This document shows, piece by piece, positions 1 through 64,000 of a DNA stretch of 64,000 bases (its first letter is position 1; each line of letters begins with the position of its first letter). A program made the position numbers and the translations under genes. Where the stretch lies: IMG/VR virus record IMGVR_UViG_3300028774_000007, positions 79,234 to 143,233 of that record. One strand, written 5' to 3'. Below the pieces are notes generated by a model. The model made no database searches, was not told where the DNA came from, and saw only the letters and a list, made by a program, of their open reading frames with translations. Source of the stretch: a virus.

Positions 1-824
1 AAATGTCCACCACCACCAAAAGATTCAGCAACTTTACTACAATCGACTGTCTTATCTGTTGAGAATAAGGAATAGGTGTACTGTGTGCCATCAAAAACAT
101 AAACAACCACAAATGGATATTGATTAATCTTATCTCCAAAAATCCAACTATTTGATTTTTTATTTATAACATAGCATTTATATCCTGCTAGTTCTGATTC
201 ATATCCAAAATTAGATAAATAATATTCATTATCCGAATCTATATATTTTTTGATAATATTTCCATCGTGAATAATATCGTCCAAAATATTTGTGTGTCCA
301 AATTTATCTTCTGATAATAACCTATCCCATATTGGATTAGATGGTGTCATATTAAGGCTTTCAATCCCTAACTTGAAATATGTGGTCATATCTCCATATT
401 TATAAATCCAACAATCATAATCAGAAACTAATTTAATATACATGGGACATTCTTCGAAACTTACGTTATATAAAAACATATAAGTTAATGCCGCACCAGA
501 TATCTTATCTTGGATTAAACCTTTGATATTATGTAAATTTTTATATTTTTTAATTAACTTTAGTGAAGATATATGGTGGTCACACCACACTATATTAGTA
601 GTTCTATTTAGTATATTTTGGAATTGGTCTAAAGTTGGTTCTGTGAAAGAATAGTCTACTATGTATACCTTTTCATTATTAGATACAACATCTGGTAATG
701 GTTTAGTATAATCAACTTCAAAGAAATCTTTTTTAGAAAACGCATACCCATGTTTCTCTTCGTAATTTAAAACAACTGATGCCGCACAAATACCATCCAT
801 ATCATTATGATAAAAACATTTCAT
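1..824 (-). CDS. DHH-family phosphoesterase, C-terminus cut by window edge
   Basis: An open frame from the ATG at 824 runs off the window start (274 codons seen). The N-terminus holds the HNDMDG metal motif (residues 6-11), then an IVDYS segment near 57, WCDHH at 80-84 (the DHH signature), and the glycine-rich GGGGH of the DHHA1 domain at the very edge. Together these define the RecJ/NrnA/oligoribonuclease superfamily, Mn-dependent enzymes that hydrolyse short oligonucleotides or phosphodiester substrates. AAGGAG sits 10 bases upstream of the start. It follows the macro-domain gene in the same minus-strand operon. A nano-RNase or cyclic-nucleotide role is possible; the substrate cannot be told from sequence. 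Confidence 0.85.
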   Translation of the reverse strand, partial: MKCFYHNDMDGICAASVVLNYEEKHGYAFSKKDFFEVDYTKPLPDVVSNNEKVYIVDYSFTEPTLDQFQNILNRTTNIVWCDHHISSLKLIKKYKNLHNIKGLIQDKISGAALTYMFLYNVSFEECPMYIKLVSDYDCWIYKYGDMTTYFKLGIESLNMTPSNPIWDRLLSEDKFGHTNILDDIIHDGNIIKKYIDSDNEYYLSNFGYESELAGYKCYVINKKSNSWIFGDKINQYPFVVVYVFDGTQYTYSLFSTDKTVDCSKVAESFGGGGH

Positions 825-837
825 TAATTTATTCTCC

Positions 838-1254
838 TTATAATTTACATACTAAAATTTTACAATCCGTATCTTTAAACACATCTTCGATAATCTGCCT
901 AACCATTCCCCATTGAAGCCTGTCTCTTGTGCAACCTAACTTGTAAATCGCTATTTTTTCAATCTTCTTTTCAATAATAATATCTCTCATCATTTCTAAT
1001 GATTTAGTCAGCGATTCATATGTAGGCTTATTCCAATACTTAGATTTTGTTACCAAATTAAATACTTTATTTACTAGAATACAATCTGGATATGTACGCT
1101 TACCATTTTGATGTAGGTATTGTCTTAGATGAAATCTTTTTTGGAACTCAACCGCTATTCCTGCCCCTAGTTCATAATCAGCAGAAATACAATGTGCTAG
1201 ATAATATTCATTTGGAAGATTGAATAAATTATATTTTATTTCTTTAATTTTCAT
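838..1254 (-). CDS. Macro-domain protein (TARG1/DarG-like ADP-ribose hydrolase)
   Basis: 138 residues, the length of a stand-alone macro domain. HCISADYELGAGIAVEFQKRF (roughly residues 21-41) matches the first ADP-ribose-binding segment of the ALC1/TARG1-type macro proteins, and IYKLGCTRDRLQW near 104-116 matches the second glycine loop. Members bind ADP-ribose and many remove it from protein or DNA; DarG macro domains reverse DarT modification of thymine in DNA. An anti-defence or detoxifying role is inferred from the family. It lies between a 60-residue unknown and the DHH gene with short gaps. Confidence 0.8.
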   Translation of the reverse strand: MKIKEIKYNLFNLPNEYYLAHCISADYELGAGIAVEFQKRFHLRQYLHQNGKRTYPDCILVNKVFNLVTKSKYWNKPTYESLTKSLEMMRDIIIEKKIEKIAIYKLGCTRDRLQWGMVRQIIEDVFKDTDCKILVCKL

Positions 1255-1264
1255 TTTGTCCTTT

Positions 1265-1447
1265 CTAAACTGATTTAACTAATTCGTAATCATCAGCCGT
1301 ATTTTCATTAATATAGTCTATCATACCTAAATATTTCAAATTATCCATACTAAATGTATTAACATTAACTTGATGAGTAATTTGATATTTAACTTTTGAC
1401 TTTTTATTTATAATGGTATCTCCAATTTTAATAATTTTATATTCCAT
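1265..1447 (-). CDS. Hypothetical 60-residue protein
   Basis: Not recognised. Small basic-acidic protein rich in Ile/Lys/Asn without Cys motifs or membrane segments; the N-terminal half looks like a small beta barrel (KIGDTIINKKSKVKYQI). It lies between the DUF3307 gene and the macro gene in the operon and starts at an ATG behind AGGAGACATTACA. Confidence 0.6.
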   Translation of the reverse strand: MEYKIIKIGDTIINKKSKVKYQITHQVNVNTFSMDNLKYLGMIDYINENTADDYELVKSV

Positions 1448-1460
1448 TGTAATGTCTCCT

Positions 1461-1823
1461 TTAGAATATCATACAAACTAATATTTGTACAATGTGTAAA
1501 CTCTGGTCAATGTAAAGTGAATGCCAATCTGAAATATTAAGTTTCTTATACCATCCTCTACATTTCCATGCATCAATTAACATATGACCAAATACTAAGA
1601 ATGCTAGTTTTAATGGGATATATGCGAATCCAAAAATCATAAGACCAAATGTAATACCGATACCCCAAATTGCAGAATGGACAAATAGTATATAATTACT
1701 CTTTGCCTTATAAGTTGCTAAAAATTCACTTTGAAGTGAATAATCCAATAATAGATTTATCCAATATAAAAAGATAAATATATAAAAAGGATTTTGTTTT
1801 ATTTGTTCTAATAAAATATTCAT
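1461..1823 (-). CDS. DUF3307-family membrane protein
   Basis: 120 residues with about four membrane segments. It has the DUF3307 pattern: an N-terminal D-Y-S-L-Q-S-E-F motif (residues 27-34), a central helix pair containing FGHMLIDAWK (78-87) and a C-terminal DQSLHIVQ (106-113). The family is known from bacterial and phage genomes; its function is unknown. First gene behind the promoter at 1855-1883. Confidence 0.75.
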   Translation of the reverse strand: MNILLEQIKQNPFYIFIFLYWINLLLDYSLQSEFLATYKAKSNYILFVHSAIWGIGITFGLMIFGFAYIPLKLAFLVFGHMLIDAWKCRGWYKKLNISDWHSLYIDQSLHIVQILVCMIF

Positions 1824-1854
1824 TTGTGTACTCCTTTATTTATTCCCTATATAT

Positions 1855-1883
1855 ATTATAGTATATTTTAATTGTTTTGTCAA
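1855..1883 (-). promoter_or_regulatory. Sigma-A type promoter
   Basis: Minus strand: TTGACA (1878-1883), 17-base spacer, TATAAT (1855-1860), preceded by AATTTAC. Drives the DUF3307, macro and DHH operon. Confidence 0.85.
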
Positions 1884-1888
1884 GTAAA

Positions 1889-2290
1889 TTAGGAATTAAA
1901 TTCTTTTATATTATATCCATAAGAATTAAGCCAATCGGCTACTAGATGACGATGGCAAAAATCTTCTGGTTTTTCGTAACAAATAAGGGCGATACTATCA
2001 TGGATATTCATATTGTAATATGAAGTATTTTTCATCAAATCTGCTAAATCTTTAAGTACTTTTTTATAATCTAGTTTATCTAATACTTCTGATTGGAAAT
2101 GTTCTATGTAAAAATCATTATCATGATTTTCTTTCCACTCCATAAAGAATTTATATTTAGGAGCAAGTTTCTTATATTCTAATCCATCCCATCCTTTAGG
2201 ACTTTTACCACAAATTGCAATTGGAATAATGTTTGGTGTAAGATTCTTTATATTAGAAAAATAACTTGTATATATCATTTTATACTCCAT
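1889..2290 (-). CDS. DUF488-family protein
   Basis: 133 residues. The C-terminal ALICYEKPEDFCHRHLVADWL (residues 104-124) is the Cys-x-x-P-x-x-CHR signature of DUF488, and the N-terminal YTSYFSN and KGWDG segments match the family too. DUF488 proteins are widespread in bacteria and phages, with a conserved C/H pocket but no established reaction. It sits alone between the dUTPase terminator and the promoter at 1855. Confidence 0.75.
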   Translation of the reverse strand: MEYKMIYTSYFSNIKNLTPNIIPIAICGKSPKGWDGLEYKKLAPKYKFFMEWKENHDNDFYIEHFQSEVLDKLDYKKVLKDLADLMKNTSYYNMNIHDSIALICYEKPEDFCHRHLVADWLNSYGYNIKEFNS

Positions 2291-2294
2291 CCTA

Positions 2295-2326
2295 AAAAGG
2301 GCAAGCTAACAAAAGCTTACCCTTTT
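2295..2326 (-). terminator. Rho-independent terminator after dut
   Basis: Two 13-base arms (2295-2307 and 2314-2326, one mismatch) around a 6-base loop, followed on the minus strand by TTTTTAGG. Ends the long nucleotide-metabolism operon downstream of dUTPase. Confidence 0.75.
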
Positions 2327-2334
2327 AATATTAT

Positions 2335-2865
2335 TTATTTACCGCTACTACCTAACATTCCCATACCACGTTTTGATTCAATCTTTTTTAAATCTTCATA
2401 TGGAAGTTCTTCAATATTTGTTTTAGGTACTGGTAGTAGTAACGATTGGGTAATAGCTTTTTTATATGGATAAATTATTACATCATTTCCAAACTTTAAT
2501 TTTATTGATTCTATTTGTTCATTCTTTTCTTTTTCGTCTTCTTTAAATTTTAGAATAATAATAAAATTATTTGTGGTATTAGTAATAGGAACTTTCCATT
2601 CGTTTCTAAATCCAGAATCAATTACTCCACAACGTTGTGCAATACCTTTTGTACCAGTTGAACCACGTTCTTTTAAAATCATAACATATTCATCTGAAAA
2701 TGCAGATGCGATTCCTGTTTCAATCATGACTGTTGTATGAGGATTTATTACTAAATATTCTTGTGTAAAATTTGCATATATATCATATCCTGCATTTTCT
2801 ATATCTTTATTTGGTATAACCCCATCACTTTTTACTTTTGAAAAATAAACTTTAATTTCACTCAT
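2335..2865 (-). CDS. dut: dUTPase
   Basis: dUTP diphosphatase: converts dUTP to dUMP and pyrophosphate, limiting uracil in DNA and feeding ThyX. All five trimeric-dUTPase motifs are visible: NAGYDIYA, KERGSTG, RCGVIDSGFRNEW, KAITQ and the C-terminal RGMGMLGSSGK, a degenerate form of RGxGGFGSTG. The 176 residues are slightly longer than usual because of an acidic/lysine-rich insert before motif 4. The ATG at 2865 is chosen because AAAGGAGAT (2872-2880) precedes it. It sits with nrdJ, a deoxyribonucleotidase, a dNMP kinase and thyX, as a dTTP-synthesis group. Confidence 0.92.
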   Translation of the reverse strand: MSEIKVYFSKVKSDGVIPNKDIENAGYDIYANFTQEYLVINPHTTVMIETGIASAFSDEYVMILKERGSTGTKGIAQRCGVIDSGFRNEWKVPITNTTNNFIIILKFKEDEKEKNEQIESIKLKFGNDVIIYPYKKAITQSLLLPVPKTNIEELPYEDLKKIESKRGMGMLGSSGK

Positions 2866-2881
2866 ATTAAAATCTCCTTTA

Positions 2882-3382
2882 TTATATATCATTTTTTATA
2901 AATCTAGCGTTATTGATATCTCGTTTTCTTGGATTAATTAAATTATGTAGTCTCCTATGTTCTGACTTTGTTAATACTAATAAATTATTTACATCATTAT
3001 TTAATTTATTGAAATCTTTATGATGAACTTCATATTTTGGTAATAGATACTTAATGCCATTAATTTCTACACTATTTTCTTTATTTAATAAATATTTTTC
3101 TGCAACTAATCTATGCTCAAAAACAAAATCATCATCATTCTTAAATGGATGATTAGGACATCTAATAAGTTTATACCCATGACTAATTCGTTTATCAGAT
3201 TTCCATGATGTATTTAGATTTCCTTTTAACCCATATTGTGGATTATTTTTACCTTTAAATGTTTCTTTTTTATCTATTCCCATACATTTCCTTGAACAAT
3301 AATTATGTTTAGATATACGTGATGGTTTTCTATGAAATTTTTTATTACATATTTCACATTCACAATTCACTTCGCTTTTCAA
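2882..3382 (-). CDS. HNH homing endonuclease with N-terminal zinc finger
   Basis: 166 residues. N-terminal CECEICNKKF and YCSRKC form a zinc-binding module; the C-terminal half carries YEVHHKDFNKLNN followed by LLVLTKSEHRRLH, the HNH-3 homing nuclease pattern. Start is TTG at 3380-3382, overlapping the nrdJ stop. It is a free-standing mobile endonuclease wedged between nrdJ and dut, a typical neighbour for phage ribonucleotide reductase genes. Confidence 0.85.
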   Translation of the reverse strand: MKSEVNCECEICNKKFHRKPSRISKHNYCSRKCMGIDKKETFKGKNNPQYGLKGNLNTSWKSDKRISHGYKLIRCPNHPFKNDDDFVFEHRLVAEKYLLNKENSVEINGIKYLLPKYEVHHKDFNKLNNDVNNLLVLTKSEHRRLHNLINPRKRDINNARFIKNDI

Positions 3383-5727
3383 CTACATCTACTCCATCCA
3401 CATGACTTACATAAATTACATCCACCTTCAAATATTAATGGCTCGGCACATTGAGGACAAATACCAGTTTTTATTAGTTGCTCTTTAGGGTCAGCCACAA
3501 TGCAAGAATCAATTATTTTAGTAGGTTGTTTAATAACTTGTGGAATGGTAATCTTTTTTGGTTTAATTTCTTCTTCTGTCTCATCGTCTTCTTCATCATC
3601 ATCTTCATCATCTAATCCTAATTCGCTTCTGACTTCTTTATACATATCAATTAATGCATTTCCAATAGCCATTGGACAGCAAGCGCCTTTTGATGTATCA
3701 TGTTTTAATACCGTTCTATTGGTATATGACGAACAAAGTCCACTACTATTTAATTGGTCTACGATGGTATAAATATTTCCGCCCAACCTAGCGCACAATG
3801 AAATTGTACGAGACAATCCAATCATGAAATTATTACAACCGCCACTCGAACCTTTATCAAAGAACGTTTCAAGTAAATCACCAGTCACAGGGTCAAACCA
3901 TGCTGTACAATGTAAACTACCACAACCAGTAATTAATCTACGTTTCTTACCAATCTCATCATTATTTATTAATAAGATATCTCCACGTTTTAATTCTGTC
4001 AGTACTTTTTTATCTTTATTGTCATCTATAGAAGTTAATATTCCAGTACGTTTGCATCCATCAACATAAATTGTCATTCCTTTAAGCTTTTGTTCCCAAC
4101 CATATAAATAAACTTTCTCTATATCATCTAATGTTGATTCTTTAGGTAAGTTTAAAGTAGAACTAATAGCTGTATCGATATGTTTTTGCATTGTTGATTG
4201 CATATCAATTCTATTTTTCCAAGGAATCATATCTGATGATACAAAATATTCTGGTAATGTTTTTGTATCATATTTTTTCATATACTCTGTTGCTTCGTCA
4301 ATAAATACATCATAATAAACATCTTGATTTTTATGCAGTGTTTCTGTTTTACGTTTATAAGACATTCTAAATATAGGTTCACATCCAGTACTAACATTTA
4401 ACATTGTACCAATGCTACCAGATGGTGCAATTGATAATAAAGAACAATTGCGTAACCCATATAATTTTAATTCTTCAATTTCATCATCCGTAAAATGTTC
4501 TTTAATGATTTTTGATTTCCAAACTAATTCTGTATATTTTGGAAATGAGCCTTTAGAAACTGCATTATCTGATGAAGAAATAACCGCGCTTCTAAACATT
4601 TCGTACAAAATACTATCTATAAGTTTTAATGATTGTTCATCTCCGTATGTAATACCCATTTTTAAGAACATTGAAGCAACACCCATAACCCCTAATCCAG
4701 TATTTCTATAGTTTATAGCCATATCTCTTTGTTCTTGTAATGCATGATACTTGAATCCATAGTCTAAAACTTCATCTAAAGCTGTAATAGCAATTCCAAC
4801 ATCATTTTTGAAAGAATTTAAATCAAATTCAGCATTTTCTGTATATGGGTTAATAACATATTCTGATAGATTCATTGACCCTAAATTACAAGCCCCATTT
4901 TTTGGAAGTGGCTGTTCCCCACATGGATTACCAGTAACTACTTTATAATCATCAACAAATTCCATAATATTATGATTTCTAAATTCATTTGTAAATATGA
5001 TTCCTGGCTCTGCCCAATCAAAAGCATTTAAACACATTGATTTATATACATCTATTGGGCAAACATCATATTTAATTTCCCCACTGTCGTATTTAAAGGT
5101 AATATGTTTAATTAATTTTTCACCAGTCAAGTAAAAATGTTTTACCATATCCATAAATTCATTATCTATTTCAAGTGATAAATTCGCCTTTTCAATTTCT
5201 CCTGTCTTACTTTTAACAGTAATAAAAGTCTCTGCTTCTTTATGCCATGCATCAAGAGACATCATTAATGCACCTTTACGAGAACCGCCTTGTGAAATAC
5301 TTTCTGTAACTCTGTCAAAAATTCTCATAAAAGGGATTATACCATCTGATTCATAGCCACCACTTGTGGAAGACCCTTTTGGTCTAATTTTTGATAATGA
5401 TAATCCTTGACCACCTTGCGTTTTATATGTAATAGCAAGATTCTTTGCTAAATCCATTATTTCAGAAACACTATCTGGCGCATATCCACTAGAATAACAA
5501 TTTGATGTGCTTGCATTTCTTCCAGTATTATAGTTAGTCATAGTACGACCACCATAAATAAATTTCTTTTTTAAAATCATATTTTTAATAGATTCATTAC
5601 CATTAGAAATCCTGTTAATCATTTCATCAAATGTTTCTTTTTTACCATTTAATGTTTGCATATATTTTCCTGTACAAATATCAATCCCAAGTGTATTATT
5701 TTCGCCTAACCATTGTTCAACTGTCAA
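3379..5727 (-). CDS. nrdJ: Adenosylcobalamin-dependent (class II) ribonucleotide reductase
   Basis: 782 residues, full length. Reduces ribonucleotides to deoxyribonucleotides using a cobalamin-generated thiyl radical, oxygen-independently. Visible landmarks: NCYSS at 76-80 (redox Cys), GGQGLSLSKIRPKGS near 105-119, NPCGEQPL at 267-274 (active site N-x-C-x-E), SIAPSGSIGT, then an acidic linker of Asp/Glu repeats near 705-720 and a C-terminal zinc ribbon with Cys 757, 760, 773 and 776 followed by the terminal redox Cys. No NrdB-type radical subunit or activase is nearby, which fits class II. The gene overlaps the deoxyribonucleotidase gene upstream and the HNH gene downstream. Confidence 0.95.
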   Translation of the reverse strand: MTVEQWLGENNTLGIDICTGKYMQTLNGKKETFDEMINRISNGNESIKNMILKKKFIYGGRTMTNYNTGRNASTSNCYSSGYAPDSVSEIMDLAKNLAITYKTQGGQGLSLSKIRPKGSSTSGGYESDGIIPFMRIFDRVTESISQGGSRKGALMMSLDAWHKEAETFITVKSKTGEIEKANLSLEIDNEFMDMVKHFYLTGEKLIKHITFKYDSGEIKYDVCPIDVYKSMCLNAFDWAEPGIIFTNEFRNHNIMEFVDDYKVVTGNPCGEQPLPKNGACNLGSMNLSEYVINPYTENAEFDLNSFKNDVGIAITALDEVLDYGFKYHALQEQRDMAINYRNTGLGVMGVASMFLKMGITYGDEQSLKLIDSILYEMFRSAVISSSDNAVSKGSFPKYTELVWKSKIIKEHFTDDEIEELKLYGLRNCSLLSIAPSGSIGTMLNVSTGCEPIFRMSYKRKTETLHKNQDVYYDVFIDEATEYMKKYDTKTLPEYFVSSDMIPWKNRIDMQSTMQKHIDTAISSTLNLPKESTLDDIEKVYLYGWEQKLKGMTIYVDGCKRTGILTSIDDNKDKKVLTELKRGDILLINNDEIGKKRRLITGCGSLHCTAWFDPVTGDLLETFFDKGSSGGCNNFMIGLSRTISLCARLGGNIYTIVDQLNSSGLCSSYTNRTVLKHDTSKGACCPMAIGNALIDMYKEVRSELGLDDEDDDEEDDETEEEIKPKKITIPQVIKQPTKIIDSCIVADPKEQLIKTGICPQCAEPLIFEGGCNLCKSCGWSRCS

Positions 5728-6307
5728 TATTCGTTCCCCCTATACATGATTTATATTCTTGAATATATTTATAAACATCAGCCCAATCACCTGCAAGGTC
5801 AATCTGATATTTATTAACATCAAATCCTTGATTCCACGGATATTTTAATAATATCTTTTTGTATTTTCCGTCAACTAAATTATGTACAGCATCATCTACC
5901 ATGATATCTACATCAACCATTTGCTTATTTCCGCAAACAAATAAATGCTTATGAAGATTTATAAATGGATACTCTTTTTTAAATATGTTAATTTTAGTCT
6001 CTAGTATTGTTGGGGCTGTATCCGTTATCAAATACAAATCTATATCATTATCTTTACTCAATTTTTTCATATATAATTGAGATTCATATAACGGTTGTAC
6101 ACGCTCCCAAAGTTTAGGGTTTACCCACAAATCTTCTACAAGTCTTTTATACTCTTTTGGAAATATATTTCTCATATCCCATTCAGTAATATCTTCCATT
6201 GTATAGTGTAACCCTGTGTATTCATTAAATAAACTTATGAATGCGAATGTCGAATCGAATAAGACACAATCATAATCTACTCCAACTTTTATCTTATTTA
6301 TTTTCAC
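5717..6307 (-). CDS. HAD-family 5'(3')-deoxyribonucleotidase-like phosphatase
   Basis: About 196 residues. VGVDYDCVLFD near the N-terminus is the DxDxxxxD nucleophile motif of HAD phosphatases; LITDT (motif 2), the conserved lysine and VDIMVDDAVHNL (motif 4) follow as in NT5C/YorS-type deoxyribonucleotidases, which dephosphorylate dNMPs and tune the dNTP pool. The GTG at 6305-6307 is preferred over the overlapping TTG at 6308-6310 because AAGGAG ends at 6312. Overlaps both neighbours, so translation is probably coupled. Confidence 0.8.
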   Translation of the reverse strand: MKINKIKVGVDYDCVLFDSTFAFISLFNEYTGLHYTMEDITEWDMRNIFPKEYKRLVEDLWVNPKLWERVQPLYESQLYMKKLSKDNDIDLYLITDTAPTILETKINIFKKEYPFINLHKHLFVCGNKQMVDVDIMVDDAVHNLVDGKYKKILLKYPWNQGFDVNKYQIDLAGDWADVYKYIQEYKSCIGGTNIDS

Positions 6308-6800
6308 CAATCTCCTTTATAAATTTAATTGCTTCTTGTTCTAAATCTTCAATCGTATCATTATTATTTATAGTATAGTCATATGCAAAATTTAATACAT
6401 TTGCATCAGCCATATTTGATTCAATCCGCTTTATATTGTTATTAGTAATTAATAATGTTTTTGCCCCAAAATCATTTACAAATCTTTGGATTTCGTCTGG
6501 TTCACGAACGTGTATGAACAGAAATGGACAATTATTCCCTTTGAATATATCGATTACTTCTACAACATCTTTATAAGGCATATCATTATAATCTGAAAAT
6601 AATAGTTTTAAATCGCTTAATAATTTTCTATCTTTTTCTGTTTTACCGCCATCCCATCCACCTATTTTAGCAATCATCTTTACTTTGTTAACAGATGAAT
6701 AATTCATTACTTGATATTTACAGTTCTTCTTTACTAAATGTACGAAAGTATCCTTTCCCCATGAGCCAGAACCGTTGATGATTATAATCGTTTTATTCAA
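6294..6800 (-). CDS. Deoxynucleoside monophosphate kinase-like P-loop protein
   Basis: About 168 residues starting at a TTG (6798-6800) seven bases after GAGGGGG. IIINGSGSWGKDTF is a Walker A loop near the N-terminus, and the fold resembles the phage dNMP kinase group (T4 gp1-like). Later IHVREPDEI and a C-terminal helix pair match the NMP-kinase core. Placed between thyX and the deoxyribonucleotidase, it would phosphorylate dNMPs for polymerisation. The exact base specificity is unknown. Confidence 0.7.
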   Translation of the reverse strand: MNKTIIIINGSGSWGKDTFVHLVKKNCKYQVMNYSSVNKVKMIAKIGGWDGGKTEKDRKLLSDLKLLFSDYNDMPYKDVVEVIDIFKGNNCPFLFIHVREPDEIQRFVNDFGAKTLLITNNNIKRIESNMADANVLNFAYDYTINNNDTIEDLEQEAIKFIKEIGENK

Positions 6801-6801
6801 T

Positions 6802-7410
6802 TTATTCCCCCTCTTTTTTAGATAGTCTCTTGTAAAAATCATCATTATATGCCGCATATCTTTCTCTGATATCTAACATATTAATATCTTTGTGAGTTTC
6901 TGTAAATTTTTCCCAAAAGTTACATGGTTTAAATTCTGGACACCCACAACGATAAATGCAGTTTGGAACAAGAACATTTGCTATTTCTGGTTCTGGTTTA
7001 TGTATTGTATACTTCAAATCTTCCGCAAGTTTTCTAGCTTCATCAGCGGCTTGATAACATAATCTTTTACGTTCTGTGTCAATTAAATTTTGTGGGTTAG
7101 CGAACCCATTAAAATCAACTAAACTATCTTGTGGTTTTTTATCTCTATCTTCGCCAGTTCTATCAGTTCGCTGTGTTCCAATGAATTTTTCCCATTTATG
7201 TCGTGACCACTCTGTACTAACCCAATATTTAATATTTTTCCAAACCCATAAAATATTAATGATTCTAATTGGGCTATGCTCTGAAATTAGAAGGTCTTCT
7301 TTAAATTTTTGAGAAGGTTCGTTCTCTGTAAAATCTTTATTTACAGTTGTTCTACAACAATTCTTAACAGTTTTCCAACTGCCATAAATTTCATTAATTT
7401 CAGTTTTCAA
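6802..7410 (-). CDS. thyX: FAD-dependent thymidylate synthase (ThyX-like, divergent)
   Basis: About 202 residues. SEHSPIRIINILWVW and then WSRHKWEKFIGTQRTDR reproduce the ThyX order (EHs.. segment, RH..(x)..QR.xR motif); the canonical RHRxxSxNExSxRY is degenerate. ThyX makes dTMP from dUMP with methylene-THF and reduced flavin. A Cys-rich tail (CIYRCGCPEFKPC) is unusual. TTG at 7408-7410 is preferred over the longer frame since AAGGAG lies at 7418-7423 and no overlap with the hydrolase is then needed. Neighbours nrdJ, dut and a dNMP kinase support the call. Confidence 0.75.
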   Translation of the reverse strand: MKTEINEIYGSWKTVKNCCRTTVNKDFTENEPSQKFKEDLLISEHSPIRIINILWVWKNIKYWVSTEWSRHKWEKFIGTQRTDRTGEDRDKKPQDSLVDFNGFANPQNLIDTERKRLCYQAADEARKLAEDLKYTIHKPEPEIANVLVPNCIYRCGCPEFKPCNFWEKFTETHKDINMLDIRERYAAYNDDFYKRLSKKEGE

Positions 7411-7432
7411 ATAGTTTCTCCTTATATTACTA

Positions 7433-8074
7433 TCACATAGTACTATAATATGTATTACCAATTTGTTTCCATAGTTTACCTAAATGCCTATACTCTGACT
7501 GATATACAACATTGGAAGGACAAAGAGTTTCACCTTCTAAAACTCTTTTAGCAATTGCATAAGCCCTCTTAACAGCTTCTTGTTCACAAGCATTTTTTGC
7601 TCTGCTAGGGAATTTTACACCATTTTCAAACCCTGCATATTGACCTTCTGATTCTAAAACTCCACGGATGGTGTTAGCAAACTTGCCACTTTTTACTCTA
7701 TTTATAATAACATTGCCATCGAGTATTCTTTGAATATCTGTGGCATTATTTCCACCGTGTTCATTATATATACCTGCCGCCATACAAAACAAATCATCGT
7801 CAGTATAGTTATAAACCTTTTTAGAAATTTCTTTAGGCGGCGGTGTATATATTGATTTAATTTTCATATCACTAACTTTTTCTTTAGTGATTAAACTAAT
7901 CTCGTTAAAGACTGTTGGTTCGCTAGTGTTCTCTATTTTACCAATACAATTCTCTATTTTGTATTTATGAATTGGCGTTTCTGTAGCTTTCACTTGAAAG
8001 TCTATTCTATCACTCATTAATGATATTGATAACATGAGTGCTAATGAAAGGCATATCGCGCTAGTCCTTTGCAC
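7433..8074 (-). CDS. Secreted SleB-type cell wall hydrolase
   Basis: 213 residues from a GTG start with AAGGAG upstream. An N-terminal hydrophobic stretch (residues 6-20) reads as a signal peptide or anchor; the C-terminal Hydrolase_2/SleB domain begins at DDLFCMAAGIYNEHGG, whose Glu is the likely catalytic residue, and continues with the NVIINRVKSGKFANTIRGVL and EGQYAGFENG segments. Members cut peptidoglycan (lytic transglycosylase-like). It is odd that it sits in the nucleotide operon rather than a lysis or tail cassette. Confidence 0.85.
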   Translation of the reverse strand: MQRTSAICLSLALMLSISLMSDRIDFQVKATETPIHKYKIENCIGKIENTSEPTVFNEISLITKEKVSDMKIKSIYTPPPKEISKKVYNYTDDDLFCMAAGIYNEHGGNNATDIQRILDGNVIINRVKSGKFANTIRGVLESEGQYAGFENGVKFPSRAKNACEQEAVKRAYAIAKRVLEGETLCPSNVVYQSEYRHLGKLWKQIGNTYYSTM

Positions 8075-8091
8075 AAAATCACGCTCCTTAG

Positions 8092-8322
8092 TTATCCTTT
8101 GTCAACTAAGTCTAGGTCATCTATCCAAAATAACCATTGTGGAGTTGATTCATCTTCTTCTAGTATATACATAAATGTATAAAAATTATCAACGTCCAAC
8201 TTAGCCGTAAAGGTATTATTTTTGTTTTCTGTAATAAACTTTGTAAATTTGTCAGAGTATTTACCTCTTTCGAGGATTTTGTCCGTTTTGATTTTTACTT
8301 TTCTACCAGATATATTTTCCAT
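8092..8322 (-). CDS. Hypothetical 76-residue protein
   Basis: Not recognised. Starts at the ATG 8320-8322, downstream of AGGAG at 8334-8338 and of the promoter at 8345-8373; a longer frame begins inside that promoter and is rejected. Looks like a small beta-rich domain ending in an acidic WLFWIDDLDLV stretch. First gene of the operon that contains the cell wall hydrolase and thyX. Confidence 0.65.
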   Translation of the reverse strand: MENISGRKVKIKTDKILERGKYSDKFTKFITENKNNTFTAKLDVDNFYTFMYILEEDESTPQWLFWIDDLDLVDKG

Positions 8323-8344
8323 ATTTTTTTTAACTCCTATATAT

Positions 8345-8373
8345 ATTATAGTATAATTTACAGTGTTTGTCAA
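8345..8373 (-). promoter_or_regulatory. Sigma-A type promoter
   Basis: Minus strand TTGACA (8368-8373), 17-base spacer, TATAAT (8345-8350). Heads the large operon from 8.3 kb down to dut at 2.3 kb. Confidence 0.87.
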
Positions 8374-8408
8374 GTAATTAGGATATTTATTTAATTAGAA
8401 TTTATTTT

Positions 8409-11400
8409 TTATATGTGATGAAAACTGCCTATATTCCAATATCCTTTATTCTGAAACACATGCTCTGCAAAGATTATATCATATTTTTCAATTGGGCTTT
8501 CTTCATATAATTCCGATGCCATATAAAACGCTCCATGCTTTCCAGAACCAATTGATTGTGTTCTAAGACTATATTTCCATACTTTGTTAGGAACTTTGCT
8601 AAACCTATCTATAATAGGTCTAATTTCTAATACAACTAGTTTTCTACGTTCTTTTTCTTCCTGTGAGTGTGAACATAGATTAATATAGCCTAGAAACTCC
8701 AATTGTGTTAAAATTTTGTCTTTGTATGAAAAATCTTGTATAGTTTGACAGTTTAAAAAGTCGTCGCATTCCTGCAATATATTTCTCACATTCAATTTTG
8801 TAAAAGATTTCTCGCTTTCTGTTGAGTTTCGTAGTACAATATTATATAGAGTTTGTTTACTTTCGAGTTTAGTCTTGCTAATTGTTTTAGAATTTCCCTG
8901 TTTAAAGAAGTCAAACATATCAACAATTCTAAGTAATTTCATAGAATTTCCAAACTCTTCAAAGAAATCTAATTTAATTAGAATTTCAAGCTGTCTTGAA
9001 TTAATTTGGATATCTCTAATATCATACAATAAATCAGTAAAGGTATTATATGTATTATTTCTTAAACTATACAAATCATCAGCACAATTTTTATTTAAAA
9101 ACTTAATTGATTGCATACCTTTATAAATTGATTTAGTGCTTATGTCAAATGAGTATTCAGATTTACCATATCTAAATTTAGGCTCAACAATCTCTATCTT
9201 TAATAATTTAGACAATTCTGTCCCATTTGAAATGTCTTCTTCTGTTTCAGAACAATTTAAAAATGCAGTTAAAAACTCATAAGGGTGATAATAACGTAAG
9301 TATGCACATAGATATCCTAACATGCAATATGCGATACTATGGTTAAGTCCAAACATATATGAACTTGCATCTTCGATTATCTTTAGGAATATCTTTGCTT
9401 CTTCTTCTGATATCTCTCTAGGCTTATCAGAGACCTTGCAATAACCCTCTAAGATGTTTGGTAGCGCTTTCTGTAATCTATCAGCATCCTTACGACCAAT
9501 GGCACGACGGGTATTATCAGCTTCACTACCAGATAGTCCACAAATATCAGTTAAGAATTTAATTACATCTTCTTGATAGACCAGATAACCTAGATTGTCC
9601 TCTAACAATTTATCGATAATTGGTGATGGATTATGGTTAATTATATGTTTACTTAGACTATCTCTGTACGATGCACCAGATGGACGAATCATAGCCGTAA
9701 CAAGTGACATATCCTCAATAGATTTTGCATCAAATTTCTTTAATGTATTAAATGCAAAAGCAGATTCAAATTGAAATATTGCAGTATTAGATTTTTTCAT
9801 ATCAGCCCATACGTTTTCATCATTCCAATCAATCTGATATGATAACGGATATTTTTCACCAATATATTCATAAGTCTTTTTAATGATACCGACATTCTTT
9901 AATCCTAAAATATCATATTTAGCAAGTCCAGTTTCATGAACGCATTCCATATCTAACTGCATAATTACATTCCCATCATTTACGAAAGTACCATAATTAT
10001 CAGCTAATGTAATTGGAGAAATTACAATTCCTGCTGGATGTTGGCTTTGAGATATAATAGTTCCTAACATTCCTTCAAAGTAATAAAATATCTTAGGATA
10101 CTTTTCTCTGCATTTATCAGCGTTAGCTTCGTATTCTGTTTTTATCGTTTTCATAATTGCTAAATTATATGGGCTTTCACTTTTATTTAACTGTGGATTA
10201 GCCTTACACCATAAGAAGTCTAACGCTCTCCCTATATCATCAATTGTACCTTTGTCTGATATAGTTCCCATTGCTAAAACAAATGCTGTCTTTGGCTGTC
10301 CAAAATGAGTAATGATATGTTCGTATATCTTAGCCCTATCATCTTTAAACACATCAATATCGATATCTCCGATTTCCTTACGGTCTTCATTACAAAACCT
10401 AGAAAATACAGTTTTCCATCTAATAGGATTTAAATCAGTTACATCGGTAACATATGCGACACAGCTACCGCCACAACTTCCTCTGCTGAACCCAATAGGG
10501 ATACCGTTCTCTTTACACCAACAAAGAATTTCTGACATTGAAAGCATAAACCCTAACATATCAACCTTTTTAAATACCCTTATTTCTTCTTGAATATTTA
10601 TTTCAAACTTTTCTTTTTGGCTCATTGGGATTATGCCATTTTTAAGTTTTTCTTTAAACATTTTATCGATACGCTTAATAAATACTTCTTCATCATTATC
10701 GTACATTCTAGGATATTTTATTGATGCATCCAGTACAATTTGTTCTATAGTACTTGCCATAACATTTGTATTTTCTATTGCTTCTAATATTATATCCATT
10801 GGTAATGAGTTTTGCACTATAAAGCTATGTACAAGTTCATCATATGTCTTATATGTTAAATCATAATCGTCTTCATTGCTAAACTCAATTTTTTTAGATT
10901 TCTGTAATATACTACGGCATTCTGCTTTATAGCTATTTAAACTATGTGTATCTGTTCCTGCTATTAATGGCTTATTATATTTCTTTGATAAGTCATATAG
11001 GCTCTTGTTAAAACTAATCTGGTCTTCTGTATTATGGTACTGAATTTCATAATAATCATAATGTTTTAACAGTTTATCAAAGTAATCTTTAGTCTCATCT
11101 ATTTGAGACTGGTTGAAAAGAATTTCATTTCTTATTTTTAATCCGTCAAAATTAGGGTCTTCTTCTTTGGCTTCAAGAAGTTGGCTTTGTAACGATTCTA
11201 TTTTTTCTTTAATTGGGGTTATGGTATTCATTAACTTATTTAATGGAGAAGCTAAACATGCTGAAATTTTTACGATATTATCAGATACACCTAAAAATTC
11301 ATCAAAAGTTAATCTTGGTTTATAGTAAAAATGGTCTGGTTGAGTAGCTAGTCCAACTAAAGTATTTAGTTCCTTTAATCCCTCAAAGTTCTTTGCTAAT

Positions 11401-11702
11401 AAAACTGTGTGATAATTATCTCTAACTTTATATGGTTCATCTTCATTAGTGCTATCAAAGTTATCATGAAATAATTTTTCAGTTAAATACACTTCACAAC
11501 CATGAATATATTTAATTCCATTCTTTTCACAGTACATCTTTTTGGCAACCCAATTGTAGATATTACCTTAACCATGTTCAGTAGAAGCAATTGCCTTTTG
11601 CCCCAACTGAACACATCTGTCCACATAATCAGTAAATTTAGTACAGCTATCCAATAAAGAATAATCTGAATGCGAGTGATAAACTACATAATTATCTTTC
11701 AA
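8409..11702 (-). CDS. dnaE: DNA polymerase III alpha subunit (DnaE type) with in-frame TAA in PHP domain
   Basis: Replicative C-family polymerase. The frame starts at TTG 11700-11702 (AAAGGAG at 11712-11718) and encodes the PHP domain start YHSHSDYSLLDSCTKF to TEHG, where codon 45 is TAA (11568-11570). The same frame then reads GNIYNWVAKKMYCEKNG, IHGCEVYL and 1042 more residues. Catalytic palm motifs GFSRGSCGGSCVAY and IGDIDIDVF are intact, as is HPAGIVISP. The stop is flanked on both sides by GGT; skipping from one GGT to the other gives the canonical TEHG-NIYNW. Full length then is about 1095 residues. Alternatives: readthrough, reinitiation at the ATG 11535-11537 (poor RBS), or sequence error. 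Confidence 0.85.
11565..11573 (-). other. GGT-TAA-GGT stop-bypass candidate in polymerase gene
   Basis: On the minus strand the codons read CAT GGT TAA GGT AAT. Removing TAAGGT restores the TEHG-NIYNW junction usual in PHP domains, so this is a 6-base insertion carrying a stop between matched glycine codons. The layout copies in miniature the take-off/landing codon pair of the phage T4 gene 60 bypass. Confidence 0.55.
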
Positions 11703-12402
11703 TAGAATCATCTCCTTTATAATTAAATTCTCCGAACAGTTCAATTTCTTTATCTTTTCTTGCCTTAATTGCTTTTTCTATAGTATCAAAACTTCCTATA
11801 TTAATATTTTTGTAATTATACATAATCCTTGCTATATATTGATTACCAATTTGCGCTATACCTTTATATCCACTAGTGTTATTGCTATTTATTCCTCTAT
11901 TTATACCATTAGTTGATTTATTAGCTAAACGTAAATTATTCCTTCTGTTATCATTTTTATTTGTATTTTTATGGTCAATTATTATATTAGAATCATTAAT
12001 ATCTAATATAACTCGATGTAAACGATAAGAAGAATTATGTTCATTTTTTTGACTACTTATAATATAATTTTGGTCATTTTCTAGCCATGTAAAGTCTTTG
12101 ATTTTATCATAATCAACTAAATCAAAATAAAAGTTTTTATCAGTATTTGTAGTCCATCCTATTCCATATTCATTAGTTAAATCATATTTATTATATTTTC
12201 GTTTTGCTTTAGAAGTCATTTCTTTATGTAAACATCCACAAGATTGTGTATTCATTTTCTTTAAATTAGAACCTCTAACTATAATATCGTTTCCACAATC
12301 ACAATGACATAACCACCTAGTTTCCCCATTACCTACTACATCATATTTACTGATAACCAATAATTTACCAAAAACTTTATTAGTTAAATCAACCCTAACC
12401 AT
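11692..12402 (-). CDS. HNH/AP2 homing endonuclease
   Basis: 236 residues. Order: N-terminal WLCHCDCGND..SCGCLH zinc-binding segment, HNH core with IIDHKNTNKNDNRRNNLRLA (near 135-155), then an AP2-like DNA-binding domain beginning at NTSGYKGIAQIGNQYIARI. It is inserted between the polymerase and primase-helicase genes and overlaps the polymerase start by 11 bases. In phages, such free-standing endonucleases typically cut a neighbouring gene in endonuclease-free relatives; the adjacent polymerase with its odd TAA insertion is the obvious candidate target. Confidence 0.88.
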   Translation of the reverse strand: MVRVDLTNKVFGKLLVISKYDVVGNGETRWLCHCDCGNDIIVRGSNLKKMNTQSCGCLHKEMTSKAKRKYNKYDLTNEYGIGWTTNTDKNFYFDLVDYDKIKDFTWLENDQNYIISSQKNEHNSSYRLHRVILDINDSNIIIDHKNTNKNDNRRNNLRLANKSTNGINRGINSNNTSGYKGIAQIGNQYIARIMYNYKNINIGSFDTIEKAIKARKDKEIELFGEFNYKGDDSIER

Positions 12403-12408
12403 TTATTT

Positions 12409-14394
12409 TTAATATTCACCGCATTCACTTTCATTTAAATTATCGCATTCTAATTTTCTTCTCCCAACTAGTATCCCATTGCTACCAAATTTAGTGGAAG
12501 AGTATTTAATTGAGCCATTATCCCAATTATATTTCTTATAAATATCATCACTACTACCATATAATCTACGGGTAGCTTTATCGTATCTTAGCCCCATACG
12601 ATAGCCCTTTTCCCCTAATGTTCTGTCTTTAAATACTGTGAATTGTCTATCAAAGTTTTCTTGTAATAATTTTTTATCATATGTCTGTTCTAGCCCGTAA
12701 ATTCTATCAGCCATATTTACAATATTAGAAGTTCCTAAGATATCATACTCATTTAAAGGTGTTCCAACTTGTGGTTTTCTTGGATGTGCTACTAAGTGAA
12801 TTGTGCAACTATTTCTCTTTGCAAAGTGAATCAATTCATTCATAAATTCTACTTGAACAGCCGTCAAATCTGCATCAGCAATACCCTTAAAATTTAGACA
12901 CAACCAATTGTCTAAAACAAATACTCTTGTACCTCTTTTCTTATACATATCTTTCATTCTGCTAAAAACATCTAATGGGCTTGTTAGTAATAAATTATCG
13001 TATACAAACATTCTGTTCTTGTAGGTCTCTTTAATCTTCTCAACTGCCTGTGTAGTAGGCTTATAATACTTAAATCCGTTAGGATTAGTGAACTCTATAA
13101 CGTGGTCTCTTCCTGCCGCCTGTGATAGTATCCAATTTAACATCTGTGATGTAGTGCTTTCTGCATTAAACCAGAATACTGATTCTCCTTTATCTACTGC
13201 ATCAAGCACACAAGATTGTGCAATTAGTGTGGTCTTTCCTACACCACTGTAAGCCGTCCAAATATTCATCGTACCATCTATGTAGCCATAAATCTTAGAA
13301 TCTAAATCACGTAGTCCTGTTGATAAGTAATGGGTCTTTTCAATATCAAATTCTTCTACTGTTGTTAGGTCTACGATATTTTCAAGAGGAACTTCTTCTG
13401 CGTTATTAATTAATTGGAGTATGTCACCTTTACCACAACTTAATAAAATATTATTTGCATCTGTTTTTCTAATGAATACATTCTCGCTAAATGTTTGATA
13501 GTATGCTTCGACTTTATCTTCTTGTTCAACTGTTGGCTTAATAACTTTACAACGATATTCACCCAAACGATTAATGGTATTTTTTAATCCTTCTTGCCCT
13601 GCTGAATCATTATCAAACCATAATATAATTTCTTTAAAATTTTCAAGGAAATCATAGTTAAATTCAATCCATCCTAAATCATTTGCACCACCGTTAATTG
13701 AACATACATTAGAATATCCCGCTTCAACACAAGCTAAAGTATCTTGATATCCCTCTGTAATTACAAGTGGTTTTGTAATATCTACTTTATTACTATTATA
13801 TAAGATAGGACACATAGATACTTTTGGTTGCCACCACATCTTCATTTCTCCATGTTTAATAGCATGTGATGGTCTATATTTAACTGCTAGTAATGTATTG
13901 TCTAAGTCTCTAAGTTCATATACTATATTACCATGAACATCCTGTTTAACATCCATGTAATCAAGCGTTGCCTTTGATATACCACGCTTTGCCAGATAGT
14001 CTTCTACTTGTGACCTATCTGTATTTGTCTCTTCCCGTGGATAAATATAGCCTTTAAAATAATCCTTTCTATCTTTTACACTTTGACCATAATCTTTAAC
14101 ATCATAGCCCATATCAAGTTCTTCAAATAATCTTTTTAAAGCTTTCTTATAAGTACCTTCTAATGTAGTATATAAATCTAAAATACCAAAGTTCTTACCA
14201 CATCCGAAACAGTGGAAATAATGCTCTTTTGTATTCCAAGAAAAACTAGGTGTAGATTCATGATGAAAAGGGCAACACCCTTTTAAATTTGCTTCATCCC
14301 ATTGTTCGAGATTCAATTCCTTATTAATGATAAAAGCCGCATTATCGCCTAGCTTGTCTTTCGCTTCTTGAATTTTCTCAAACAAATCTGTCAA
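12409..14394 (-). CDS. Primase-helicase (T7 gp4-like)
   Basis: 661 residues. N-terminal CHC2-type zinc finger (Cys 40/41, His 45, HCFGCG at 61-66), TOPRIM primase core with VITEGYQD at 211-218 and WFDNDSAG at 259-266, then a RecA/DnaB-like helicase with Walker A SGVGKTT at 383-389 and a Walker B-type VFVLDNW near 480. It unwinds the fork and lays RNA primers. Operon position just upstream of the polymerase, with HNH genes on both sides. Full length for the family. Confidence 0.93.
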   Translation of the reverse strand: MTDLFEKIQEAKDKLGDNAAFIINKELNLEQWDEANLKGCCPFHHESTPSFSWNTKEHYFHCFGCGKNFGILDLYTTLEGTYKKALKRLFEELDMGYDVKDYGQSVKDRKDYFKGYIYPREETNTDRSQVEDYLAKRGISKATLDYMDVKQDVHGNIVYELRDLDNTLLAVKYRPSHAIKHGEMKMWWQPKVSMCPILYNSNKVDITKPLVITEGYQDTLACVEAGYSNVCSINGGANDLGWIEFNYDFLENFKEIILWFDNDSAGQEGLKNTINRLGEYRCKVIKPTVEQEDKVEAYYQTFSENVFIRKTDANNILLSCGKGDILQLINNAEEVPLENIVDLTTVEEFDIEKTHYLSTGLRDLDSKIYGYIDGTMNIWTAYSGVGKTTLIAQSCVLDAVDKGESVFWFNAESTTSQMLNWILSQAAGRDHVIEFTNPNGFKYYKPTTQAVEKIKETYKNRMFVYDNLLLTSPLDVFSRMKDMYKKRGTRVFVLDNWLCLNFKGIADADLTAVQVEFMNELIHFAKRNSCTIHLVAHPRKPQVGTPLNEYDILGTSNIVNMADRIYGLEQTYDKKLLQENFDRQFTVFKDRTLGEKGYRMGLRYDKATRRLYGSSDDIYKKYNWDNGSIKYSSTKFGSNGILVGRRKLECDNLNESECGEY

Positions 14395-15164
14395 ACTATA
14401 TCAACCCCATTCTTAAAACCATCTCTATCTGATTCAAATTGTTTTCTATACTTTACAGCTTCTTCTTTATTGTCACACCATTTAAAATAATGTTTTCCAT
14501 TATAAGTTAAATAGGCATTCCATTTATTATATTTTTCATTATAAGATACACCAACTACACCTGTTTTGTTAGGTTCGATAGAGGATATTAATTCACAGTT
14601 TTTTAATCCTCTTTCTATTCTGCTATATATTGTATATATTGATATATTATATTTTTTAGAAATTTGTTGTGGAGTGAATTTTTCGCCATCAATTTCTCCG
14701 TATATATTATAAGATGTATTGTTTTGTTGTTCTTTATTTGTTGCCCATCTACAATTCTCTGGACAATAATCTTTATTACCATCTATACGGTCTATACTTA
14801 GATTATCTTGATATCCATTATCTATAGACCAGTTATAGAAATTCATAAAATCATTAAGCCATTCTTGACAGATATTTATATCTTTATAATATTCATGATA
14901 TTTATGAGTTCCGTATACTCTACATTTCATCCCATGATATATGCTATATAATCTTGTATGCATTAAACAACCACAAGATTTAGATTTTCCAGAAATTAAT
15001 CTTTGAGCAGATACGTTTATTTCTTTATTGCATAACTTACATTTACATAGCCACAACGGTGAAACATAATGACGATATTGTTTTTCTCCATTTTGTTTAA
15101 TTGCTATTAAAAATCCGAAATTTATTCCTGTTAAATTATCATTAACTTTCAATATCTTCACCAT
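14391..15164 (-). CDS. HNH/AP2-type homing endonuclease
   Basis: About 257 residues. A zinc-binding LCKCKLCNKE..SCGCLM segment, then a phage HNH-like core running from YHGMKCRVYG to SIDRIDGNKDYCPENCRW, an HTH-like QQISKKYNISIYTIYSRI and a C-terminal AP2-like NKTGVVGVSYNEKYNKW domain. The start is uncertain: ATG 15162-15164 overlaps the nuclease gene by 23 bases and has no strong SD; TTG 15150-15152 is an alternative. Wedged between the RecB-like nuclease and primase-helicase genes. Confidence 0.8.
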   Translation of the reverse strand: MVKILKVNDNLTGINFGFLIAIKQNGEKQYRHYVSPLWLCKCKLCNKEINVSAQRLISGKSKSCGCLMHTRLYSIYHGMKCRVYGTHKYHEYYKDINICQEWLNDFMNFYNWSIDNGYQDNLSIDRIDGNKDYCPENCRWATNKEQQNNTSYNIYGEIDGEKFTPQQISKKYNISIYTIYSRIERGLKNCELISSIEPNKTGVVGVSYNEKYNKWNAYLTYNGKHYFKWCDNKEEAVKYRKQFESDRDGFKNGVDIV

Positions 15165-15945
15165 TTTTAATAGGGCATACATTTCTGAACGCGCAAAAAT
15201 TGTCGGAAAAGAAGTCTCCACAATTTGGGTAGAAGTCAAATGTTGATTCAATTTCTTCAACATTAGTTACAGCCCAATTCAAAGCTTCTTCATAGTCTTC
15301 TTGCTTAAAATCTATAATAGTCCATTCATTTTTTCTAAATCTGTTAAACATCATTTGCTTTGGAAATTTACCGTATTTTTTATATGTAGCATATGAATAT
15401 AGGTATAATTGTCTTGCATATTCTTTTAGTTCGGCTTTACTCTTAAACCTTGCTTTAGATTTATGGTCTATAATTACTAAATCTCCATTTTTATCAAGCG
15501 CGACTAAATCAATTTTACCATTAAATATAAACAAATCATTTATAACTTCTTCAAATTCATATTCAGCTTCAAGTATTTCAAAGTCATTAAATCCTTCAAA
15601 ATTCTCAAAATATTTCTTTCCACTATCGTAATAATCTCCTGCAAAATCCTTTGAAAAGTCTTCTGACATTTTTAATGTAAAATCTGATGTTATTTCTTTG
15701 TTATAGTTATCAATATAATATTGTGATAAATCATAAACGTTTAGTTCGCCTTTTTCAAATTTCTCTAAAATATTATGGCAAAATCCACCGAACTCGGAAG
15801 TGCCATGACTTATGCCCTCTTCTCCATTAAAATAATGCTTAAAGAATCCATATCTACAATGTAAAAATGAAGATATCTTACTAAACGAATATCTTGGAAG
15901 TTCACGTTGCTTTTCTGTTAATACTCCTGTGTTAATACTCTCCAA
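15142..15945 (-). CDS. PD-(D/E)XK exonuclease (RecB/Cas4-like)
   Basis: 267 residues. FGGFCHNILEKFEKG gives the conserved His/Glu, IFNGKIDLVALD the active-site Asp and LVIIDHKSK the (D/E)xK; RQLYLYSYA is the QxxxY motif typical of RecB-family nucleases. One Cys near residue 30 plus a C-terminal cluster (CGDFFSDNFCAFRNVC) suggests the 4Fe-4S site of Cas4/AddB-type enzymes. Likely processes DNA ends for replication or recombination together with SSB and the Sak4-like ATPase. Confidence 0.83.
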   Translation of the reverse strand: MESINTGVLTEKQRELPRYSFSKISSFLHCRYGFFKHYFNGEEGISHGTSEFGGFCHNILEKFEKGELNVYDLSQYYIDNYNKEITSDFTLKMSEDFSKDFAGDYYDSGKKYFENFEGFNDFEILEAEYEFEEVINDLFIFNGKIDLVALDKNGDLVIIDHKSKARFKSKAELKEYARQLYLYSYATYKKYGKFPKQMMFNRFRKNEWTIIDFKQEDYEEALNWAVTNVEEIESTFDFYPNCGDFFSDNFCAFRNVCPIKNGEDIES

Positions 15946-15966
15946 CTACTCACCAACCTTATAATT

Positions 15967-15997
15967 AAAGCCACAGAAATATCACATCTGTGGCTTT
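15967..15997. terminator. Symmetric hairpin between ssb and the nuclease gene
   Basis: Perfect 11-bp stem (15967-15977 with 15987-15997) and 9-base loop, flanked by T-runs on both strands. Probably a partial terminator that lowers nuclease, primase and polymerase transcription relative to ssb. Confidence 0.7.
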
Positions 15998-16026
15998 ATT
16001 CTATTTATTAAATTTTCTGTGTTATA

Positions 16027-16440
16027 TTAGAATGGAAGTTCGTCATCATCTGGTGTTTCATTTTTAGCGCTTGTATCTTCGTTAGCAGTTTCATCAGAAG
16101 AAGTGCTTGCTTCGCTTTGGCTCTTAGAATCAATAAACTCAAAATTGTTTACAATGACTTCTGTCTTTTTGCGTTTATTACCATCTTTATCGGTATATGT
16201 ACTGCTTCTTAGTTCGCCTTGAACTCCAACCTTTTGTCCCTTTTTGAAATACTTTACTAAGAACTCGGCATGTTGATTCATTGCTACGAAATCGATAAAA
16301 TCTGCTTGTGGATGTTCTTTATCTTTACTATATCTATTTCTAGCAAGTGTAAAGTCAGCCACCTTAAAAGTATCGCTAATTTCTTTAATTTCGGGGTCTG
16401 CTGTTAGTCTACCAATGAAAATTGCATCATTACCTACCAT
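16027..16440 (-). CDS. ssb: Single-stranded DNA-binding protein
   Basis: 137 residues. OB-fold with FIGRLTADPEI at the N-terminus, FTLARNRY and the GQKVGVQGELRSSTY strand; a Ser/Thr/Glu-rich disordered linker leads to the acidic tip DDDELPF that recruits partner proteins. Coats ssDNA at the fork. Four bases separate it from the Sak4-like gene. Confidence 0.94.
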   Translation of the reverse strand: MVGNDAIFIGRLTADPEIKEISDTFKVADFTLARNRYSKDKEHPQADFIDFVAMNQHAEFLVKYFKKGQKVGVQGELRSSTYTDKDGNKRKKTEVIVNNFEFIDSKSQSEASTSSDETANEDTSAKNETPDDDELPF

Positions 16441-16443
16441 ATA

Positions 16444-17403
16444 TTATTCTCCTTCATCCGTCTTAATTAAACACTGTAACGCATCTAATACTTCTTCTGC
16501 AACGCTTAAATCTGTAATAACATTAAAGTTTGCAGTCTTCTTACCATTGACTAGATTATATTCCTTGATGGCATTAGAAATATCAGTTCTACCTATACCA
16601 TCATCTTGTAACTGTTTAGCCAACATGCTAATCTCTGCAATTTTGGCAGTTACTTCATCACTAGGAGTTACAGCTACTTTTACTTGCTGTGTAACTGTAG
16701 CTGATTTAACAACTGCATCTACATCACCACTATTAGCCCAATCATATAGGTTCTCTCCGTCTTTTTCTGTAAGTACATCATATCTACCCTCAAATAAATG
16801 CGTATTGTCTTTTTCTACATTTGGAATATGAGTTTCTTGGTCAATATTCAAAACAACAGTATACTGGAAATCTCCTGCTTCTCTTTGCTTAAAGCCAACA
16901 CCAACTTTTTTAGGGGCTTGTTTACCATTCTTATCTTCCATCGTATAAGCTGTTTTACCTCTTACAGTAGAAATAATATGTATTGGAGTTTGTAGAATTT
17001 TTTCTTGGAATGCATCATCTCTAGGTGTTAACTTAGCCCAGTTCGTATATGAATTACCATTCATCTTACTATGTACATCTAAGATATATTCCCACTCATG
17101 TGATGTGCTATCAATTACAAGTACTTTAAATCCTGCATCAACTGCGGCTTGAATTGCTTCGATGTATTTTTCTGGTGTATAAGGTGCTTCTAACTGAATA
17201 TCAGAGAATGAGAACTCATTAGCGTAGTATCTGATACGACCATTTTCTGTATCAATTACTGCAACTCCCTCGCCACCAGTCTTTCGTGCAAGTCCCGTTG
17301 CAAGTCTTAATGCCGTGTAACTTTTTCCTGCTCCTGCAACACCGCCTAGAAGAACTTTAACATAGATATTCTCTCTCTGTGCCTTTTTAAATTGCATTGC
17401 CAT
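16444..17403 (-). CDS. RecA-like AAA ATPase (Sak4-type recombination protein)
   Basis: 319 residues. Walker A GGVAGAGKSYTA near 20-31, AVIDTENGR, Walker B VLVIDSTSHEWE and a RecA-like core; the C-terminal ~100 residues are helical. This is the phage AAA_24/Sak4 family, small Rad51-like ATPases that work with SSB in single-strand annealing recombination. Its position directly upstream of ssb supports that role. Confidence 0.82.
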   Translation of the reverse strand: MAMQFKKAQRENIYVKVLLGGVAGAGKSYTALRLATGLARKTGGEGVAVIDTENGRIRYYANEFSFSDIQLEAPYTPEKYIEAIQAAVDAGFKVLVIDSTSHEWEYILDVHSKMNGNSYTNWAKLTPRDDAFQEKILQTPIHIISTVRGKTAYTMEDKNGKQAPKKVGVGFKQREAGDFQYTVVLNIDQETHIPNVEKDNTHLFEGRYDVLTEKDGENLYDWANSGDVDAVVKSATVTQQVKVAVTPSDEVTAKIAEISMLAKQLQDDGIGRTDISNAIKEYNLVNGKKTANFNVITDLSVAEEVLDALQCLIKTDEGE

Positions 17404-17472
17404 ATTAATTTAATTACCTCACTTTATTATGTATTAAATTTTATATTAAAAATAATATAATCTGTTTAAGAG

Positions 17473-17724
17473 TTAGCCTTCTACTTTTGGAATAACAATT
17501 GGTTTATTCTTAGTTCTGCAAGATTCACATCTTAATGGCAAACTGCCGAATTTCGTAATAAAATATACCGCATCATTATCTGTAAGCTGATACATTTTCC
17601 CACATTCTTTACAGATTCTATGACTTACTCTACGGTGTGGGCAGAAATCCCTTTTAATGGCTACTTTAGCTTGTACCTCACTTGAAACTTCTACAACAGA
17701 ATTGTCTAGTTCTTCTTTAAGCAT
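17473..17724 (-). CDS. Zinc-ribbon protein
   Basis: 83 residues with two CxxC pairs: CKECGKMYQLTDNDAVYF and LRCESCRTK, the arrangement of the small zinc-ribbon (zf-trcl-like) proteins common in Firmicute phages. Likely nucleic-acid or protein binding. Start ATG 17722-17724, 12 bases after the preceding gene. Confidence 0.75.
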   Translation of the reverse strand: MLKEELDNSVVEVSSEVQAKVAIKRDFCPHRRVSHRICKECGKMYQLTDNDAVYFITKFGSLPLRCESCRTKNKPIVIPKVEG

Positions 17725-17736
17725 TTTGTTTACCCC

Positions 17737-18066
17737 TTATTTATTATATTTTGATTCCGTAAATTTTAAGCAATCGTCAGTTTCTTTTTGAATTTTAATG
17801 TCCAATGCATCAACAATCTTATTCTCATAGACAACTTCATTGTTAATCCATTTAACAAATGTTAATAGTTTCTTAATATAAGATTCATGAAGATTCATTT
17901 TGATAAAATCCTGTTTAATCTTATATTTACGCTTTACTAAATCACTACCGAACTCTTCATCGAAAGTGTCTTCTGGATGACATACGGCAACTGCTCTAAT
18001 TTTTTTACCCTTGTAATAACCATCTGCAATTGTGACCTTGTTCTTTTTGTCAAATTTAATTTTCAT
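17737..18066 (-). CDS. Hypothetical phage protein, 109 residues
   Basis: Not assigned to a named function. N-terminus is a short beta region (KKNKVTIADGYYKGKKIRAVA), the rest charged helices ending in KYNK. First gene behind the promoter at 18118-18146, so it heads the zinc ribbon, Sak4-like, ssb and replication operon. Confidence 0.65.
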   Translation of the reverse strand: MKIKFDKKNKVTIADGYYKGKKIRAVAVCHPEDTFDEEFGSDLVKRKYKIKQDFIKMNLHESYIKKLLTFVKWINNEVVYENKIVDALDIKIQKETDDCLKFTESKYNK

Positions 18067-18117
18067 ACTAAATAAATTTCCCCTTATTTTTATTTATTGG
18101 TTTATCTCTCTATATAT

Positions 18118-18146
18118 ATTATAGTATAATTAGTTTTGTAAGTCAA
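18118..18146 (-). promoter_or_regulatory. Sigma-A type promoter of the replication operon
   Basis: Minus strand TTGACT (18141-18146), 17-base spacer, TATAAT (18118-18123). Confidence 0.83.
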
Positions 18147-18183
18147 GGGATTCTAAATTAATTATACTAATTAAATTATTAAC

Positions 18184-18235
18184 AAGATGCTTTTAAATAT
18201 TCCATTATATTTTATTTAATAGCTGTACGCATCTT
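18184..18235 (-). ncRNA. Hairpin RNA element B (Ro-locus family)
   Basis: Minus strand: AAGATGC, then ACAGCTATTAAA, an A/T-rich loop, ATTTAAAA and GCATCTT followed by GTTAATA. The closing 7-bp helix differs from element A (AAGACAC/GTGTCTT) by two compensated base pairs while the flanking single-stranded blocks are conserved. A TATAAT-ATATATAGA block just upstream (18248-18253) matches the A promoter -10 region but lacks a good -35. Confidence 0.5.
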
Positions 18236-18250
18236 TAATCTATATATATT

Positions 18251-18286
18251 ATAATAGGGTTAATTTTTATACCGTAACCCTATTAT
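18251..18286 (-). other. Hairpin over the stop codon of the Ro-like gene
   Basis: Perfect 12-bp inverted repeat (18251-18262 with 18275-18286), with the stop codon in the loop. No U-run follows on the minus strand, so it may protect the mRNA end rather than terminate. Confidence 0.45.
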
Positions 18287-19763
18287 ACGCTTCTGAATTT
18301 AAAACCTTAACCATTGCTTCATATGGAGAATAACCCATGCATTCAAGGATTGATTTAAATGTACTTGCTGATTGACCGCTTGCTAATTGTACACCCTTAT
18401 AATCTGATTGTGCATGAAATACGTCGTGTCTGCTACTAACATTCCAGAATACTATGTTAGGAATTTCGTATCCTGCGCTGTTAAATTTGGCTTTCATTTT
18501 GTCGTAGAAAGTCCAGTGTCTCATATCGGAACAAACGTCAATTTCCATATCAGAAATAACAATGATTGCTTTAGGCATTTGCTCATAAGGTACGTTATTT
18601 TTTAACGCTGTAGTCAATACCTTATCGAATGCGGCTTCAAGATTAGTGTTATTATCCCAATGTGTCTTAATAACGTTCTCAATCTTTTCGTACAATGAAG
18701 CACCTTTTAACTCTACAAGTTGTGGTTTATTGCTGAAACTCATGAATAGGTTTTGGAATGCACCTTTATTTCTCTCTGCAAAATAAGTAGCAAGCCCAAT
18801 TGAAGTTGCCATAGGTCTGCCGCTCATAGAACCAGATACATCAGCCATAACTAGTATGTTATTTTCGCCCTCTACATAGTTAGGTAATGCATTCCATTGT
18901 GCTTCTAACACAGGGTCAAGGCTGTCTGAATAACTACGAAGATTTCCACCCCACATCATTGCCATACCCAAATACTTTTCAGTAATATCATATGGGAACA
19001 ATGTTGATGCATTGATTTTTGCTTCACCCTTAGTGACTTTACCCATGTAGTCAGAAAAACCATCTAAATCATGACGAGAAAATGCCTTACGGTAAATGTT
19101 CATAGCCTTAGATGGTACTTGCTCATAGTTAATATCAGTCCACTTATTTGATGACATATTAATTTCAGTAACATTGATATATGCTCTTAAAGCGGAAAGA
19201 ACGTGTCTATATTCTGGAATAGACAAACCTAGATTTTTCGCTGTTAATTTGCCAAGTTTGATAGTTTCTGCGGAACTTGCATTGCAAGATTTTAGCCACT
19301 TAGCTGATAAAGAAATAGGCTTGTTTGCTTTCATGTTTTTAATATCTGAAATTACTTGCTTTTGGACAAAATTCCACATATCCTTTTCAACAGGAGTACC
19401 CACTAGGCAATATAAGTCATCAAATCTTCCGAAATATGCAATATTCTCGATGTTTTTCTTTACGATTTCTGGATAGTTTTTAGCAAGGAATTTCCAGATT
19501 ACTTTAGGGGTATTACGTTCACCTTGTCCACCCTCACGGATATCTCTGCTATAAAAACTCATTTTAGTTGCAAGCAACTTATCTTCTGCGAAAGCCATGC
19601 TGAAAAGTCTTTCAATTTCACCGTCTGTACGAGAACGAAGTGCGCCAATTGAACCGAATAAATCAACTAGTGAATTTGAAGTAGATTTGATTGCTTCACA
19701 ACCATTTTCTGTGAAAGTTCTGTTTTCCTCTTTTTTTAATCCATCAATTAATAAATTAGACAT
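18267..19763 (-). CDS. Ro60/TROVE-like vWA protein (DUF2828 type)
   Basis: 498 residues. The N-terminal ~290 residues are helical repeat-like (KMSFYSRDIREGGQGER, FGRFDDLYCLVGTP); the C-terminus is a von Willebrand A domain with the MIDAS motif DVSGSMSG (D308, S310, S312), then SIGLATYFAERNKGAFQN and VISDMEID. HEAT-like ring plus vWA is the Ro60/TROVE plan, and DUF2828 proteins are its relatives. Ro proteins bind misfolded RNAs and small Y RNAs; bacterial Rsr works with exonucleases or RNA repair enzymes. The 5' leader holds a tRNA-like RNA and a small hairpin, and a kinase-HD gene lies upstream. RNA binding is inferred from family and context. Confidence 0.82.
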   Translation of the reverse strand: MSNLLIDGLKKEENRTFTENGCEAIKSTSNSLVDLFGSIGALRSRTDGEIERLFSMAFAEDKLLATKMSFYSRDIREGGQGERNTPKVIWKFLAKNYPEIVKKNIENIAYFGRFDDLYCLVGTPVEKDMWNFVQKQVISDIKNMKANKPISLSAKWLKSCNASSAETIKLGKLTAKNLGLSIPEYRHVLSALRAYINVTEINMSSNKWTDINYEQVPSKAMNIYRKAFSRHDLDGFSDYMGKVTKGEAKINASTLFPYDITEKYLGMAMMWGGNLRSYSDSLDPVLEAQWNALPNYVEGENNILVMADVSGSMSGRPMATSIGLATYFAERNKGAFQNLFMSFSNKPQLVELKGASLYEKIENVIKTHWDNNTNLEAAFDKVLTTALKNNVPYEQMPKAIIVISDMEIDVCSDMRHWTFYDKMKAKFNSAGYEIPNIVFWNVSSRHDVFHAQSDYKGVQLASGQSASTFKSILECMGYSPYEAMVKVLNSEAYNRVTV

Positions 19764-19888
19764 TTTTCATTTCTCCCTTTAATTTTAATTTAGACATTCT
19801 TCTCTAAATTCTAGCCACTCTTTTTATAATATAAAGCTATCATTTGATTGTTTTGCTGTAAGTGACTAAAATTAATAGGTGTGTTTAA

Positions 19889-20009
19889 TGCAAACGGTAG
19901 GATTCGAACCTACACCTTGAAATTGAAATTTTCATCATTTTTTTTAATTGCTGTTAATGTCTTACCACAAAGACATTTTAAATAAATGCGACCATCACAC
20001 CGCGTTTGC
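19889..20009 (-). ncRNA. tRNA-like RNA, candidate Y RNA (YrlA-like)
   Basis: Minus strand. A 7-bp acceptor-like stem (GCAAACG with CGTTTGC), a 4-bp D-arm with GG in its loop, and a perfect T-arm (GTAGG, TTCGAAT, CCTAC) are all present. Instead of an anticodon arm and short variable loop there are about 70 bases containing an 8-bp hairpin (19956-19977, loop TGTGGT) and an A-rich tail. The loop cannot form a 7-base anticodon loop and no CCA is encoded, so it is not a normal tRNA. Bacterial YrlA RNAs are Ro-bound tRNA mimics with D- and T-arms; the adjacent Ro-like gene makes this the best explanation. Confidence 0.65.
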
Positions 20010-20017
20010 ATATTAAC

Positions 20018-20073
20018 AAGACACATTTTAAATTATTAACAGTAATTTATTTTTTAATAGCTGTTAGTGTCTT
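20018..20073 (-). ncRNA. Hairpin RNA element A in Ro-like gene leader
   Basis: Begins about 17 bases after the predicted start of transcription. Outer 7-bp helix AAGACAC/GTGTCTT and inner 6-bp helix TAACAG/CTGTTA around an A/T loop; 3' flank GTTAATA. Shares its sequence blocks with element B (18184-18235) and, in permuted order, with the hairpin inside the tRNA-like RNA. Confidence 0.55.
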
Positions 20074-20097
20074 TTTATTTTTTAGGGGTCTATATAT

Positions 20098-20126
20098 ATT
20101 ATAGTATAATTTCCGACGGAAGTCAA
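20098..20126 (-). promoter_or_regulatory. Sigma-A type promoter of the Ro/Y-RNA locus
   Basis: Minus strand TTGACT (20121-20126), 17-base spacer, TATAAT (20098-20103). The transcript would carry element A, the tRNA-like RNA and then the Ro-like gene. Confidence 0.85.
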
Positions 20127-20152
20127 GTAAATTGAAAATTTATTTTTTTTAT

Positions 20153-20368
20153 TTAATGGGCAATATCTAATTCAAATAAATTACCTAATAATGTCTTAAT
20201 TAATATATTAAATACAAATGCTTGTCCGAATGTAATATGTACTAAGTAAAACATATTAGGAATAAAATAATTCCAACACAACATAATAATAAGACTTTCA
20301 CCAGTTAATAATATCAAAGATATAAAAAAATTAGTTAATAATTCTATTATTATATCTCTTTTACTCAT
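20153..20368 (-). CDS. Small membrane protein, 71 residues
   Basis: Not recognised. Two predicted membrane helices (about residues 8-33 and 38-62). Follows the kinase-HD gene by nine bases and precedes the Ro-locus promoter. Confidence 0.6.
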   Translation of the reverse strand: MSKRDIIIELLTNFFISLILLTGESLIIMLCWNYFIPNMFYLVHITFGQAFVFNILIKTLLGNLFELDIAH

Positions 20369-20377
20369 AATAATACC

Positions 20378-21283
20378 TCAATGGGCATACTCATCGGATG
20401 TATGAATTAACAATATATCATCATACAAGTCTTGACCCCATAGTTTTCTATATTTATTTTTAGATTTTTCAGTAACATTAAAATATGGTTGCATATGATA
20501 CTGAATGTATGTACAAATATTTATAATAGAATCTTTATTAAATTCAGCGTTTGCTAAATAAAACATTGCTAAATAAGCCCCAACATTTTGATGATTATAA
20601 TAATGCGCTCTGTCGCTAGGCTCTCCTCTAGTATTAAAAAATGTTTGACAAAAAGGTTTTCCTATGTCATGTAAACCACCTGCTGTACATAATTCTAAAC
20701 TTGCATTTTGATTTATTAAATAGTTATAACATTTTGTCATATGACCACCAAGGGTTAATGTGTGGTTAGGATTTTGTTGGTCATAATCATTTAACTCTTT
20801 TAAGTCCTTTAAATCATAATTTAAAGCTTGATTATTATAATGTATATCTATTTTATCCCAACCCTCAAAATAAGCAGGAAAATTAAAGTTTAAATACATT
20901 CTATGAATTGCTTCATCTGGTATTCTACGTTCTCTATTACTGTTGTTTATTAAACATTGTTCATAAGGGGTAGCCATAATTACGCATTTTTTATAACAAC
21001 ATATATTTCTAATTTGTTCTAAAAAAGCTATCCTACGCTTACAAGATAAGTTACAAGCATCATAGATTACATTTCTATTGTTTCTTAAATCTGAAATAAT
21101 ACGTCTATGTAGTTCATTGAATAGTTCGTTATTATCACCTTGTATATTTTCATCTCCATATAATTCTGCTCTTAAAGCATCCGAAGAATGGACTTTATAT
21201 GCTGACGAATAATCTGTATGTAATCTTGTATATGTAGATTTTCCAGAACCTGCAACCCCCACTAACATCATAAATATTTGCAT
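20378..21283 (-). CDS. Polynucleotide kinase-like domain fused to HD phosphohydrolase
   Basis: 301 residues. N-terminal P-loop kinase: VGVAGSGKST at 8-17, SSDALRAELYGD, VIYDACNLS at 72-80 and the lid RERRIPDEAIHRMY, all as in Pnkp-type 5'-kinases. C-terminal HD domain: H181 in LGGHM, GGLHDIGKP with H205/D206 and later HYYNHQNVGA. A kinase with an HD phosphatase is the make-up of the RNA end-healing HD-Pnk enzymes, though there the HD comes first. It would restore 5'-phosphate and 3'-OH ends for ligation. Context with RNA ligase, HAD and Ro-like genes supports RNA repair. Confidence 0.8.
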   Translation of the reverse strand: MQIFMMLVGVAGSGKSTYTRLHTDYSSAYKVHSSDALRAELYGDENIQGDNNELFNELHRRIISDLRNNRNVIYDACNLSCKRRIAFLEQIRNICCYKKCVIMATPYEQCLINNSNRERRIPDEAIHRMYLNFNFPAYFEGWDKIDIHYNNQALNYDLKDLKELNDYDQQNPNHTLTLGGHMTKCYNYLINQNASLELCTAGGLHDIGKPFCQTFFNTRGEPSDRAHYYNHQNVGAYLAMFYLANAEFNKDSIINICTYIQYHMQPYFNVTEKSKNKYRKLWGQDLYDDILLIHTSDEYAH

Positions 21284-21289
21284 TTGCTT

Positions 21290-21802
21290 TCACTCCTTTA
21301 TATAATCTTGTATTTTTACTACTTTAATATTTTTTAATTCTGATATAGCTAATTCTCTAGGGACTAATTTACCAACTGTATTATATCCACCACCATCTAT
21401 AGATGTGCTAGTTGATATTGTCTTAAATTTATCAATGTTTAAATTGAACCAATCTCTAGTTTCTGGCATTGGAAGTATATGTAATTCTTTTTGGTCTACA
21501 AAATAATAGAAAATATAATCTGCGCTAGTATACATAAAACAGCCTAAAGTATTTTTTGTTTCATTGCTGATTGTTTCAAAAAAATAATTGCCTGTCCTAT
21601 AATATCTATCGCCTTTAACTTCTACTGTTGTTACTTTAGTAACTAATCCATTCTTAGAACGAACCCACAACATATCAATATCTGGTGTCATATATTTTCT
21701 ATCATTTTCTACATTAATTACAGCTATAGTTTCTGGAATTGATTTTAGAAATTGTTCTAATTCTAGTGATGCCTGTTTAGCAACCGTCATCACTTCATTC
21801 AT
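21290..21802 (-). CDS. Hypothetical, possible PD-(D/E)XK nuclease fold
   Basis: 170 residues. PDIDMLWVRSKNG followed by TVEVKGDRYYRTGNYFFE gives Asp ... Glu-x-Lys spaced as in restriction-like nucleases, and ADYIFYYFVD is a typical following strand. This looks like a Vsr/PDDEXK-type fold acting on DNA or RNA, but motif evidence alone is thin. Operon partner of the kinase-HD gene (six bases apart). Confidence 0.5.
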   Translation of the reverse strand: MNEVMTVAKQASLELEQFLKSIPETIAVINVENDRKYMTPDIDMLWVRSKNGLVTKVTTVEVKGDRYYRTGNYFFETISNETKNTLGCFMYTSADYIFYYFVDQKELHILPMPETRDWFNLNIDKFKTISTSTSIDGGGYNTVGKLVPRELAISELKNIKVVKIQDYIKE

Positions 21803-21816
21803 AGTATAACTATTAA

Positions 21817-22131
21817 TTATTCATCACCACCAAAATATTGTATTGGCAAATTAAAACTGATTAATGATGGTTCGATAACACAATTTAATATTTCCTTAAA
21901 ATTATCTTCATTTTTGTAACAATTCTCTATTACAACTAAATCAGTTTTATAATAGCCATCTCTCATATTTGCAAATCTATTAAAGCATAAAATATAGAAG
22001 CATTCATACATGTATTCTGTAGTACTATAAAACTTTTTTACAAATATCGGCTCTCCAAGATTAAGTTTCCATAAGTATCTTTCTAATTCAGCTTCATTTT
22101 TATAATATATCATCATATTAAATTGTCTCAT
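21817..22131 (-). CDS. Hypothetical 104-residue protein
   Basis: Not recognised. Tyr/Phe-rich, single small domain (YYKNEAELERYLWKLNLGEP), acidic end. In operon with 21290-21802. Confidence 0.55.
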   Translation of the reverse strand: MRQFNMMIYYKNEAELERYLWKLNLGEPIFVKKFYSTTEYMYECFYILCFNRFANMRDGYYKTDLVVIENCYKNEDNFKEILNCVIEPSLISFNLPIQYFGGDE

Positions 22132-22139
22132 AATTTCCC

Positions 22140-22283
22140 CTATATCTGCTCATAAACACAAATTATTTCATTCTGTTTCTTTTGGTAATCTATAATATGG
22201 AAACCATTGTCAACTATATTTTCTTCATTATCGTTTATATCTTCTTCATTATCAAATGAAACTTTAACACTTACAATATGCAT
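22140..22283 (-). CDS. Small acidic protein, 47 residues
   Basis: ATG 22281-22283 behind AGGAGAT with good spacing; stop TAG at 22140. Begins MHIVSVKVSFDNEED, a beta-strand then an acidic stretch. Unknown. Confidence 0.55.
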   Translation of the reverse strand: MHIVSVKVSFDNEEDINDNEENIVDNGFHIIDYQKKQNEIICVYEQI

Positions 22284-22292
22284 TTTTATCTC

Positions 22293-23126
22293 CTATAAGC
22301 CTTTATCTATAATGTTTTTTTCGATATGTTTCTTGATAATATCCCTAGACAAAACGATGATTTTGTCCTTGACAGAGTAATCAATAGTTGATTCGTTAAT
22401 TTCTAATAAGATTTTTTCTCTCAAAATTTTTCCATTAGCTATAAATTCTGAACTTAGAAATTTAGCATCATCTAACGACGGAATATTAAGTTTGTATTTA
22501 ATGATAAGACTTTTAACATCACCAGTTGGTTTAAAACATAATTTTAAATTAATTTTTTCAATGAAATATTGGTGCATAAGGCATAATAGTCTGAAATTAT
22601 GACTTAATTGTTTACCGTCATATCCCCATTTTTCTATCTTAGCCATCGTAGCGGGGTATGGGTGACACAGTGCGGCATCTTTCTCACACATCATGCCGTA
22701 TATTGCCCTCATGAATTGACCTCTTAGAGCGTACACTAAGTCATCTCTTAATGCCATTATTTTAGAAATCTCACCAGTAAACTTATCATCAACTACAAAA
22801 TAATCAGTATATAGAGTTTCGACATATGCGGGATTAGCTTTTACTAGAGTATCGATATATGTACGAATATCTTTAACATCAACTTGTCCAAATTCTGTTT
22901 GTTTTACAAAAGAAATTGGTTTGCTATTATAAACTAAATCATCCAGATTTGGGATTATGATTGCCTTTGCATCAATATCAGACGTATATTCATTAGTGTA
23001 AATGTCTAAATCGTAATTTTGTGAACCATATAGAAATACTGCCGCAACCGTATAACCATCTGATTCTAAAATACTTTTAAATTTATGTAGAACTTCCATT
23101 ATTTTATCTGCATCAATTAATCTCAT
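22293..23126 (-). CDS. RlaP-like nucleotidyltransferase (RNA-repair associated)
   Basis: 277 residues. FLYGSQNYDLD at 31-41 and SDIDAKAIIIP at 49-59 form the polymerase-beta-type GS...DxD active site; KQLSHNFRLLCLMHQYF near 171-188 is the helical motif of the YcgL/RlaP family. RlaP proteins are predicted nucleotidyltransferases that occur in RNA repair operons with ligases, kinases and HAD enzymes. The window carries exactly those partners. Confidence 0.75.
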   Translation of the reverse strand: MRLIDADKIMEVLHKFKSILESDGYTVAAVFLYGSQNYDLDIYTNEYTSDIDAKAIIIPNLDDLVYNSKPISFVKQTEFGQVDVKDIRTYIDTLVKANPAYVETLYTDYFVVDDKFTGEISKIMALRDDLVYALRGQFMRAIYGMMCEKDAALCHPYPATMAKIEKWGYDGKQLSHNFRLLCLMHQYFIEKINLKLCFKPTGDVKSLIIKYKLNIPSLDDAKFLSSEFIANGKILREKILLEINESTIDYSVKDKIIVLSRDIIKKHIEKNIIDKGL

Positions 23127-23141
23127 TTTGTTCTCCTTTTA

Positions 23142-23330
23142 TTAAGTCAAATCATCTTTTTCAGCTTCTTTATTAAGCCATCCTAAAATATGTCTCGCGC
23201 ATTCTGAATCGCTGTTTGTTGGGCATAAACCTTTGCAAATGGCATAACAACTTGCCCCATCTAAAAACCATTCTAGTTCAAGAGATAAAGAATTATCCGA
23301 CATACCTTTAATTCTTTCATAATTAGTCAT
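23142..23330 (-). CDS. Hypothetical 62-residue protein
   Basis: Start ATG at 23328-23330 follows AAAGGAG; a longer frame overlapping its neighbour is rejected. Four Cys residues in CYAICKGLCPTNSDSEC suggest metal binding. Unknown function. Confidence 0.6.
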   Translation of the reverse strand: MTNYERIKGMSDNSLSLELEWFLDGASCYAICKGLCPTNSDSECARHILGWLNKEAEKDDLT

Positions 23331-23346
23331 GTTGTTCTCCTTTAAT

Positions 23347-23532
23347 TTAAACTGGCTCTGTTGTATTATATTTGCATTCATAGCATGGTCTACCTTTTTT
23401 AAAATTACATTTATAATGTAATTTAGGATTATTGCAAATAATTTCACCATAAGGTTCTTGACAATAACATATTATTTCTGATTTATTGTTATTATGAAAG
23501 CACATATGAATTTTTTTTATAATATTTATCAA
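23347..23532 (-). CDS. Cys-rich small protein, 61 residues
   Basis: Starts at TTG 23530-23532 after AAGGAAAA; eight Cys residues, with a C-terminal CxxC pair (CYECKYN). Possibly a zinc or Fe-S protein. Unknown. Confidence 0.5.
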   Translation of the reverse strand: MINIIKKIHMCFHNNNKSEIICYCQEPYGEIICNNPKLHYKCNFKKGRPCYECKYNTTEPV

Positions 23533-23550
23533 TTTATTTTTATTTTCCTT

Positions 23551-23760
23551 TTAAGATTCATCTGGATTATCTGGCTGTTTTAATTCTATACCAAGTATAC
23601 ATCCTATATCATAAGCCGCCCATGATAAAGCGGATTCGAAACCATCATCAAAGCAATCGCAAAAATTACCTTCTGACCGTTCATATGTCCATCCAGTATT
23701 ATATTGTTTGTAGTTATCTTTAACCCATTTTTTTAATTTATCTAATACGTCTTCACTCAT
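23551..23760 (-). CDS. Hypothetical 69-residue protein
   Basis: Not recognised. GWTYERSEGNFCDCFDDGFESALSW gives two Cys and an amphipathic helix; acidic tail. Five bases downstream of the next small gene. Confidence 0.55.
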   Translation of the reverse strand: MSEDVLDKLKKWVKDNYKQYNTGWTYERSEGNFCDCFDDGFESALSWAAYDIGCILGIELKQPDNPDES

Positions 23761-23765
23761 TAGTC

Positions 23766-23996
23766 TTATTCTCCTTCGGTATATTCGCTTAAACTAGCAA
23801 TTACTTTTTTATGTAATTTACTAGTCATAGTATTAACTTGACTTTGTGTAGCTACATGAAACCCACACAAAGTAATTGCGTGACGAATACCTTCAAGAGA
23901 TTCAGCCTTATCTCCAAGCGTATATCCTTGATTCCTTGCTTGTGTCTCTAATGTATCTTCACATATACCGTAATAAAATCCTATTTCATCATTCAT
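23766..23996 (-). CDS. Hypothetical 76-residue phage protein
   Basis: Not recognised. Helical; contains LEGIRHAITLCGFH. Good RBS. In the same operon as the deoxyribosyltransferase-like gene. Confidence 0.55.
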   Translation of the reverse strand: MNDEIGFYYGICEDTLETQARNQGYTLGDKAESLEGIRHAITLCGFHVATQSQVNTMTSKLHKKVIASLSEYTEGE

Positions 23997-24012
23997 TTTT
24001 ATTTTCCTTATA

Positions 24013-24321
24013 TTATGTTAAATATTTTATTTGTTTCCCATGATTATTAGCATATTCAATTTCAGATTTAGTGCTATTTCCAATATATCCATCTACATTA
24101 ATAACAAATATTTCGTCAGCCATATCAATTTTACGTTTATGCATATCGTCAAGCATTTCTTTAATTCCTTCTGACCATACCTCATTATCACCAGAATGAC
24201 CAAATAAACCTACAGAAATCACTATGTGACCTTTAAGTGTTAATTCCTTCTGTATTTCATAAAATTTATCTTTAAACTTTGTACTACCACATAATGTGAC
24301 TACTTTATAAGTACCTACCAT
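24013..24321 (-). CDS. Nucleoside 2-deoxyribosyltransferase-like protein
   Basis: 102 residues. VVTLCGSTKFKDKFYEIQKEL at the N-terminus and MHKRKIDMADEIFVINVDGYIG then STKSEIEYANNHGK match the phage nucleoside 2-deoxyribosyltransferase-like/DUF4406 group (Rossmann-like, nucleotide binding). Probably binds a nucleotide; transferase activity is not certain. Tandem with an ATP-grasp gene. Confidence 0.72.
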   Translation of the reverse strand: MVGTYKVVTLCGSTKFKDKFYEIQKELTLKGHIVISVGLFGHSGDNEVWSEGIKEMLDDMHKRKIDMADEIFVINVDGYIGNSTKSEIEYANNHGKQIKYLT

Positions 24322-24323
24322 TT

Positions 24324-25046
24324 TTAATTTTCCTTATCTTTTATTAAATTAATATAATAATCTAGCCCTAATTTATAAATATATCTTAAATTTTCAGCGA
24401 AATAACCATAAGTTCCGAATGAAACAGATGGTTGCAATTCAATTAAAAATGTCTCAAGATTTGAATTTACACCGAAATCTGCTATATAAGATTTTGGTCT
24501 TGAGTTATCAGTCATATATCTATTGACAACTTTTTGGATAAATTGTGCATCTGGTAAAATTACTGGATTTCCATCGTAATATTGAATGCATTGTATTTTA
24601 TCATTTAATACAATAACTCTGTATTCTGATAATATTTCAACAATAGAGGAAAGAACATAATTATGGTCTCTTTCGATAAATCCTTGAATCATATCAATAT
24701 CGCCGTTAAATGAAAAATTCTTTAACTCCGTCGCATCTTTAATAAAATATCTACCATTTTTTGGAATATCTTTTCCCATTACGAAATGATAATCACGTTT
24801 TACGATATCTTGATGTAAAAGTACACTAGGTATCTCAATGGGTGGCATCTCATTACTGCCGTATACTCTTTTTAGAAATGTCTTAACAAAATCTAAATCT
24901 CCAACTGGTATAGCATCTTTTAATTTATAATCGCTTATTCCATATATATCAAAAGTTGATATATATGTATCTTGACGACTATGCACTAATAATTTTTCCA
25001 TTTGATATATTTCAATTTCATCAGTATCTTGTAAAATAAAATACAT
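24324..25046 (-). CDS. ATP-grasp domain protein
   Basis: 240 residues. GRYFIKDATELKNFSF (nucleotide-binding strand), EYRVIVLNDKIQCIQYYDG and the C-terminal FLIELQPSVSFGTYGY (metal-binding E..N/Q..S-x-G-x-Y-G) match the ATP-grasp domain of phage and bacterial DUF4343 proteins. Such enzymes join a carboxylate to an amine or thiol with ATP; the substrate here is unknown. First gene after the promoter at 25067-25095. Confidence 0.72.
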   Translation of the reverse strand: MYFILQDTDEIEIYQMEKLLVHSRQDTYISTFDIYGISDYKLKDAIPVGDLDFVKTFLKRVYGSNEMPPIEIPSVLLHQDIVKRDYHFVMGKDIPKNGRYFIKDATELKNFSFNGDIDMIQGFIERDHNYVLSSIVEILSEYRVIVLNDKIQCIQYYDGNPVILPDAQFIQKVVNRYMTDNSRPKSYIADFGVNSNLETFLIELQPSVSFGTYGYFAENLRYIYKLGLDYYINLIKDKEN

Positions 25047-25066
25047 ATTATCACTTCCCTATATAT

Positions 25067-25095
25067 ATTATAGTATAATTTAGTTGATTTGTCAA
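25067..25095 (-). promoter_or_regulatory. Sigma-A type promoter
   Basis: Minus strand TTGACA (25090-25095), 17-base spacer, TATAAT (25067-25072), preceded by AATTTAC. Confidence 0.87.
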
Positions 25096-25108
25096 GTAAA
25101 TTAAAAAT

Positions 25109-25363
25109 CTAATTATTTAATTTACATTTATTAACAGAATTAATCATACACTGTAAGTCTCGTTCTTCTTCACCAGAGATATAATCTAATGCATCTTGAT
25201 ATTTTTTCATATCAATTTCTGTTTGCATAGATACCACTTCAAGGTCAGTATTTGTACAATCTGAACCATCTCTTAGTACTTCTTTTAAGCAATTCTTAAA
25301 TTCTTCATTAGTACAATTTTCACTTTCTTCGAAGTCAAAATTTATTTCAAGTAAAACTTTCAT
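25109..25363 (-). CDS. Hypothetical acidic protein, 84 residues
   Basis: Not recognised. Mostly helical and acidic with five Cys. Its start overlaps the stop of the gene at 25363-25611. Confidence 0.55.
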   Translation of the reverse strand: MKVLLEINFDFEESENCTNEEFKNCLKEVLRDGSDCTNTDLEVVSMQTEIDMKKYQDALDYISGEEERDLQCMINSVNKCKLNN

Positions 25364-25611
25364 TATTCTAATGATTCCTTTTCTATCTCATCAATATTAT
25401 TTTTTAAATATTTTGATACTTTTTGGTATCCTTTTGTATTATATTCTTCGTCAAAACCTCTAAATTTAACTCTAGCAGGATAAGCACTAGATATACTACC
25501 ATCCTCTTCTACTTCAACCGTGATAGCCCACCCAAACGTATGTAATAGCATATTAATCCACCAGAGCAAACCACTGTCTCTAAATTCTCCCCATGTTCTT
25601 TTATCAATCAT
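25363..25611 (-). CDS. Hypothetical phage protein, 82 residues
   Basis: RDSGLLWWINMLLHTFGWAIT and YPARVKFRGF resemble a short protein often seen in Firmicute phages; no known function. AGGATTTAAAA precedes the ATG. Confidence 0.6.
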   Translation of the reverse strand: MIDKRTWGEFRDSGLLWWINMLLHTFGWAITVEVEEDGSISSAYPARVKFRGFDEEYNTKGYQKVSKYLKNNIDEIEKESLE

Positions 25612-25623
25612 TTTTAAATCCTT

Positions 25624-25641
25624 TCATATTGCAATATGAAT
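25624..25641. repeat. Isolated copy of the TTCATATT palindrome
   Basis: TTCATATTGCAATATGAA-type palindrome between two genes. It is the only copy seen left of 54 kb; some thirty lie between 54.8 and 63.9 kb. Confidence 0.7.
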
Positions 25642-25654
25642 TTATATTTTAGAA

Positions 25655-25948
25655 TTAATGAAAAAAGATATCAAATATTGATTCTTTTTTATATGTTATT
25701 TCTGGTGGCTCTGGTTCTTCTGACGACAATGAACCCAAAGGCTCACCATGTTCAAGTTGCCAAAGCATCCAATCTAAATCAGTTCCCCAAACAGGAGAAC
25801 GTGTACCTGTCCAATCATTACGTAATTCCATTCCACTGTTATATGAATATTTTTTATATGGATTAACTGATTTATTAGTTGTTATCTCATCTATTTTTTC
25901 AGAAATAGAACTACTATATTTTTCATGCCTTGTTATTTTAACTTTCAT
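25655..25948 (-). CDS. Hypothetical protein, 97 residues
   Basis: Start ATG 25946-25948 chosen because GGAG lies nine bases upstream. Contains LDWMLWQLEHGEP and a Pro/Glu-rich stretch. Unknown. Confidence 0.55.
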   Translation of the reverse strand: MKVKITRHEKYSSSISEKIDEITTNKSVNPYKKYSYNSGMELRNDWTGTRSPVWGTDLDWMLWQLEHGEPLGSLSSEEPEPPEITYKKESIFDIFFH

Positions 25949-25952
25949 ATTA

Positions 25953-26258
25953 TTAATCTCCATAATCTATTTTTACTAAATGACACTTTATATATCCCCA
26001 ATTACTAGGTTTACAATCCGACATTAGGAAATCTTTTAATTCATCATATTTATATTTACGTTCTAATTCATATTGTAAATAAATTGATGTATTATAACTA
26101 TTATCTAAAATTTCTGCTCTTTGCATAATTAAAAATAATCCTAATTTATCACAAAATAATACTTTTGCTAAATCAAAATGTTTTCCAGACCATTTTTTTT
26201 CTTGTAAATTTGATAATATTCCATGCAGAAATAAACGATATTCTTTATTAGTTGGCAC
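25953..26258 (-). CDS. Hypothetical protein, 101 residues
   Basis: Not recognised. Helical, ends in GYIKCHLVKIDYGD. Tightly followed by 25655-25948. Confidence 0.5.
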   Translation of the reverse strand: MPTNKEYRLFLHGILSNLQEKKWSGKHFDLAKVLFCDKLGLFLIMQRAEILDNSYNTSIYLQYELERKYKYDELKDFLMSDCKPSNWGYIKCHLVKIDYGD

Positions 26259-26347
26259 TTTAATTACAAAATATTTAAATACAAATACAATTCTTGTTGC
26301 CCCACATTCTATTTTTATATTAAAATCCCCTACACCAAATTCAAGTT

Positions 26348-26551
26348 TTATTCTTTAAGTACACCTATTAACATACCAACTAGAAGCCCAATAAGATATA
26401 TGATTAATTGACCAATGCCACCTAATGTAACAAGAAGTGCATCACCTTGTACAATTGCGAGAGTTGCGCATACTGTAAAAAATATAATCTGTAATGCTAT
26501 GGTTATGACAAACACTTTATCTTCAATATCTAAACTTACAAATTTTTTCAT
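26348..26551 (-). CDS. Small membrane protein, 67 residues
   Basis: Two membrane helices (about 12-34 and 42-64), the second glycine-rich. Unknown. About 90 bases of AT-rich spacer without a gene follow it. Confidence 0.6.
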   Translation of the reverse strand: MKKFVSLDIEDKVFVITIALQIIFFTVCATLAIVQGDALLVTLGGIGQLIIYLIGLLVGMLIGVLKE

Positions 26552-26555
26552 TTAT

Positions 26556-26807
26556 TTATTCCTCTAAATCATAGAAAACTTTTTCTAAGACTTCATGCAC
26601 ACAAGTTGAGATGCCACAATTACCAGATTCTTGCATTTCTCCCATTTTATCCCAAAACATTTTATTAGCTATCTCATTTGAATTAAAAAACGATACAACA
26701 GTGTCCCACGCATTATAACCACAAATTAATTGATGAAATTTATGTTCCAATGCGTTTGATTCCACAGAATATATTGGATATGTATTAGTAATATTTTTCA
26801 TTTTCAT
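26556..26807 (-). CDS. Hypothetical protein, 83 residues
   Basis: Starts at ATG 26805-26807, or 26799-26801 given better spacing from AGAGGA. Helical; a short CGISTCVHEVLEKV segment near the end. Unknown. Confidence 0.55.
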   Translation of the reverse strand: MKMKNITNTYPIYSVESNALEHKFHQLICGYNAWDTVVSFFNSNEIANKMFWDKMGEMQESGNCGISTCVHEVLEKVFYDLEE

Positions 26808-26824
26808 ATGTCCTCTTTCTATAT

Positions 26825-26995
26825 TTAATTCCAATATACGAATAAATAATATATGATATATATCCAACCTAAAAAACCATGTAAAATACACCATCCGATA
26901 CTATGCCATTTTGCAAATGAGATAATAGCGGCTATAACATTACCAACACCAATACCACTTGAAACAGTGCCACCATCGTTATTATTACTCGACAT
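26825..26995 (-). CDS. Small membrane protein, 56 residues
   Basis: ATG 26993-26995 behind GAGGTAAAATT. Gly/Asn-rich N-terminus, then two hydrophobic stretches with AKWHSIGWCILHGFLGWIY. Resembles small glycine-start membrane proteins of Firmicute phages; function unknown. Confidence 0.6.
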   Translation of the reverse strand: MSSNNNDGGTVSSGIGVGNVIAAIISFAKWHSIGWCILHGFLGWIYIIYYLFVYWN

Positions 26996-26999
26996 AATT

Positions 27000-27197
27000 T
27001 TACCTCTTTTCTATGATACCCTGTGCATCATCTTCAAAAATTGTTAAATAGTGTTTATTATGGTTAGTTTTAATTATGTAATAACAATAATAATTGCTAT
27101 CTACAAAATTAATACTATAATTACATCCAGATTTAAAGGTAAAATTTCCATTATCTGATTTCATACTACAAAGTAGTTTACATTTATTTTTTCCCAT
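27000..27197 (-). CDS. Hypothetical protein, 65 residues
   Basis: Not recognised. SH3-like beta pattern (CKLLCSMKSDNGNFTFKSG). Overlaps the NADAR gene end by 14 bases. Confidence 0.5.
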   Translation of the reverse strand: MGKNKCKLLCSMKSDNGNFTFKSGCNYSINFVDSNYYCYYIIKTNHNKHYLTIFEDDAQGIIEKR

Positions 27198-27675
27198 TTT
27201 TAAGTTCCTCTCTAATAGCCATTAATCTTGAACAAAATTCTTGACGAGTTAATACAGTTTCGTTCTTCTTATGTTTACCTAATGAATGCGTTAGATTAGC
27301 ATTTCCAGTAGCCAATAAAGCCCTTGCAAAGCCGTTATTCTTAGACAATGAATTATAAGCCCTGTCAAGTAAACCTTGATACTCTTGACTGTCTCTCTTG
27401 TATTCTACACCTTGCCAATATAGCACTTGCTTAGTCCACCAGTTCTTGCCGTATCCCTTTTTCTTTGCCCCAAATCCAACTAGCTTGCAAATTTCTACTT
27501 GCATATCCACGCTTTCATATTTTAGACTTTGTAGCCAACCTTCCATGCTGTTGCACAAAATCCCATCCATATAAAATGGATGGGGTGCAAAATTGGATAA
27601 TGATGCCGCAGGATACGATTTTCCACTACCAATATCCATTTTTATATACCTATTTCTTTCTTTTATAAACCCCAC
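27184..27675 (-). CDS. NADAR-superfamily protein (variant)
   Basis: 163 residues. YPAASLSNFAPHPFYMDGIL, NSMEGWLQSLKYE, a GAKKKGYGKNWW segment and FARALLATGNANLTHSLG keep the NADAR/YbiA order (SNF, E..Q..K, G..AK, TG..L.H..G) but diverge in detail. NADAR domains act on ADP-ribosyl or ribosyl-amino adducts (from ADP-ribosylated nucleic acids or riboflavin intermediates). A second, more canonical copy lies at 29887-30303. Confidence 0.68.
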   Translation of the reverse strand: MGFIKERNRYIKMDIGSGKSYPAASLSNFAPHPFYMDGILCNSMEGWLQSLKYESVDMQVEICKLVGFGAKKKGYGKNWWTKQVLYWQGVEYKRDSQEYQGLLDRAYNSLSKNNGFARALLATGNANLTHSLGKHKKNETVLTRQEFCSRLMAIREELKNGKK

Positions 27676-28811
27676 TGTAATAAGAAATCATTGCTTACAC
27701 ATTTGAAAGATATACCTAAATCGTAATTTCTATATACGTAACCTTCTCTTAACGTATCATAAATATTAGATTTACCAGTTGAAAATGCCATAAGTTCATC
27801 AATCGTGTCTGGCAATATGTATTCAGTCTCAACGATAGGAACAAATTTAATACCATAATTAGAAAACAAATCCTTTGCACTCACGCTATCAATCTTGCCG
27901 TTCTTTTCAGTGATTAAATTAAAAGCATAAAAATCTCTACCCTTGATATGATACTTATTCTTTTGAATTGTTTCGCCAACTGTCTCGCCTTGTAACGTTA
28001 TGTAATCATTATCTTTAATTAATTTTCTTAGAACTGATTCTACATTATATTTTAAAGCCATTTCCCAATACACGTTATCATCGTAAAAACATTTCTTAGA
28101 TGGTGTTGGCTGTGCAACAGAACGAGAACAAATTATAAACTTATACTTCTCTTTTTTGAATATCTTGTATAGTAAACCTTTGTTTGCTTTCTTTAGTGTG
28201 AATGTAGTTGAAGTACCATCCAACTTCTCCGTAACCATGAATGGCTCTTTATTTTTAAGTACACTAGGCATATTCTGTACTCTTTCCTCGTCGGTCTTAA
28301 CAACCCAATAAGGGAACTTATTCGCATTAACCTTTGGTCTTAAAATATGTATCACAATATTCTTAAACCACTGATGTTTGATTAAACGCTTGAACAACTT
28401 ATTCTTAAATAGTTTCTTGTATCTGCCTTGAATCCTTGTTAACAAATCAACCTTTGGCGCTTCGTAATCCTCTTGAATCTTAGTAATACCTAGAATATCT
28501 GTGACATCTTCACCAATCTTATGATTACCATCTAGTAAGATTGATATTGGTAATACTAACCCTTGACTTAACGTATTACGCATTTTCATGCTTTTTACTT
28601 TAAAGCCCTTACCCTCTAGGAACTCAAATTCTGGATTATCAGATGGAACTCTTGAATCAATTTCTATGTAAACACCTAAATCGCCATCTTTAAACTCGTC
28701 TTTTTTAGTAATAACATTCCAACCTAAGACATTGACTTGCTCGATTCTATCAGCACCCATGATTGGTCTGATATTATATACTTTCTCTACGTGTGCTAAT
28801 ACCCTTTCCAT
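27663..28811 (-). CDS. RNA ligase (DraRnl/Rnl5-like)
   Basis: 382 residues. The N-terminal ~110 residues form an OB-like domain (VYNIRPIMGADRIEQVNVLGW); the adenylyltransferase core has motif I TEKLDGT with K196 as AMP-acceptor lysine, motif III IICSRS, a YITLQGETVG segment, motif IV EGYVYR and motif V SFKCVSNDF at the C-terminus. N-terminal OB order is that of Deinococcus DraRnl. Seals 3'-OH/5'-P RNA ends, the step after kinase/phosphatase healing. Seven bases downstream of a SAK-type HAD phosphatase gene. Confidence 0.88.
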   Translation of the reverse strand: MERVLAHVEKVYNIRPIMGADRIEQVNVLGWNVITKKDEFKDGDLGVYIEIDSRVPSDNPEFEFLEGKGFKVKSMKMRNTLSQGLVLPISILLDGNHKIGEDVTDILGITKIQEDYEAPKVDLLTRIQGRYKKLFKNKLFKRLIKHQWFKNIVIHILRPKVNANKFPYWVVKTDEERVQNMPSVLKNKEPFMVTEKLDGTSTTFTLKKANKGLLYKIFKKEKYKFIICSRSVAQPTPSKKCFYDDNVYWEMALKYNVESVLRKLIKDNDYITLQGETVGETIQKNKYHIKGRDFYAFNLITEKNGKIDSVSAKDLFSNYGIKFVPIVETEYILPDTIDELMAFSTGKSNIYDTLREGYVYRNYDLGISFKCVSNDFLLQWGL

Positions 28812-28817
28812 TTTCTA

Positions 28818-29291
28818 TCATCCTTTTTTATTTAATATTTGTATTGCTTTATTTACATCTGTTTCGTTTAGTCCTAAACCATTGTACCAAGACGTTTTAA
28901 CCCAAAATTTATCATATCCATATTTTTCCCAATCAAAATGGTCATCATCAAGTATTACAAATGATTCTATGTTATCGTGATTATCTAACCAATATTTAAT
29001 TTCTTCTTCTCTTTTTCCCGTCGGACTTACATAAGTTGATGACATAATTTCAATATTATATTTCTGTAATATCTTAATAAATTCTTTACAGAAATCCATA
29101 CATTCGTTATAATTAATTGACCAACCATATCTCCAACTTGATGACAATACTATTTTGCAACCAGTAGAATCAATAATATTTTTTAGAAATGGAAGTCTAG
29201 TCTCGTCAATATCATTATACCTATCTTTTCTGTTTTTGAAATAACTCGATGAGTTTAAAACTCCATCTACATCTAAAAATATTATTTTCAT
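28818..29291 (-). CDS. HAD phosphatase of the 'Swiss Army Knife' RNA-repair type
   Basis: 157 residues. FLDVDGVLNS (nucleophile motif), VLSSSWR (motif 2), KREEEIKYWLDNH and VILDDDHFD (motif 4) match the short cap-less HAD_SAK family first described in multidomain RNA repair proteins. Expected role: remove 3'-phosphate or 2',3'-cyclic ends before ligation. It directly precedes the RNA ligase gene. Confidence 0.78.
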   Translation of the reverse strand: MKIIFLDVDGVLNSSSYFKNRKDRYNDIDETRLPFLKNIIDSTGCKIVLSSSWRYGWSINYNECMDFCKEFIKILQKYNIEIMSSTYVSPTGKREEEIKYWLDNHDNIESFVILDDDHFDWEKYGYDKFWVKTSWYNGLGLNETDVNKAIQILNKKG

Positions 29292-29301
29292 TTTTTATTC
29301 C

Positions 29302-29559
29302 TTATAATAATCTTTTAATTTTAGTAATATTAATTGGTTCATGTATTATATACTGCCACCATGCTAATTTTTCTACTAGTTCTGGATGCTTATTTATATC
29401 ATAATTTACTTCCAATAATACACTACCATAACTTAAAGCTATTGACGGCTCTATTGATAAATATGTGAATCTACCATTTTCAGTTATACCAAATAAGTAC
29501 CCATCTTTTTGTATTTGATTCCAATTATTTTCTGATGTACCATGATATAACCATAACAT
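29302..29559 (-). CDS. ADP-ribosyltransferase-like small protein
   Basis: 85 residues. LYHGTSENNWNQIQKDG and FTYLSIEPSIALSYG copy the H-G-T ... Y/S ... A pattern of ART-fold proteins (KptA/Tpt1, DarT-like and phage relatives), but the protein is shorter than a full domain. Could be an NAD-dependent transferase or only an ADP-ribose-binding remnant. It sits between the NADAR and HAD genes. Confidence 0.55.
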   Translation of the reverse strand: MLWLYHGTSENNWNQIQKDGYLFGITENGRFTYLSIEPSIALSYGSVLLEVNYDINKHPELVEKLAWWQYIIHEPINITKIKRLL

Positions 29560-29560
29560 T

Positions 29561-29890
29561 TTATTTTACCTCACAACTTAACAATAACTTCTTATAATTG
29601 TTTTTAGCATATTCATAGGCTTGTCTATAATCAAGTACATCATTATTATAAGAAAATTTATATTTATTCTCTGGACGTTTATTAAATTGTATAATTTCTG
29701 ATAATTCAATCTCATCTAAATCTACAAATTTACAAGTAATATTTTCTATGCTCATTGGAGTATCTAAGACAATATGGTTTTGAATATATATTGCAATATT
29801 AACCCCTACGTAATATGTAATAGAATTAGTATCATTGATATCGAAACTTCTCGGTTCTACAATAATTGGTGTACCTTTATAATGCATCAT
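29561..29890 (-). CDS. Hypothetical protein, 109 residues
   Basis: Not recognised. Beta-rich N-terminus and helical C-terminus (YRQAYEYAKNNYKKLL). Start overlaps the NADAR stop by four bases, implying coupled translation. Confidence 0.5.
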   Translation of the reverse strand: MMHYKGTPIIVEPRSFDINDTNSITYYVGVNIAIYIQNHIVLDTPMSIENITCKFVDLDEIELSEIIQFNKRPENKYKFSYNNDVLDYRQAYEYAKNNYKKLLLSCEVK

Positions 29891-30303
29891 CTTAATTCTT
29901 CTCTTACCCTCATTAGAATCTTTCCTAGCTTGTTCTCACCCACTCCATTGACTGTGCCCCAAATATCATCACCATGCTGATTCCCTTCTTCTAAAGGCTC
30001 ATTCCCCGTAGCTAACAGCAATCGTTTAAGGTCTTCATGTTGTTCAAACTTAGCTTTTACAACTTCATACATAACACTATCTTTGATATTTTCCCAAACA
30101 GGTGTTAGTTTAACGCTTCTACCTCTTGATTTTGCTTTTGACGGTGACATAGTACAGAACTTAATTTTCTGTTCCAACTGTGAACATTTCATAGATTGAA
30201 AAGCCGCTTCGCTATTTTGAAATGTTAGTCCTCTATATGTAACTTCCGTTTCATAGAAATTGCTTAAAAAGAAATACTGACCTCTAAATTCGTTAATTGC
30301 CAT
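29887..30303 (-). CDS. NADAR-domain protein (YbiA-like)
   Basis: 138 residues, full domain. FRGQYFFLSNFYETEV, FQNSEAAFQSMKC, KAKSRGRSVKL, LLLATGNEPLEEGNQHGDDIWG and a C-terminal GVGENKLGKILM segment are the NADAR signature in order. NADAR enzymes hydrolyse N-glycosidic ADP-ribose/ribose adducts; some reverse guanine ADP-ribosylation in DNA. With the macro domain it could protect phage DNA or RNA from ADP-ribosylating defences. Confidence 0.86.
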   Translation of the reverse strand: MAINEFRGQYFFLSNFYETEVTYRGLTFQNSEAAFQSMKCSQLEQKIKFCTMSPSKAKSRGRSVKLTPVWENIKDSVMYEVVKAKFEQHEDLKRLLLATGNEPLEEGNQHGDDIWGTVNGVGENKLGKILMRVREELR

Positions 30304-30325
30304 TTTTAATCATCCGTTCTTTTTT

Positions 30326-30661
30326 TTATAATACTTCATATAATACATCTTGAATTGAATCTAATAATTCAGATTTATCTATTCCGTATTCGTCTAAAAA
30401 TTCTTTTAAATAAGTCCCATGTATCATCTTATCAATAATCATTTCAGAAATATTATCAACATCATATCCACTTATTTCAAAATCTTCTCCTAAACGAACT
30501 TCTTTACCATAATTTTTTCCGCTTAAAATTGAAACAGAATTATTATTATTAACAAATCCTTTAGTCCCTTTTGGGATTATGACTTCTTCGTTTAGAATAG
30601 CCGTATAGGTTATAAAATCTTTTGGAAATATGAATTTTTGTCCATAACTTATTTTAATCAT
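30326..30661 (-). CDS. Hypothetical protein, 111 residues
   Basis: ATG 30659-30661 follows AAGGAG. N-terminal half a small beta barrel (GQKFIFPKDFITYTAIL), C-terminal half helical and acidic. Unknown. Confidence 0.55.
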   Translation of the reverse strand: MIKISYGQKFIFPKDFITYTAILNEEVIIPKGTKGFVNNNNSVSILSGKNYGKEVRLGEDFEISGYDVDNISEMIIDKMIHGTYLKEFLDEYGIDKSELLDSIQDVLYEVL

Positions 30662-30674
30662 TTTTTTTAACTCC

Positions 30675-30926
30675 TTATATATTTGGGAAAATATAATTTG
30701 CAACTTTCATTAAAGCTTTATATAAATCCCCACGGTCATCATATAATTCGTAATTATCATTTACGCGCTTATAAACACACGCTTCATTATTTGCATTGTT
30801 AAAAATCTTGAAATCTTCATCTTTTAAAATAAAATCCATGTGTAAAGTTTTTACTAATATTCTGAAAGCTTCTTCACATTCGATATCTATATTTACAACA
30901 GTTTTACATTTTACATCTACTTGCAT
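30675..30926 (-). CDS. Hypothetical protein, 83 residues
   Basis: Not recognised. Alpha-beta, ending YKALMKVANYIFPNI. Small single-domain protein in the same operon as the phosphoesterase. Confidence 0.5.
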   Translation of the reverse strand: MQVDVKCKTVVNIDIECEEAFRILVKTLHMDFILKDEDFKIFNNANNEACVYKRVNDNYELYDDRGDLYKALMKVANYIFPNI

Positions 30927-30936
30927 AATTATACCT

Positions 30937-31479
30937 TCATTCTGTTACGAATTTTCTGGCATTGTGTGTTAATTCAGTTAATGTTTTAGGCTCAAAATCA
31001 TTAACATCTACCCCTACGTTATAAGCATTCTTGCAATATGCCCACGGGTAGTTATGATAAAATGAAGGGTTATCATGTACATGACCAAATAGGTCAATTG
31101 AATTATGGTAAAACCCATTCCATTCAGCCATAGGGTAATGACATAAAATTACTTTATTATAATTATCTTCAATCTCTTCATATTTCTTAACCCATTTGAA
31201 TAGACTTAAATCAAAATTTCTATCTTTTAGAAATCTATAATCATGGTTTCCCTCAATTAAAAATTTCTTACCTTTAAGACGACTAATAAATTGGTTAGCC
31301 ATTAACCCGTTTCCCCAAACAACATCACCTAAAATATAGACCTCATCACTTGCTAGGATTTTCTGATTCCATTTTAAAATAATAGTCTCGTTCATTTCTT
31401 CAATTGATTTAAAAGGTCTATGACATAAAGTCATAATATTTGCATGATTAAAATGCAAATCGCTTGTATAAAATTTCAT
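30937..31479 (-). CDS. Calcineurin-like metallophosphoesterase
   Basis: 180 residues. DLHFNHANI, LGDVVWG, IEGNHDYR, ILCHYPMAEW and LFGHVHDN are the five metallophosphatase motifs binding two metals. This short phage/bacterial group (YmdB/MPE-like) cleaves phosphodiesters; the substrate is unknown, but 2',3'-cyclic nucleotides would fit the RNA-repair setting. ATG 31477-31479 starts at the conserved MKFYTSDLHF. Confidence 0.82.
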   Translation of the reverse strand: MKFYTSDLHFNHANIMTLCHRPFKSIEEMNETIILKWNQKILASDEVYILGDVVWGNGLMANQFISRLKGKKFLIEGNHDYRFLKDRNFDLSLFKWVKKYEEIEDNYNKVILCHYPMAEWNGFYHNSIDLFGHVHDNPSFYHNYPWAYCKNAYNVGVDVNDFEPKTLTELTHNARKFVTE

Positions 31480-31484
31480 ATGTA

Positions 31485-31703
31485 TTAACCTAACCTTTGT
31501 CCACATTGATTACAATATACATTCATACTTATTTCTGTGTTACCACAATTTGGGCATGAGCATGAATAATTATCATAAATTGGTCTTTTTGCGATATCTC
31601 TTCCAATTGCATTTACTGCGATTTTCATATAATCTTTTGTAAGCATAGCGCCATTTTCAGCCGCATCTTTAAAAAATAATAAAGCTTTCTCATCGTTACT
31701 CAT
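31485..31703 (-). CDS. Zinc-ribbon protein, 72 residues
   Basis: ATG 31701-31703 with AAGGAG. Helical N-terminus, C-terminal zinc ribbon (CPNCGN ... YCNQCGQRLG). A related C-terminal ribbon occurs in the gene at 38058-38375. Confidence 0.65.
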   Translation of the reverse strand: MSNDEKALLFFKDAAENGAMLTKDYMKIAVNAIGRDIAKRPIYDNYSCSCPNCGNTEISMNVYCNQCGQRLG

Positions 31704-31713
31704 TTTGTTCTCC

Positions 31714-32244
31714 TTATGTATTAAGTTTTTTATCTTCAACTATATAATCAACAAGTTCTGGATTAACCCCTTGCCATGAAAGTAAATTTTTTTCCATTTT
31801 AGTTTCAAGAACATCTTCAAAACTATATGTGATATCAAAACCAAATGCTCTCATCACACAACGATAACAACGCTTATTTGGGCAATATGTACCATCGTCA
31901 AATATTTGGCTATCATCCCCGTACTTCCAGAATAATATAGCCGCACCAATACCAGAACTTCTTGAAATTCCCGCATCACAATGAACCAAAATTGTATCAA
32001 CTTCGTTTTCCCAACGCTTTACAAATTCAGCTATTTGATTAGCTTGTTCTTGTGTTATACCACCATTGTCATCTTCAACATCATCAAATTGCCAATGACC
32101 AATAGCCTTAATTTGAGGATTTTTAAAAAATCTATTTGGGGCATCACCATAAGTATGAATTGAAATAATTGCAGTTGTTGGTATATTTTTTAAAGCAGAA
32201 TAAGTTTTTGCCTTGTTCCTAGATAACACAACCACTTCTTTCAT
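31714..32244 (-). CDS. Dual-specificity/tyrosine phosphatase-like protein
   Basis: 176 residues. VHCDAGISRSSGIG is the CX5R phosphatase loop with the Cys and Arg present; the preceding VEDDNGGITQEQANQI may supply the general acid. Phage members of this family dephosphorylate proteins or RNA 5' ends. Overlaps the following zinc-ribbon frame only outside its chosen start. Confidence 0.75.
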   Translation of the reverse strand: MKEVVVLSRNKAKTYSALKNIPTTAIISIHTYGDAPNRFFKNPQIKAIGHWQFDDVEDDNGGITQEQANQIAEFVKRWENEVDTILVHCDAGISRSSGIGAAILFWKYGDDSQIFDDGTYCPNKRCYRCVMRAFGFDITYSFEDVLETKMEKNLLSWQGVNPELVDYIVEDKKLNT

Positions 32245-32258
32245 GGAGCATCACCCCT

Positions 32259-32705
32259 TTATTTTCTATTTTTATCAACAAAACATTCTTTAACAAATAT
32301 AGAATTATGATTTGAAATAATTCCATAGACACAACATCCGTTAAAATCCGTTCTACGATTTATGACCTTATATTTATCGATTTTTGACAAACTTCCAACA
32401 CTTCTTGATACTGGTTCAAGTGAGCATTTAATTGGTTTAATATAAATGTATCCGAGTTTATCATTTTCTTCACATGTATTCGTATGCAGAGGATTATAAT
32501 ATCCATCTGAATAGTACAAATCATCCATAGAATCCAAAGTATATCTATACTCATTATTACTATCATCATGATGGGCTTCTTCATCTGTACTTCTACATAT
32601 AATTCCATCTAAGATTCTATGATGATTATAAATAGATGCTTCAAATGTATTACCTACCCCACCTGTTACATAAACAGGCTCATTATCAAACGTTGATGAT
32701 GGCAT
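32259..32705 (-). CDS. Hypothetical protein, 148 residues
   Basis: Not recognised. Rich in Tyr/Asp/Asn; central EEAHHDDSNNEYRYT. No membrane segment. Two bases upstream of the YqeY gene stop. Confidence 0.5.
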   Translation of the reverse strand: MPSSTFDNEPVYVTGGVGNTFEASIYNHHRILDGIICRSTDEEAHHDDSNNEYRYTLDSMDDLYYSDGYYNPLHTNTCEENDKLGYIYIKPIKCSLEPVSRSVGSLSKIDKYKVINRRTDFNGCCVYGIISNHNSIFVKECFVDKNRK

Positions 32706-32707
32706 AA

Positions 32708-33145
32708 TTATTTCCTTTCGCTAAACACTTTCTTAACTGTCTCTGAAATCAATTTATTGTCAGCCTTACCTTTTAAAAGTGAAAAGTAAGTTTTCATTGC
32801 AGTACCAATGTTATCTCCTGCGGTCTTAGTCACATTGATTCCTTCTGAAATAATTTTATACAGTTCTTGTTCCGTCATTTGAGTAGGTACATAGCTTTGA
32901 AGATAAGCTTTTTTATTTAGGCATGAAGTCTTAATGTCTTCCCTGTTTTCCACAAACTCCAATGTCTCATTAATCTGCTTAATCTCTTTGCTGATAACTT
33001 CAATAATTTCCGCATCAGTCAGTTCCCTTTTCAATTCAATGCTTTTGTTTTTGATATTAGAAAGAACCATTCTGATACATAATTTAATATCAGTGTTGTC
33101 TTCTCTGATTGCCTTGATTAATTCAATTTGTAATTTATTTAACAT
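32708..33145 (-). CDS. GatB/YqeY-domain protein
   Basis: 145 residues, helical throughout. IKLCIRMVLSNIKNKSIELKRELTD at the N-terminus and AGDNIGTAMKTYFSLLKGKADNKLI at the end match YqeY, a tRNA-binding-type domain related to the GatB tail. Its presence in a phage is consistent with tRNA or RNA handling; function otherwise unknown. First gene after the promoter 33178-33206. Confidence 0.8.
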   Translation of the reverse strand: MLNKLQIELIKAIREDNTDIKLCIRMVLSNIKNKSIELKRELTDAEIIEVISKEIKQINETLEFVENREDIKTSCLNKKAYLQSYVPTQMTEQELYKIISEGINVTKTAGDNIGTAMKTYFSLLKGKADNKLISETVKKVFSERK

Positions 33146-33177
33146 TTTTTTTATCTCCTAATTTATTTCTTGTTTAT

Positions 33178-33206
33178 ATTATACATTATTTTTGTTTATT
33201 TGTCAA
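33178..33206 (-). promoter_or_regulatory. Sigma-A type promoter
   Basis: Minus strand TTGACA (33201-33206), 17-base spacer, TATAAT (33178-33183), AATTTAC upstream. Confidence 0.86.
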
Positions 33207-33211
33207 GTAAA

Positions 33212-34042
33212 TTAATAATTTAATTTTTCTTGAAGTTTTTTATTAACCATTTTAATTACTTGGTCTACTCTTTGTTTAGAAACACCATACATATCACCTA
33301 TTACTTTATAAGTAATATCTATATCGTCCTCTTTGCTTTTCAACCAAGTCATATAAATTTTCTGTGTATTATCGCTATATCTGCTAATATTTTTTTTGAT
33401 ATTAGAGACAAGTTCATTTTTGCTTTCTTCATCTTCAATGTCTTTTTCAACATTAGCATTATTATCCACTACACTATTACCTTTAGTTTCAGAAGTTAAC
33501 GGAAATACATCATCCAAACTATCTTGATTTAACATTGTGGCAATATTATTAAAATCAGACCTTGAACATGCAATGTCACAATTTCTGAACATTTCATCGT
33601 ATGACATATCTTTGTTTTTTATAATATAGTTCTTAATCTCAATAGCCTTGCTACATGGACTAATGCTGATATTATCTATGTAGATATCCATGTGCTTTAA
33701 CCTATTCACAATGGCTGTATAACAGTTAGTAGATAGCTTACCTTTAGTCTCATCATATGTTCTTATAGCGTTTAGTAGGGCTTCTGAACCTATTTGATAC
33801 ATATCATCATAATCTTTGTCAACTCTAAAAGCATATTTTTCCCATATTATGGAATTTATCATATCCTTATATTGTGCGTACATTTTAGAGATGCCATCGT
33901 TTGCAGTTTTCAATGTATCATTAAGTTCTTTAATTGCATTAATTCCATTGATATTATTATTGCTAAAGACGACTTCTGGTGCGCTTGCAGTAACTAGATT
34001 TACTCTTGCATTATTATCCAACGGAACGTTAAATTCATTCAT
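33212..34042 (-). CDS. Phage RNA polymerase sigma factor
   Basis: 276 residues. Region 2: DMYQIGSEALLNAIRTYDETKG; region 4 helix-turn-helix: IGDMYGVSKQRVDQVIKMV at the C-terminus. Long Asn-rich N-terminus. It would redirect host polymerase to middle or late phage promoters. The 350-base gene-free region upstream carries palindromic operator-like repeats, suggesting tight control. Confidence 0.82.
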   Translation of the reverse strand: MNEFNVPLDNNARVNLVTASAPEVVFSNNNINGINAIKELNDTLKTANDGISKMYAQYKDMINSIIWEKYAFRVDKDYDDMYQIGSEALLNAIRTYDETKGKLSTNCYTAIVNRLKHMDIYIDNISISPCSKAIEIKNYIIKNKDMSYDEMFRNCDIACSRSDFNNIATMLNQDSLDDVFPLTSETKGNSVVDNNANVEKDIEDEESKNELVSNIKKNISRYSDNTQKIYMTWLKSKEDDIDITYKVIGDMYGVSKQRVDQVIKMVNKKLQEKLNY

Positions 34043-34092
34043 TATATTATCCTCTATATTCTTTATATTTAATATGATTTACTGTGTAGTTC

Positions 34093-34148
34093 ATAAACAT
34101 AGTTTATCAATTAGTTCATAAACGTAGTTTATAAATTCGTTCATAAAC
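34093..34148. promoter_or_regulatory. Operator-like palindromes upstream of the sigma factor
   Basis: Two perfect palindromes, ATAAAC-ATA-GTTTAT (34093-34107) and ATAAAC-GTA-GTTTAT (34118-34132), each preceded by GTTC, plus a third half-site GTTCATAAAC at 34139-34148. Spaced 25 bases apart, about two and a half helical turns. The rest of the gap 34043-34389 is AT-rich with one G-rich run. Confidence 0.6.
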
Positions 34149-34328
34149 TGTTCACAGTATGAGTGAGATGTAATTTTGTAGAGGTTTATTCATTTATTTG
34201 GCATATGCGGTATTGATTTTGCATATAAATAGGATATATGGTAATTTAATTCTTAATTTAATTGATTAATTGCAAATTCAATTTTTTAAAAAAAATAAAA
34301 ATTAAAATTTGACCATATCGTTTTGAAG

Positions 34329-34348
34329 TGTGGGTGGGGGACGGGGGC
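34329..34348 (+). other. G-rich run in AT-rich spacer
   Basis: Three G-tracts (3, 5 and 5 bases) in 17 bases, strikingly G-rich for this genome; could form a quadruplex on the plus strand. It follows a 13-base element (34315-34327) that recurs at 51932-51944. Confidence 0.4.
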
Positions 34349-34389
34349 AAGTATAAAAAAGTGGTCTTATGTAAAAATGAGTATAAAAA

Positions 34390-35091
34390 TCAATCTACCC
34401 CATCGTATAAACTTGCAGATAAATCTTCGTCTAATTGCGAATCCTTAATTGCTTGAATCAGTTTTACCTTTGTTTCCCTACACATACTATATCCATATCC
34501 TTTGTAGCGTAATGCTCTCTCAAATGAACTAACAGGGTATGGCAGTATATTATCCGCTACTAATCTATGCTGTAGCAAGTGTTCAAAGAAATCCTTATGA
34601 TAAACAGTTTGATACTGGTCTGTTTCACCGTTAGCTATTTTGTAATAAGCGAATTTAGTTATAGTCCAATCAAACCGATTCATAACCTCTTCATAAAAAC
34701 CGAATGTTGACCTAATCAATTCTAAAACAACGTCATTATCTTTATGGTTATAGGCAATTACTTTGTCATTCTCATAACGTAACGTGTAATCCGAATCAGC
34801 TTTTATTAATAAATCTACTTCGTTGAATGCCGCTTCATCAAAGAAAAACATATCGATATCTTTAAATTTTTGCGACGTGAAGATGTTCTTAAAACAGCCA
34901 CCCGCAATAAAGCACCTATAACTTTTAAGATATTTATTGAGGAATTGCAACCCCATAAAACTTTCGGAAGATTTAGTTCTATATGTAGTCTCTGCGGCAT
35001 CCTTTTTAATAAAACCTTTAGGATTACCAAAAGGCTCAAACAAACCTAAGTCCTTATCTAAATCCATAAAATCATTAGTTACTCCAAACAT
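34390..35091 (-). CDS. CCA-adding/poly(A)-polymerase-like nucleotidyltransferase
   Basis: 233 residues. CFIAGGCFKNIF then KFKDIDMFFFDE is the GG...DxDhh active site of class II nucleotidyltransferases; VVLELIRSTFG and FDWTITKFAYY follow as in phage relatives. It may mend tRNA 3' ends or modify another nucleotide. Its four-base spacing to the DUF7666-like gene suggests one operon. It adds a second nucleotidyltransferase to the RNA-repair set. Confidence 0.72.
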   Translation of the reverse strand: MFGVTNDFMDLDKDLGLFEPFGNPKGFIKKDAAETTYRTKSSESFMGLQFLNKYLKSYRCFIAGGCFKNIFTSQKFKDIDMFFFDEAAFNEVDLLIKADSDYTLRYENDKVIAYNHKDNDVVLELIRSTFGFYEEVMNRFDWTITKFAYYKIANGETDQYQTVYHKDFFEHLLQHRLVADNILPYPVSSFERALRYKGYGYSMCRETKVKLIQAIKDSQLDEDLSASLYDGVD

Positions 35092-35861
35092 TAAGATTCC
35101 CTACATTTCTCTAAAATTAGGTAAACAGCCATATCTTTTGAGACACCTTCATCTACCATAGCTTTAGCAAATTTTTTAATTATATCAAAGTTTTTAGGAT
35201 GTAGTATTGTTGAAAAGGTTTCACTAAATCCTAAACTAACCATATATTCTTTAAATAAATGATGATGTGCGTTATAAACACTTTTATATTTATACACTAA
35301 TAAATACATTTCTAAAGAGTTTACTTCACGATACTGTGTTGCACATTGTAAAGACAAACAAAGTTCTAAAGATTTAAAGAAATCACTATATGTATCTTTA
35401 ATAGCTATTTCTTCTGTTAGAATAATAGATTTAGCTACAAGTACACAGCTTATTTTTTTACCAAAATAGTAATCGTGTGATTCAGAAATTTTACCGTAAT
35501 CTTTATATGTATTGCTATTAACGTCTACTAAAGCTTTACATTTAAAGTATCTACAATTATAATAATTACCAATAGAATAAAATACATGAGGCAATTCTTT
35601 ACAGAAATGAAAACCATTAGAACATAACTTAATAGGTCTATCATTTGTAATATCGGATTGCTTTCCTACCTCATACTGAAATTTACCATAGCAACGTAGG
35701 TCTAAATCCGTAGCTTTAAACCCTTCCACCCATTGCCAATCTTCTTGTGTTGTAGGAGAAGAAGTTAAAATACTTTTTTCTTCTGTTGTGTCACCTTTAA
35801 ATATTGGATTTTTATCATACTCTTTCATAGATTCTTTAACTTTATTTTTATCAAAAAACAT
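35091..35861 (-). CDS. Phage protein of the DUF7666-like type
   Basis: 256 residues. VEGFKATDLDLRCYGKFQYEVGK and KLCSNGFHFCKELPHVF form the recurrent 'GxKa...C..fqYevGk...C..GfHfC' motif of a phage family of unknown function. C-terminal half helical. AAAGGAG precedes the ATG. Confidence 0.6.
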   Translation of the reverse strand: MFFDKNKVKESMKEYDKNPIFKGDTTEEKSILTSSPTTQEDWQWVEGFKATDLDLRCYGKFQYEVGKQSDITNDRPIKLCSNGFHFCKELPHVFYSIGNYYNCRYFKCKALVDVNSNTYKDYGKISESHDYYFGKKISCVLVAKSIILTEEIAIKDTYSDFFKSLELCLSLQCATQYREVNSLEMYLLVYKYKSVYNAHHHLFKEYMVSLGFSETFSTILHPKNFDIIKKFAKAMVDEGVSKDMAVYLILEKCRES

Positions 35862-35997
35862 GTGTTTCTCCTTTTATGTATTATATTTATTTGTTATTAG
35901 GAATGGGACGAAAGATGCGTATAAGATAAGAGGGGCGAACTCTCTTAAAATCATTGTTTTGCTCATATCAAATATGGCTTAAACGTTGATAAAAAGT

Positions 35998-36084
35998 TAG
36001 CATAGAATTACCACCCCCTTTTTGGCACTTAGACCATATAAACATTAGCGTAACTTGCGAAATAGGGTCTAGCATAGAATTACC
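35998..36084 (-). repeat. Two 15-base direct repeats in intergenic space
   Basis: GGTAATTCTATGCTA on the minus strand at 35998-36012 and 36070-36084, 72 bases apart, in the 250-base gap 35862-36108. TTCTATGCTA could serve as an extended -10-like element; no sigma-A -35 is near. No gene seen here. Confidence 0.45.
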
Positions 36085-36108
36085 GCCCTCATAAAATCCA
36101 ATGAAACA

Positions 36109-37233
36109 TTAGTCTCTTATTAAACTGTCTATATATTCGGCATAATTTTCATCAGCATCAAATGGCGGTTTATCACTATCTTTATAAGTAATTGATTGAA
36201 TAAACTTTAATCTTGTTTCTATAAAAGTAATATCCTTAACGTAGGGAATTTCAGATACATAGACAAGTCCTAAATGATTTAAGGTTGAACCCTTGATTTC
36301 TTTATACTTAATGAATTTAGTGTAGATTTTTTCATCGTCGATGAACGTTCTACTTGTCCATTTATCAACAGGAATCCAAATTGATTCAATTAATCTGCCT
36401 TTAAGATATAGGTTTTTCACTTCGACCTTTACAGCTTGTGGGAAATTACCCTCAAAGGTATTACCAGTTAGCATATGTGACCTTATATAGCCACAGCTAG
36501 GATTATAGTAGCAGTCCTTCATAGCTTTCATGTAACGGTCAAATCCATCCCATCTGACAGCAGAAACGGGGATATAGTCTTTACAAATAACGTTCTCATT
36601 TAAGTTTACATTAGGGTTAACGCACAACGTTACATTTTTTTCTTTTTTGACCAGTCTGCAAATTGTGCCGACCCCATCAACATATCCAGCATTGATACAA
36701 CTATTGCATTTTAAATTAATATCGATATCTCTGTAATCACATGTATTACAGATATTTTTGTTAAGATATTTATTAATAATTGCTACACAGCCCTCGCGAC
36801 CAGTTGCATATTCAAAATTATCAAAGAAGAATACAAATTTTTTAGGAATTTTGTAGGTGTTCGCAAGATATGAATAAGTATAGATATCATCCTTATCTTC
36901 TTTAGCATCGACAAGGATTGGTTTCCATGCAATATCATAACTGTCATAATATGGAGCATAGGCATTATACATTCTTCTTGTTTGTGGAATAGTAGCTTGT
37001 ACTGGCAACGAATTAATGTATTCTTCGCATTTTTTAAAAGCTGTGCGTGGATTACCGTCTTCTATTAAAAAGGTTGCATCTTTTGGCTGATAGTGTAATC
37101 CATCACTACCATTATTTTTGTAATAATACCCATAAGCGCTTTCAATACTTTCATCTATATTAATAAGTCTAGGTATAAATTTTCTAACTAATGTTGCTTT
37201 TTCAAGTTCGGGTATATAAGCTAATTTTCCCAT
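36109..37233 (-). CDS. Hypothetical protein with Cys cluster, 374 residues
   Basis: Not recognised. Central CNTCDYRDIDINLKCNSC (near 163-180) plus nearby Cys looks like a zinc site, and CKDYIPVSAVRWDGFDRY follows. No transmembrane segment. Starts at ATG 37231-37233 with AAAGGAG, downstream of its own promoter at 37273-37301. Confidence 0.6.
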   Translation of the reverse strand: MGKLAYIPELEKATLVRKFIPRLINIDESIESAYGYYYKNNGSDGLHYQPKDATFLIEDGNPRTAFKKCEEYINSLPVQATIPQTRRMYNAYAPYYDSYDIAWKPILVDAKEDKDDIYTYSYLANTYKIPKKFVFFFDNFEYATGREGCVAIINKYLNKNICNTCDYRDIDINLKCNSCINAGYVDGVGTICRLVKKEKNVTLCVNPNVNLNENVICKDYIPVSAVRWDGFDRYMKAMKDCYYNPSCGYIRSHMLTGNTFEGNFPQAVKVEVKNLYLKGRLIESIWIPVDKWTSRTFIDDEKIYTKFIKYKEIKGSTLNHLGLVYVSEIPYVKDITFIETRLKFIQSITYKDSDKPPFDADENYAEYIDSLIRD

Positions 37234-37272
37234 TTCTCTTTCTCCTTTTATTGTGTCTTATCTTGTAGATGT

Positions 37273-37301
37273 ATTATACCTTAGATTTGTTTATTTGTCA
37301 A
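37273..37301 (-). promoter_or_regulatory. Sigma-A type promoter inside a gene end
   Basis: Minus strand TTGACA (37296-37301), 17-base spacer, TATAAT (37273-37278). The -35 hexamer overlaps the last codons (LDK-stop) of the gene at 37291-37701. Confidence 0.85.
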
Positions 37302-37701
37302 GTAATATAACAAATTCTTTTAGTCTATTTATCTCGTTATTTAAAATATCAGTTACTAATAAAATATCTTTATCATTCATTGATTTATTTTTAAATTGTT
37401 TTGCTTCTTTTAAAAAATATCTTAGTGTAGCATTCGTTTTATTCCAAGTCCAATTTTCACCCAATGGGCTAGTATCCATATTAATTACTTTGCTATTATA
37501 TTTATTAAAAGCTATATAAATATTCGGAAGATAACCTTGCAATATATTATCTTCCGAAATGTGACCACCACAACAATACAACGTTTTGTATCCTTTTCTA
37601 TTTAGAATACAAATAATATCCGAAATATTATCATCAATCTCTGCTTTATATTGATAGCTATGATTACAACTCTTATCCCAACATACAGTACATACTTTCA
37701 A
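37291..37701 (-). CDS. Hypothetical phage protein, 136 residues
   Basis: N-terminal CTVCWDKSC and a following RKGYKTLYCCGGH motif, recurrent in phage proteins with a 'GY.T.yCC.GH' signature of unknown role. C-terminal half helical. Confidence 0.6.
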   Translation of the reverse strand: MKVCTVCWDKSCNHSYQYKAEIDDNISDIICILNRKGYKTLYCCGGHISEDNILQGYLPNIYIAFNKYNSKVINMDTSPLGENWTWNKTNATLRYFLKEAKQFKNKSMNDKDILLVTDILNNEINRLKEFVILLDK

Positions 37702-37753
37702 AATATCACCACCTTATTTTATATTATATGCAATTTAAAATAAATTATGATTA

Positions 37754-38044
37754 TTATCTATAGGAATATGGTTCGCCGTCGGTATCACCGTATACTATGT
37801 AATTGACAACATATTTAATTGTTAAAAAGCCACCGCAAATTAAAAACAATGCAAGTAAGCAATTAATACACGGCACGAAACAAGGAAGTGAAAACATTAG
37901 CTTCTCCCAAAAAGATACACTTTTTGTTGCCTTTTTGAACTTTTCATTTTGACGTTGCAAACTAACGCAAGTACCTTTTAAGACAATAAACGCTATTATT
38001 AAAGTAATAATTGTGCTAATGATATAGAACATTAAAAATTCCAT
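37754..38044 (-). CDS. Membrane protein, 96 residues
   Basis: Two membrane helices (about 4-24 and 58-82) joined by a basic linker. Its N-terminus MEFLMFYIISTIITLIIAF is nearly repeated in the gene at 39846-40142, so the two are paralogues. Unknown function. Confidence 0.6.
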   Translation of the reverse strand: MEFLMFYIISTIITLIIAFIVLKGTCVSLQRQNEKFKKATKSVSFWEKLMFSLPCFVPCINCLLALFLICGGFLTIKYVVNYIVYGDTDGEPYSYR

Positions 38045-38057
38045 TTGAATTTCTCCT

Positions 38058-38375
38058 TTAATTTTTATCTATTTTTTGACCGCATTTCATGCAGTAATCT
38101 TCGCCTATCTCTAGTGCATGACCACACCGCTTACAGTGTAATGTAAATTTCAATAAATCATCTGCACCGCCATCATCATGAATAAAAACACTACTTAACC
38201 CTAATCCAGAAACTGGTTTTTCGGATATTTGTTTTGAAATGCAATCAATGATTTCTTGATGATTATTGATTTCATTTGTAAAATCGTATATCCTATTTTG
38301 TTCTTCCAATGACTTAAATGTATCAATTCCTATTTGCTGTAGTTTTATATATTTTTTTAGATTTTCTTCGTTCAT
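38058..38375 (-). CDS. Protein with C-terminal zinc ribbon, 105 residues
   Basis: Helical N-terminus, then CKRCGHALEIGEDYCMKCG zinc ribbon. Similar ribbon to 31485-31703. Unknown partner. Confidence 0.6.
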   Translation of the reverse strand: MNEENLKKYIKLQQIGIDTFKSLEEQNRIYDFTNEINNHQEIIDCISKQISEKPVSGLGLSSVFIHDDGGADDLLKFTLHCKRCGHALEIGEDYCMKCGQKIDKN

Positions 38376-38404
38376 CTTGTTTCTCCTTTCATTTGGTTTT
38401 GTTA

Positions 38405-38620
38405 TTATATTTTACCAAAATTTATATTAAATAACATTGACATTCCATAATCTCTTAACTTAAAAACTTTATTTTCTTCGCTTGCTTTATTTTTCTTTTC
38501 ATCTGGCATATCGTCACCATGCATGGTACACAGTCCACTGTCCTCATACTTGCAACTACCCATAACTGTCGCGTAGGGGCACTCCGTACCCTCAATGTAA
38601 CAAAAATTACCCATTGCCAT
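38405..38620 (-). CDS. Cys-rich small protein, 71 residues
   Basis: CYIEGTECPYATVMGSCKYEDSGLC gives four Cys in the first 31 residues, a likely metal site; charged tail. Unknown. Confidence 0.55.
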   Translation of the reverse strand: MAMGNFCYIEGTECPYATVMGSCKYEDSGLCTMHGDDMPDEKKNKASEENKVFKLRDYGMSMLFNINFGKI

Positions 38621-38728
38621 GACATTTACCCCTTTAATTCATTGTATTATTTTATCATGATTTTTAGATGCCCTAGAAGGCTCTGTATGACACGATAATT
38701 TTGGGTATAAGATTACCCTACCCCCTAT

Positions 38729-38751
38729 AAAAAAGTGTCTCCTGTGGACAC
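38729..38751 (-). terminator. Rho-independent terminator
   Basis: Minus strand GTGTC-CACAGGA-GACAC followed by TTTTTT. Lies downstream of the gene at 38805-39146. Confidence 0.65.
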
Positions 38752-38804
38752 GATTTCACTAAAATCTACCGAATTTGAAAAATTTTGAGAATAAAATCAA
38801 AGTT

Positions 38805-39146
38805 TCATCGAATTGCTTTTACAGCGAAAGACAACTCTTGTCTTTTTTGGTTTACTTGTATAATTTCTTCTCTTAATTTTTTAAACTTGTTTTGTTTATT
38901 ATTATTTCTAGCAGAAATTCTGCCAACACATTCTGTACTCCCCCAAAAGATACAATAAACCTTATTATTTTTAGTAGTATCAATCCATATCAAAGGAATT
39001 TGAGATAAAATAATTTTCCTTCCATCGATATTATATTTTGAAAAATTGTCATTAATAAAATACGATGGACTATGTGGGCAAATATCCTTATTCCAATTAT
39101 CATTAAAATCAATCAAAATTTCTGACAAATATATCACCTTCTTCAA
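38805..39146 (-). CDS. Hypothetical protein, 113 residues
   Basis: Not recognised. Beta-rich centre (GRKIILSQIPLIWIDTTK), basic helical tail. Confidence 0.5.
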   Translation of the reverse strand: MKKVIYLSEILIDFNDNWNKDICPHSPSYFINDNFSKYNIDGRKIILSQIPLIWIDTTKNNKVYCIFWGSTECVGRISARNNNKQNKFKKLREEIIQVNQKRQELSFAVKAIR

Positions 39147-39166
39147 ACAAAACTAAACTTTTATTT

Positions 39167-39313
39167 TTACGAAAAAAAATAATTTTGGGTACAAATTAAA
39201 AAAATTACTATACTACCAACTGTATAGCCAAACAAATATTGATATTTTTCTGAAACATGATTTCGTAATATCGCTCCAATGACAATTAATATAAAAGCAA
39301 TAAATAAAAACAT
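39167..39313 (-). CDS. Small membrane protein, 48 residues
   Basis: ATG 39311-39313 after AAGGAT, overlapping no neighbour; two hydrophobic stretches (MFLFIAFILIVIGAIL and GYTVGSIVIFLIC). Confidence 0.55.
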   Translation of the reverse strand: MFLFIAFILIVIGAILRNHVSEKYQYLFGYTVGSIVIFLICTQNYFFS

Positions 39314-39316
39314 TGT

Positions 39317-39865
39317 TTATCCTTCCTCATCTGGTGTATTCATTATGTCAATTAAAATATTAGTAGCATATTCAAGATAATTTAAGTCCGATATTAAAGA
39401 TGATTGAAATGTTGGATATTGATTTTTATCATAATAGCATAATCCATTTTCATCTGGCTTTAAATTTATATTACGATTAGGCATTTTAAGCGAGTAAATA
39501 AATTGGGTTAACATGAATTTTTCAAATTCGTTAAAATCACTTGTATCAATTTTAGCAATATCATCATCGATAACAGCTTCAATTACTTTAAACATGATTG
39601 GGGCTGAATGCGTAGCTGAAATAATTTCAAACCCAAATTCCTTCTTAAATCTGTATGGAATATAGTTTGTGCAATTTTTATCGATTTGGCTTAATACAGT
39701 CTTTAATCTTTTAGCTTTTTCTTTGTCTATTTTTTCCAAGCGAAACATAATTGCATTAAGATAAAACTTTTGAGAATCTTGTCTATAAGCCCTCAAAGCT
39801 AAACTTTGAATCTCTTGTAATTGTTTAGAAACTTCTGGTCTATAATTAATGGTAGTATCTCTCAT
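39317..39865 (-). CDS. Hypothetical protein, 182 residues
   Basis: ATG 39863-39865 behind AAGGAAGAG; overlaps the preceding gene by 20 bases. Helical (LQEIQSLALRAYRQDSQKFY), acidic C-terminus. Unknown. Confidence 0.55.
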   Translation of the reverse strand: MRDTTINYRPEVSKQLQEIQSLALRAYRQDSQKFYLNAIMFRLEKIDKEKAKRLKTVLSQIDKNCTNYIPYRFKKEFGFEIISATHSAPIMFKVIEAVIDDDIAKIDTSDFNEFEKFMLTQFIYSLKMPNRNINLKPDENGLCYYDKNQYPTFQSSLISDLNYLEYATNILIDIMNTPDEEG

Positions 39866-40142
39866 TTGTCTCTTCCTTCTTTTCTTTCCCATAAACGTCT
39901 ATTCTGACATCATTTTTAACGTCATCTTGACTAAATATAAGTATAATAATAATACCTATATTTATCAATGGCAAAAGAAGCATTAAATTATTAGCTATCT
40001 TTTCAGAAATTGTAATTTTTTTTTGCTTTTCTTTAAAATCTGGAAGTTCTCTCTTTAATTGATTGGATACTGATTTGATAATTATAGCTTTAATTAATAA
40101 AACTATAATTGTGCTGATAATGTAAAATATTAAAAAATCCAT
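39846..40142 (-). CDS. Membrane protein, 98 residues (paralogue of 37754-38044)
   Basis: MDFLIFYIISTIIVLLI first helix, basic linker, second helix around 50-70, charged tail. Same layout and N-terminal sequence as the gene at 37754, indicating duplication. Confidence 0.6.
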   Translation of the reverse strand: MDFLIFYIISTIIVLLIKAIIIKSVSNQLKRELPDFKEKQKKITISEKIANNLMLLLPLINIGIIIILIFSQDDVKNDVRIDVYGKEKKEETNERYYH

Positions 40143-40161
40143 TTGTCTATCATCCTTTCTT

Positions 40162-40317
40162 TTATTCTGCTTCTGTGATAATTCCGTAAGAAATTAATTG
40201 CTCATATTGTTTTATCGCATGAGGTACGGTAGTTTCCCAATATGCCCCACCTTTATTTAAAGACAATACCAGTTCCAAAATAAGTTCCTCTTTGCTCATT
40301 TGTTCGTCTTCATTCAT
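40162..40317 (-). CDS. Hypothetical protein, 51 residues
   Basis: ATG 40315-40317 after AAGGAGAAC; contains LILELVLSLNKGGAYWETT. Helical. Unknown. Confidence 0.55.
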   Translation of the reverse strand: MNEDEQMSKEELILELVLSLNKGGAYWETTVPHAIKQYEQLISYGIITEAE

Positions 40318-40319
40318 GA

Positions 40320-40643
40320 TTAGTTCTCCTTAATTTTATTTGATTTGCAAGTAATAATTAAACAATTGCAGTACTGTTCAAGTTCTTTGAAACCTTCAAA
40401 ATCTATATTATCTCTCTCTTGATTAGTATAGATGATGATATATTCATATTTTAGAATATATAAAGCCTTGACATATGATATAACATTAGATATCGAAATT
40501 TTACCACTTCCAATATTCCAAACGTTTCTACAAGGCGATAAGATATTTGGATTGTCTTGAACAAATGCTAAAGAATTTGAACTTGCGGTAATTAGGTCTT
40601 GTACCACTTTTGATTTATAGGGGCTACCCTCTAATATAAGCAT
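40320..40643 (-). CDS. Hypothetical protein, 107 residues
   Basis: Not recognised. Begins MLILEGSPYKSK; alternating strands and helices (YEYIIIYTNQ, CLIITCKSN) suggest a small alpha/beta domain. Four bases after the PurA-like stop. Confidence 0.5.
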   Translation of the reverse strand: MLILEGSPYKSKVVQDLITASSNSLAFVQDNPNILSPCRNVWNIGSGKISISNVISYVKALYILKYEYIIIYTNQERDNIDFEGFKELEQYCNCLIITCKSNKIKEN

Positions 40644-40647
40644 TGTT

Positions 40648-41865
40648 TTACCTCACAGTTTTAGTTATTTTAACTCTTGATGCACCCCATGATGCATACG
40701 TATGATTAAATTTAGAAAACTTTGAATCAACTGGAAGTCTATCATAATCTTTGCAACGAATAAATCCCCTAGTTTCATCAAGATGCGTAATTGCTATTGA
40801 AGTTTTGATTTCAAAGTCCACAATACTTAAATCATTCTTGATATTTTTCATCATTAAGTCTACGTCCAACTTGCCGTAGCGGATTGTATCTTGAAAGGGG
40901 TTCTGTATGTTCGTAGAATCGACTAAATCTTCGGCTATAAGTTTACTCTCGCATTCCGTTTCAAAGCGTCCTGCGCCGTGTCTGGTAGCGTAACTGCGCG
41001 TTACGTAGCACACTTCGATATCCTCACTGGTAAGTCCGTTGGCTTTCAAAATCTTGACGGGATTGGTAAGTCCAGTGTTGGATGGTGTAAGGTTAGGGAA
41101 GTAATCTGTGTTGTTTTGGTCAAGTAGTAGTCCCTGTGCGCCTTCAAACACAATGTTGTCATGACCATTTAACAATGATTTTTCTTGACTGTCATTAACG
41201 ATAATAACATGCTCTTTCATGAATTGAATATCTTTCATATAGTTGCTTATAATCTCGTTGTCATCATAAATTAAATGTTCCCATTTTGTATCTTTAATAT
41301 TTACGTTAAGTTCTGAAAGTCTTTTAGAGGTATAAATAGTTTTAATACGGTTCATCATTGAAGAAACATATGAATCCATCCACAGATTATCGCTGAAAAC
41401 TTTCTTTGCATTTAGGTTAAAAGTTTCATTTCTGTTACGAACAATTGTTTCAAAAATACCAGTGCCGCATGAGCCGTGTTTATCTCCACTACGTTGTTCT
41501 TCAACGATTTGATTAATCATCATATCATAAGGTGTAGTGATTAAGCATTTTTCATTTACGAATACCATAGGGGCACAGTCTATTAAATATCCCATATCTG
41601 ACAATTCGTTGTATTCTCTATGAAATAACATAGGGTTAACGATGTAATCCTCGCTCAAATAGGTTTCTGCATTTGCTAATGTACCAGAACCAAAATGGTT
41701 AAAAACGTGACGTTTACCATCTGGTGTGACAACAGTATGCCCTTTTTGTGCGCCACCATTGTGACAAACTACAATTGTATTTGGGCTAGTTGAGAAATAA
41801 TCTGTCATTAATCCTTTGCCCTCATCACCGAAATTTGCTCCAATAACGATTTTAATTTTTTTCAT
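40648..41865 (-). CDS. Adenylosuccinate synthetase-family protein (PurA/PurZ-like)
   Basis: 405 residues from ATG 41863-41865. IGANFGDEGKGLMTDYF is the GDEGKG P-loop of the family (W replaced by F), CHNGGAQKGHTV the substrate-binding segment, FEGAQGLLLD the GAQG motif, then SNTGL and SYATRHGAGRFETE. The family joins aspartate to IMP with GTP; phage relatives (PurZ) act on dGMP for 2-aminoadenine DNA. The catalytic Asp of GDEGKG is kept. The divergence leaves the substrate open; no DatZ or DpoZ partner is seen. Confidence 0.8.
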   Translation of the reverse strand: MKKIKIVIGANFGDEGKGLMTDYFSTSPNTIVVCHNGGAQKGHTVVTPDGKRHVFNHFGSGTLANAETYLSEDYIVNPMLFHREYNELSDMGYLIDCAPMVFVNEKCLITTPYDMMINQIVEEQRSGDKHGSCGTGIFETIVRNRNETFNLNAKKVFSDNLWMDSYVSSMMNRIKTIYTSKRLSELNVNIKDTKWEHLIYDDNEIISNYMKDIQFMKEHVIIVNDSQEKSLLNGHDNIVFEGAQGLLLDQNNTDYFPNLTPSNTGLTNPVKILKANGLTSEDIEVCYVTRSYATRHGAGRFETECESKLIAEDLVDSTNIQNPFQDTIRYGKLDVDLMMKNIKNDLSIVDFEIKTSIAITHLDETRGFIRCKDYDRLPVDSKFSKFNHTYASWGASRVKITKTVR

Positions 41866-41902
41866 TTTAATTACCTCTCTAATTCTTTTATCTTGTGTAT
41901 TA

Positions 41903-41931
41903 ATTATACAACAAAAAAATAGATTTGTCAA
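41903..41931 (-). promoter_or_regulatory. Sigma-A type promoter fused to a terminator
   Basis: Minus strand TTGACA (41926-41931), 17-base spacer, TATAAT (41903-41908). The -35 and most of the spacer form the descending arm of the terminator at 41915-41952. Confidence 0.85.
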
Positions 41932-41952
41932 GTAATTGACAAATCTATTTTT
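41915..41952 (-). terminator. Rho-independent terminator with 17-bp perfect stem
   Basis: Arms 41915-41931 and 41936-41952, loop TTAC on the minus strand, followed by T-run. Ends the vWA gene transcript and contains the next promoter's -35. Confidence 0.82.
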
Positions 41953-41967
41953 AAATTAATTATTTAA

Positions 41968-42903
41968 TTAAAATTCGACTAAACCAGAAGATGTATCGGT
42001 AGTTTTTAGTCCAGAAATTGCTCTCTTGACCGTCAAACTAGTTGAGCCATCCCAACTTGATACAATCTTATCAATGCTTTCTCCTGCATACGCTTGAAGA
42101 ATAGACACGATAATTTCGGAAATCTTAGTATAGTCATCAACAGGAATTGCATTCTGTCCCATAAGGGATGACCACTTTTCAATAACCTTATCTCTGTTGC
42201 CGTGGTTTCTGATATAATTACCCTGTTCGATAATCAAATGATAAACTTCCCATTTCTTAGAAACTTCATCCAAAAGTTCCTCTGCGGTATAGCTGTCCAC
42301 TTGAACATCGTCGCCAATGAATTTCTTAATCTGTTCCTTAGTCAAACGAGGTGTTGGGCATTCATCACCAATAGTGAATAAGATACCCTTTTTACCACGT
42401 TTTTCGTAGTTATCGCTTACGATATGATTAGCGGCATAATACCATGCGCCAATGTAACCCTCGGAATCGTTGCCACCGCCACAGCTTTCGTAGTAAATTT
42501 CCTGCAATGCTTCTGCAATTTTGATATCAGATTCAAATTGAGAAATCTGAATTGGTGCTTTATCGTATACGAAATCACCAATACCACCAAAAGCAATCTG
42601 TGCATCTGTGATAGGTTTTCGACTGTATACTTCTGTAACAAGAGTATCTAATCCTTTAATTACCTCTGTAATTACTCCTGCCATTGAGCCTGTGACATCG
42701 AGACCAATAAAAATTGGTGTACTATTTGGATACTCTGCGCTATCCCTTGATTCTCTTAGCTTGAATTTTAGCGGATTTAATGAATCTTTTAACCCCGTAG
42801 ATTTATAAACAGAACTTACAGTTGCCGCGGTGACACTTTTTACACCAGTTGATTTAGAATAGGTATCCCATGCAGAACTAGTCCAACTGCCTTTTGAAGA
42901 CAT
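41968..42903 (-). CDS. vWA-domain protein, 311 residues
   Basis: FIGLDVTGSMAG (D69, T71, S73) is a MIDAS metal site, with GGIGDFVYDKAP and ILFTIGDECPTP as later vWA strands. Unlike the Ro-like protein it lacks the helical ring. Related vWA proteins occur in phages next to ATPases or ubiquitin-like systems; partner unknown here. Single-gene unit between promoter 42948 and terminator 41915. Confidence 0.75.
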   Translation of the reverse strand: MSSKGSWTSSAWDTYSKSTGVKSVTAATVSSVYKSTGLKDSLNPLKFKLRESRDSAEYPNSTPIFIGLDVTGSMAGVITEVIKGLDTLVTEVYSRKPITDAQIAFGGIGDFVYDKAPIQISQFESDIKIAEALQEIYYESCGGGNDSEGYIGAWYYAANHIVSDNYEKRGKKGILFTIGDECPTPRLTKEQIKKFIGDDVQVDSYTAEELLDEVSKKWEVYHLIIEQGNYIRNHGNRDKVIEKWSSLMGQNAIPVDDYTKISEIIVSILQAYAGESIDKIVSSWDGSTSLTVKRAISGLKTTDTSSGLVEF

Positions 42904-42947
42904 TTGTCATTACCCCTTTAAATTTATTTATTTTTTAATCTATATAT

Positions 42948-42976
42948 ATTATAGTACTATTAATACTATTTGTCAA
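42948..42976 (-). promoter_or_regulatory. Sigma-A type promoter
   Basis: Minus strand TTGACA (42971-42976), 17-base spacer, TATAAT (42948-42953). Confidence 0.87.
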
Positions 42977-43008
42977 GTAATTAAGAATTTTATTTTTAAT
43001 TAATTAAA

Positions 43009-43167
43009 TTAATTATCTTTTATCGGACAATACCCAACGTCTTCTTTGCAATGCTTGAAGCCGCAAGTACATATTGGATAGCTAGTAGTTCCCCAATAGT
43101 CCTCTTTGCTTGAAAGATAAGGGCATTTATCCTTACTTATTTTAGAATCTCCGTTGTCATTACCCAT
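43009..43167 (-). CDS. Cys-rich small protein, 52 residues
   Basis: ATG 43165-43167 after AGGAT; Cys pattern CPYL...CTCGFKHCKED..YCPI suggests metal binding. One base from the upstream gene. Confidence 0.55.
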   Translation of the reverse strand: MGNDNGDSKISKDKCPYLSSKEDYWGTTSYPICTCGFKHCKEDVGYCPIKDN

Positions 43168-43168
43168 A

Positions 43169-43834
43169 TTAGTATCCTGTCTGTGAGGTATAAAAATTCA
43201 CATTACCCACACCAATTACTTTAAGTAATTCTAATTCACAACTTTCGTCTTCTGAATCAAATTCTTCATCTGAATAATCTTCAACAGGGGAAACTTCCGT
43301 ATAAATATCTCCGTCGAAATCTTTAATTAAAGTAGTAGTCCAAGGTTTTGTAATATGATAATTAAAGTCTGGATTGTATTTTAAAACTTCATCAAGTAAT
43401 AATACACAAACCATTCCTGCATCAGCACAAAAATTACCTAATTCTTTTTTAGAATCAGTTTCATATGTAGTGCATGACCAATCACCATATAACGTATCTT
43501 CTGAAATAAAAGTGGTAAATCCTAAAACGGACATATCTTCTCCGAATCCACAGTCTTCCCAATCATCTTTCATTAATTCTTTATGGTCTTTTTTCCATTT
43601 TTCTTCTGCTAAATCTAATGCATCCCTACACGCACTCACCCAAATTTTTCTGAATTTTTTTTGTTCTGCATCTTTTGATTCATTAATAAAAATTTCTGTG
43701 TTTTTAATTAGACATAGCTTATCGTCTATCATATAATCTTTCCATTTAGGATACGTTGGGTCACTCCAAAAATCATATCTTTTTTTCGTGACATAACATG
43801 GGTCTGTGATAATAATATCGCCTTTAAATTTCAT
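43169..43834 (-). CDS. Hypothetical phage protein, 221 residues
   Basis: Starts MKFKGDIIITDPCYV (ATG 43832-43834, AGAAAGG upstream). The 'GDIIITDPCY' opening recurs in phage and bacterial proteins of unknown role. TLYGDWSCTTY and a very acidic C-terminus follow. Confidence 0.6.
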   Translation of the reverse strand: MKFKGDIIITDPCYVTKKRYDFWSDPTYPKWKDYMIDDKLCLIKNTEIFINESKDAEQKKFRKIWVSACRDALDLAEEKWKKDHKELMKDDWEDCGFGEDMSVLGFTTFISEDTLYGDWSCTTYETDSKKELGNFCADAGMVCVLLLDEVLKYNPDFNYHITKPWTTTLIKDFDGDIYTEVSPVEDYSDEEFDSEDESCELELLKVIGVGNVNFYTSQTGY

Positions 43835-43841
43835 TTTGTTA

Positions 43842-44126
43842 CTACCTTTCTGGCATTTCAAACACCGAGTTTTGGATGCTAACGGCAGTTCTTACTCCGT
43901 TCAATGGATTTGCAGTAAAAAAGTTACAGTTCATATAAGCAAGTTGAATTTTATCAATAATCTTAATTGCTCTTTCTACAGAATCATATGACCCAATTGT
44001 AGAGATACATTCATCTGATTCTATAGAATATAGTCCAACGGAATAATTACCTTGATAATTATATAATCCTATAATAAACTTATCCATTGGAATCAGCATC
44101 GTTTTATCTTGTGACCTAATCAGCAT
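43842..44126 (-). CDS. Hypothetical protein, 94 residues
   Basis: ATG 44124-44126 overlaps the stop of the upstream gene. Beta-rich (YNYQGNYSVGLYSIESD) then a helix. Unknown. Confidence 0.5.
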   Translation of the reverse strand: MLIRSQDKTMLIPMDKFIIGLYNYQGNYSVGLYSIESDECISTIGSYDSVERAIKIIDKIQLAYMNCNFFTANPLNGVRTAVSIQNSVFEMPER

Positions 44127-44421
44127 GATATCCAACCTCTGCTTCAAATTTATCAAGGACTTCTAGGTCGTCCAATCTATCTTCATCTTCGTCAGAATCA
44201 ATTATATCAAGAACATCGAAAACTTCTTCCATTAACTTTGATTCTGTATCAATGTCTGTGTAAGAACTATTAAGATATGCCTTAATTTGTATATCTAACG
44301 ATTTTTCGATACTTTTAGAGCCATAGTCCGTTGGAATCATAGTAACAGTAAATGTGCCGCCCATGAAAGTTAACTCGGTTTTGTCAATTCCTTTTTCAAA
44401 GGTTTTAATTAATTTAGCCAT
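44116..44421 (-). CDS. Hypothetical protein, 101 residues
   Basis: ATG 44419-44421 behind AAGGAG. LTFMGGTFTVTMIP strands then an acidic helix (DIIDSDEDEDRLDDLEVL). Possibly an inhibitor-type acidic protein; unknown. Confidence 0.5.
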   Translation of the reverse strand: MAKLIKTFEKGIDKTELTFMGGTFTVTMIPTDYGSKSIEKSLDIQIKAYLNSSYTDIDTESKLMEEVFDVLDIIDSDEDEDRLDDLEVLDKFEAEVGYHAD

Positions 44422-44431
44422 TTTTTTCTCC

Positions 44432-44698
44432 TTAATCATTATAGACTGATATCATATTTCCAGAAGCCCTATAACCAAAACATAGATTGCCGCCATCACA
44501 GATTAAAGCCAATTCAAACTCTTCCAGTTCCCACATATTACTTAGAACAAGATAGTCCGAATGGGCATACCCATCTCTGCAACGTAGGATAACGGTTTTT
44601 GTTTTGCTTAATTCTTCTGTGTTTTGTCCTTTATCATAAATAATAACGGCTTTATCTTTTATTCCTTCGTAGTACTCTCTGTTCGATATCGTCTGCAT
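44432..44698 (-). CDS. Hypothetical protein, 88 residues
   Basis: Not recognised. Alpha/beta, CRDGYAHSDYLVLSNMWELEEFE. Good RBS (AAGGAGCAACAAA). Confidence 0.5.
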   Translation of the reverse strand: MQTISNREYYEGIKDKAVIIYDKGQNTEELSKTKTVILRCRDGYAHSDYLVLSNMWELEEFELALICDGGNLCFGYRASGNMISVYND

Positions 44699-44723
44699 TT
44701 TTGTTGCTCCTTAATATTTTACG

Positions 44724-45755
44724 TCATCCTGTGTACAGTTCGTTTTCATTTATCTCCATTGGTATAAATTTACGTACACCATATGATTCGTGTAGTACTT
44801 TAGACCAATTATTGTAATTCTCGAATCCGTTTTTAGCGTTAGTTTTGCTTAGAAAATCAGTAAAGGATTTAGGGGTAGTGTTGTCCATGCGATAACCACT
44901 TCTGTCACCCAATAGCTGTCTACCTAAAGCTTTAACGGATTCGATGTCAGTAAGAATGCTTGAAACCTTTTTGTTCTTAACAGAGAAAGGAATTATATCG
45001 TAAACATCTTTCGACGTTGCTTTTAGAGATTCGCCAAGTGGTCTAGCATACCACCAACCACCATAAACAACTACGCTGTGATACATTGGGGATATGAAAC
45101 AAGTATCTAAAGAAATACCATTGTGTGCTAATCCCGACCATTGCAGATAACAAATAAGGTTATTTAGCCTACTCATTATCCATGCCACATGTTTGTGCGG
45201 AATTATACCATTGTAATGTTTTAATATCTCTGATAACGGAAGTAAGTCATTCGTTTTCTCTATTTCAATTATAACGTATTTTCCGTCTTTCGTCAAGTAA
45301 TAATGGATTACTTTGGGAAGAAGTTTTCTAATTTCTCTTTCCATTTCATCGTCTGCAAAACTAAATGATGCCATCATTTTCACGGCATTATTGGCAAGAT
45401 TTTCTTTGCTCTTATCAATAACATATACTACTTTATTAGAACAAACGTAATACTTGCCTAATTCAAAATTCTTTTCAAGTTGAAAGTTAATTGAAATAAC
45501 TTCATCTTTATTAGAAATGTACTGGGCTTGATTACTTACTTCCCATTGGTTATTTTTGATTAGTAAGTTGGCATGTTCATATAACGTGTTGATATAATTC
45601 ATGACACTTCCTGCTTGTTTATCTGAATTTACATCTGGATGCCATATTTTTACAAGCAGTCTGTAATCCTTTTTTAGTGAGTTTACATCGTTGGCAAATA
45701 AATCTCCAACTTTTTTTACAGCCAATATGTCTTCTGCGTTATATACATTTATCAT
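44724..45755 (-). CDS. J-domain fused to kinase-like domain
   Basis: 343 residues. Residues 1-65 form a J domain with HPD at 39-41 (KIWHPDVNSD). From about 95 the chain resembles a protein kinase fold: a glycine-poor N-lobe, then SGLAHNGISLDTCFISP at 207-223 in place of the HRDxKxxN catalytic loop, and VVVYGGWWYARPLG at 228-241 in place of DFG. Loss of HRD/DFG implies a pseudokinase. It could steer a host DnaK to a target. Single large gene among small unknowns. Confidence 0.65.
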   Translation of the reverse strand: MINVYNAEDILAVKKVGDLFANDVNSLKKDYRLLVKIWHPDVNSDKQAGSVMNYINTLYEHANLLIKNNQWEVSNQAQYISNKDEVISINFQLEKNFELGKYYVCSNKVVYVIDKSKENLANNAVKMMASFSFADDEMEREIRKLLPKVIHYYLTKDGKYVIIEIEKTNDLLPLSEILKHYNGIIPHKHVAWIMSRLNNLICYLQWSGLAHNGISLDTCFISPMYHSVVVYGGWWYARPLGESLKATSKDVYDIIPFSVKNKKVSSILTDIESVKALGRQLLGDRSGYRMDNTTPKSFTDFLSKTNAKNGFENYNNWSKVLHESYGVRKFIPMEINENELYTG

Positions 45756-45776
45756 CGAATTTACTCCCTATTTTTT

Positions 45777-45971
45777 TTAATCACACCATTCGCTGAATAA
45801 TTCAATATGCTTAGTCATTTGGATTTCTATCCAATTTTCGTCTGCTTCTATAAATTTCTCTCCACAAGAATCTTTAAACATTTGTTTAGCTTCGTCTAAA
45901 TTATCCGCAAAGATAATATAAGAATATCCTTCCCAAACTGTAGAATTTCCTTCATATTTATAGCATTTCAT
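45777..45971 (-). CDS. Hypothetical protein, 64 residues
   Basis: Not recognised. YIIFADNLDEAKQMFKDSCG looks like a small ferredoxin-like beta-alpha unit; acidic. Confidence 0.5.
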   Translation of the reverse strand: MKCYKYEGNSTVWEGYSYIIFADNLDEAKQMFKDSCGEKFIEADENWIEIQMTKHIELFSEWCD

Positions 45972-45977
45972 TTTTTA

Positions 45978-46244
45978 TCATCTTTCTCGACTAATAGATT
46001 TTAATTCTTCAATATCTGATTCAGTTAAATCAAAGATATCATATTTATCTATATCTTCGTGGGCTTTAAGTTTTAGATGTAGCTTTAACACTTTTTCATA
46101 CTTATTAAGTAAGTTAATATATTCACAGGCATCATCCCAATAGTGTTCGTCGCAGTTCCAATATTTTACATTTTTACCATTACAGTATAAAACAATCATC
46201 CATCCGTCATCATATTCAAAGTAAATTGCTATATTTTTATCCAT
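45978..46244 (-). CDS. Hypothetical protein, 88 residues
   Basis: Not recognised. YFEYDDGWMIVLYCNGKNV strands then a long helix rich in Glu/Asp. Confidence 0.5.
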   Translation of the reverse strand: MDKNIAIYFEYDDGWMIVLYCNGKNVKYWNCDEHYWDDACEYINLLNKYEKVLKLHLKLKAHEDIDKYDIFDLTESDIEELKSISRER

Positions 46245-46272
46245 TCCGTTTAGTTTCCTTTCAACATAAAAG

Positions 46273-46704
46273 TCATGTTTTATTCACATATAAAGTGTAG
46301 TAATCAATATTGATGTTGGGTATAAAAAAGATATATTTCCATGTATCTTTGTAGTATGATTCATAGTGTGTAACATGCTGTTGACCATCTGTTTTCTCAA
46401 TATGAACCGTTTTATCAGTTATATCATGGAGCAGTATGTAGTTACCCTCTGTGGTTTGGTATGAGTGTGTATCATATGCAACGATATTGGTTGTGCTTAC
46501 CGCATGGACTTCTGCGGGAATAGCAAGCCCAGCACCTATACTAAATGCAATAGTAGCCATTGCACCCATTGCAAAACCGACAATAGCGCAAAAAAGTGCG
46601 TTGAAGATAGTCTTAACCCAATCTATAAACTTCTCATGAGTAAAAGCATCTGCAAGAAAAGCTACTACTATTCCACCAATAGTTCCTATAAATAAATAAA
46701 TCAT
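46273..46704 (-). CDS. Membrane protein, 143 residues
   Basis: Two to three membrane helices in the first 65 residues (glycine-rich GFAMGAMATIAFSIGAG) and a soluble C-terminal beta domain. Same plan as the neighbour 46719-47174, likely paralogues. Confidence 0.58.
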   Translation of the reverse strand: MIYLFIGTIGGIVVAFLADAFTHEKFIDWVKTIFNALFCAIVGFAMGAMATIAFSIGAGLAIPAEVHAVSTTNIVAYDTHSYQTTEGNYILLHDITDKTVHIEKTDGQQHVTHYESYYKDTWKYIFFIPNINIDYYTLYVNKT

Positions 46705-46718
46705 TTTTCTTTTCTCCT

Positions 46719-47174
46719 TTAATGTTTCGGTATGTATAATTCGTAACAGTTTCTTTTGCCGTAATCAGATGGGTATGCGATTAAATATCTTATATCAAAG
46801 TCATTATCATATGTAGCGTAATAGCTGTCAATGTGGGCTACCCCAGTGGTTATATAATTGATATGTACGTTCTTATCTTTTGTATTAAAAATATCAAATC
46901 CATCGTTTGTCTTTACTACGTACTCCATATGAGTTTCATCAATATTAACAATTTTATATGTTTCTAATAACTTTGTATTATATGGAAGTAAAGAACCTAT
47001 GGTATTCCCTAAGAGTAGATAGATTAAAATGCCAACGAAGAATCCAAGTATGCCGTCACATAACATTGCAAAAAAAGTAGTAACGTGTTCAGTAGCCGTT
47101 TTTTTCGTTTCCTTTTTATGAGTTTCAAATGCATAAGCTAAAAACAGGATAAAAGTAATTAAAATAAAAATCAC
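46719..47174 (-). CDS. Membrane protein, 151 residues
   Basis: N-terminal helix, basic loop, two further helices (GILGFFVGILIYLLLG), then a beta-rich tail with YVVKTNDGFDIFNTKDKNV. Overlaps the next gene by four bases. Confidence 0.58.
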   Translation of the reverse strand: MIFILITFILFLAYAFETHKKETKKTATEHVTTFFAMLCDGILGFFVGILIYLLLGNTIGSLLPYNTKLLETYKIVNIDETHMEYVVKTNDGFDIFNTKDKNVHINYITTGVAHIDSYYATYDNDFDIRYLIAYPSDYGKRNCYELYIPKH

Positions 47175-47506
47175 TGTTTATTCCCCCTAATCAATTTGAT
47201 AATTTCCATATATCTATCGTCAATATCATCTTTTTCTTGATTATGCAAACACTCTTTACAATCTTTTTTATCACATGGAGTACAGAATGTATCGTTAACT
47301 TTCTGATAAGAATCCAGTTCGCTCTTTAATTTTACTAAAACATCTTTCATATTTTCCTCTTCTTTTCTATTCGTTTCCAGTATTTCTTTTACTTTATTAT
47401 GTATGTTGCGTGTTACTGTGTACGTTGAGTATTTAGTGTACACAGTATAGATTAACACGCAAACAATAGCTAATCCTAAAAATATAAAAAACCCCAAATA
47501 AATCAT
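47171..47506 (-). CDS. Membrane-anchored protein with Cys cluster, 111 residues
   Basis: One N-terminal membrane helix (3-22), coiled-coil-like middle, then CTPCDKKDCKECLHN near 84-98, a possible metal site on the cytoplasmic or outer side. Unknown. Confidence 0.55.
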   Translation of the reverse strand: MIYLGFFIFLGLAIVCVLIYTVYTKYSTYTVTRNIHNKVKEILETNRKEEENMKDVLVKLKSELDSYQKVNDTFCTPCDKKDCKECLHNQEKDDIDDRYMEIIKLIRGNKQ

Positions 47507-47516
47507 TCCTTAAATA

Positions 47517-47600
47517 TTACTTGCATAGTAGTTCGAGAATTTCCAATATCTCTTCTTCCGTTAATGGCTTGTCTTCGGTTTCGATGATATCAATTGTCAT
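47517..47600 (-). CDS. Leader peptide-like ORF, 27 residues
   Basis: ATG 47598-47600 with AAAGAGAT upstream, first frame behind the promoter 47626-47654. Acidic (MTIDIIETEDKPLTEEE). Could be a regulator or small acidic protein. Confidence 0.45.
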   Translation of the reverse strand: MTIDIIETEDKPLTEEEILEILELLCK

Positions 47601-47625
47601 TTTTTTGAATCTCTTTCTATAATTT

Positions 47626-47654
47626 ATTATACTATACTAAATAGAATTTGTCAA
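47626..47654 (-). promoter_or_regulatory. Sigma-A type promoter
   Basis: Minus strand TTGACA (47649-47654), 17-base spacer, TATAAT (47626-47631), AATTTAC upstream. Confidence 0.87.
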
Positions 47655-47726
47655 GTAAATTGATAATTTATTTAAAATATAATATTAATAATATTATGCC
47701 CAATTTCCAATTAAATATACAATTAA

Positions 47727-48167
47727 TTAATTAAAAGTTGAAACCTTAATCATCGTGATTAATTTCTCTTGAAATGATGTAAGAATAAAATACGATTTTA
47801 AGGTATTGCACACCGCATTTTTAAACATATTGACATAATAGCTGTTACATCTGTTTCTGTACATGGTTGTTAAAATTTGGCTGACGGTTAATTTATACGT
47901 TGTACTCTTTTTGTATAGTTTAACCTCTTCGCCTAGTACCATATTCGTTTCAACTCTTGAAACGGGGTGTCTATAAGTAGCAAGGAAACCGTCACTATAC
48001 AGATAAAAAGTAATGTTTTCAATTCTGCATTCGCCGTTAAATATCGTGCCGTTTTTTACAATGCCTGTTCCGAATTTTGTTGCGTAGACTTTCTTATCTT
48101 CTGAAATGAATGAGGGTAGGTTGCCTAGATATCTAAGGTCTGCATTGACCAAACTACAATTATCCAT
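47727..48167 (-). CDS. Hypothetical protein, 146 residues
   Basis: Not recognised. Beta-rich first 90 residues, then helix with four Cys spread (CNSYYVNMFKNAVCNTL). Confidence 0.5.
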   Translation of the reverse strand: MDNCSLVNADLRYLGNLPSFISEDKKVYATKFGTGIVKNGTIFNGECRIENITFYLYSDGFLATYRHPVSRVETNMVLGEEVKLYKKSTTYKLTVSQILTTMYRNRCNSYYVNMFKNAVCNTLKSYFILTSFQEKLITMIKVSTFN

Positions 48168-48177
48168 AATATTCTCC

Positions 48178-48597
48178 TTAACTATTTAATGTGTCTTCAA
48201 ATAATTTAAACTCCGATTTAGCCATATCTAACGTTGTAAAGCTATACCAATCTCTTGAATTTTGGCTTTCATTTAGTCTAATGCCAATCCATTGTGGGAA
48301 GAAAATATCCTCTAAAAATCCAATATTTTCTTTGCTGATTAGTAGAATATATCTTCTTAGAGTATCCTCATCCTTGAATAGATACCAATCGTTAAAATCA
48401 TCACAATATGCTCTTACATGTTTAACGTCGGCAAGGATTTTATCAATTGCTAACTTATGCTCATATTTTTCACAATCTGATGCATATTTAAAATCTTTAC
48501 CATCCTCTGCAACGTATCTTAATTGTTTGGATGATTTAGTACCGACTTGTATTTGTTGCATAATCGGTGTTTCTACTGTCATTACTTCTGTTGTCAT
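48178..48597 (-). CDS. Hypothetical protein, 139 residues
   Basis: KQLRYVAEDGKDFKYASDCEKYE resembles the N-terminal segment of several phage proteins of unknown role; helical remainder. Four-base overlap with upstream gene. Confidence 0.55.
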   Translation of the reverse strand: MTTEVMTVETPIMQQIQVGTKSSKQLRYVAEDGKDFKYASDCEKYEHKLAIDKILADVKHVRAYCDDFNDWYLFKDEDTLRRYILLISKENIGFLEDIFFPQWIGIRLNESQNSRDWYSFTTLDMAKSEFKLFEDTLNS

Positions 48598-48815
48598 AGC
48601 TTAATTATCCTTTCATGGTATGCCGTAGCATCTTTGAATGCTTGTTCTGGCGATACAGCCCATCCGCTACCTTCATTAGTCCAACCATCGGTAGACCTTC
48701 TGTGACCTTGTAGACACCAAAAATAAGGCTCTTTTTTATTATCCCAAATATGTGCCCTAAGAAATACTTCAACTGAATACTCGTCAATAATATTGTATAC
48801 TGGTTTTAAAATCAT
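48594..48815 (-). CDS. Hypothetical phage protein, 73 residues
   Basis: FWCLQGHRRSTDGWTNEGSGW is typical of small conserved phage proteins of unknown function. First gene after promoter 48867-48895. Confidence 0.58.
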   Translation of the reverse strand: MILKPVYNIIDEYSVEVFLRAHIWDNKKEPYFWCLQGHRRSTDGWTNEGSGWAVSPEQAFKDATAYHERIIKL

Positions 48816-48866
48816 TATATTACTCCTTGTTAAACATCTTTACTTCCGTCTTTTTCTGGTGTTTCT

Positions 48867-48895
48867 ATTATACAATAAAAAAAGGAGATTGTCAA
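48867..48895 (-). promoter_or_regulatory. Sigma-A type promoter overlapping a terminator arm
   Basis: Minus strand TTGACA (48890-48895), 17-base spacer, TATAAT (48867-48872). The spacer starts with the AATCTCC arm of the hairpin at 48884-48936. Confidence 0.85.
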
Positions 48896-48936
48896 GTAAA
48901 TTGAAAAATTAATTTCTAATTTAAATAATAATCTCC
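48884..48936 (-). terminator. Probable terminator, long loop
   Basis: GGAGATT and AATCTCC pair across a 39-base AT-rich loop, followed on the minus strand by seven Ts. Follows the Cys-rich gene at 48998. Confidence 0.5.
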
Positions 48937-48997
48937 AAATTGAATTGTGGGTATAATATAAAGATATGCGTTAGAAATTTATTTTATATTCCATACT

Positions 48998-49240
48998 TCA
49001 ATCTTTTACCTCATTTTTGATGAGTGGGCAAAAACTTGGTCTATCATAGACCCAATAATCATGAGGAACTAGTAATAAGCCGCTTTGTGGGTGTGTACAA
49101 CGATTGCAAGGCTCACCTTGTACCCCATATTGGCATTGTACACAAGGGTGAAGGTCTAACCTATCAGTCAATGTAACACTCCATGTTGTTTGCGGCTCTG
49201 CGAAAAACTTCTTGATGGCAGTCCATATTTTTTTAAACAT
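48998..49240 (-). CDS. Cys-rich protein, 80 residues
   Basis: ATG 49238-49240 after AAGGGG. Amphipathic helix MFKKIWTAIKKFFAEP, then HPCVQCQYG, GEPCNRCTHP and a late Cys: a likely four-Cys zinc knot. Unknown function. Confidence 0.58.
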   Translation of the reverse strand: MFKKIWTAIKKFFAEPQTTWSVTLTDRLDLHPCVQCQYGVQGEPCNRCTHPQSGLLLVPHDYWVYDRPSFCPLIKNEVKD

Positions 49241-49241
49241 C

Positions 49242-49448
49242 TTAGATACCCCTTTTAATTTTTTCAATTCTTTTTCTTTTTGATTCAGCGTGGCTAGGGA
49301 CGTGTTCACGTTTAGCTAGTTCAGCTTTTAACTCATCATATGTGACATATACATCACCATTATGTGGGTTAAACTTACCGCTAAATTGTCTTGTGTATAG
49401 CATCCATTTTAATAGCGTGTGAGTATTCTCTTTTGTTAAATCTATCAT
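49242..49448 (-). CDS. Hypothetical phage protein, 68 residues
   Basis: LLKWMLYTRQF..DVYVTYDELKAELAKREHVP is a pattern found in small Firmicute phage proteins of unknown role; basic tail. Confidence 0.58.
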   Translation of the reverse strand: MIDLTKENTHTLLKWMLYTRQFSGKFNPHNGDVYVTYDELKAELAKREHVPSHAESKRKRIEKIKRGI

Positions 49449-49461
49449 TTGTGTTACCTCA

Positions 49462-49830
49462 TTATTCCCATTTATATAATTCTTTTTTGTTCATAGCTTT
49501 TTTATATTTTATTATATATCTTCTTGCTCTAAAAAATGCAAGTGGTGTTTTCATAATCATTCCGATATTATTAAACTTAAAAATATATTGAGAAGTTTTG
49601 CTAATTAAATTCTTATTAAGATATCTACTGACGTAGTATTTATCATTATCCATATCAGTCCATTCAGTAGCATCGAAATTTTTCTTAAACGTTTTGAACG
49701 ATGACCATCCGTATTTTTCGGTATAGGATTTTACTATATCAATATGAGAACTCCATTCAAGACATTGCGTTCCTATAAATACAAATATAGACATAATGAT
49801 TAAAGTTATAATTATTTCTATTCCTACCAT
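49462..49830 (-). CDS. Single-pass membrane protein, tandem family copy 1
   Basis: 122 residues. Membrane helix at 4-24, then GWSSFKTFKKNFDATEW, KFNNIGMIMKTPLAFFRARRY and KKELYKWE. One of four neighbouring paralogues with shared 'FKKNFDAxxW', 'NxGMIMK' and 'LYKW' blocks. Unknown. Confidence 0.6.
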   Translation of the reverse strand: MVGIEIIITLIIMSIFVFIGTQCLEWSSHIDIVKSYTEKYGWSSFKTFKKNFDATEWTDMDNDKYYVSRYLNKNLISKTSQYIFKFNNIGMIMKTPLAFFRARRYIIKYKKAMNKKELYKWE

Positions 49831-49839
49831 TTTTTCTCC

Positions 49840-50205
49840 TTAATCCCATTTATATAATTCTTCTTTTTTAATTCGAGATTTTTGATATTTTCTTATATAT
49901 CTTCTGGCTCTGAAAAGTGATAATGGTGATTTTAAAATCATTCCTACATCATTAAACCTAATAGAATAAGTATCAGTTTTACTAATACAATCACCATGGT
50001 AATATTTGTAAAGACAATATTTCATATTATTTCTATCAGCATCCCATTCGGTAGCATCGAAATGCTTTTTAAAGGTATTAAATGATGCATACCCATAAGG
50101 TTTGTGGATTTCTTTTACCGTTTGAGCATGACAAATCCATTCGATATATTCATATATCGTTATGAAAATCGTAAAAAGTATTAGCATAAATATAATTAAA
50201 CCCAT
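49840..50205 (-). CDS. Single-pass membrane protein, tandem family copy 2
   Basis: 121 residues; membrane helix, GYASFNTFKKHFDATEWD, RFNDVGMILKSPLSLFRARRY, EELYKWD. Closest to copy 1. Confidence 0.6.
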   Translation of the reverse strand: MGLIIFMLILFTIFITIYEYIEWICHAQTVKEIHKPYGYASFNTFKKHFDATEWDADRNNMKYCLYKYYHGDCISKTDTYSIRFNDVGMILKSPLSLFRARRYIRKYQKSRIKKEELYKWD

Positions 50206-50217
50206 TGTGTTTTCTCC

Positions 50218-50577
50218 TTAATCCCATTTATATAATATATTTTTTTTAAGTTGAAGTTTTATATATTTGTTAGCATATAATTTAGCCCTAATAAATGATA
50301 TTGGGGTTCTCATAAGCATTCCAATATTATTAAACTTAAAACTAAGGTCAGCAATACAACTGACTAAAAGTTTGCCGTTATATTCACATAAACAATCGTC
50401 TTCATCCTCTACATCTTCCCATTTAGCGGCATCAAAATTCTTTTTAAAAGATTTGAATGATGCCCATCCGCATTTTTTATTTTCATACTTAGTTATGTCA
50501 ATATGCGAATGCCAAATAAGTAACGTTATAATCATGGTAACTACAAAAACCATTATAAGAAATATAATTAAACCCAT
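50218..50577 (-). CDS. Single-pass membrane protein, tandem family copy 3
   Basis: 119 residues; membrane helix, GWASFKSFKKNFDAAKWED, KFNNIGMLMRTPISFIRAK, ILYKWD. Same start context GTTTTCTCCTTA as copy 2. Confidence 0.6.
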   Translation of the reverse strand: MGLIIFLIMVFVVTMIITLLIWHSHIDITKYENKKCGWASFKSFKKNFDAAKWEDVEDEDDCLCEYNGKLLVSCIADLSFKFNNIGMLMRTPISFIRAKLYANKYIKLQLKKNILYKWD

Positions 50578-50589
50578 TGTGTTTTCTCC

Positions 50590-50829
50590 TTATTTTATAT
50601 CTAAAATTTCGAATGAGTAAGATGGTTTTCTGCCCTCAATACTTAGGAATTGAGCAGGAAGTAACTCTTTGATGTTGCCCGTGTAATCAATAAGCTTGAT
50701 AGAATCTGGTCTTACTTCATGCACCAACCAAAGGGTTTGTGTACCTACTCCCGCATAAAACATTTTTACGATTGTTCCAGTTTTTAGAACCTCTGTATCG
50801 AATCCTGTGTACGTTTTAAATAAATTCAT
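50590..50829 (-). CDS. Hypothetical protein, 79 residues
   Basis: Not recognised. SH3/KOW-like beta pattern (GTIVKMFYAGVGTQTLWLV); sits between copies 3 and 4 of the membrane family. Confidence 0.5.
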   Translation of the reverse strand: MNLFKTYTGFDTEVLKTGTIVKMFYAGVGTQTLWLVHEVRPDSIKLIDYTGNIKELLPAQFLSIEGRKPSYSFEILDIK

Positions 50830-50830
50830 T

Positions 50831-51220
50831 TTATTTGTTACCTTTCCTTAAATTAATTATATATTGTTTTGTGTATTTCATAGCCTTTTTAAAATCCTTG
50901 TTGCTCTTCATTATCATACCTACATTGTCAAATAGGATAACAAAAGCGTGAATTTCACTTTTGCTAAAGTAACCATCTCCATGTACGAATAAACTCTCTG
51001 GAAACATACCATCTTCATATTGATACCAATCCGTACTATCAAACTTACGTTTAAATTCGTCAAAATCTGCATGAATAGTTCCATAATTCCGAAGATTACA
51101 TAACCAAACTACCATGCTTTTATGAATATCATAATCTGCTCTTAAATAGCTTATGATGACAAATGTTATAAAACCTATGGACAACAATGCGATAATAATA
51201 AAATAAATAATAGTACTCAT
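50831..51220 (-). CDS. Single-pass membrane protein, tandem family copy 4 (divergent)
   Basis: 129 residues; membrane helix at 3-27, DFDEFKRKFDSTDWYQY and ILFDNVGMIMKSNKDFKKAMKY match the family, but the LYKW end is lost. Confidence 0.58.
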   Translation of the reverse strand: MSTIIYFIIIALLSIGFITFVIISYLRADYDIHKSMVVWLCNLRNYGTIHADFDEFKRKFDSTDWYQYEDGMFPESLFVHGDGYFSKSEIHAFVILFDNVGMIMKSNKDFKKAMKYTKQYIINLRKGNK

Positions 51221-51231
51221 TTTACTTCTCC

Positions 51232-51798
51232 TTATATAAAGAGTTCTTTTAAAACTCTAGGGGCATATTTTTTTTCATCCAATTTTGCAATTGATTTTGA
51301 AATTGCATCAGAAGCATAGGCTGTCATTTTATTACTCATAACAATTCTTGTTCCTTCTATCTCATTCTTGATATGTCTGCGCCTAATTCTTTTTTCTTGT
51401 AACAACTTATAAAGTTTGTATCCTTTTACAACATTGAGATTTTGAAATTCAGCGGCATGTTCAATATCAACAATTGCTAAATCTGTTTTAGATAGTTCCG
51501 CTAGTAGGTATTTTTCATATTCAATAAGTTTCTTAGAGAAATCTGAAAGTTCATCTACCTTATCAGATATACTATAAGAATCATCACCAAACGGATTAGT
51601 AAAGGCGCTACCGTCTGCTGATACACTTAGGGGTTCAACTCTCCATTGATAATCTCTAAGCACAATGGGTAATGCTTTTACAAAATTGTTTGCCTTTAAA
51701 AAGGAAAAGTGCTGTGCGAGTGTAAAGTCATCTGTAGCAACTGAACCGCTAGACGAAACGGCTATGTAATTGATGCCATCCGTTATCATATATTCCAT
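51232..51798 (-). CDS. Hypothetical protein, 188 residues
   Basis: Not recognised. Beta-rich N-terminal half (GINYIAVSSSGSVATDD), long helix from 85 that reads as a coiled coil (LIEYEKYLLAELSKTD). First gene on the left side of the 1.5 kb gene-free region. Confidence 0.55.
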   Translation of the reverse strand: MEYMITDGINYIAVSSSGSVATDDFTLAQHFSFLKANNFVKALPIVLRDYQWRVEPLSVSADGSAFTNPFGDDSYSISDKVDELSDFSKKLIEYEKYLLAELSKTDLAIVDIEHAAEFQNLNVVKGYKLYKLLQEKRIRRRHIKNEIEGTRIVMSNKMTAYASDAISKSIAKLDEKKYAPRVLKELFI

Positions 51799-51840
51799 TT
51801 TTTTGTTTCCCCTTTTTTTCTCTCTTTTCTACTTGCTCAT

Positions 51841-51869
51841 ATTATATATCAAACGAATTAATTTGTCAA
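51841..51869 (-). promoter_or_regulatory. Sigma-A type promoter
   Basis: Minus strand TTGACA (51864-51869), 17-base spacer, TATAAT (51841-51846). Reads leftward out of the gene-free region. Confidence 0.86.
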
Positions 51870-53060
51870 GTAGTTTTTAAATAAACTTTTAATATATTTA
51901 ATTCAATTCTTTATTAATACATTTATATGGTATATCGTTTTGAAAAACAGTCCCAGTATTTTTTAAAATAGGGTATATACAGTATATAGGGAATAAAAGT
52001 GAAATAAATTGAATGTATATATAGTATATCGGTTGATTCTATGGCTTATGGTTGATATCGTTAGCCAGTATGTATATAGGGTATATCGTTCATGTGTCTG
52101 TATACTGTCTTATATGGACTATATCGTTTTATAGTATGTATGCTTAGTAGCTACTATGCCCTGTTCCGCGCTTCAACACGCTAAAGTGCTAAAGCCCCCC
52201 ATGCATAAATATACATTGAATATACATGAATATTTATTCATTTTGGGTTCGCACCCGTCCCCCGTGGTGACATTGTACAATAATACATTGTTTGTATATG
52301 CAATATGCATAAACACATACAATCATAATGTATAATCATACAAATGTATATGCATTACATAAATATACATTGACACTCTTCAATGTGTTGTATCATATAC
52401 TTAATACAGTACTACAGTAATACAGTTGAGGGAATTATACGCATTGTATAATCACAGTATTACACGCTGTATTGATACTATCGTACGGCTTGAAAGGCAT
52501 GTGTTACAACGTGCCATTATAACAACATGCGATTACGAGCGTTTAAACGGCTCATTAAGGCATTTTTATTTTAGAGTATAATCTATACCCTAAACTGTTT
52601 TAACACTGTTTGTATTATTCTAGTGACTTGTAATCATTGTTACACACACACGTAGCAACATTGTTACAACATGCCTTGCATGTGGTCATCATAGCATTGT
52701 AGCATAGCATGATACGGGTTGACCTAAAAGATATTTAGTTTAACTAATTGTTTGTTAGTAATGTAATATCAATAACTAGTACTCATCACATTATAATATG
52801 AGATGTAATGTAACATATAACACGTTGTTAATTGTTTAACATAAGTCCTTTACAATAGGGCTTTACATAGGGCTTGCAAGGCACGTTGTTATCATGGGTG
52901 TAACTAATGGCATGTATGATACATAATGCCTACAATGACCCTTTACGGGCTTGTAATGACATTGTTAATTAACTATTGTTATATCTAAATTGTATTCTTA
53001 ATTAATGAAATAAATAAAAAAATAAATTACGAATAAATAAAAAAATATTTGAAATAACTA
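51870..53060. other. Gene-free divergence region, candidate origin or control region
   Basis: No credible gene on either strand. Holds five TATATCGKT-like repeats between 51930 and 52130 interleaved with GTATATAGGG, a short C-run island (52190-52265), many ACATTG/CAATGT pairs (52265-52400), and GTTACAACRTGCC at about 52503 and 52663. Transcription leaves in both directions. The 13-base ATATCGTTTTGAA (51932-51944) also occurs upstream of the sigma factor (34315-34327). This would fit a replication origin or early control region; no direct proof. Confidence 0.45.
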
Positions 53061-53089
53061 TTGACGAACAAATGAAAACAGTTTATTAT
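53061..53089 (+). promoter_or_regulatory. Sigma-A type promoter, plus strand
   Basis: TTGACG (53061-53066), 17-base spacer, TATTAT (53084-53089). Only clear rightward promoter; leaves a 220-base leader before the first start codon. Confidence 0.75.
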
Positions 53090-53203
53090 TAAGATATTCC
53101 AAAAAACGAATAAGCAAGGGAAGTGATTCACATTCACATGGTCTAATAAGCGCCATTGTACTTTGATAATAGAATAAGCATTAATGAGTAACGAGAGTGT
53201 ATA

Positions 53204-53263
53204 GCGTGTAACTGTGACTGTAGTGTTATAGTCCTACTTCATGCCATAAGTGCAAGGTAGTTA
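53204..53263 (+). ncRNA. Possible structured leader RNA
   Basis: GTAACT (start) pairs with AGTTAC (end); inside are GACT/AGTC and ACTT/AAGT hairpins, giving a three-way junction. Lies in the long leader of the inverted-repeat gene. Weak evidence, single example. Confidence 0.25.
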
Positions 53264-53279
53264 CGACAAATTAATGTTA

Positions 53280-53304
53280 CCATATGAGATTATATAAGCG
53301 GATA
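53280..53304 (+). repeat. 25-bp inverted repeat, left copy
   Basis: Perfect reverse complement of 53573-53597. Together they enclose the gene at 53322-53558. Confidence 0.85.
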
Positions 53305-53321
53305 ATAAAGGATGTTTAAAG

Positions 53322-53558
53322 ATGAATAAAGATGTTAATATTGAAGAGTTAGTAGATAGCATATTAGATACCGATAAGAGCGAACAAACAGAGAATAAAG
53401 GTTATAACTATTTTGAGCAAATTGTAAAAGATTGTATTACAGAACTAAAACACAAAAAAGAAACATATTGTTTCAAGCGTTCACAAGTTGAGCAAATTCA
53501 ATCTGTAGTCAATTGCAAGGTCACTTATGATGGTATTTACACATTGACTGTAGCATAA
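53322..53558 (+). CDS. Hypothetical protein inside inverted repeats, 78 residues
   Basis: Not recognised. Acidic N-terminus (MNKDVNIEELVDSILDTDKS), then FEQIVKDCITELKHKKETYCF and a short beta end. AAAGGATG lies upstream. Being boxed by perfect 25-bp inverted repeats makes it a small cassette of 318 bp. Confidence 0.6.
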   Translation: MNKDVNIEELVDSILDTDKSEQTENKGYNYFEQIVKDCITELKHKKETYCFKRSQVEQIQSVVNCKVTYDGIYTLTVA

Positions 53559-53572
53559 TCAAATAAAAAAAA

Positions 53573-53597
53573 TATCCGCTTATATAATCTCATATGG
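53573..53597 (+). repeat. 25-bp inverted repeat, right copy
   Basis: Perfect reverse complement of 53280-53304; the repeat ends exactly, bases outside do not pair. Confidence 0.85.
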
Positions 53598-53632
53598 GCA
53601 AAAATTAAAAAATAAAGGAATGAAAAATTAAA

Positions 53633-54538
53633 ATGAACGCAAAAATTAGAATCGGTACGTTTTGCCGTAAATGCGGTAAACAAATCACGGGAACAAAGGG
53701 AATTGACTACATTGCAATTCCTACAAAGGGTTGCGGCGAAACTCGTTACACTTGTAACGAATGCGCAAATAATGACACGCGCAACGGCTCATCATCCTAT
53801 AATGATGAGGTTGATAATCTCATAGGACTTGAAACAAAGTCAAAAATGCAAATTGCTGTAGAATGGGAATGCGCTTATAAATACAACGGTACAAATGTAA
53901 ATGGCGTTCACCTTGAAACACAAGAGGAAATAAATGCATATATGGCAAGCCAATATCATTTATTACCTACTCATGATTGCACCGTCGATTGTGAATATAA
54001 AGAAGAGCGACGGACTTCACTACACGGATACAAAAATCGTATTCAAGGAATATCCGAAATAGTTGACTTAACCGCTAGTAACTGTGGTCATCATATCAAC
54101 ATTAGCCGCACCACATGGGATAATCGGTTCGCAAGAATTTTAAAAGCTAACTCGGAAAAATTATTTGCACCACTTTCATATTATATGAAAGAAAACAGAT
54201 ATCTAACAGAACGGGTGTTCGGTAGATACTTTACAAATTATGCTGAATTTACAAGTATTTCATTTACGCATGGGTATTGGTTAAACATTAGAAACGATAC
54301 TTTCAAAAATGAATGTTGTTTAGAATTTAGACTTGCAAAATTCAATAACGTCAATCAATATTTTTATCTTATGAACATGTGTAAAGAGATAATGTTATTG
54401 GTTGACCAATTCTGCAAAGATGATTATTTTAACGACATTGATGAAACTGCGAATGAACTTATTGAACTTTTCAAAAAATACGCAACTGGTAAAGCATTAT
54501 GTATGAGAAGCGAACGCAACAACAGCAAAGCGCGGTGA
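53633..54538 (+). CDS. Amidoligase-like protein with N-terminal zinc finger
   Basis: 301 residues. N-terminal FCRKCGKQI ... YTCNECAN zinc site; SNCGHHINISRTTW at about 150-163 resembles the conserved 'GxHvHvs' of the putative amidoligase (Amidoligase_2) family, followed by NECCLEFRLAKFNNVNQYFY. Such proteins, ATP-grasp-like relatives of glutamate-Cys ligases, are common in phages. Reaction unknown. SD AAAGGA lies 13 bases upstream, a long spacing. Confidence 0.58.
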   Translation: MNAKIRIGTFCRKCGKQITGTKGIDYIAIPTKGCGETRYTCNECANNDTRNGSSSYNDEVDNLIGLETKSKMQIAVEWECAYKYNGTNVNGVHLETQEEINAYMASQYHLLPTHDCTVDCEYKEERRTSLHGYKNRIQGISEIVDLTASNCGHHINISRTTWDNRFARILKANSEKLFAPLSYYMKENRYLTERVFGRYFTNYAEFTSISFTHGYWLNIRNDTFKNECCLEFRLAKFNNVNQYFYLMNMCKEIMLLVDQFCKDDYFNDIDETANELIELFKKYATGKALCMRSERNNSKAR

Positions 54539-54550
54539 ATAACCGCGCTT
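54528..54550 (+). terminator. Hairpin at the end of the amidoligase-like gene
   Basis: 8-bp GC-rich stem (AAGCGCGG/CCGCGCTT) over the stop codon; weak T-run after it. Confidence 0.55.
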
Positions 54551-54572
54551 ATTCTTATAAGGCGGTGATGTT

Positions 54573-54617
54573 TTGTTTTTAATGGCATTGTATTTGTTAT
54601 TCGGTAAAAAAAAGTAA
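54573..54617 (+). CDS. KKK-tailed hydrophobic micropeptide 1, 14 residues
   Basis: TTG start after AAGGCGGTGAT (near-consensus SD, 7-base gap): MFLMALYLLFGKKK. Two close relatives lie at 58161-58208 and 63367-63414. Likely inserts in or coats the membrane. The length would normally be dismissed; the repetition with its own SD supports expression. Confidence 0.5.
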   Translation: MFLMALYLLFGKKK

Positions 54618-54620
54618 TCC

Positions 54621-54650
54621 AATAAGCCGCCTACGGGCGGCTTAATTTTA
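54621..54650 (+). terminator. Rho-independent terminator, plus strand
   Basis: TAAGCCGCC-TACG-GGCGGCTTA followed by ATTTTAATTT. Ends the transcript after micropeptide 1. Confidence 0.8.
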
Positions 54651-54671
54651 ATTTGAAAGATGGTTATTATT

Positions 54672-54809
54672 ATGAACTATGATGAAATGAATTACCTTGA
54701 AAAAATTGATTATTGGATGGAACAGGGTATGAGTGAAGAAAAAGCCGCTGAATGGATAGCATTCAATAATAATGAGGAATATGATTCTGACATATTATTA
54801 GGCAGATAA
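54672..54809 (+). CDS. Hypothetical protein, 45 residues
   Basis: MNYDEMNYLEKIDYWMEQGM and a following helix (EEKAAEWIAFNNNEEYD); acidic. Weak SD (AAAGATGG). Followed directly by a strong terminator, which supports it. Confidence 0.55.
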   Translation: MNYDEMNYLEKIDYWMEQGMSEEKAAEWIAFNNNEEYDSDILLGR

Positions 54810-54814
54810 TTGAA

Positions 54815-54848
54815 AATAAGCCGCTGAAATATGCGGCTTATTTTTTTT
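54815..54848 (+). terminator. Rho-independent terminator, plus strand
   Basis: AATAAGCCGC-TGAAATAT-GCGGCTTA followed by eight Ts; ends the rightward block. Confidence 0.85.
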
Positions 54849-55125
54849 GCCCAAAACGATTCATATTGTAATATGAAATTAACATAGTAAGTAAATATGT
54901 TTTAATGATTTACCACTTTATCAAGTTAAAGCGTTACTACTTTAAAGCGTTACCATATTACCATATTACCGTTTTACCTTAACGATTCATAATTCATATT
55001 GTAATATGAAACGCTTAGTCTATGGAAACTTTTGAGGGATAAAGTTTTGGAAATTTTTACAGCCCATGATTCATATTGTAATATGAAATTACCCATATGA
55101 TTGTTAATGTTTTAACACATGAACC

Positions 55126-55164
55126 CAAAAATAAGGCATACGGTTTATTTTCCGTATGCCTTAT
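55126..55164 (-). terminator. Rho-independent terminator
   Basis: 13-bp perfect stem (55131-55143 with 55152-55164), T-run on the minus strand; follows the gene at 55167. Confidence 0.82.
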
Positions 55165-55166
55165 AA

Positions 55167-55502
55167 TTACATTAAGCGGCTTGAAACTCGGCTTGTTTGG
55201 ATTGCTACGCTCTCTTGATTCAGTTTTAATTTCAATTCCTCAATCAGCCCGTCAATGTTATCATTCTTTTTATCGAATACCAGAATATCAATTTTGAGTG
55301 ATTCCTCAAATACGACTGTGCCGTCGTCGTGCTTATAAACTCCGTTGCCTTGATATATACTCGCTCCGTCGTAGTATCTTGCTACGATACTTGATGCCGC
55401 CTTAAAAGCTTCGATTGTAGGAACTAACTGCGTTTTAGTGACCTTATCATTAAGTCCAACCATAACTTCGTGCTTTGTAAATTTTGTAGGTAATCCAAAC
55501 AT
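55167..55502 (-). CDS. Hypothetical protein, 111 residues
   Basis: Not recognised. KHEVMVGLNDKVTKTQLVP opening and a strand-rich centre (YKHDDGTVVFEESLKIDILVF), helical end. Single-gene module with own promoter and terminator. Confidence 0.58.
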   Translation of the reverse strand: MFGLPTKFTKHEVMVGLNDKVTKTQLVPTIEAFKAASSIVARYYDGASIYQGNGVYKHDDGTVVFEESLKIDILVFDKKNDNIDGLIEELKLKLNQESVAIQTSRVSSRLM

Positions 55503-55561
55503 TTTAAAATCCTTCTTTTCTATTCTTTATTTTTTACGTCTTTTCTTTTAGGTCTATATAT

Positions 55562-55590
55562 ATATTACCATGTTTTATGACATTTGTCAA
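55562..55590 (-). promoter_or_regulatory. Sigma-A type promoter
   Basis: Minus strand TTGACA (55585-55590), 17-base spacer, TAATAT (55562-55567). Confidence 0.75.
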
Positions 55591-55732
55591 GCGAATTAAA
55601 ATATTTATTTTAGAATTGAATTTTCAATTTATATTTCATATTCTAATATGAATTGAAGTGAAGGGTATTTCATATTGTAATGTGATAAAGATTAATCTAT
55701 TTCATATTGTAATATGAAACTCATTTATAGGT

Positions 55733-55759
55733 AAAAAAATAAGCCCTCACGGGCTTATT
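55733..55759 (-). terminator. Rho-independent terminator
   Basis: AATAAGCCC-TCAC-GGGCTTATT with seven Ts on the minus strand; ends the 55762 module. Confidence 0.82.
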
Positions 55760-55761
55760 AA

Positions 55762-55992
55762 TTATGAATTTGTTCTTATAAATTCATCAATATCATAACG
55801 ATGACCATAGGATATGAAATAACTTTTGCCCTCATCATCATATCTGATTTTTGCCGTTATAGTCCTACCATCGCCCTTTTCATCATCAGTATAACAAAAT
55901 TTTACCTTATCATTGATTCCGTATTCAATGCCTAGAATCTTAATGCCGCTAAAATTTGTCAATTCTAATATTGCTATTGATTTTTTATACAT
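55762..55992 (-). CDS. Hypothetical protein, 76 residues
   Basis: Not recognised. Beta-rich (IKILGIEYGINDKVKFCYTDD), SH3-like, preceded by AAAGGAG. Second gene of its module. Confidence 0.55.
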   Translation of the reverse strand: MYKKSIAILELTNFSGIKILGIEYGINDKVKFCYTDDEKGDGRTITAKIRYDDEGKSYFISYGHRYDIDEFIRTNS

Positions 55993-56007
55993 AATGTTGC
56001 ACTCCTT

Positions 56008-56121
56008 TTATTTCCTAAATATTTTACTTCCATAGATGTAGCGGTTGACCAGATATTCTTTCATTGTCATCTCGTACAAATAGATGAAATTTTTCCTCAA
56101 ACCTTTTCTGTAAACTGTCAT
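56008..56121 (-). CDS. Basic small protein, 37 residues
   Basis: ATG 56119-56121 with AAGGAT; MTVYRKGLRKNFIYLYEMTM, strongly basic. First gene after promoter 56155-56183. Confidence 0.5.
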   Translation of the reverse strand: MTVYRKGLRKNFIYLYEMTMKEYLVNRYIYGSKIFRK

Positions 56122-56154
56122 TTTTAAATCCTTCTCTCTTTAATTTCTATATTT

Positions 56155-56183
56155 ATTATAACATGGAAAATAACAATTGTCAA
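56155..56183 (-). promoter_or_regulatory. Sigma-A type promoter
   Basis: Minus strand TTGACA (56178-56183), 17-base spacer, TATAAT (56155-56160). Confidence 0.87.
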
Positions 56184-56269
56184 CACTAATTAAAACTTTA
56201 TTTTATCAATTCATATTAGAATATGATAAGAATTATAAGTATTCATATTGTAATATGAAACGTTTATAT

Positions 56270-56298
56270 AAAGAAAAATGCGGCTTATTCAGCCGCAA
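56270..56298 (-). terminator. Rho-independent terminator
   Basis: GCGGCT-GAATA-AGCCGC then ATTTTTCTTT on the minus strand, overlapping the stop of the 56285 gene. Confidence 0.8.
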
Positions 56299-56440
56299 AT
56301 CTCATTTTATGATAGCACTTATCTTTTCCATTATCGTTCTTGACCTTGACATAATCCGAGTGCGTTGCTTTTTTTATTTCGTACCTCTTACCCATTGTCA
56401 GATTATCAGCGCCGATTACATTAACACAAACTTTTACCAT
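56285..56440 (-). CDS. Hypothetical protein, 51 residues
   Basis: ATG 56438-56440 after AAGGAG. Small beta barrel (MGKRYEIKKATHSDYVKV), probably SH3-like. Unknown. Confidence 0.58.
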   Translation of the reverse strand: MVKVCVNVIGADNLTMGKRYEIKKATHSDYVKVKNDNGKDKCYHKMRFAAE

Positions 56441-56459
56441 AATATTTTTCTCCTTTATT

Positions 56460-56753
56460 TTATAAGTTAGCAATTCTTGCGTACTGTTCCAGATGTAGAA
56501 CCATTTGATTATAAGATATACTGTTGAATGATATAGCCAAGTCTTTTTCTTCTTCTGTATTCGTACAGTGTACAACATCAACAATATATCTCTTGATTTT
56601 ATCCTTTATAGGATTGAATGTCGATACGAATTTAGTTTGTATCTCCTCAATGTCTAACTCCGTTATCAGCCTATCAGTTGGAATATGAATACCAACGGCA
56701 ACATCTTTTCTCCTAGTCTTGAACTCCCCAATGATTAATATACTTTTACTCAT
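56460..56753 (-). CDS. Hypothetical protein, 97 residues
   Basis: Not recognised. Alpha/beta, LITELDIEEIQTKFVSTFN; no motif. First gene of its module. Confidence 0.55.
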   Translation of the reverse strand: MSKSILIIGEFKTRRKDVAVGIHIPTDRLITELDIEEIQTKFVSTFNPIKDKIKRYIVDVVHCTNTEEEKDLAISFNSISYNQMVLHLEQYARIANL

Positions 56754-56786
56754 TTATTATTGCACTTCCTTTTCTTTTCTATATAT

Positions 56787-56815
56787 ATAATAACATGAAA
56801 AATAATCATTGTCAA
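56787..56815 (-). promoter_or_regulatory. Sigma-A type promoter
   Basis: Minus strand TTGACA (56810-56815), 17-base spacer, TATTAT (56787-56792). Confidence 0.83.
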
Positions 56816-56980
56816 TAGATATTAAAACTTTATTTTAGAAATTGTATTTTTATATAATCAACTCATATTAGAATATGAAAACAGATTTTTACAGCAGATT
56901 CATAAAATATCAGTTGAACGAAGTGAAACTCATATTATAATATAAAACGATTCATATTGTAATATGAAACAACTATAGGT

Positions 56981-57008
56981 AAAAAATAGGCGGCATTTCT
57001 GCCGCCTA
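56981..57008 (-). terminator. Rho-independent terminator
   Basis: Perfect 9-bp stem TAGGCGGCA/TGCCGCCTA, 4-base loop, TTTTTT on the minus strand. Confidence 0.83.
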
Positions 57009-57013
57009 CTAAG

Positions 57014-57193
57014 TCAACTCATTATGCTATCTCTTGCCCTCTCTGCCATGTAGAATAGATTGTATGTACTGATGGTACTTGTATCACCAAGGTTATTATG
57101 AGCGTTTACATCCAAGCAAGACCAAACAAACCAGATAAACAAACCGATTGTGAAAACATCAACCAGTAACCAGAATATAAACTTCCGTTTCAT
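57014..57193 (-). CDS. Small membrane protein, 59 residues
   Basis: ATG 57191-57193 after AAGGTGGG. MKRKFIFWLLVDVFTIGLFI and FVWSCLDV: signal-anchor helix, then a short outside tail. Unknown. Confidence 0.6.
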   Translation of the reverse strand: MKRKFIFWLLVDVFTIGLFIWFVWSCLDVNAHNNLGDTSTISTYNLFYMAERARDSIMS

Positions 57194-57208
57194 TATATGT
57201 ACCCACCT

Positions 57209-57379
57209 TTAAAAATTTGGTGTGTAATCATATGCATCTACTTGCCCGTAACTTGTAATGTAGCAAGTGTCGTCATTGACTACTATTCCTAATGATAACA
57301 TGGTTAGTCTCCAAGTGCAAGCTATAACAACCAGAATAACGATTGTGAATACTACAAGTCTTTTAATCATATCTTTCAT
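57209..57379 (-). CDS. Small membrane protein, 56 residues
   Basis: ATG 57377-57379. MKDMIKRLVVFTIVILVVIACTW: single N-terminal anchor with Cys near its end, short polar tail. Same layout as 57014-57193. Confidence 0.58.
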   Translation of the reverse strand: MKDMIKRLVVFTIVILVVIACTWRLTMLSLGIVVNDDTCYITSYGQVDAYDYTPNF

Positions 57380-57398
57380 AATTAGGTTCTCTTTTCTT

Positions 57399-57587
57399 TT
57401 ATTTTAGTATAGCTAATGGGCAACTTTTACATATTTTTAATTGCCCTTGCATCCAACTACAGCCACCAATAGTTGATTCACCAGTTAATGGGCAACTATA
57501 AAAAGTACCAAATTTTCCATGGTATTCTTTTTTACTTATGGGGCATTCAGAACAACCGTTCGGTAATTCATCAACAATAAATTTCAT
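57399..57587 (-). CDS. Cys-rich protein, 62 residues
   Basis: CSECPISKKEYHG ... YSCPL ... GCSWM ... CKSCPL: eight Cys, probably a metal cluster. First gene after promoter 57619-57647. Unknown. Confidence 0.58.
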   Translation of the reverse strand: MKFIVDELPNGCSECPISKKEYHGKFGTFYSCPLTGESTIGGCSWMQGQLKICKSCPLAILK

Positions 57588-57618
57588 AATTATATACCCT
57601 CTTTTCTTTTGTAATTAT

Positions 57619-57647
57619 ATTATAACATACGTTTTTTTAATTGTCAA
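57619..57647 (-). promoter_or_regulatory. Sigma-A type promoter
   Basis: Minus strand TTGACA (57642-57647), 17-base spacer, TATAAT (57619-57624). Confidence 0.86.
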
Positions 57648-57732
57648 TCTTATTTAAAAATAAATATTCTAATTCATATTATAATATAACAATTCGCTTC
57701 TTATATTCATATTATAATATGAAATTCATTCC

Positions 57733-57777
57733 TAAATAAAAAGGCGGCGGCGGGATATAAAATAACCCCGTCGCCGC
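57733..57777 (-). terminator. GC-rich rho-independent terminator
   Basis: 11-bp stem (57744-57754 with 57767-57777, one G-U) and TTTTTATTT on the minus strand; ends the micro-ORF transcript. Confidence 0.8.
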
Positions 57778-57830
57778 GTATTATTTATTTATTTATATAT
57801 ACAATCTAATTTTTAATTATCATAGTTTAG

Positions 57831-57857
57831 CTAAGTAAATCCAGTTGTAAATCTCAT
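57831..57857 (-). CDS. Micro-ORF, 8 residues (duplicated unit 2)
   Basis: MRFTTGFT behind GGGGGATTTGTG; a GC hairpin (GCGGCT-ACA-GCCGC) lies about 35 bases before it. Shares GGATTT..TTAGCTARAC with the unit at 57941-57964. May be a leader peptide or part of an RNA. Confidence 0.3.
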   Translation of the reverse strand: MRFTTGFT

Positions 57858-57940
57858 CACAAATCCCCCTAATAACGTTTGGTTCGTGCGGCTGTAGCCG
57901 CGCTGTTCTCATCTAATACGTTCTAATTTATAATGTCTAG

Positions 57941-57964
57941 CTAAACAAATCCACTATGAAACAT
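57941..57964 (-). CDS. Micro-ORF, 7 residues (duplicated unit 1)
   Basis: MFHSGFV behind AAGGAG with 8-base spacing; a hairpin TTTGGC-GCACA-GCCAAA directly precedes the SD. Stop region TTTAGCTAGAC matches unit 2. Confidence 0.33.
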   Translation of the reverse strand: MFHSGFV

Positions 57965-58015
57965 CGTCATATCTCCTTCTTTGGCTGTGCGCCAAACTGC
58001 CGCGGCTGTCGTTAA

Positions 58016-58075
58016 TTATTTAATAATATTTTTTTTAGTTGAGCAACTACATCGACCGAAGTAAATAAGTTTCAT
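58016..58075 (-). CDS. Small peptide, 19 residues
   Basis: ATG 58073-58075 after AGAGAGG: MKLIYFGRCSCSTKKNIIK. First frame behind promoter 58127-58154; two Cys, basic. Unknown. Confidence 0.42.
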   Translation of the reverse strand: MKLIYFGRCSCSTKKNIIK

Positions 58076-58126
58076 GTTGAAATACCTCTCTTTCTTTTGT
58101 CGTTCTTCTCTTAATCTCTGTTACTA

Positions 58127-58154
58127 GTATACCATTGTTTTCGTCATTTGTCAA
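58127..58154 (-). promoter_or_regulatory. Sigma-A type promoter
   Basis: Minus strand TTGACA (58149-58154), spacer of about 16 bases, TATACT (58127-58132). Drives the cluster of micro-ORFs. Confidence 0.78.
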
Positions 58155-58160
58155 GCGTTT

Positions 58161-58208
58161 TCATTTCTTTTTTCCAAAAAATAGTAAATAAAGAAACATC
58201 ATAAACAT
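58161..58208 (-). CDS. KKK-tailed hydrophobic micropeptide 2, 15 residues
   Basis: ATG 58206-58208 after AAGGGG: MFMMFLYLLFFGKKK. Own promoter at 58237-58265. Relatives at 54573-54617 and 63367-63414. Confidence 0.55.
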   Translation of the reverse strand: MFMMFLYLLFFGKKK

Positions 58209-58236
58209 TCGTTAATCCCCTTTTCTTTGTTTAATT

Positions 58237-58265
58237 ATTATACTATATTTATATGCGAATGTCAA
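58237..58265 (-). promoter_or_regulatory. Sigma-A type promoter of micropeptide 2
   Basis: Minus strand TTGACA (58260-58265), 17-base spacer, TATAAT (58237-58242), ATTTAC upstream. Confidence 0.86.
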
Positions 58266-58402
58266 GTAAATATACTAAATAATTAATTCAATATTTTAAT
58301 CATATTGTAATATGAAACGCGGAGCGTTTTATATCCAGTTGCTTTGCAACTCATATGAAGAGAAGTATAGTTATTTTTCATATTATAATATAAAATGAAT
58401 TG

Positions 58403-58433
58403 GATAAAAAAAATAGGATGGATTTCTCCACCC
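58403..58433 (-). terminator. Rho-independent terminator
   Basis: GGGTGGA-GAAA-TCCATCC (one mismatch) then TATTTTTTTT on the minus strand. Confidence 0.78.
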
Positions 58434-58439
58434 CATTTA

Positions 58440-58604
58440 TTAAGCTTCTTCTGTAAGCAATAGATTTGAAAGTCTCCTTAGTGCATCTACTGCGCCATCA
58501 ATAGCATTAACGATTGCTATGTCTTTGTCGGTGTCCTCGCTGTGTGCGCTCTCCATCTCTGCAATGCCAACGGCAATATTGTGTAACTCTCTTGAATCAA
58601 ACAT
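58440..58604 (-). CDS. Hypothetical helical protein, 54 residues
   Basis: ATG 58602-58604 after AAAGGAG; MFDSRELHNIAVGIAEMESA, entirely helical and acidic. Second gene of its module. Confidence 0.6.
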   Translation of the reverse strand: MFDSRELHNIAVGIAEMESAHSEDTDKDIAIVNAIDGAVDALRRLSNLLLTEEA

Positions 58605-58617
58605 GTTGTTTACTCCT

Positions 58618-58911
58618 TTAGAATAATTTAGTGTCCATCCCTGTCACTCTGGTAAACTCTGGCTGTAACATATTGAAGTACAATCCACTTTGAGCGCATA
58701 TCATCGGCTCTTTACGTGTAGTGGAATAGAACTTCATTGTGTAAGTATCGTCACCATCAAGTGTCACCGAAAATTTGTTCGCTTTTGAGATATTACGTGG
58801 TAGTGATAAGGAAATAGAATTATCATCATATGTGATAAGCTTTGCGCCTGTCATCACCATGAAATGATTCCCACCAAGTTGCTCTAAGATAATCTTTGCT
58901 CTTTCATTCAT
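58618..58911 (-). CDS. Hypothetical phage protein, 97 residues
   Basis: ATG 58909-58911 after AAAAGGACG. MNERAKIILEQLGGNHFMVM then a beta domain; resembles a conserved small phage protein of unknown role. A longer frame through the promoter is rejected. Confidence 0.6.
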   Translation of the reverse strand: MNERAKIILEQLGGNHFMVMTGAKLITYDDNSISLSLPRNISKANKFSVTLDGDDTYTMKFYSTTRKEPMICAQSGLYFNMLQPEFTRVTGMDTKLF

Positions 58912-58948
58912 ATTGTTTACACGTCCTTTTCTTTTAGTTTCTAAATAT

Positions 58949-58977
58949 ATTATAACATCTATTATATATAATGTCAA
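58949..58977 (-). promoter_or_regulatory. Sigma-A type promoter
   Basis: Minus strand TTGACA (58972-58977), 17-base spacer, TATAAT (58949-58954). Confidence 0.86.
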
Positions 58978-59079
58978 GCTAATTTTAATCTTTATTTTTA
59001 GGTTTATATGTTAAGTCATATTATAATATGACAAGAATTATAAGCTATTCATATTATAATATGAAATAATTGTCTATAA

Positions 59080-59108
59080 AAAAAAGGATAGAGCCGACTA
59101 TCCTTTTT
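59080..59108 (-). terminator. Rho-independent terminator
   Basis: GGATAG-TCGGCT-CTATCC then TTTTTTT on the minus strand; follows the gene at 59113. Confidence 0.8.
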
Positions 59109-59112
59109 AAAA

Positions 59113-59385
59113 CTATATAATCCAATCTACGGTAACATCACATTCACAATTCTTTATTTCAATACCGCGATAATATTGGATATAATGCAATATCCTAATT
59201 TTGCCGTTTAAAATTTCGTATTTATCAATAGTTGCTTCATCTTCACTCCAAAATCCTTGAATATAAATTTTGCCGTCTTTTTTGCATACATATGGTACAC
59301 TAGCTAAATAATATCCATCATTATACAATTGTATATGAAGGATTTCCCCAAGTCCATTGTTCAGAATATAGCTGTCGTTATCCAT
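59113..59385 (-). CDS. Hypothetical protein, 90 residues
   Basis: Not recognised. All-beta (YNDGYYLASVPYVCKKDGKIY). Third gene of its module, two bases after the acidic gene. Confidence 0.55.
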   Translation of the reverse strand: MDNDSYILNNGLGEILHIQLYNDGYYLASVPYVCKKDGKIYIQGFWSEDEATIDKYEILNGKIRILHYIQYYRGIEIKNCECDVTVDWII

Positions 59386-59387
59386 AA

Positions 59388-59666
59388 TTAATCTTCACCC
59401 TCGCTACAGCCACCGTCACATTCTCCGTCGCATTCTTCACCGTCATCATATGGCATATCATCGCTGTCATCATCAAAGCTTGCAATAAAATCTTCCAAGC
59501 TTTCACATAAGCGTGTATAAAACCCCTGTGAACGACGTAGACAACTTACCTTGTCCAAGATTGCTTGTGCCTTGTCAACAGTGTCAATCTGGTCTAGTAA
59601 GTTTCCACACTCTAACTCCATGCATACCTCAAACGGTTTCATCTCTTTAATTTGTTCTACTGTCAT
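59388..59666 (-). CDS. Acidic protein with Cys-rich tail, 92 residues
   Basis: Helical body, then a tail of Asp/Glu/Cys (EECDGECDGGCSEGED). Could be a metal-binding or DNA-mimic protein; unknown. Confidence 0.58.
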   Translation of the reverse strand: MTVEQIKEMKPFEVCMELECGNLLDQIDTVDKAQAILDKVSCLRRSQGFYTRLCESLEDFIASFDDDSDDMPYDDGEECDGECDGGCSEGED

Positions 59667-59679
59667 TTTATTTTACCTC

Positions 59680-59853
59680 TTATTTATTTAGTATTGGTAG
59701 TGTTAGCAAGCCACATGTATTTTCATCTGTACGGTCAATGGCATTACAGTTTGGATATTTAGGACATTTTATGCAAACTGCATACTCTTGATTCCATTTG
59801 TCTATCCATTCTCTTTGACCATTTGAACCATTGTACCACGGATTTTCTTTCAT
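59680..59853 (-). CDS. Cys-containing small protein, 57 residues
   Basis: ATG 59851-59853; WNQEYAVCIKCPKYPNC and a late Cys form a four-Cys site. First gene after promoter 59882-59910. Confidence 0.55.
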   Translation of the reverse strand: MKENPWYNGSNGQREWIDKWNQEYAVCIKCPKYPNCNAIDRTDENTCGLLTLPILNK

Positions 59854-59881
59854 ATTGCTTACCTCTTTTCTTTGTGATTAC

Positions 59882-59910
59882 ATTATAACATGGTAAATAA
59901 TCAATGTCAA
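59882..59910 (-). promoter_or_regulatory. Sigma-A type promoter
   Basis: Minus strand TTGACA (59905-59910), 17-base spacer, TATAAT (59882-59887). Confidence 0.87.
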
Positions 59911-59990
59911 TACTTTATTAAACTTTATTTTTAGAAATTGAATTTATAATTAATAGTTTTATATTATAATATGAAATCACATTCTAAAAT

Positions 59991-60020
59991 AAAAAGAGCG
60001 AATTTTACTTCGCTCTTTTT
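59991..60020 (-). terminator. Rho-independent terminator
   Basis: 12-bp perfect stem (59991-60002 with 60009-60020) overlapping the stop of the zinc-finger gene; T-run on the minus strand. Confidence 0.83.
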
Positions 60021-60202
60021 AATCTATTTTCGCAATCCTTAATCTCTTCTAAGCGCTCTTTTGACAAATAAACAACCCCACAATTTAAACAAACCCTTGG
60101 TCTTACCGAACCAGTACAACCAACCACTAATGCGCAAGAACCAGAAGAATCTGAAACTTCGATGCATACATATTCTTCGTGACCGCAATTTGGACAACTC
60201 AT
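60005..60202 (-). CDS. Zinc-finger protein, 65 residues
   Basis: SCPNCGHEEYVCIE and RVCLNCGVVYLSKE form two CxxC pairs, as in small zinc-ribbon regulators. Single-gene module with its own promoter. Confidence 0.7.
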   Translation of the reverse strand: MSCPNCGHEEYVCIEVSDSSGSCALVVGCTGSVRPRVCLNCGVVYLSKERLEEIKDCENRLKRAK

Positions 60203-60233
60203 TAATTAATACCTCTCTTTCTTTTGTAATTAT

Positions 60234-60262
60234 ATTATAACACTATAAATAATTAATGTCAA
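60234..60262 (-). promoter_or_regulatory. Sigma-A type promoter
   Basis: Minus strand TTGACA (60257-60262), 17-base spacer, TATAAT (60234-60239). Confidence 0.87.
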
Positions 60263-60338
60263 TAGTTAATTAAACTTTATTTTTAAGAATTGAATTTCTA
60301 AATTAAACATTCATATTATAATATGAAATAACTCCATA

Positions 60339-60373
60339 TAAAATAAAGGGCATCCGTTACCGAACACCCTTTT
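60339..60373 (-). terminator. Rho-independent terminator
   Basis: Stem with G-U pairs (AAAGGGTGTTCG/CGGATGCCCTTT) that folds only in the minus-strand RNA, followed by TATTTT. Confidence 0.7.
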
Positions 60374-60378
60374 ACAAT

Positions 60379-60708
60379 TTATTCTTTTAGAATCCATCCA
60401 CTTTGAGCAGATACTTTAGCGGTTAGCTTCTCGACTAAGTTGTTCGCTTTATCCTCTGCGATACTGCAAGCAATCTGGAACTGCTTGTCTGACTGACGAC
60501 CCACTTCATGGATGAACATTACATCTCCACTTTCATTGCCGAACAGGCTTGATTCCTCGCTTGTATAGCCGTTTCCTTTTTTAACCTTTACTGGTGTAAC
60601 CCTTAGATAATAGCCACGTTTGGCATGATATCCACCCTTACTATAATATATCTCTGCTTTTAAGAACTTGTCCTCAACCGTTGTCTTCTGTAGTTTTTCG
60701 TAAATCAT
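60379..60708 (-). CDS. Hypothetical phage protein, 109 residues
   Basis: ATG 60706-60708 (GAGGAAATACAAA upstream). AEIYYSKGGYHAKRGYYLRVTPV and SLFGNESGDVMF recur in Firmicute phage proteins of unknown function; helical end. Confidence 0.6.
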   Translation of the reverse strand: MIYEKLQKTTVEDKFLKAEIYYSKGGYHAKRGYYLRVTPVKVKKGNGYTSEESSLFGNESGDVMFIHEVGRQSDKQFQIACSIAEDKANNLVEKLTAKVSAQSGWILKE

Positions 60709-60742
60709 TTTGTATTTCCTCATTTCTTTATTTTGTAATTAT

Positions 60743-60771
60743 ATTATAACACGGTATTTTTCTAATGTCAA
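60743..60771 (-). promoter_or_regulatory. Sigma-A type promoter
   Basis: Minus strand TTGACA (60766-60771), 17-base spacer, TATAAT (60743-60748). Confidence 0.87.
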
Positions 60772-60871
60772 GATATAAGAGAAGTTTATTTTTTATTTAA
60801 TATATTATATCATATTATAATGTGAATTATATTATATAACGCTTCATATTATAATATGAAGATTATATTCT

Positions 60872-60902
60872 AAAAAAAATGGAGCAGTATTTCTACTGCC
60901 CC
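60872..60902 (-). terminator. Rho-independent terminator
   Basis: GGCAGTA-GAAA-TACTGCTCC then ATTTTTTTT on the minus strand; lies beyond the extended J-domain frame. Confidence 0.8.
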
Positions 60903-60909
60903 GTAATGA

Positions 60910-61423
60910 TTAACTATTTAAAGCCGCCCTGTTATTGCGTTCTTGGGTGATTTCTTGTGACCCGTACATTTCCCTTATCTTATCAAGTGGAATACGCTTT
61001 CTGCTGTGTGTTGCATCCTCTGCTTTATGCCATGACCATGCTTGTTTTGGATTGCTCCACATGAAGCCGTGACCCTTAAAAATGTCCTTATATTGTTTGG
61101 TTTCACCTGTTACCCAAACCCAACGACATCAATTCGATTTTGATACCGACTAAACCAATGATTACGCTAATGATTCCGATGAAGTCTTCTGGTACTTCTT
61201 TGGTTTCCTTATCTCCTGTTGCCGTATAGACTTCCTCTGCGTTGTTGATTGACCTATGAGTGTTCTTTAGAAGTGCGAATATATGCTCATACTGGCTGTT
61301 TAAAGCTTGCATTTGCTGTGTTGCATCTGGCGCGTGATTAATGTCTGGATGGAGCAAGCAAGCCATCTTGCGGTAAATTTCCTTAACCTCTTCAATACAT
61401 TTGCAGTCTGTAAAATAATTCAT
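60910..61423 (-). CDS. J-domain protein split by a +1 frameshift
   Basis: First frame: ATG 61421-61423 to stop at 61103, MNYFTDCKCIEEVKEIYRK with HPD in LLHPDIN and ending GIKIELMSLGLGNR. Skipping one A at 61129 continues as CRWVWVTGETKQYKDIF, GHGFMWSNPKQAWSWHKAED and on to TAA at 60910, the 'W.WV.G.T....LK..Gf.Ws..K..W.W' domain that follows J domains in related phage proteins. Either a programmed +1 shift, a mutation or a sequence error. Confidence 0.65.
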
Positions 61424-61454
61424 ATTGTTACACATCCTTTTCTTTTGTAATTAC

Positions 61455-61483
61455 ATTATAACCCCATAAAATAAGAATGTCAA
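61455..61483 (-). promoter_or_regulatory. Sigma-A type promoter
   Basis: Minus strand TTGACA (61478-61483), 17-base spacer, TATAAT (61455-61460). Confidence 0.87.
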
Positions 61484-61559
61484 TAGTATTTTAAAGTTTA
61501 TTTTAGAATCTCAATTTCTAAATAATAGATTCATATTATAATATGAACTTATATATCTT

Positions 61560-61595
61560 AAAAAAATAGGATGGCAGTTAGCTACGCTGTCACCC
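61560..61595 (-). terminator. Rho-independent terminator
   Basis: GGTGACAG/CTGCCATCC stem (one mismatch, one G-U) followed by TATTTTTTT on the minus strand. Confidence 0.68.
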
Positions 61596-61641
61596 TAATA
61601 TATCAATGTGGGAAGATGTGAATAAACCCACCTTGATTGCT

Positions 61642-62040
61642 TTATGAAGCCATAGATGAAACATCTAAGGTTGCTTTGAACACAGGATGATAGCGGTTTA
61701 TGAATGTACACAGCCGTTCATCATTCTGGTTATATCTGGTGATAAATTCATCCCAAACCTTTTGGTCAAAGTAACTGGCGCTGACCGCCTTATCATAGCC
61801 CTTTACAATAAACCGTGGGATATCCTCAATGGTATCTGGATTTAAGGCAATTTTCTCTTTATCCTTATCCGTCATGATGTATGGCAGAAGTGGAACATTT
61901 TTATATTTCGCTGTCTCTTTTGCCAAGGTGTCACTCTCCAACATGAATTGAAGATACACCGATGAAAGAACCGTATGAAGCAGTATTCTTCTATTATTAG
62001 TTGAGATAACTTCGCCCGTTGTTTTATTGATAAATTGCAT
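61642..62040 (-). CDS. Hypothetical protein, 132 residues
   Basis: Not recognised. Helical; MQFINKTTGEVIS opening, KYKNVPLLPYIMTDKDKEKI. Last gene of a three-gene module. Confidence 0.55.
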   Translation of the reverse strand: MQFINKTTGEVISTNNRRILLHTVLSSVYLQFMLESDTLAKETAKYKNVPLLPYIMTDKDKEKIALNPDTIEDIPRFIVKGYDKAVSASYFDQKVWDEFITRYNQNDERLCTFINRYHPVFKATLDVSSMAS

Positions 62041-62055
62041 TTTTGCTCCTTCTTT

Positions 62056-62373
62056 TTATACAGCCTGTTTATTTGAATCTCTAGGTTTTAGTGCCGCTAT
62101 AGTATCTGAAATAGCCTTATATTCTGTTAGTGTGCAATCTCTGACATAACTCTTGATGTACTTCTCATCGACCCTATATGCAGTTCCGCAATCGCAATAA
62201 CCCCTTATGAGGTAGTTGTTCATGTGCGCATGATATCTGTCTCCCTTGTTGCGGCTTGTAATCTCATAGACTGTTAGCTTTTTACCGACTTGTTCGACCG
62301 ACACGACTGGTCTTGTCCCAATTCTTGTGTCACCCGTTGCTTTTGACATATTTATCCAATAAATCTTGAACAT
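62056..62373 (-). CDS. PemK/MazF-like protein
   Basis: 105 residues. RIGTRPVVSVEQVGKKLTVYEITS matches the 'G.RPvlvv' and 'iTS' strands of MazF/PemK RNases, with a C-terminal LTEYKAISDTIAAL helix. Catalytic residues are not certain and no antitoxin gene is adjacent, so it may be an inactive or regulatory relative. Confidence 0.6.
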   Translation of the reverse strand: MFKIYWINMSKATGDTRIGTRPVVSVEQVGKKLTVYEITSRNKGDRYHAHMNNYLIRGYCDCGTAYRVDEKYIKSYVRDCTLTEYKAISDTIAALKPRDSNKQAV

Positions 62374-62423
62374 ATTTAATTCTCCTTTTTATTTTGTTGT
62401 CGTATGTTTTGTTTATCTTTTGT

Positions 62424-62768
62424 TTATTCAGATAATGATTTTAATATTGCTAATGTCTCCGTTGGATTTTCAGTAAGATGACGGTAAAGTGATTTTGCAT
62501 CGCTGACCCCAATTTCTGAAATTGTTCCTTCAATGAAATTGTATATACCTTCGATGTTTTTAGCGCCCTCTTTGGTATATGCACCGTTTGGATTGGTAAT
62601 TTCCCATATTGGATTAATGATTTTCCACACAGGATGTTCTTTTTGAAATTCAAGGGATTCACCGCGGTCATCTACCCCTACTAATTCGTAGCCGTCTTTC
62701 AGAAATGCCAATGTCTTTTCAGTGATTGTCTCTTTAGAACGACTAAGCATAATATATCTCTTTTCCAT
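62424..62768 (-). CDS. Hypothetical protein, 114 residues
   Basis: Not recognised. Alpha/beta; contains the internal repeat HPVWKIINPIWEITNPNG. First gene after promoter 62801-62829. Confidence 0.55.
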   Translation of the reverse strand: MEKRYIMLSRSKETITEKTLAFLKDGYELVGVDDRGESLEFQKEHPVWKIINPIWEITNPNGAYTKEGAKNIEGIYNFIEGTISEIGVSDAKSLYRHLTENPTETLAILKSLSE

Positions 62769-62800
62769 TTTTTGTCCTCTTTTCTTTTGTTTGTATCTCT

Positions 62801-62829
62801 ATTATATATCACTATTTATTAATTGTCAA
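62801..62829 (-). promoter_or_regulatory. Sigma-A type promoter
   Basis: Minus strand TTGACA (62824-62829), 17-base spacer, TATAAT (62801-62806). Confidence 0.87.
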
Positions 62830-62854
62830 GACTATTAAAATATTTATTTAGAAA

Positions 62855-62992
62855 TTACATTATTCTACCGAATACTAAATTAACAAATTCATTTTCGATA
62901 CTAATGTCTAAAATTAAAAACCCTTTTACAACCATATTCTTAGTGACCGACCACCAATTTTTTAATAGGCAATGCGCTTCAAGTATCATCAT
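62855..62992 (-). CDS. Hypothetical protein, 45 residues
   Basis: ATGATG start (62990-62992 first) with AAGGGG; overlaps the upstream stop as ATGA. Contains CLLKNWWSVTKNMVVKGFLIL. Unknown. Confidence 0.5.
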   Translation of the reverse strand: MMILEAHCLLKNWWSVTKNMVVKGFLILDISIENEFVNLVFGRIM

Positions 62993-63165
62993 TTGTTATC
63001 CCCTTTCTTATCTATAGCGCATTTTATGTCTATAAGTTCATCTGCTATGAATATCAGTATTATTGTAATGAAAAATATAGGCGCGGTAATTATGCTATTC
63101 TTTAGGAATATGATTGCTGTGATAATTAGGATAACCAAGGATATTCTTTCATTTAAGTATTTCAT
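62989..63165 (-). CDS. Membrane protein, 58 residues
   Basis: ATG 63163-63165 after AAAGAGG. Two hydrophobic helices (ISLVILIITAIIFL and TAPIFFITIILIFIA). Overlaps both neighbours by four bases. Confidence 0.58.
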   Translation of the reverse strand: MKYLNERISLVILIITAIIFLKNSIITAPIFFITIILIFIADELIDIKCAIDKKGDNK

Positions 63166-63350
63166 TTGCTTTCCTCTTTCTTACAGTTATGTAGCGTATA
63201 AGCATTCATAACAAGTAACGATGCATTCATGACCGTATATCTTAATACATCGAATGGTTTCCCTGCGTAAAGTACGAACCCTAAAATGATTAACACAACT
63301 TGAATTGCTATCAGTATAATTAAGACACGCTCTATAGTTTTGTTTTTCAT
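63162..63350 (-). CDS. Membrane protein, 62 residues
   Basis: Two membrane helices (about 8-28 and 36-54), charged ends. Second frame after the micropeptide, in one operon. Confidence 0.58.
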   Translation of the reverse strand: MKNKTIERVLIILIAIQVVLIILGFVLYAGKPFDVLRYTVMNASLLVMNAYTLHNCKKEESK

Positions 63351-63366
63351 TTTAATAACCTCTTCC

Positions 63367-63414
63367 TTATTTTTTCTTAGGTGAAAATAATAGTATTAAG
63401 AACATCACAATCAT
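63367..63414 (-). CDS. KKK-tailed hydrophobic micropeptide 3, 15 residues
   Basis: ATG 63412-63414 after GGCGGT: MIVMFLILLFSPKKK. First frame behind the promoter at 63448-63476. Third member of the family with 54573 and 58161. Confidence 0.55.
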   Translation of the reverse strand: MIVMFLILLFSPKKK

Positions 63415-63447
63415 TAATTTACCGCCATTTCTTTTTTGTCTGTCTAT

Positions 63448-63476
63448 ATTATATAATAGTATTCTCAATTTGTCAA
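63448..63476 (-). promoter_or_regulatory. Sigma-A type promoter of micropeptide 3
   Basis: Minus strand TTGACA (63471-63476), 17-base spacer, TATAAT (63448-63453). The following 63480-63960 holds no gene, only palindromes and short hairpins. Confidence 0.86.
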
Positions 63477-63967
63477 GAATATTAAAATATTTATTTTAAT
63501 ATTCTTCAAAAAATTGCACAGCAATTTTGTCAAGAGAAATGGAAAATTCTTTTTGGAATTAAATATATTAAGTCATATTATAATATGAAAATATATACCT
63601 CATATTATAATGTGAAATATTAAAACTCATAGAATATAAATCGAACGTAGTGAGATTCATATTATAATATGAACGTATTAACCTTATATTACAATATGAA
63701 ACGCTTTGCGTTTTGTATTAGTTGCGAAGCAACCAATATGAGATTATATTATAATGTGAAACGTATTAATTCATATTACAATATGAAATGAAGTGAATGT
63801 TTGTCTCATATCAGTTGAGCGTAGCGAATATCAATTGCATAGCAACCCATGTGAACCTTGTATATGCAACTTTTTTCCTATTTGATGAATCAAGATTCAT
63901 ATTACAATGTGAACTATCTATATGCAAAAAAATTCCTATTTGATGAACCCAAAAATAATTGAAACCC

Positions 63968-63994
63968 AAAAAAAGGATGGCTATTCGCCACCCC
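63968..63994 (-). terminator. Rho-independent terminator of a gene beyond the window
   Basis: GGTGGC-GAATA-GCCATCC followed by seven Ts on the minus strand; the gene it serves lies right of 64000. Confidence 0.78.
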
Positions 63995-64000
63995 TAATTT

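Follow-up and report, generated by a model that had tools for sequence, protein, structure and literature searches.

A perfect 25-bp inverted repeat brackets a single small gene, ORF78, in a 64,000-nucleotide stretch of phage DNA (hereafter the window), and we propose, with moderate confidence, that its two arms act in RNA, where the predicted stem would loop out the ORF78 cistron as an RNase III-type processing or stability stalk. The left (5') arm (CCATATGAGATTATATAAGCGGATA, + strand) occupies positions 53280-53304 of the window and the right (3') arm (TATCCGCTTATATAATCTCATATGG, - strand) positions 53573-53597. Sequence comparison confirmed the first-pass annotation, in which the two had been described as exact reverse complements: the arms are 100% complementary over 25 bp and are separated by 268 nt, the whole measuring 318 bp. 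When partners were sought within 5 kb, the arm pair was the longest exact inverted repeat in the 143,233-bp contig; the runners-up did not exceed 21 bp and were mostly copies of one repeated AT-rich palindrome family. The chance expectation for an inverted repeat of 25 bp is about 2e-5 per contig, and in 30 Markov-simulated genomes the longest inverted repeat measured 15-18 bp, never more than 18. The 25-bp inverted repeat is real, has strong statistical support and is the only one of its kind in the genome. Each arm is also imperfectly palindromic, with its centre at TTATATAA, and includes an outward-facing TATAAT-like hexamer. The search for other genomic copies, suggested in the first-pass annotation, revealed that the arm is single-copy in the phage. 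The exact arm was not detected in 84,980 species genomes and was found among viral contigs only in a second assembly of the same phage, exact searches which diverged arms would escape. No DNA similar to the element was present in phage and plasmid records.

The presence of a single 78-codon gene between the repeats was also borne out. ORF78 (53322-53558, + strand) encodes an orphan protein of 78 amino acids and scores 0.205 bits per codon for codon usage, compared with -0.28 ± 0.12 for random sequence and 0.25 ± 0.14 for real phage genes. This usage matches that of the long genes of the phage, and the other five frames of the stretch look random. The arms occupy the two narrow gaps beside the gene, the left one ending 17 nt before the start codon and the right one beginning 14 nt after the stop codon. 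The SD-like region of ORF78 (AAAGGATG, 53307-53315, + strand) lies just inside the stem and is predicted to be mostly unpaired (0.66). No relatives of ORF78 were found in phages, viral contigs, plasmids or species genomes, and no significant protein family or fold match was obtained (AlphaFold model, pLDDT 68.6). A weak tblastn match to Listeria phages (E = 1) was rejected as being at chance level, and in those phages the gene is not flanked by a perfect inverted repeat.

Predicted pairing of the arms in RNA

The first-pass annotation had offered three readings of the element: an invertible switch, a MITE-like insertion and an mRNA whose ends pair. The third is the best fit, since the arms tightly bracket one cistron, pair in every transcript tested and are unique among the ORFs, and the other two are not supported. 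In transcripts of four lengths, from 0.4 to 1.56 kb, the predicted probability of arm-arm pairing was 0.99 on average and 0.87 at the minimum. The stem alone was predicted at about -38 kcal/mol, and the 611-nt segment around the arms gave an MFE z-score of -4.0 versus shuffles. Among the 297 ORFs with an SD-like sequence in the second assembly, the 60-nt flanks of ORF78 pair at -41.2 kcal/mol and those of the next ORF at -25.1 kcal/mol; no other ORF of this set has complementary flanks like those of ORF78. A role at the mRNA level is favoured because the arms fit one cistron and the stem is strongly predicted.

Complementary flanks forming an RNase III-type stalk would be expected to give a duplex of at least about 20 bp in one transcript, and the arms, which are presumably co-transcribed, provide 25 bp. 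RNase III typically acts on perfect duplexes of such length. When the stem was disrupted in silico, the accessibility predicted for the two start regions changed only modestly; translation is therefore not predicted to be simply blocked, and processing or stability is the simpler reading. Some observations count against a role in RNA. RNA-level stems usually tolerate G-U pairs and mismatches, and the perfect identity over 25 bp would also be compatible with a recent duplication or with an origin at the DNA level. In addition, the candidate promoter upstream (53061-53089) is at chance level, and the leader alone is not unusually structured.

Neighbourhood, source phage and the 30-kb segment

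From left to right, the locus comprises leftward genes, a 1.5-kb non-coding region, the candidate promoter, the left arm, ORF78, the right arm, ORF301, hairpins and again leftward genes. A consensus scan detected a perfect leftward sigma-70 type promoter (TTGACA-17-TATAAT, 51841-51869, - strand) and a candidate rightward one (TTGACG-17-TATTAT, 53061-53089, + strand, 10/12). The gene had been described as lying just after the only rightward promoter; a candidate does exist at this place, but it does not rise above chance, 25 promoter-like sites having been found for 25.1 expected, and the + strand site at 51940-51969 scores equally (10/12). Downstream, ORF301 (53633-54538, + strand) is the next rightward cistron, outside the stem and with its own SD-like sequence. 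It encodes an orphan protein with CxxC pairs, for which no relatives were found in phages or viral contigs and no significant protein family match was obtained, the predicted model being too poor for use (pLDDT 35). No terminator-like site was found between ORF78 and ORF301, and two terminator-like hairpins (54528-54550 and 54623-54644, + strand) follow ORF301.

The non-coding divergent region upstream of ORF78 (51799-53279) contains degenerate short repeats such as GTATATAGGGTATATCGTT and TGTTACAACATGCC and coincides with a divergent transcription boundary and a local change of sign of the GC skew; it is a candidate replication or partition site on these sequence features. The upstream region also matched 161 Staphylococcus phages, but these hits were discarded as compositional: among the matches listed, they cover only the AT-rich stretch near 53005-53133 with 72-78% identity. 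A structured leader RNA was likewise rejected, no excess structure being seen in the flanking leader alone (z near 0), and the Rfam search returned sub-threshold chance matches only. Synteny through a neighbouring gene for a 188-aa protein was not informative, the Bacillus phage relatives such as FADO having an unrelated context. Further left (49449-50592, - strand), three consecutive genes for proteins of 119-122 aa are paralogues with about 67-70% DNA identity, each with a hydrophobic N-terminus. An 18-bp palindrome, TTCATATTATAATATGAA, occurs with at most two mismatches in 47 copies in the second assembly (0.2 expected from shuffled sequence), 43 of them within the 63 kb formed by segments X and B (see below); it is spread over window positions 54800-63800 and throughout positions 1-42300 of that assembly, and may serve early genes as an operator or promoter element.

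The window corresponds to the final 64 kb (79,234-143,233) of the 143,233-bp virus record IMGVR_UViG_3300028774_000007 (G000). It carries genes for a DnaE-type DNA polymerase, a primase-helicase, a ribonucleotide reductase, an RNA ligase and a PurZ-like protein, and on this gene content the source, which is uncultured, is a large tailed phage. The presence of the PurZ-like adenylosuccinate synthetase homologue (40648-41931, - strand) alongside a DnaE-type polymerase hints that the phage DNA may contain a modified purine, for example 2-aminoadenine. A few IMG/VR contigs, as well as gut phages and phages of Clostridioides and Bacillus, encode DNA polymerases with about 33-47% identity to that of the window, and neither ORF78 nor ORF301 was found in these relatives. 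Further IMG/VR contigs, with a 100% identical polymerase, are the same phage; they include the second assembly, IMGVR_UViG_3300028734_000012 (G001, 176,332 bp), and IMGVR_UViG_3300030230_000009 (G002, 110,243 bp). G000 and G001 are the same strain, the only one known. Outside the window, G000 encodes a tyrosine recombinase (PF00589, E = 2e-18; 44,122-45,165, + strand) within a long rightward gene block, probably of late genes, and carries at 25099-25829 a diverged direct-repeat array with offsets in multiples of 72 bp and 78-87% identity.

The two assemblies join a 30-kb segment differently. G000 consists of segment A (1-113,063) followed by B (113,065-143,233; window 33,832-64,000), and G001 of X (1-33,175), B reversed (33,176-63,344) and A (63,270-176,332), with one mismatch in all relative to G000. 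In G000 the left end of B adjoins the right end of A; in G001 it adjoins the left one. The junctions share inverted copies of 75 bp and 116 bp, the 116-bp copy being present at both ends of X; the 75-bp junction falls within a gene that weakly matches sigma-70 region 2 and is intact in G000 and shortened in G001. G002 keeps the G000 junction and ends 127 bp beyond it, and 127 is a k-mer length used by metaSPAdes. A mere misassembly of G001 is less favoured because G002, from a third sample, stops where a true branch of the assembly graph would be expected to stop it. Both junctions would be explained most simply if the phage had two copies of the 30-kb segment B in inverted orientation, which the assembler merged into one; the genome (X - B reversed - A - B) would then measure about 206 kb and be quadripartite like that of a chloroplast. 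Isomers produced by inversion, or a misassembly, are the alternatives. In both assemblies B contains ORF78 and its arms, and the arms have the same orientation relative to B. The discrepancy at the junctions of B may matter more than the bracketed gene.

Alternative origins of the inverted repeat

The 25-bp stretch could have been copied recently in inverted orientation beside the gene, through template switching or repair, and be functionless. We consider such an accident somewhat unlikely. The perfect identity and the abrupt ends fit a recent event, as does the fact that one strain is known, but the position of both copies exactly in the narrow gaps beside one cistron would be unlikely at random, even if selection against insertions inside genes would favour gaps.

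An invertible switch, in which a site-specific recombinase would flip 53305-53572 and so turn ORF78 on or off relative to a fixed promoter at its left, is unlikely. With its short segment and perfect inverted repeats of about 25 bp, the element resembles invertons of the Gin/Hin or tyrosine-recombinase type, the 318-bp size is compatible with phase-variable invertible segments, the arms are imperfectly palindromic around TTATATAA, and the phage encodes one tyrosine recombinase. Unlike in invertons, however, no recombinase is adjacent, and what lies between the repeats is a complete gene, ribosome-binding site included, and not its promoter. The same orientation was observed in both assemblies (which are of the same strain), neither assembly encodes a serine recombinase, and the lone tyrosine recombinase gene lies among the late genes, at a distance of about 87 kb. 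Moreover, the flipped form yields only short reading frames, the site has no further copies, and no contig carrying the left flank in another context was found.

A mobile cassette or MITE-like insertion, with the arms as 25-bp terminal inverted repeats and ORF78 as a passenger, is improbable. The perfect terminal repeats, the length of about 300 bp and the single enclosed gene recall such elements; unlike MITEs, the element has no target-site duplication (direct repeats of 2-12 bp were sought beside the arms), is single-copy in the phage and has no relatives, the exact arm being absent from the species genomes and the other viral contigs searched and no similar DNA occurring in phages or plasmids, and the codon usage of ORF78 is like that of the phage's own genes. 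By the tests available, all made on sequence, the element is not a MITE. The first-pass annotation had also argued for a discrete element from the abrupt ends, but these alone do not show a discrete DNA element. Binding of a regulator, perhaps ORF78 itself, to the two arms as paired DNA sites, so that the rightward unit is looped or blocked, is very improbable. The palindromic arms with their outward TATAAT-like hexamers would suit such sites, but operators need no perfect 25-bp inverted copies, and no recognisable DNA-binding domain was found in ORF78 by family and fold searches.

A possible processing stalk on one cistron

In the RNA-level reading that we prefer, ORF78 and ORF301 would share a short rightward transcript, with ORF78 as its first cistron. 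The arms would pair in this transcript, giving a perfect 25-bp duplex which loops out exactly the ORF78 cistron and its ribosome-binding site. Putative RNase III-type cleavage would then free the ORF78 mRNA from the leader and from the ORF301 mRNA, and the stem or its remnants would set the stability of each mRNA part, with a presumed effect on expression. Processing is the most likely result because a duplex of this length should suit an RNase III-type enzyme well.

In the RNase III processing stalks of bacterial 16S and 23S pre-rRNA, near-perfect complementary flanks loop out one RNA unit in a duplex of more than 20 bp. The arms of ORF78 would likewise loop out one unit in a duplex of this size; in contrast to pre-rRNA, what is looped out is a single 237-nt cistron that codes for a protein, and the cleavage is only presumed. 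The RNase III sites of phage early mRNAs, such as those of T7, are local hairpins between genes. The duplex of ORF78 resembles them in being placed between the cistrons of a polycistronic transcript (an early one in T7), whereas here one long-range perfect stem encloses the gene. It is rather unlikely, but conceivable, that such a stem around a single cistron is a dedicated device, giving a processed and end-protected mRNA that uncouples the gene from its operon. No described counterpart of a stem-enclosed cistron was found in a literature search of partial coverage. Should the inverted repeat be a recent accident, it would be ordinary. If the stem works as proposed, it would show, in unusually clean natural form, a processing stalk like those of rRNA on one protein-coding cistron, and would be a compact means of isolating one gene within an operon.
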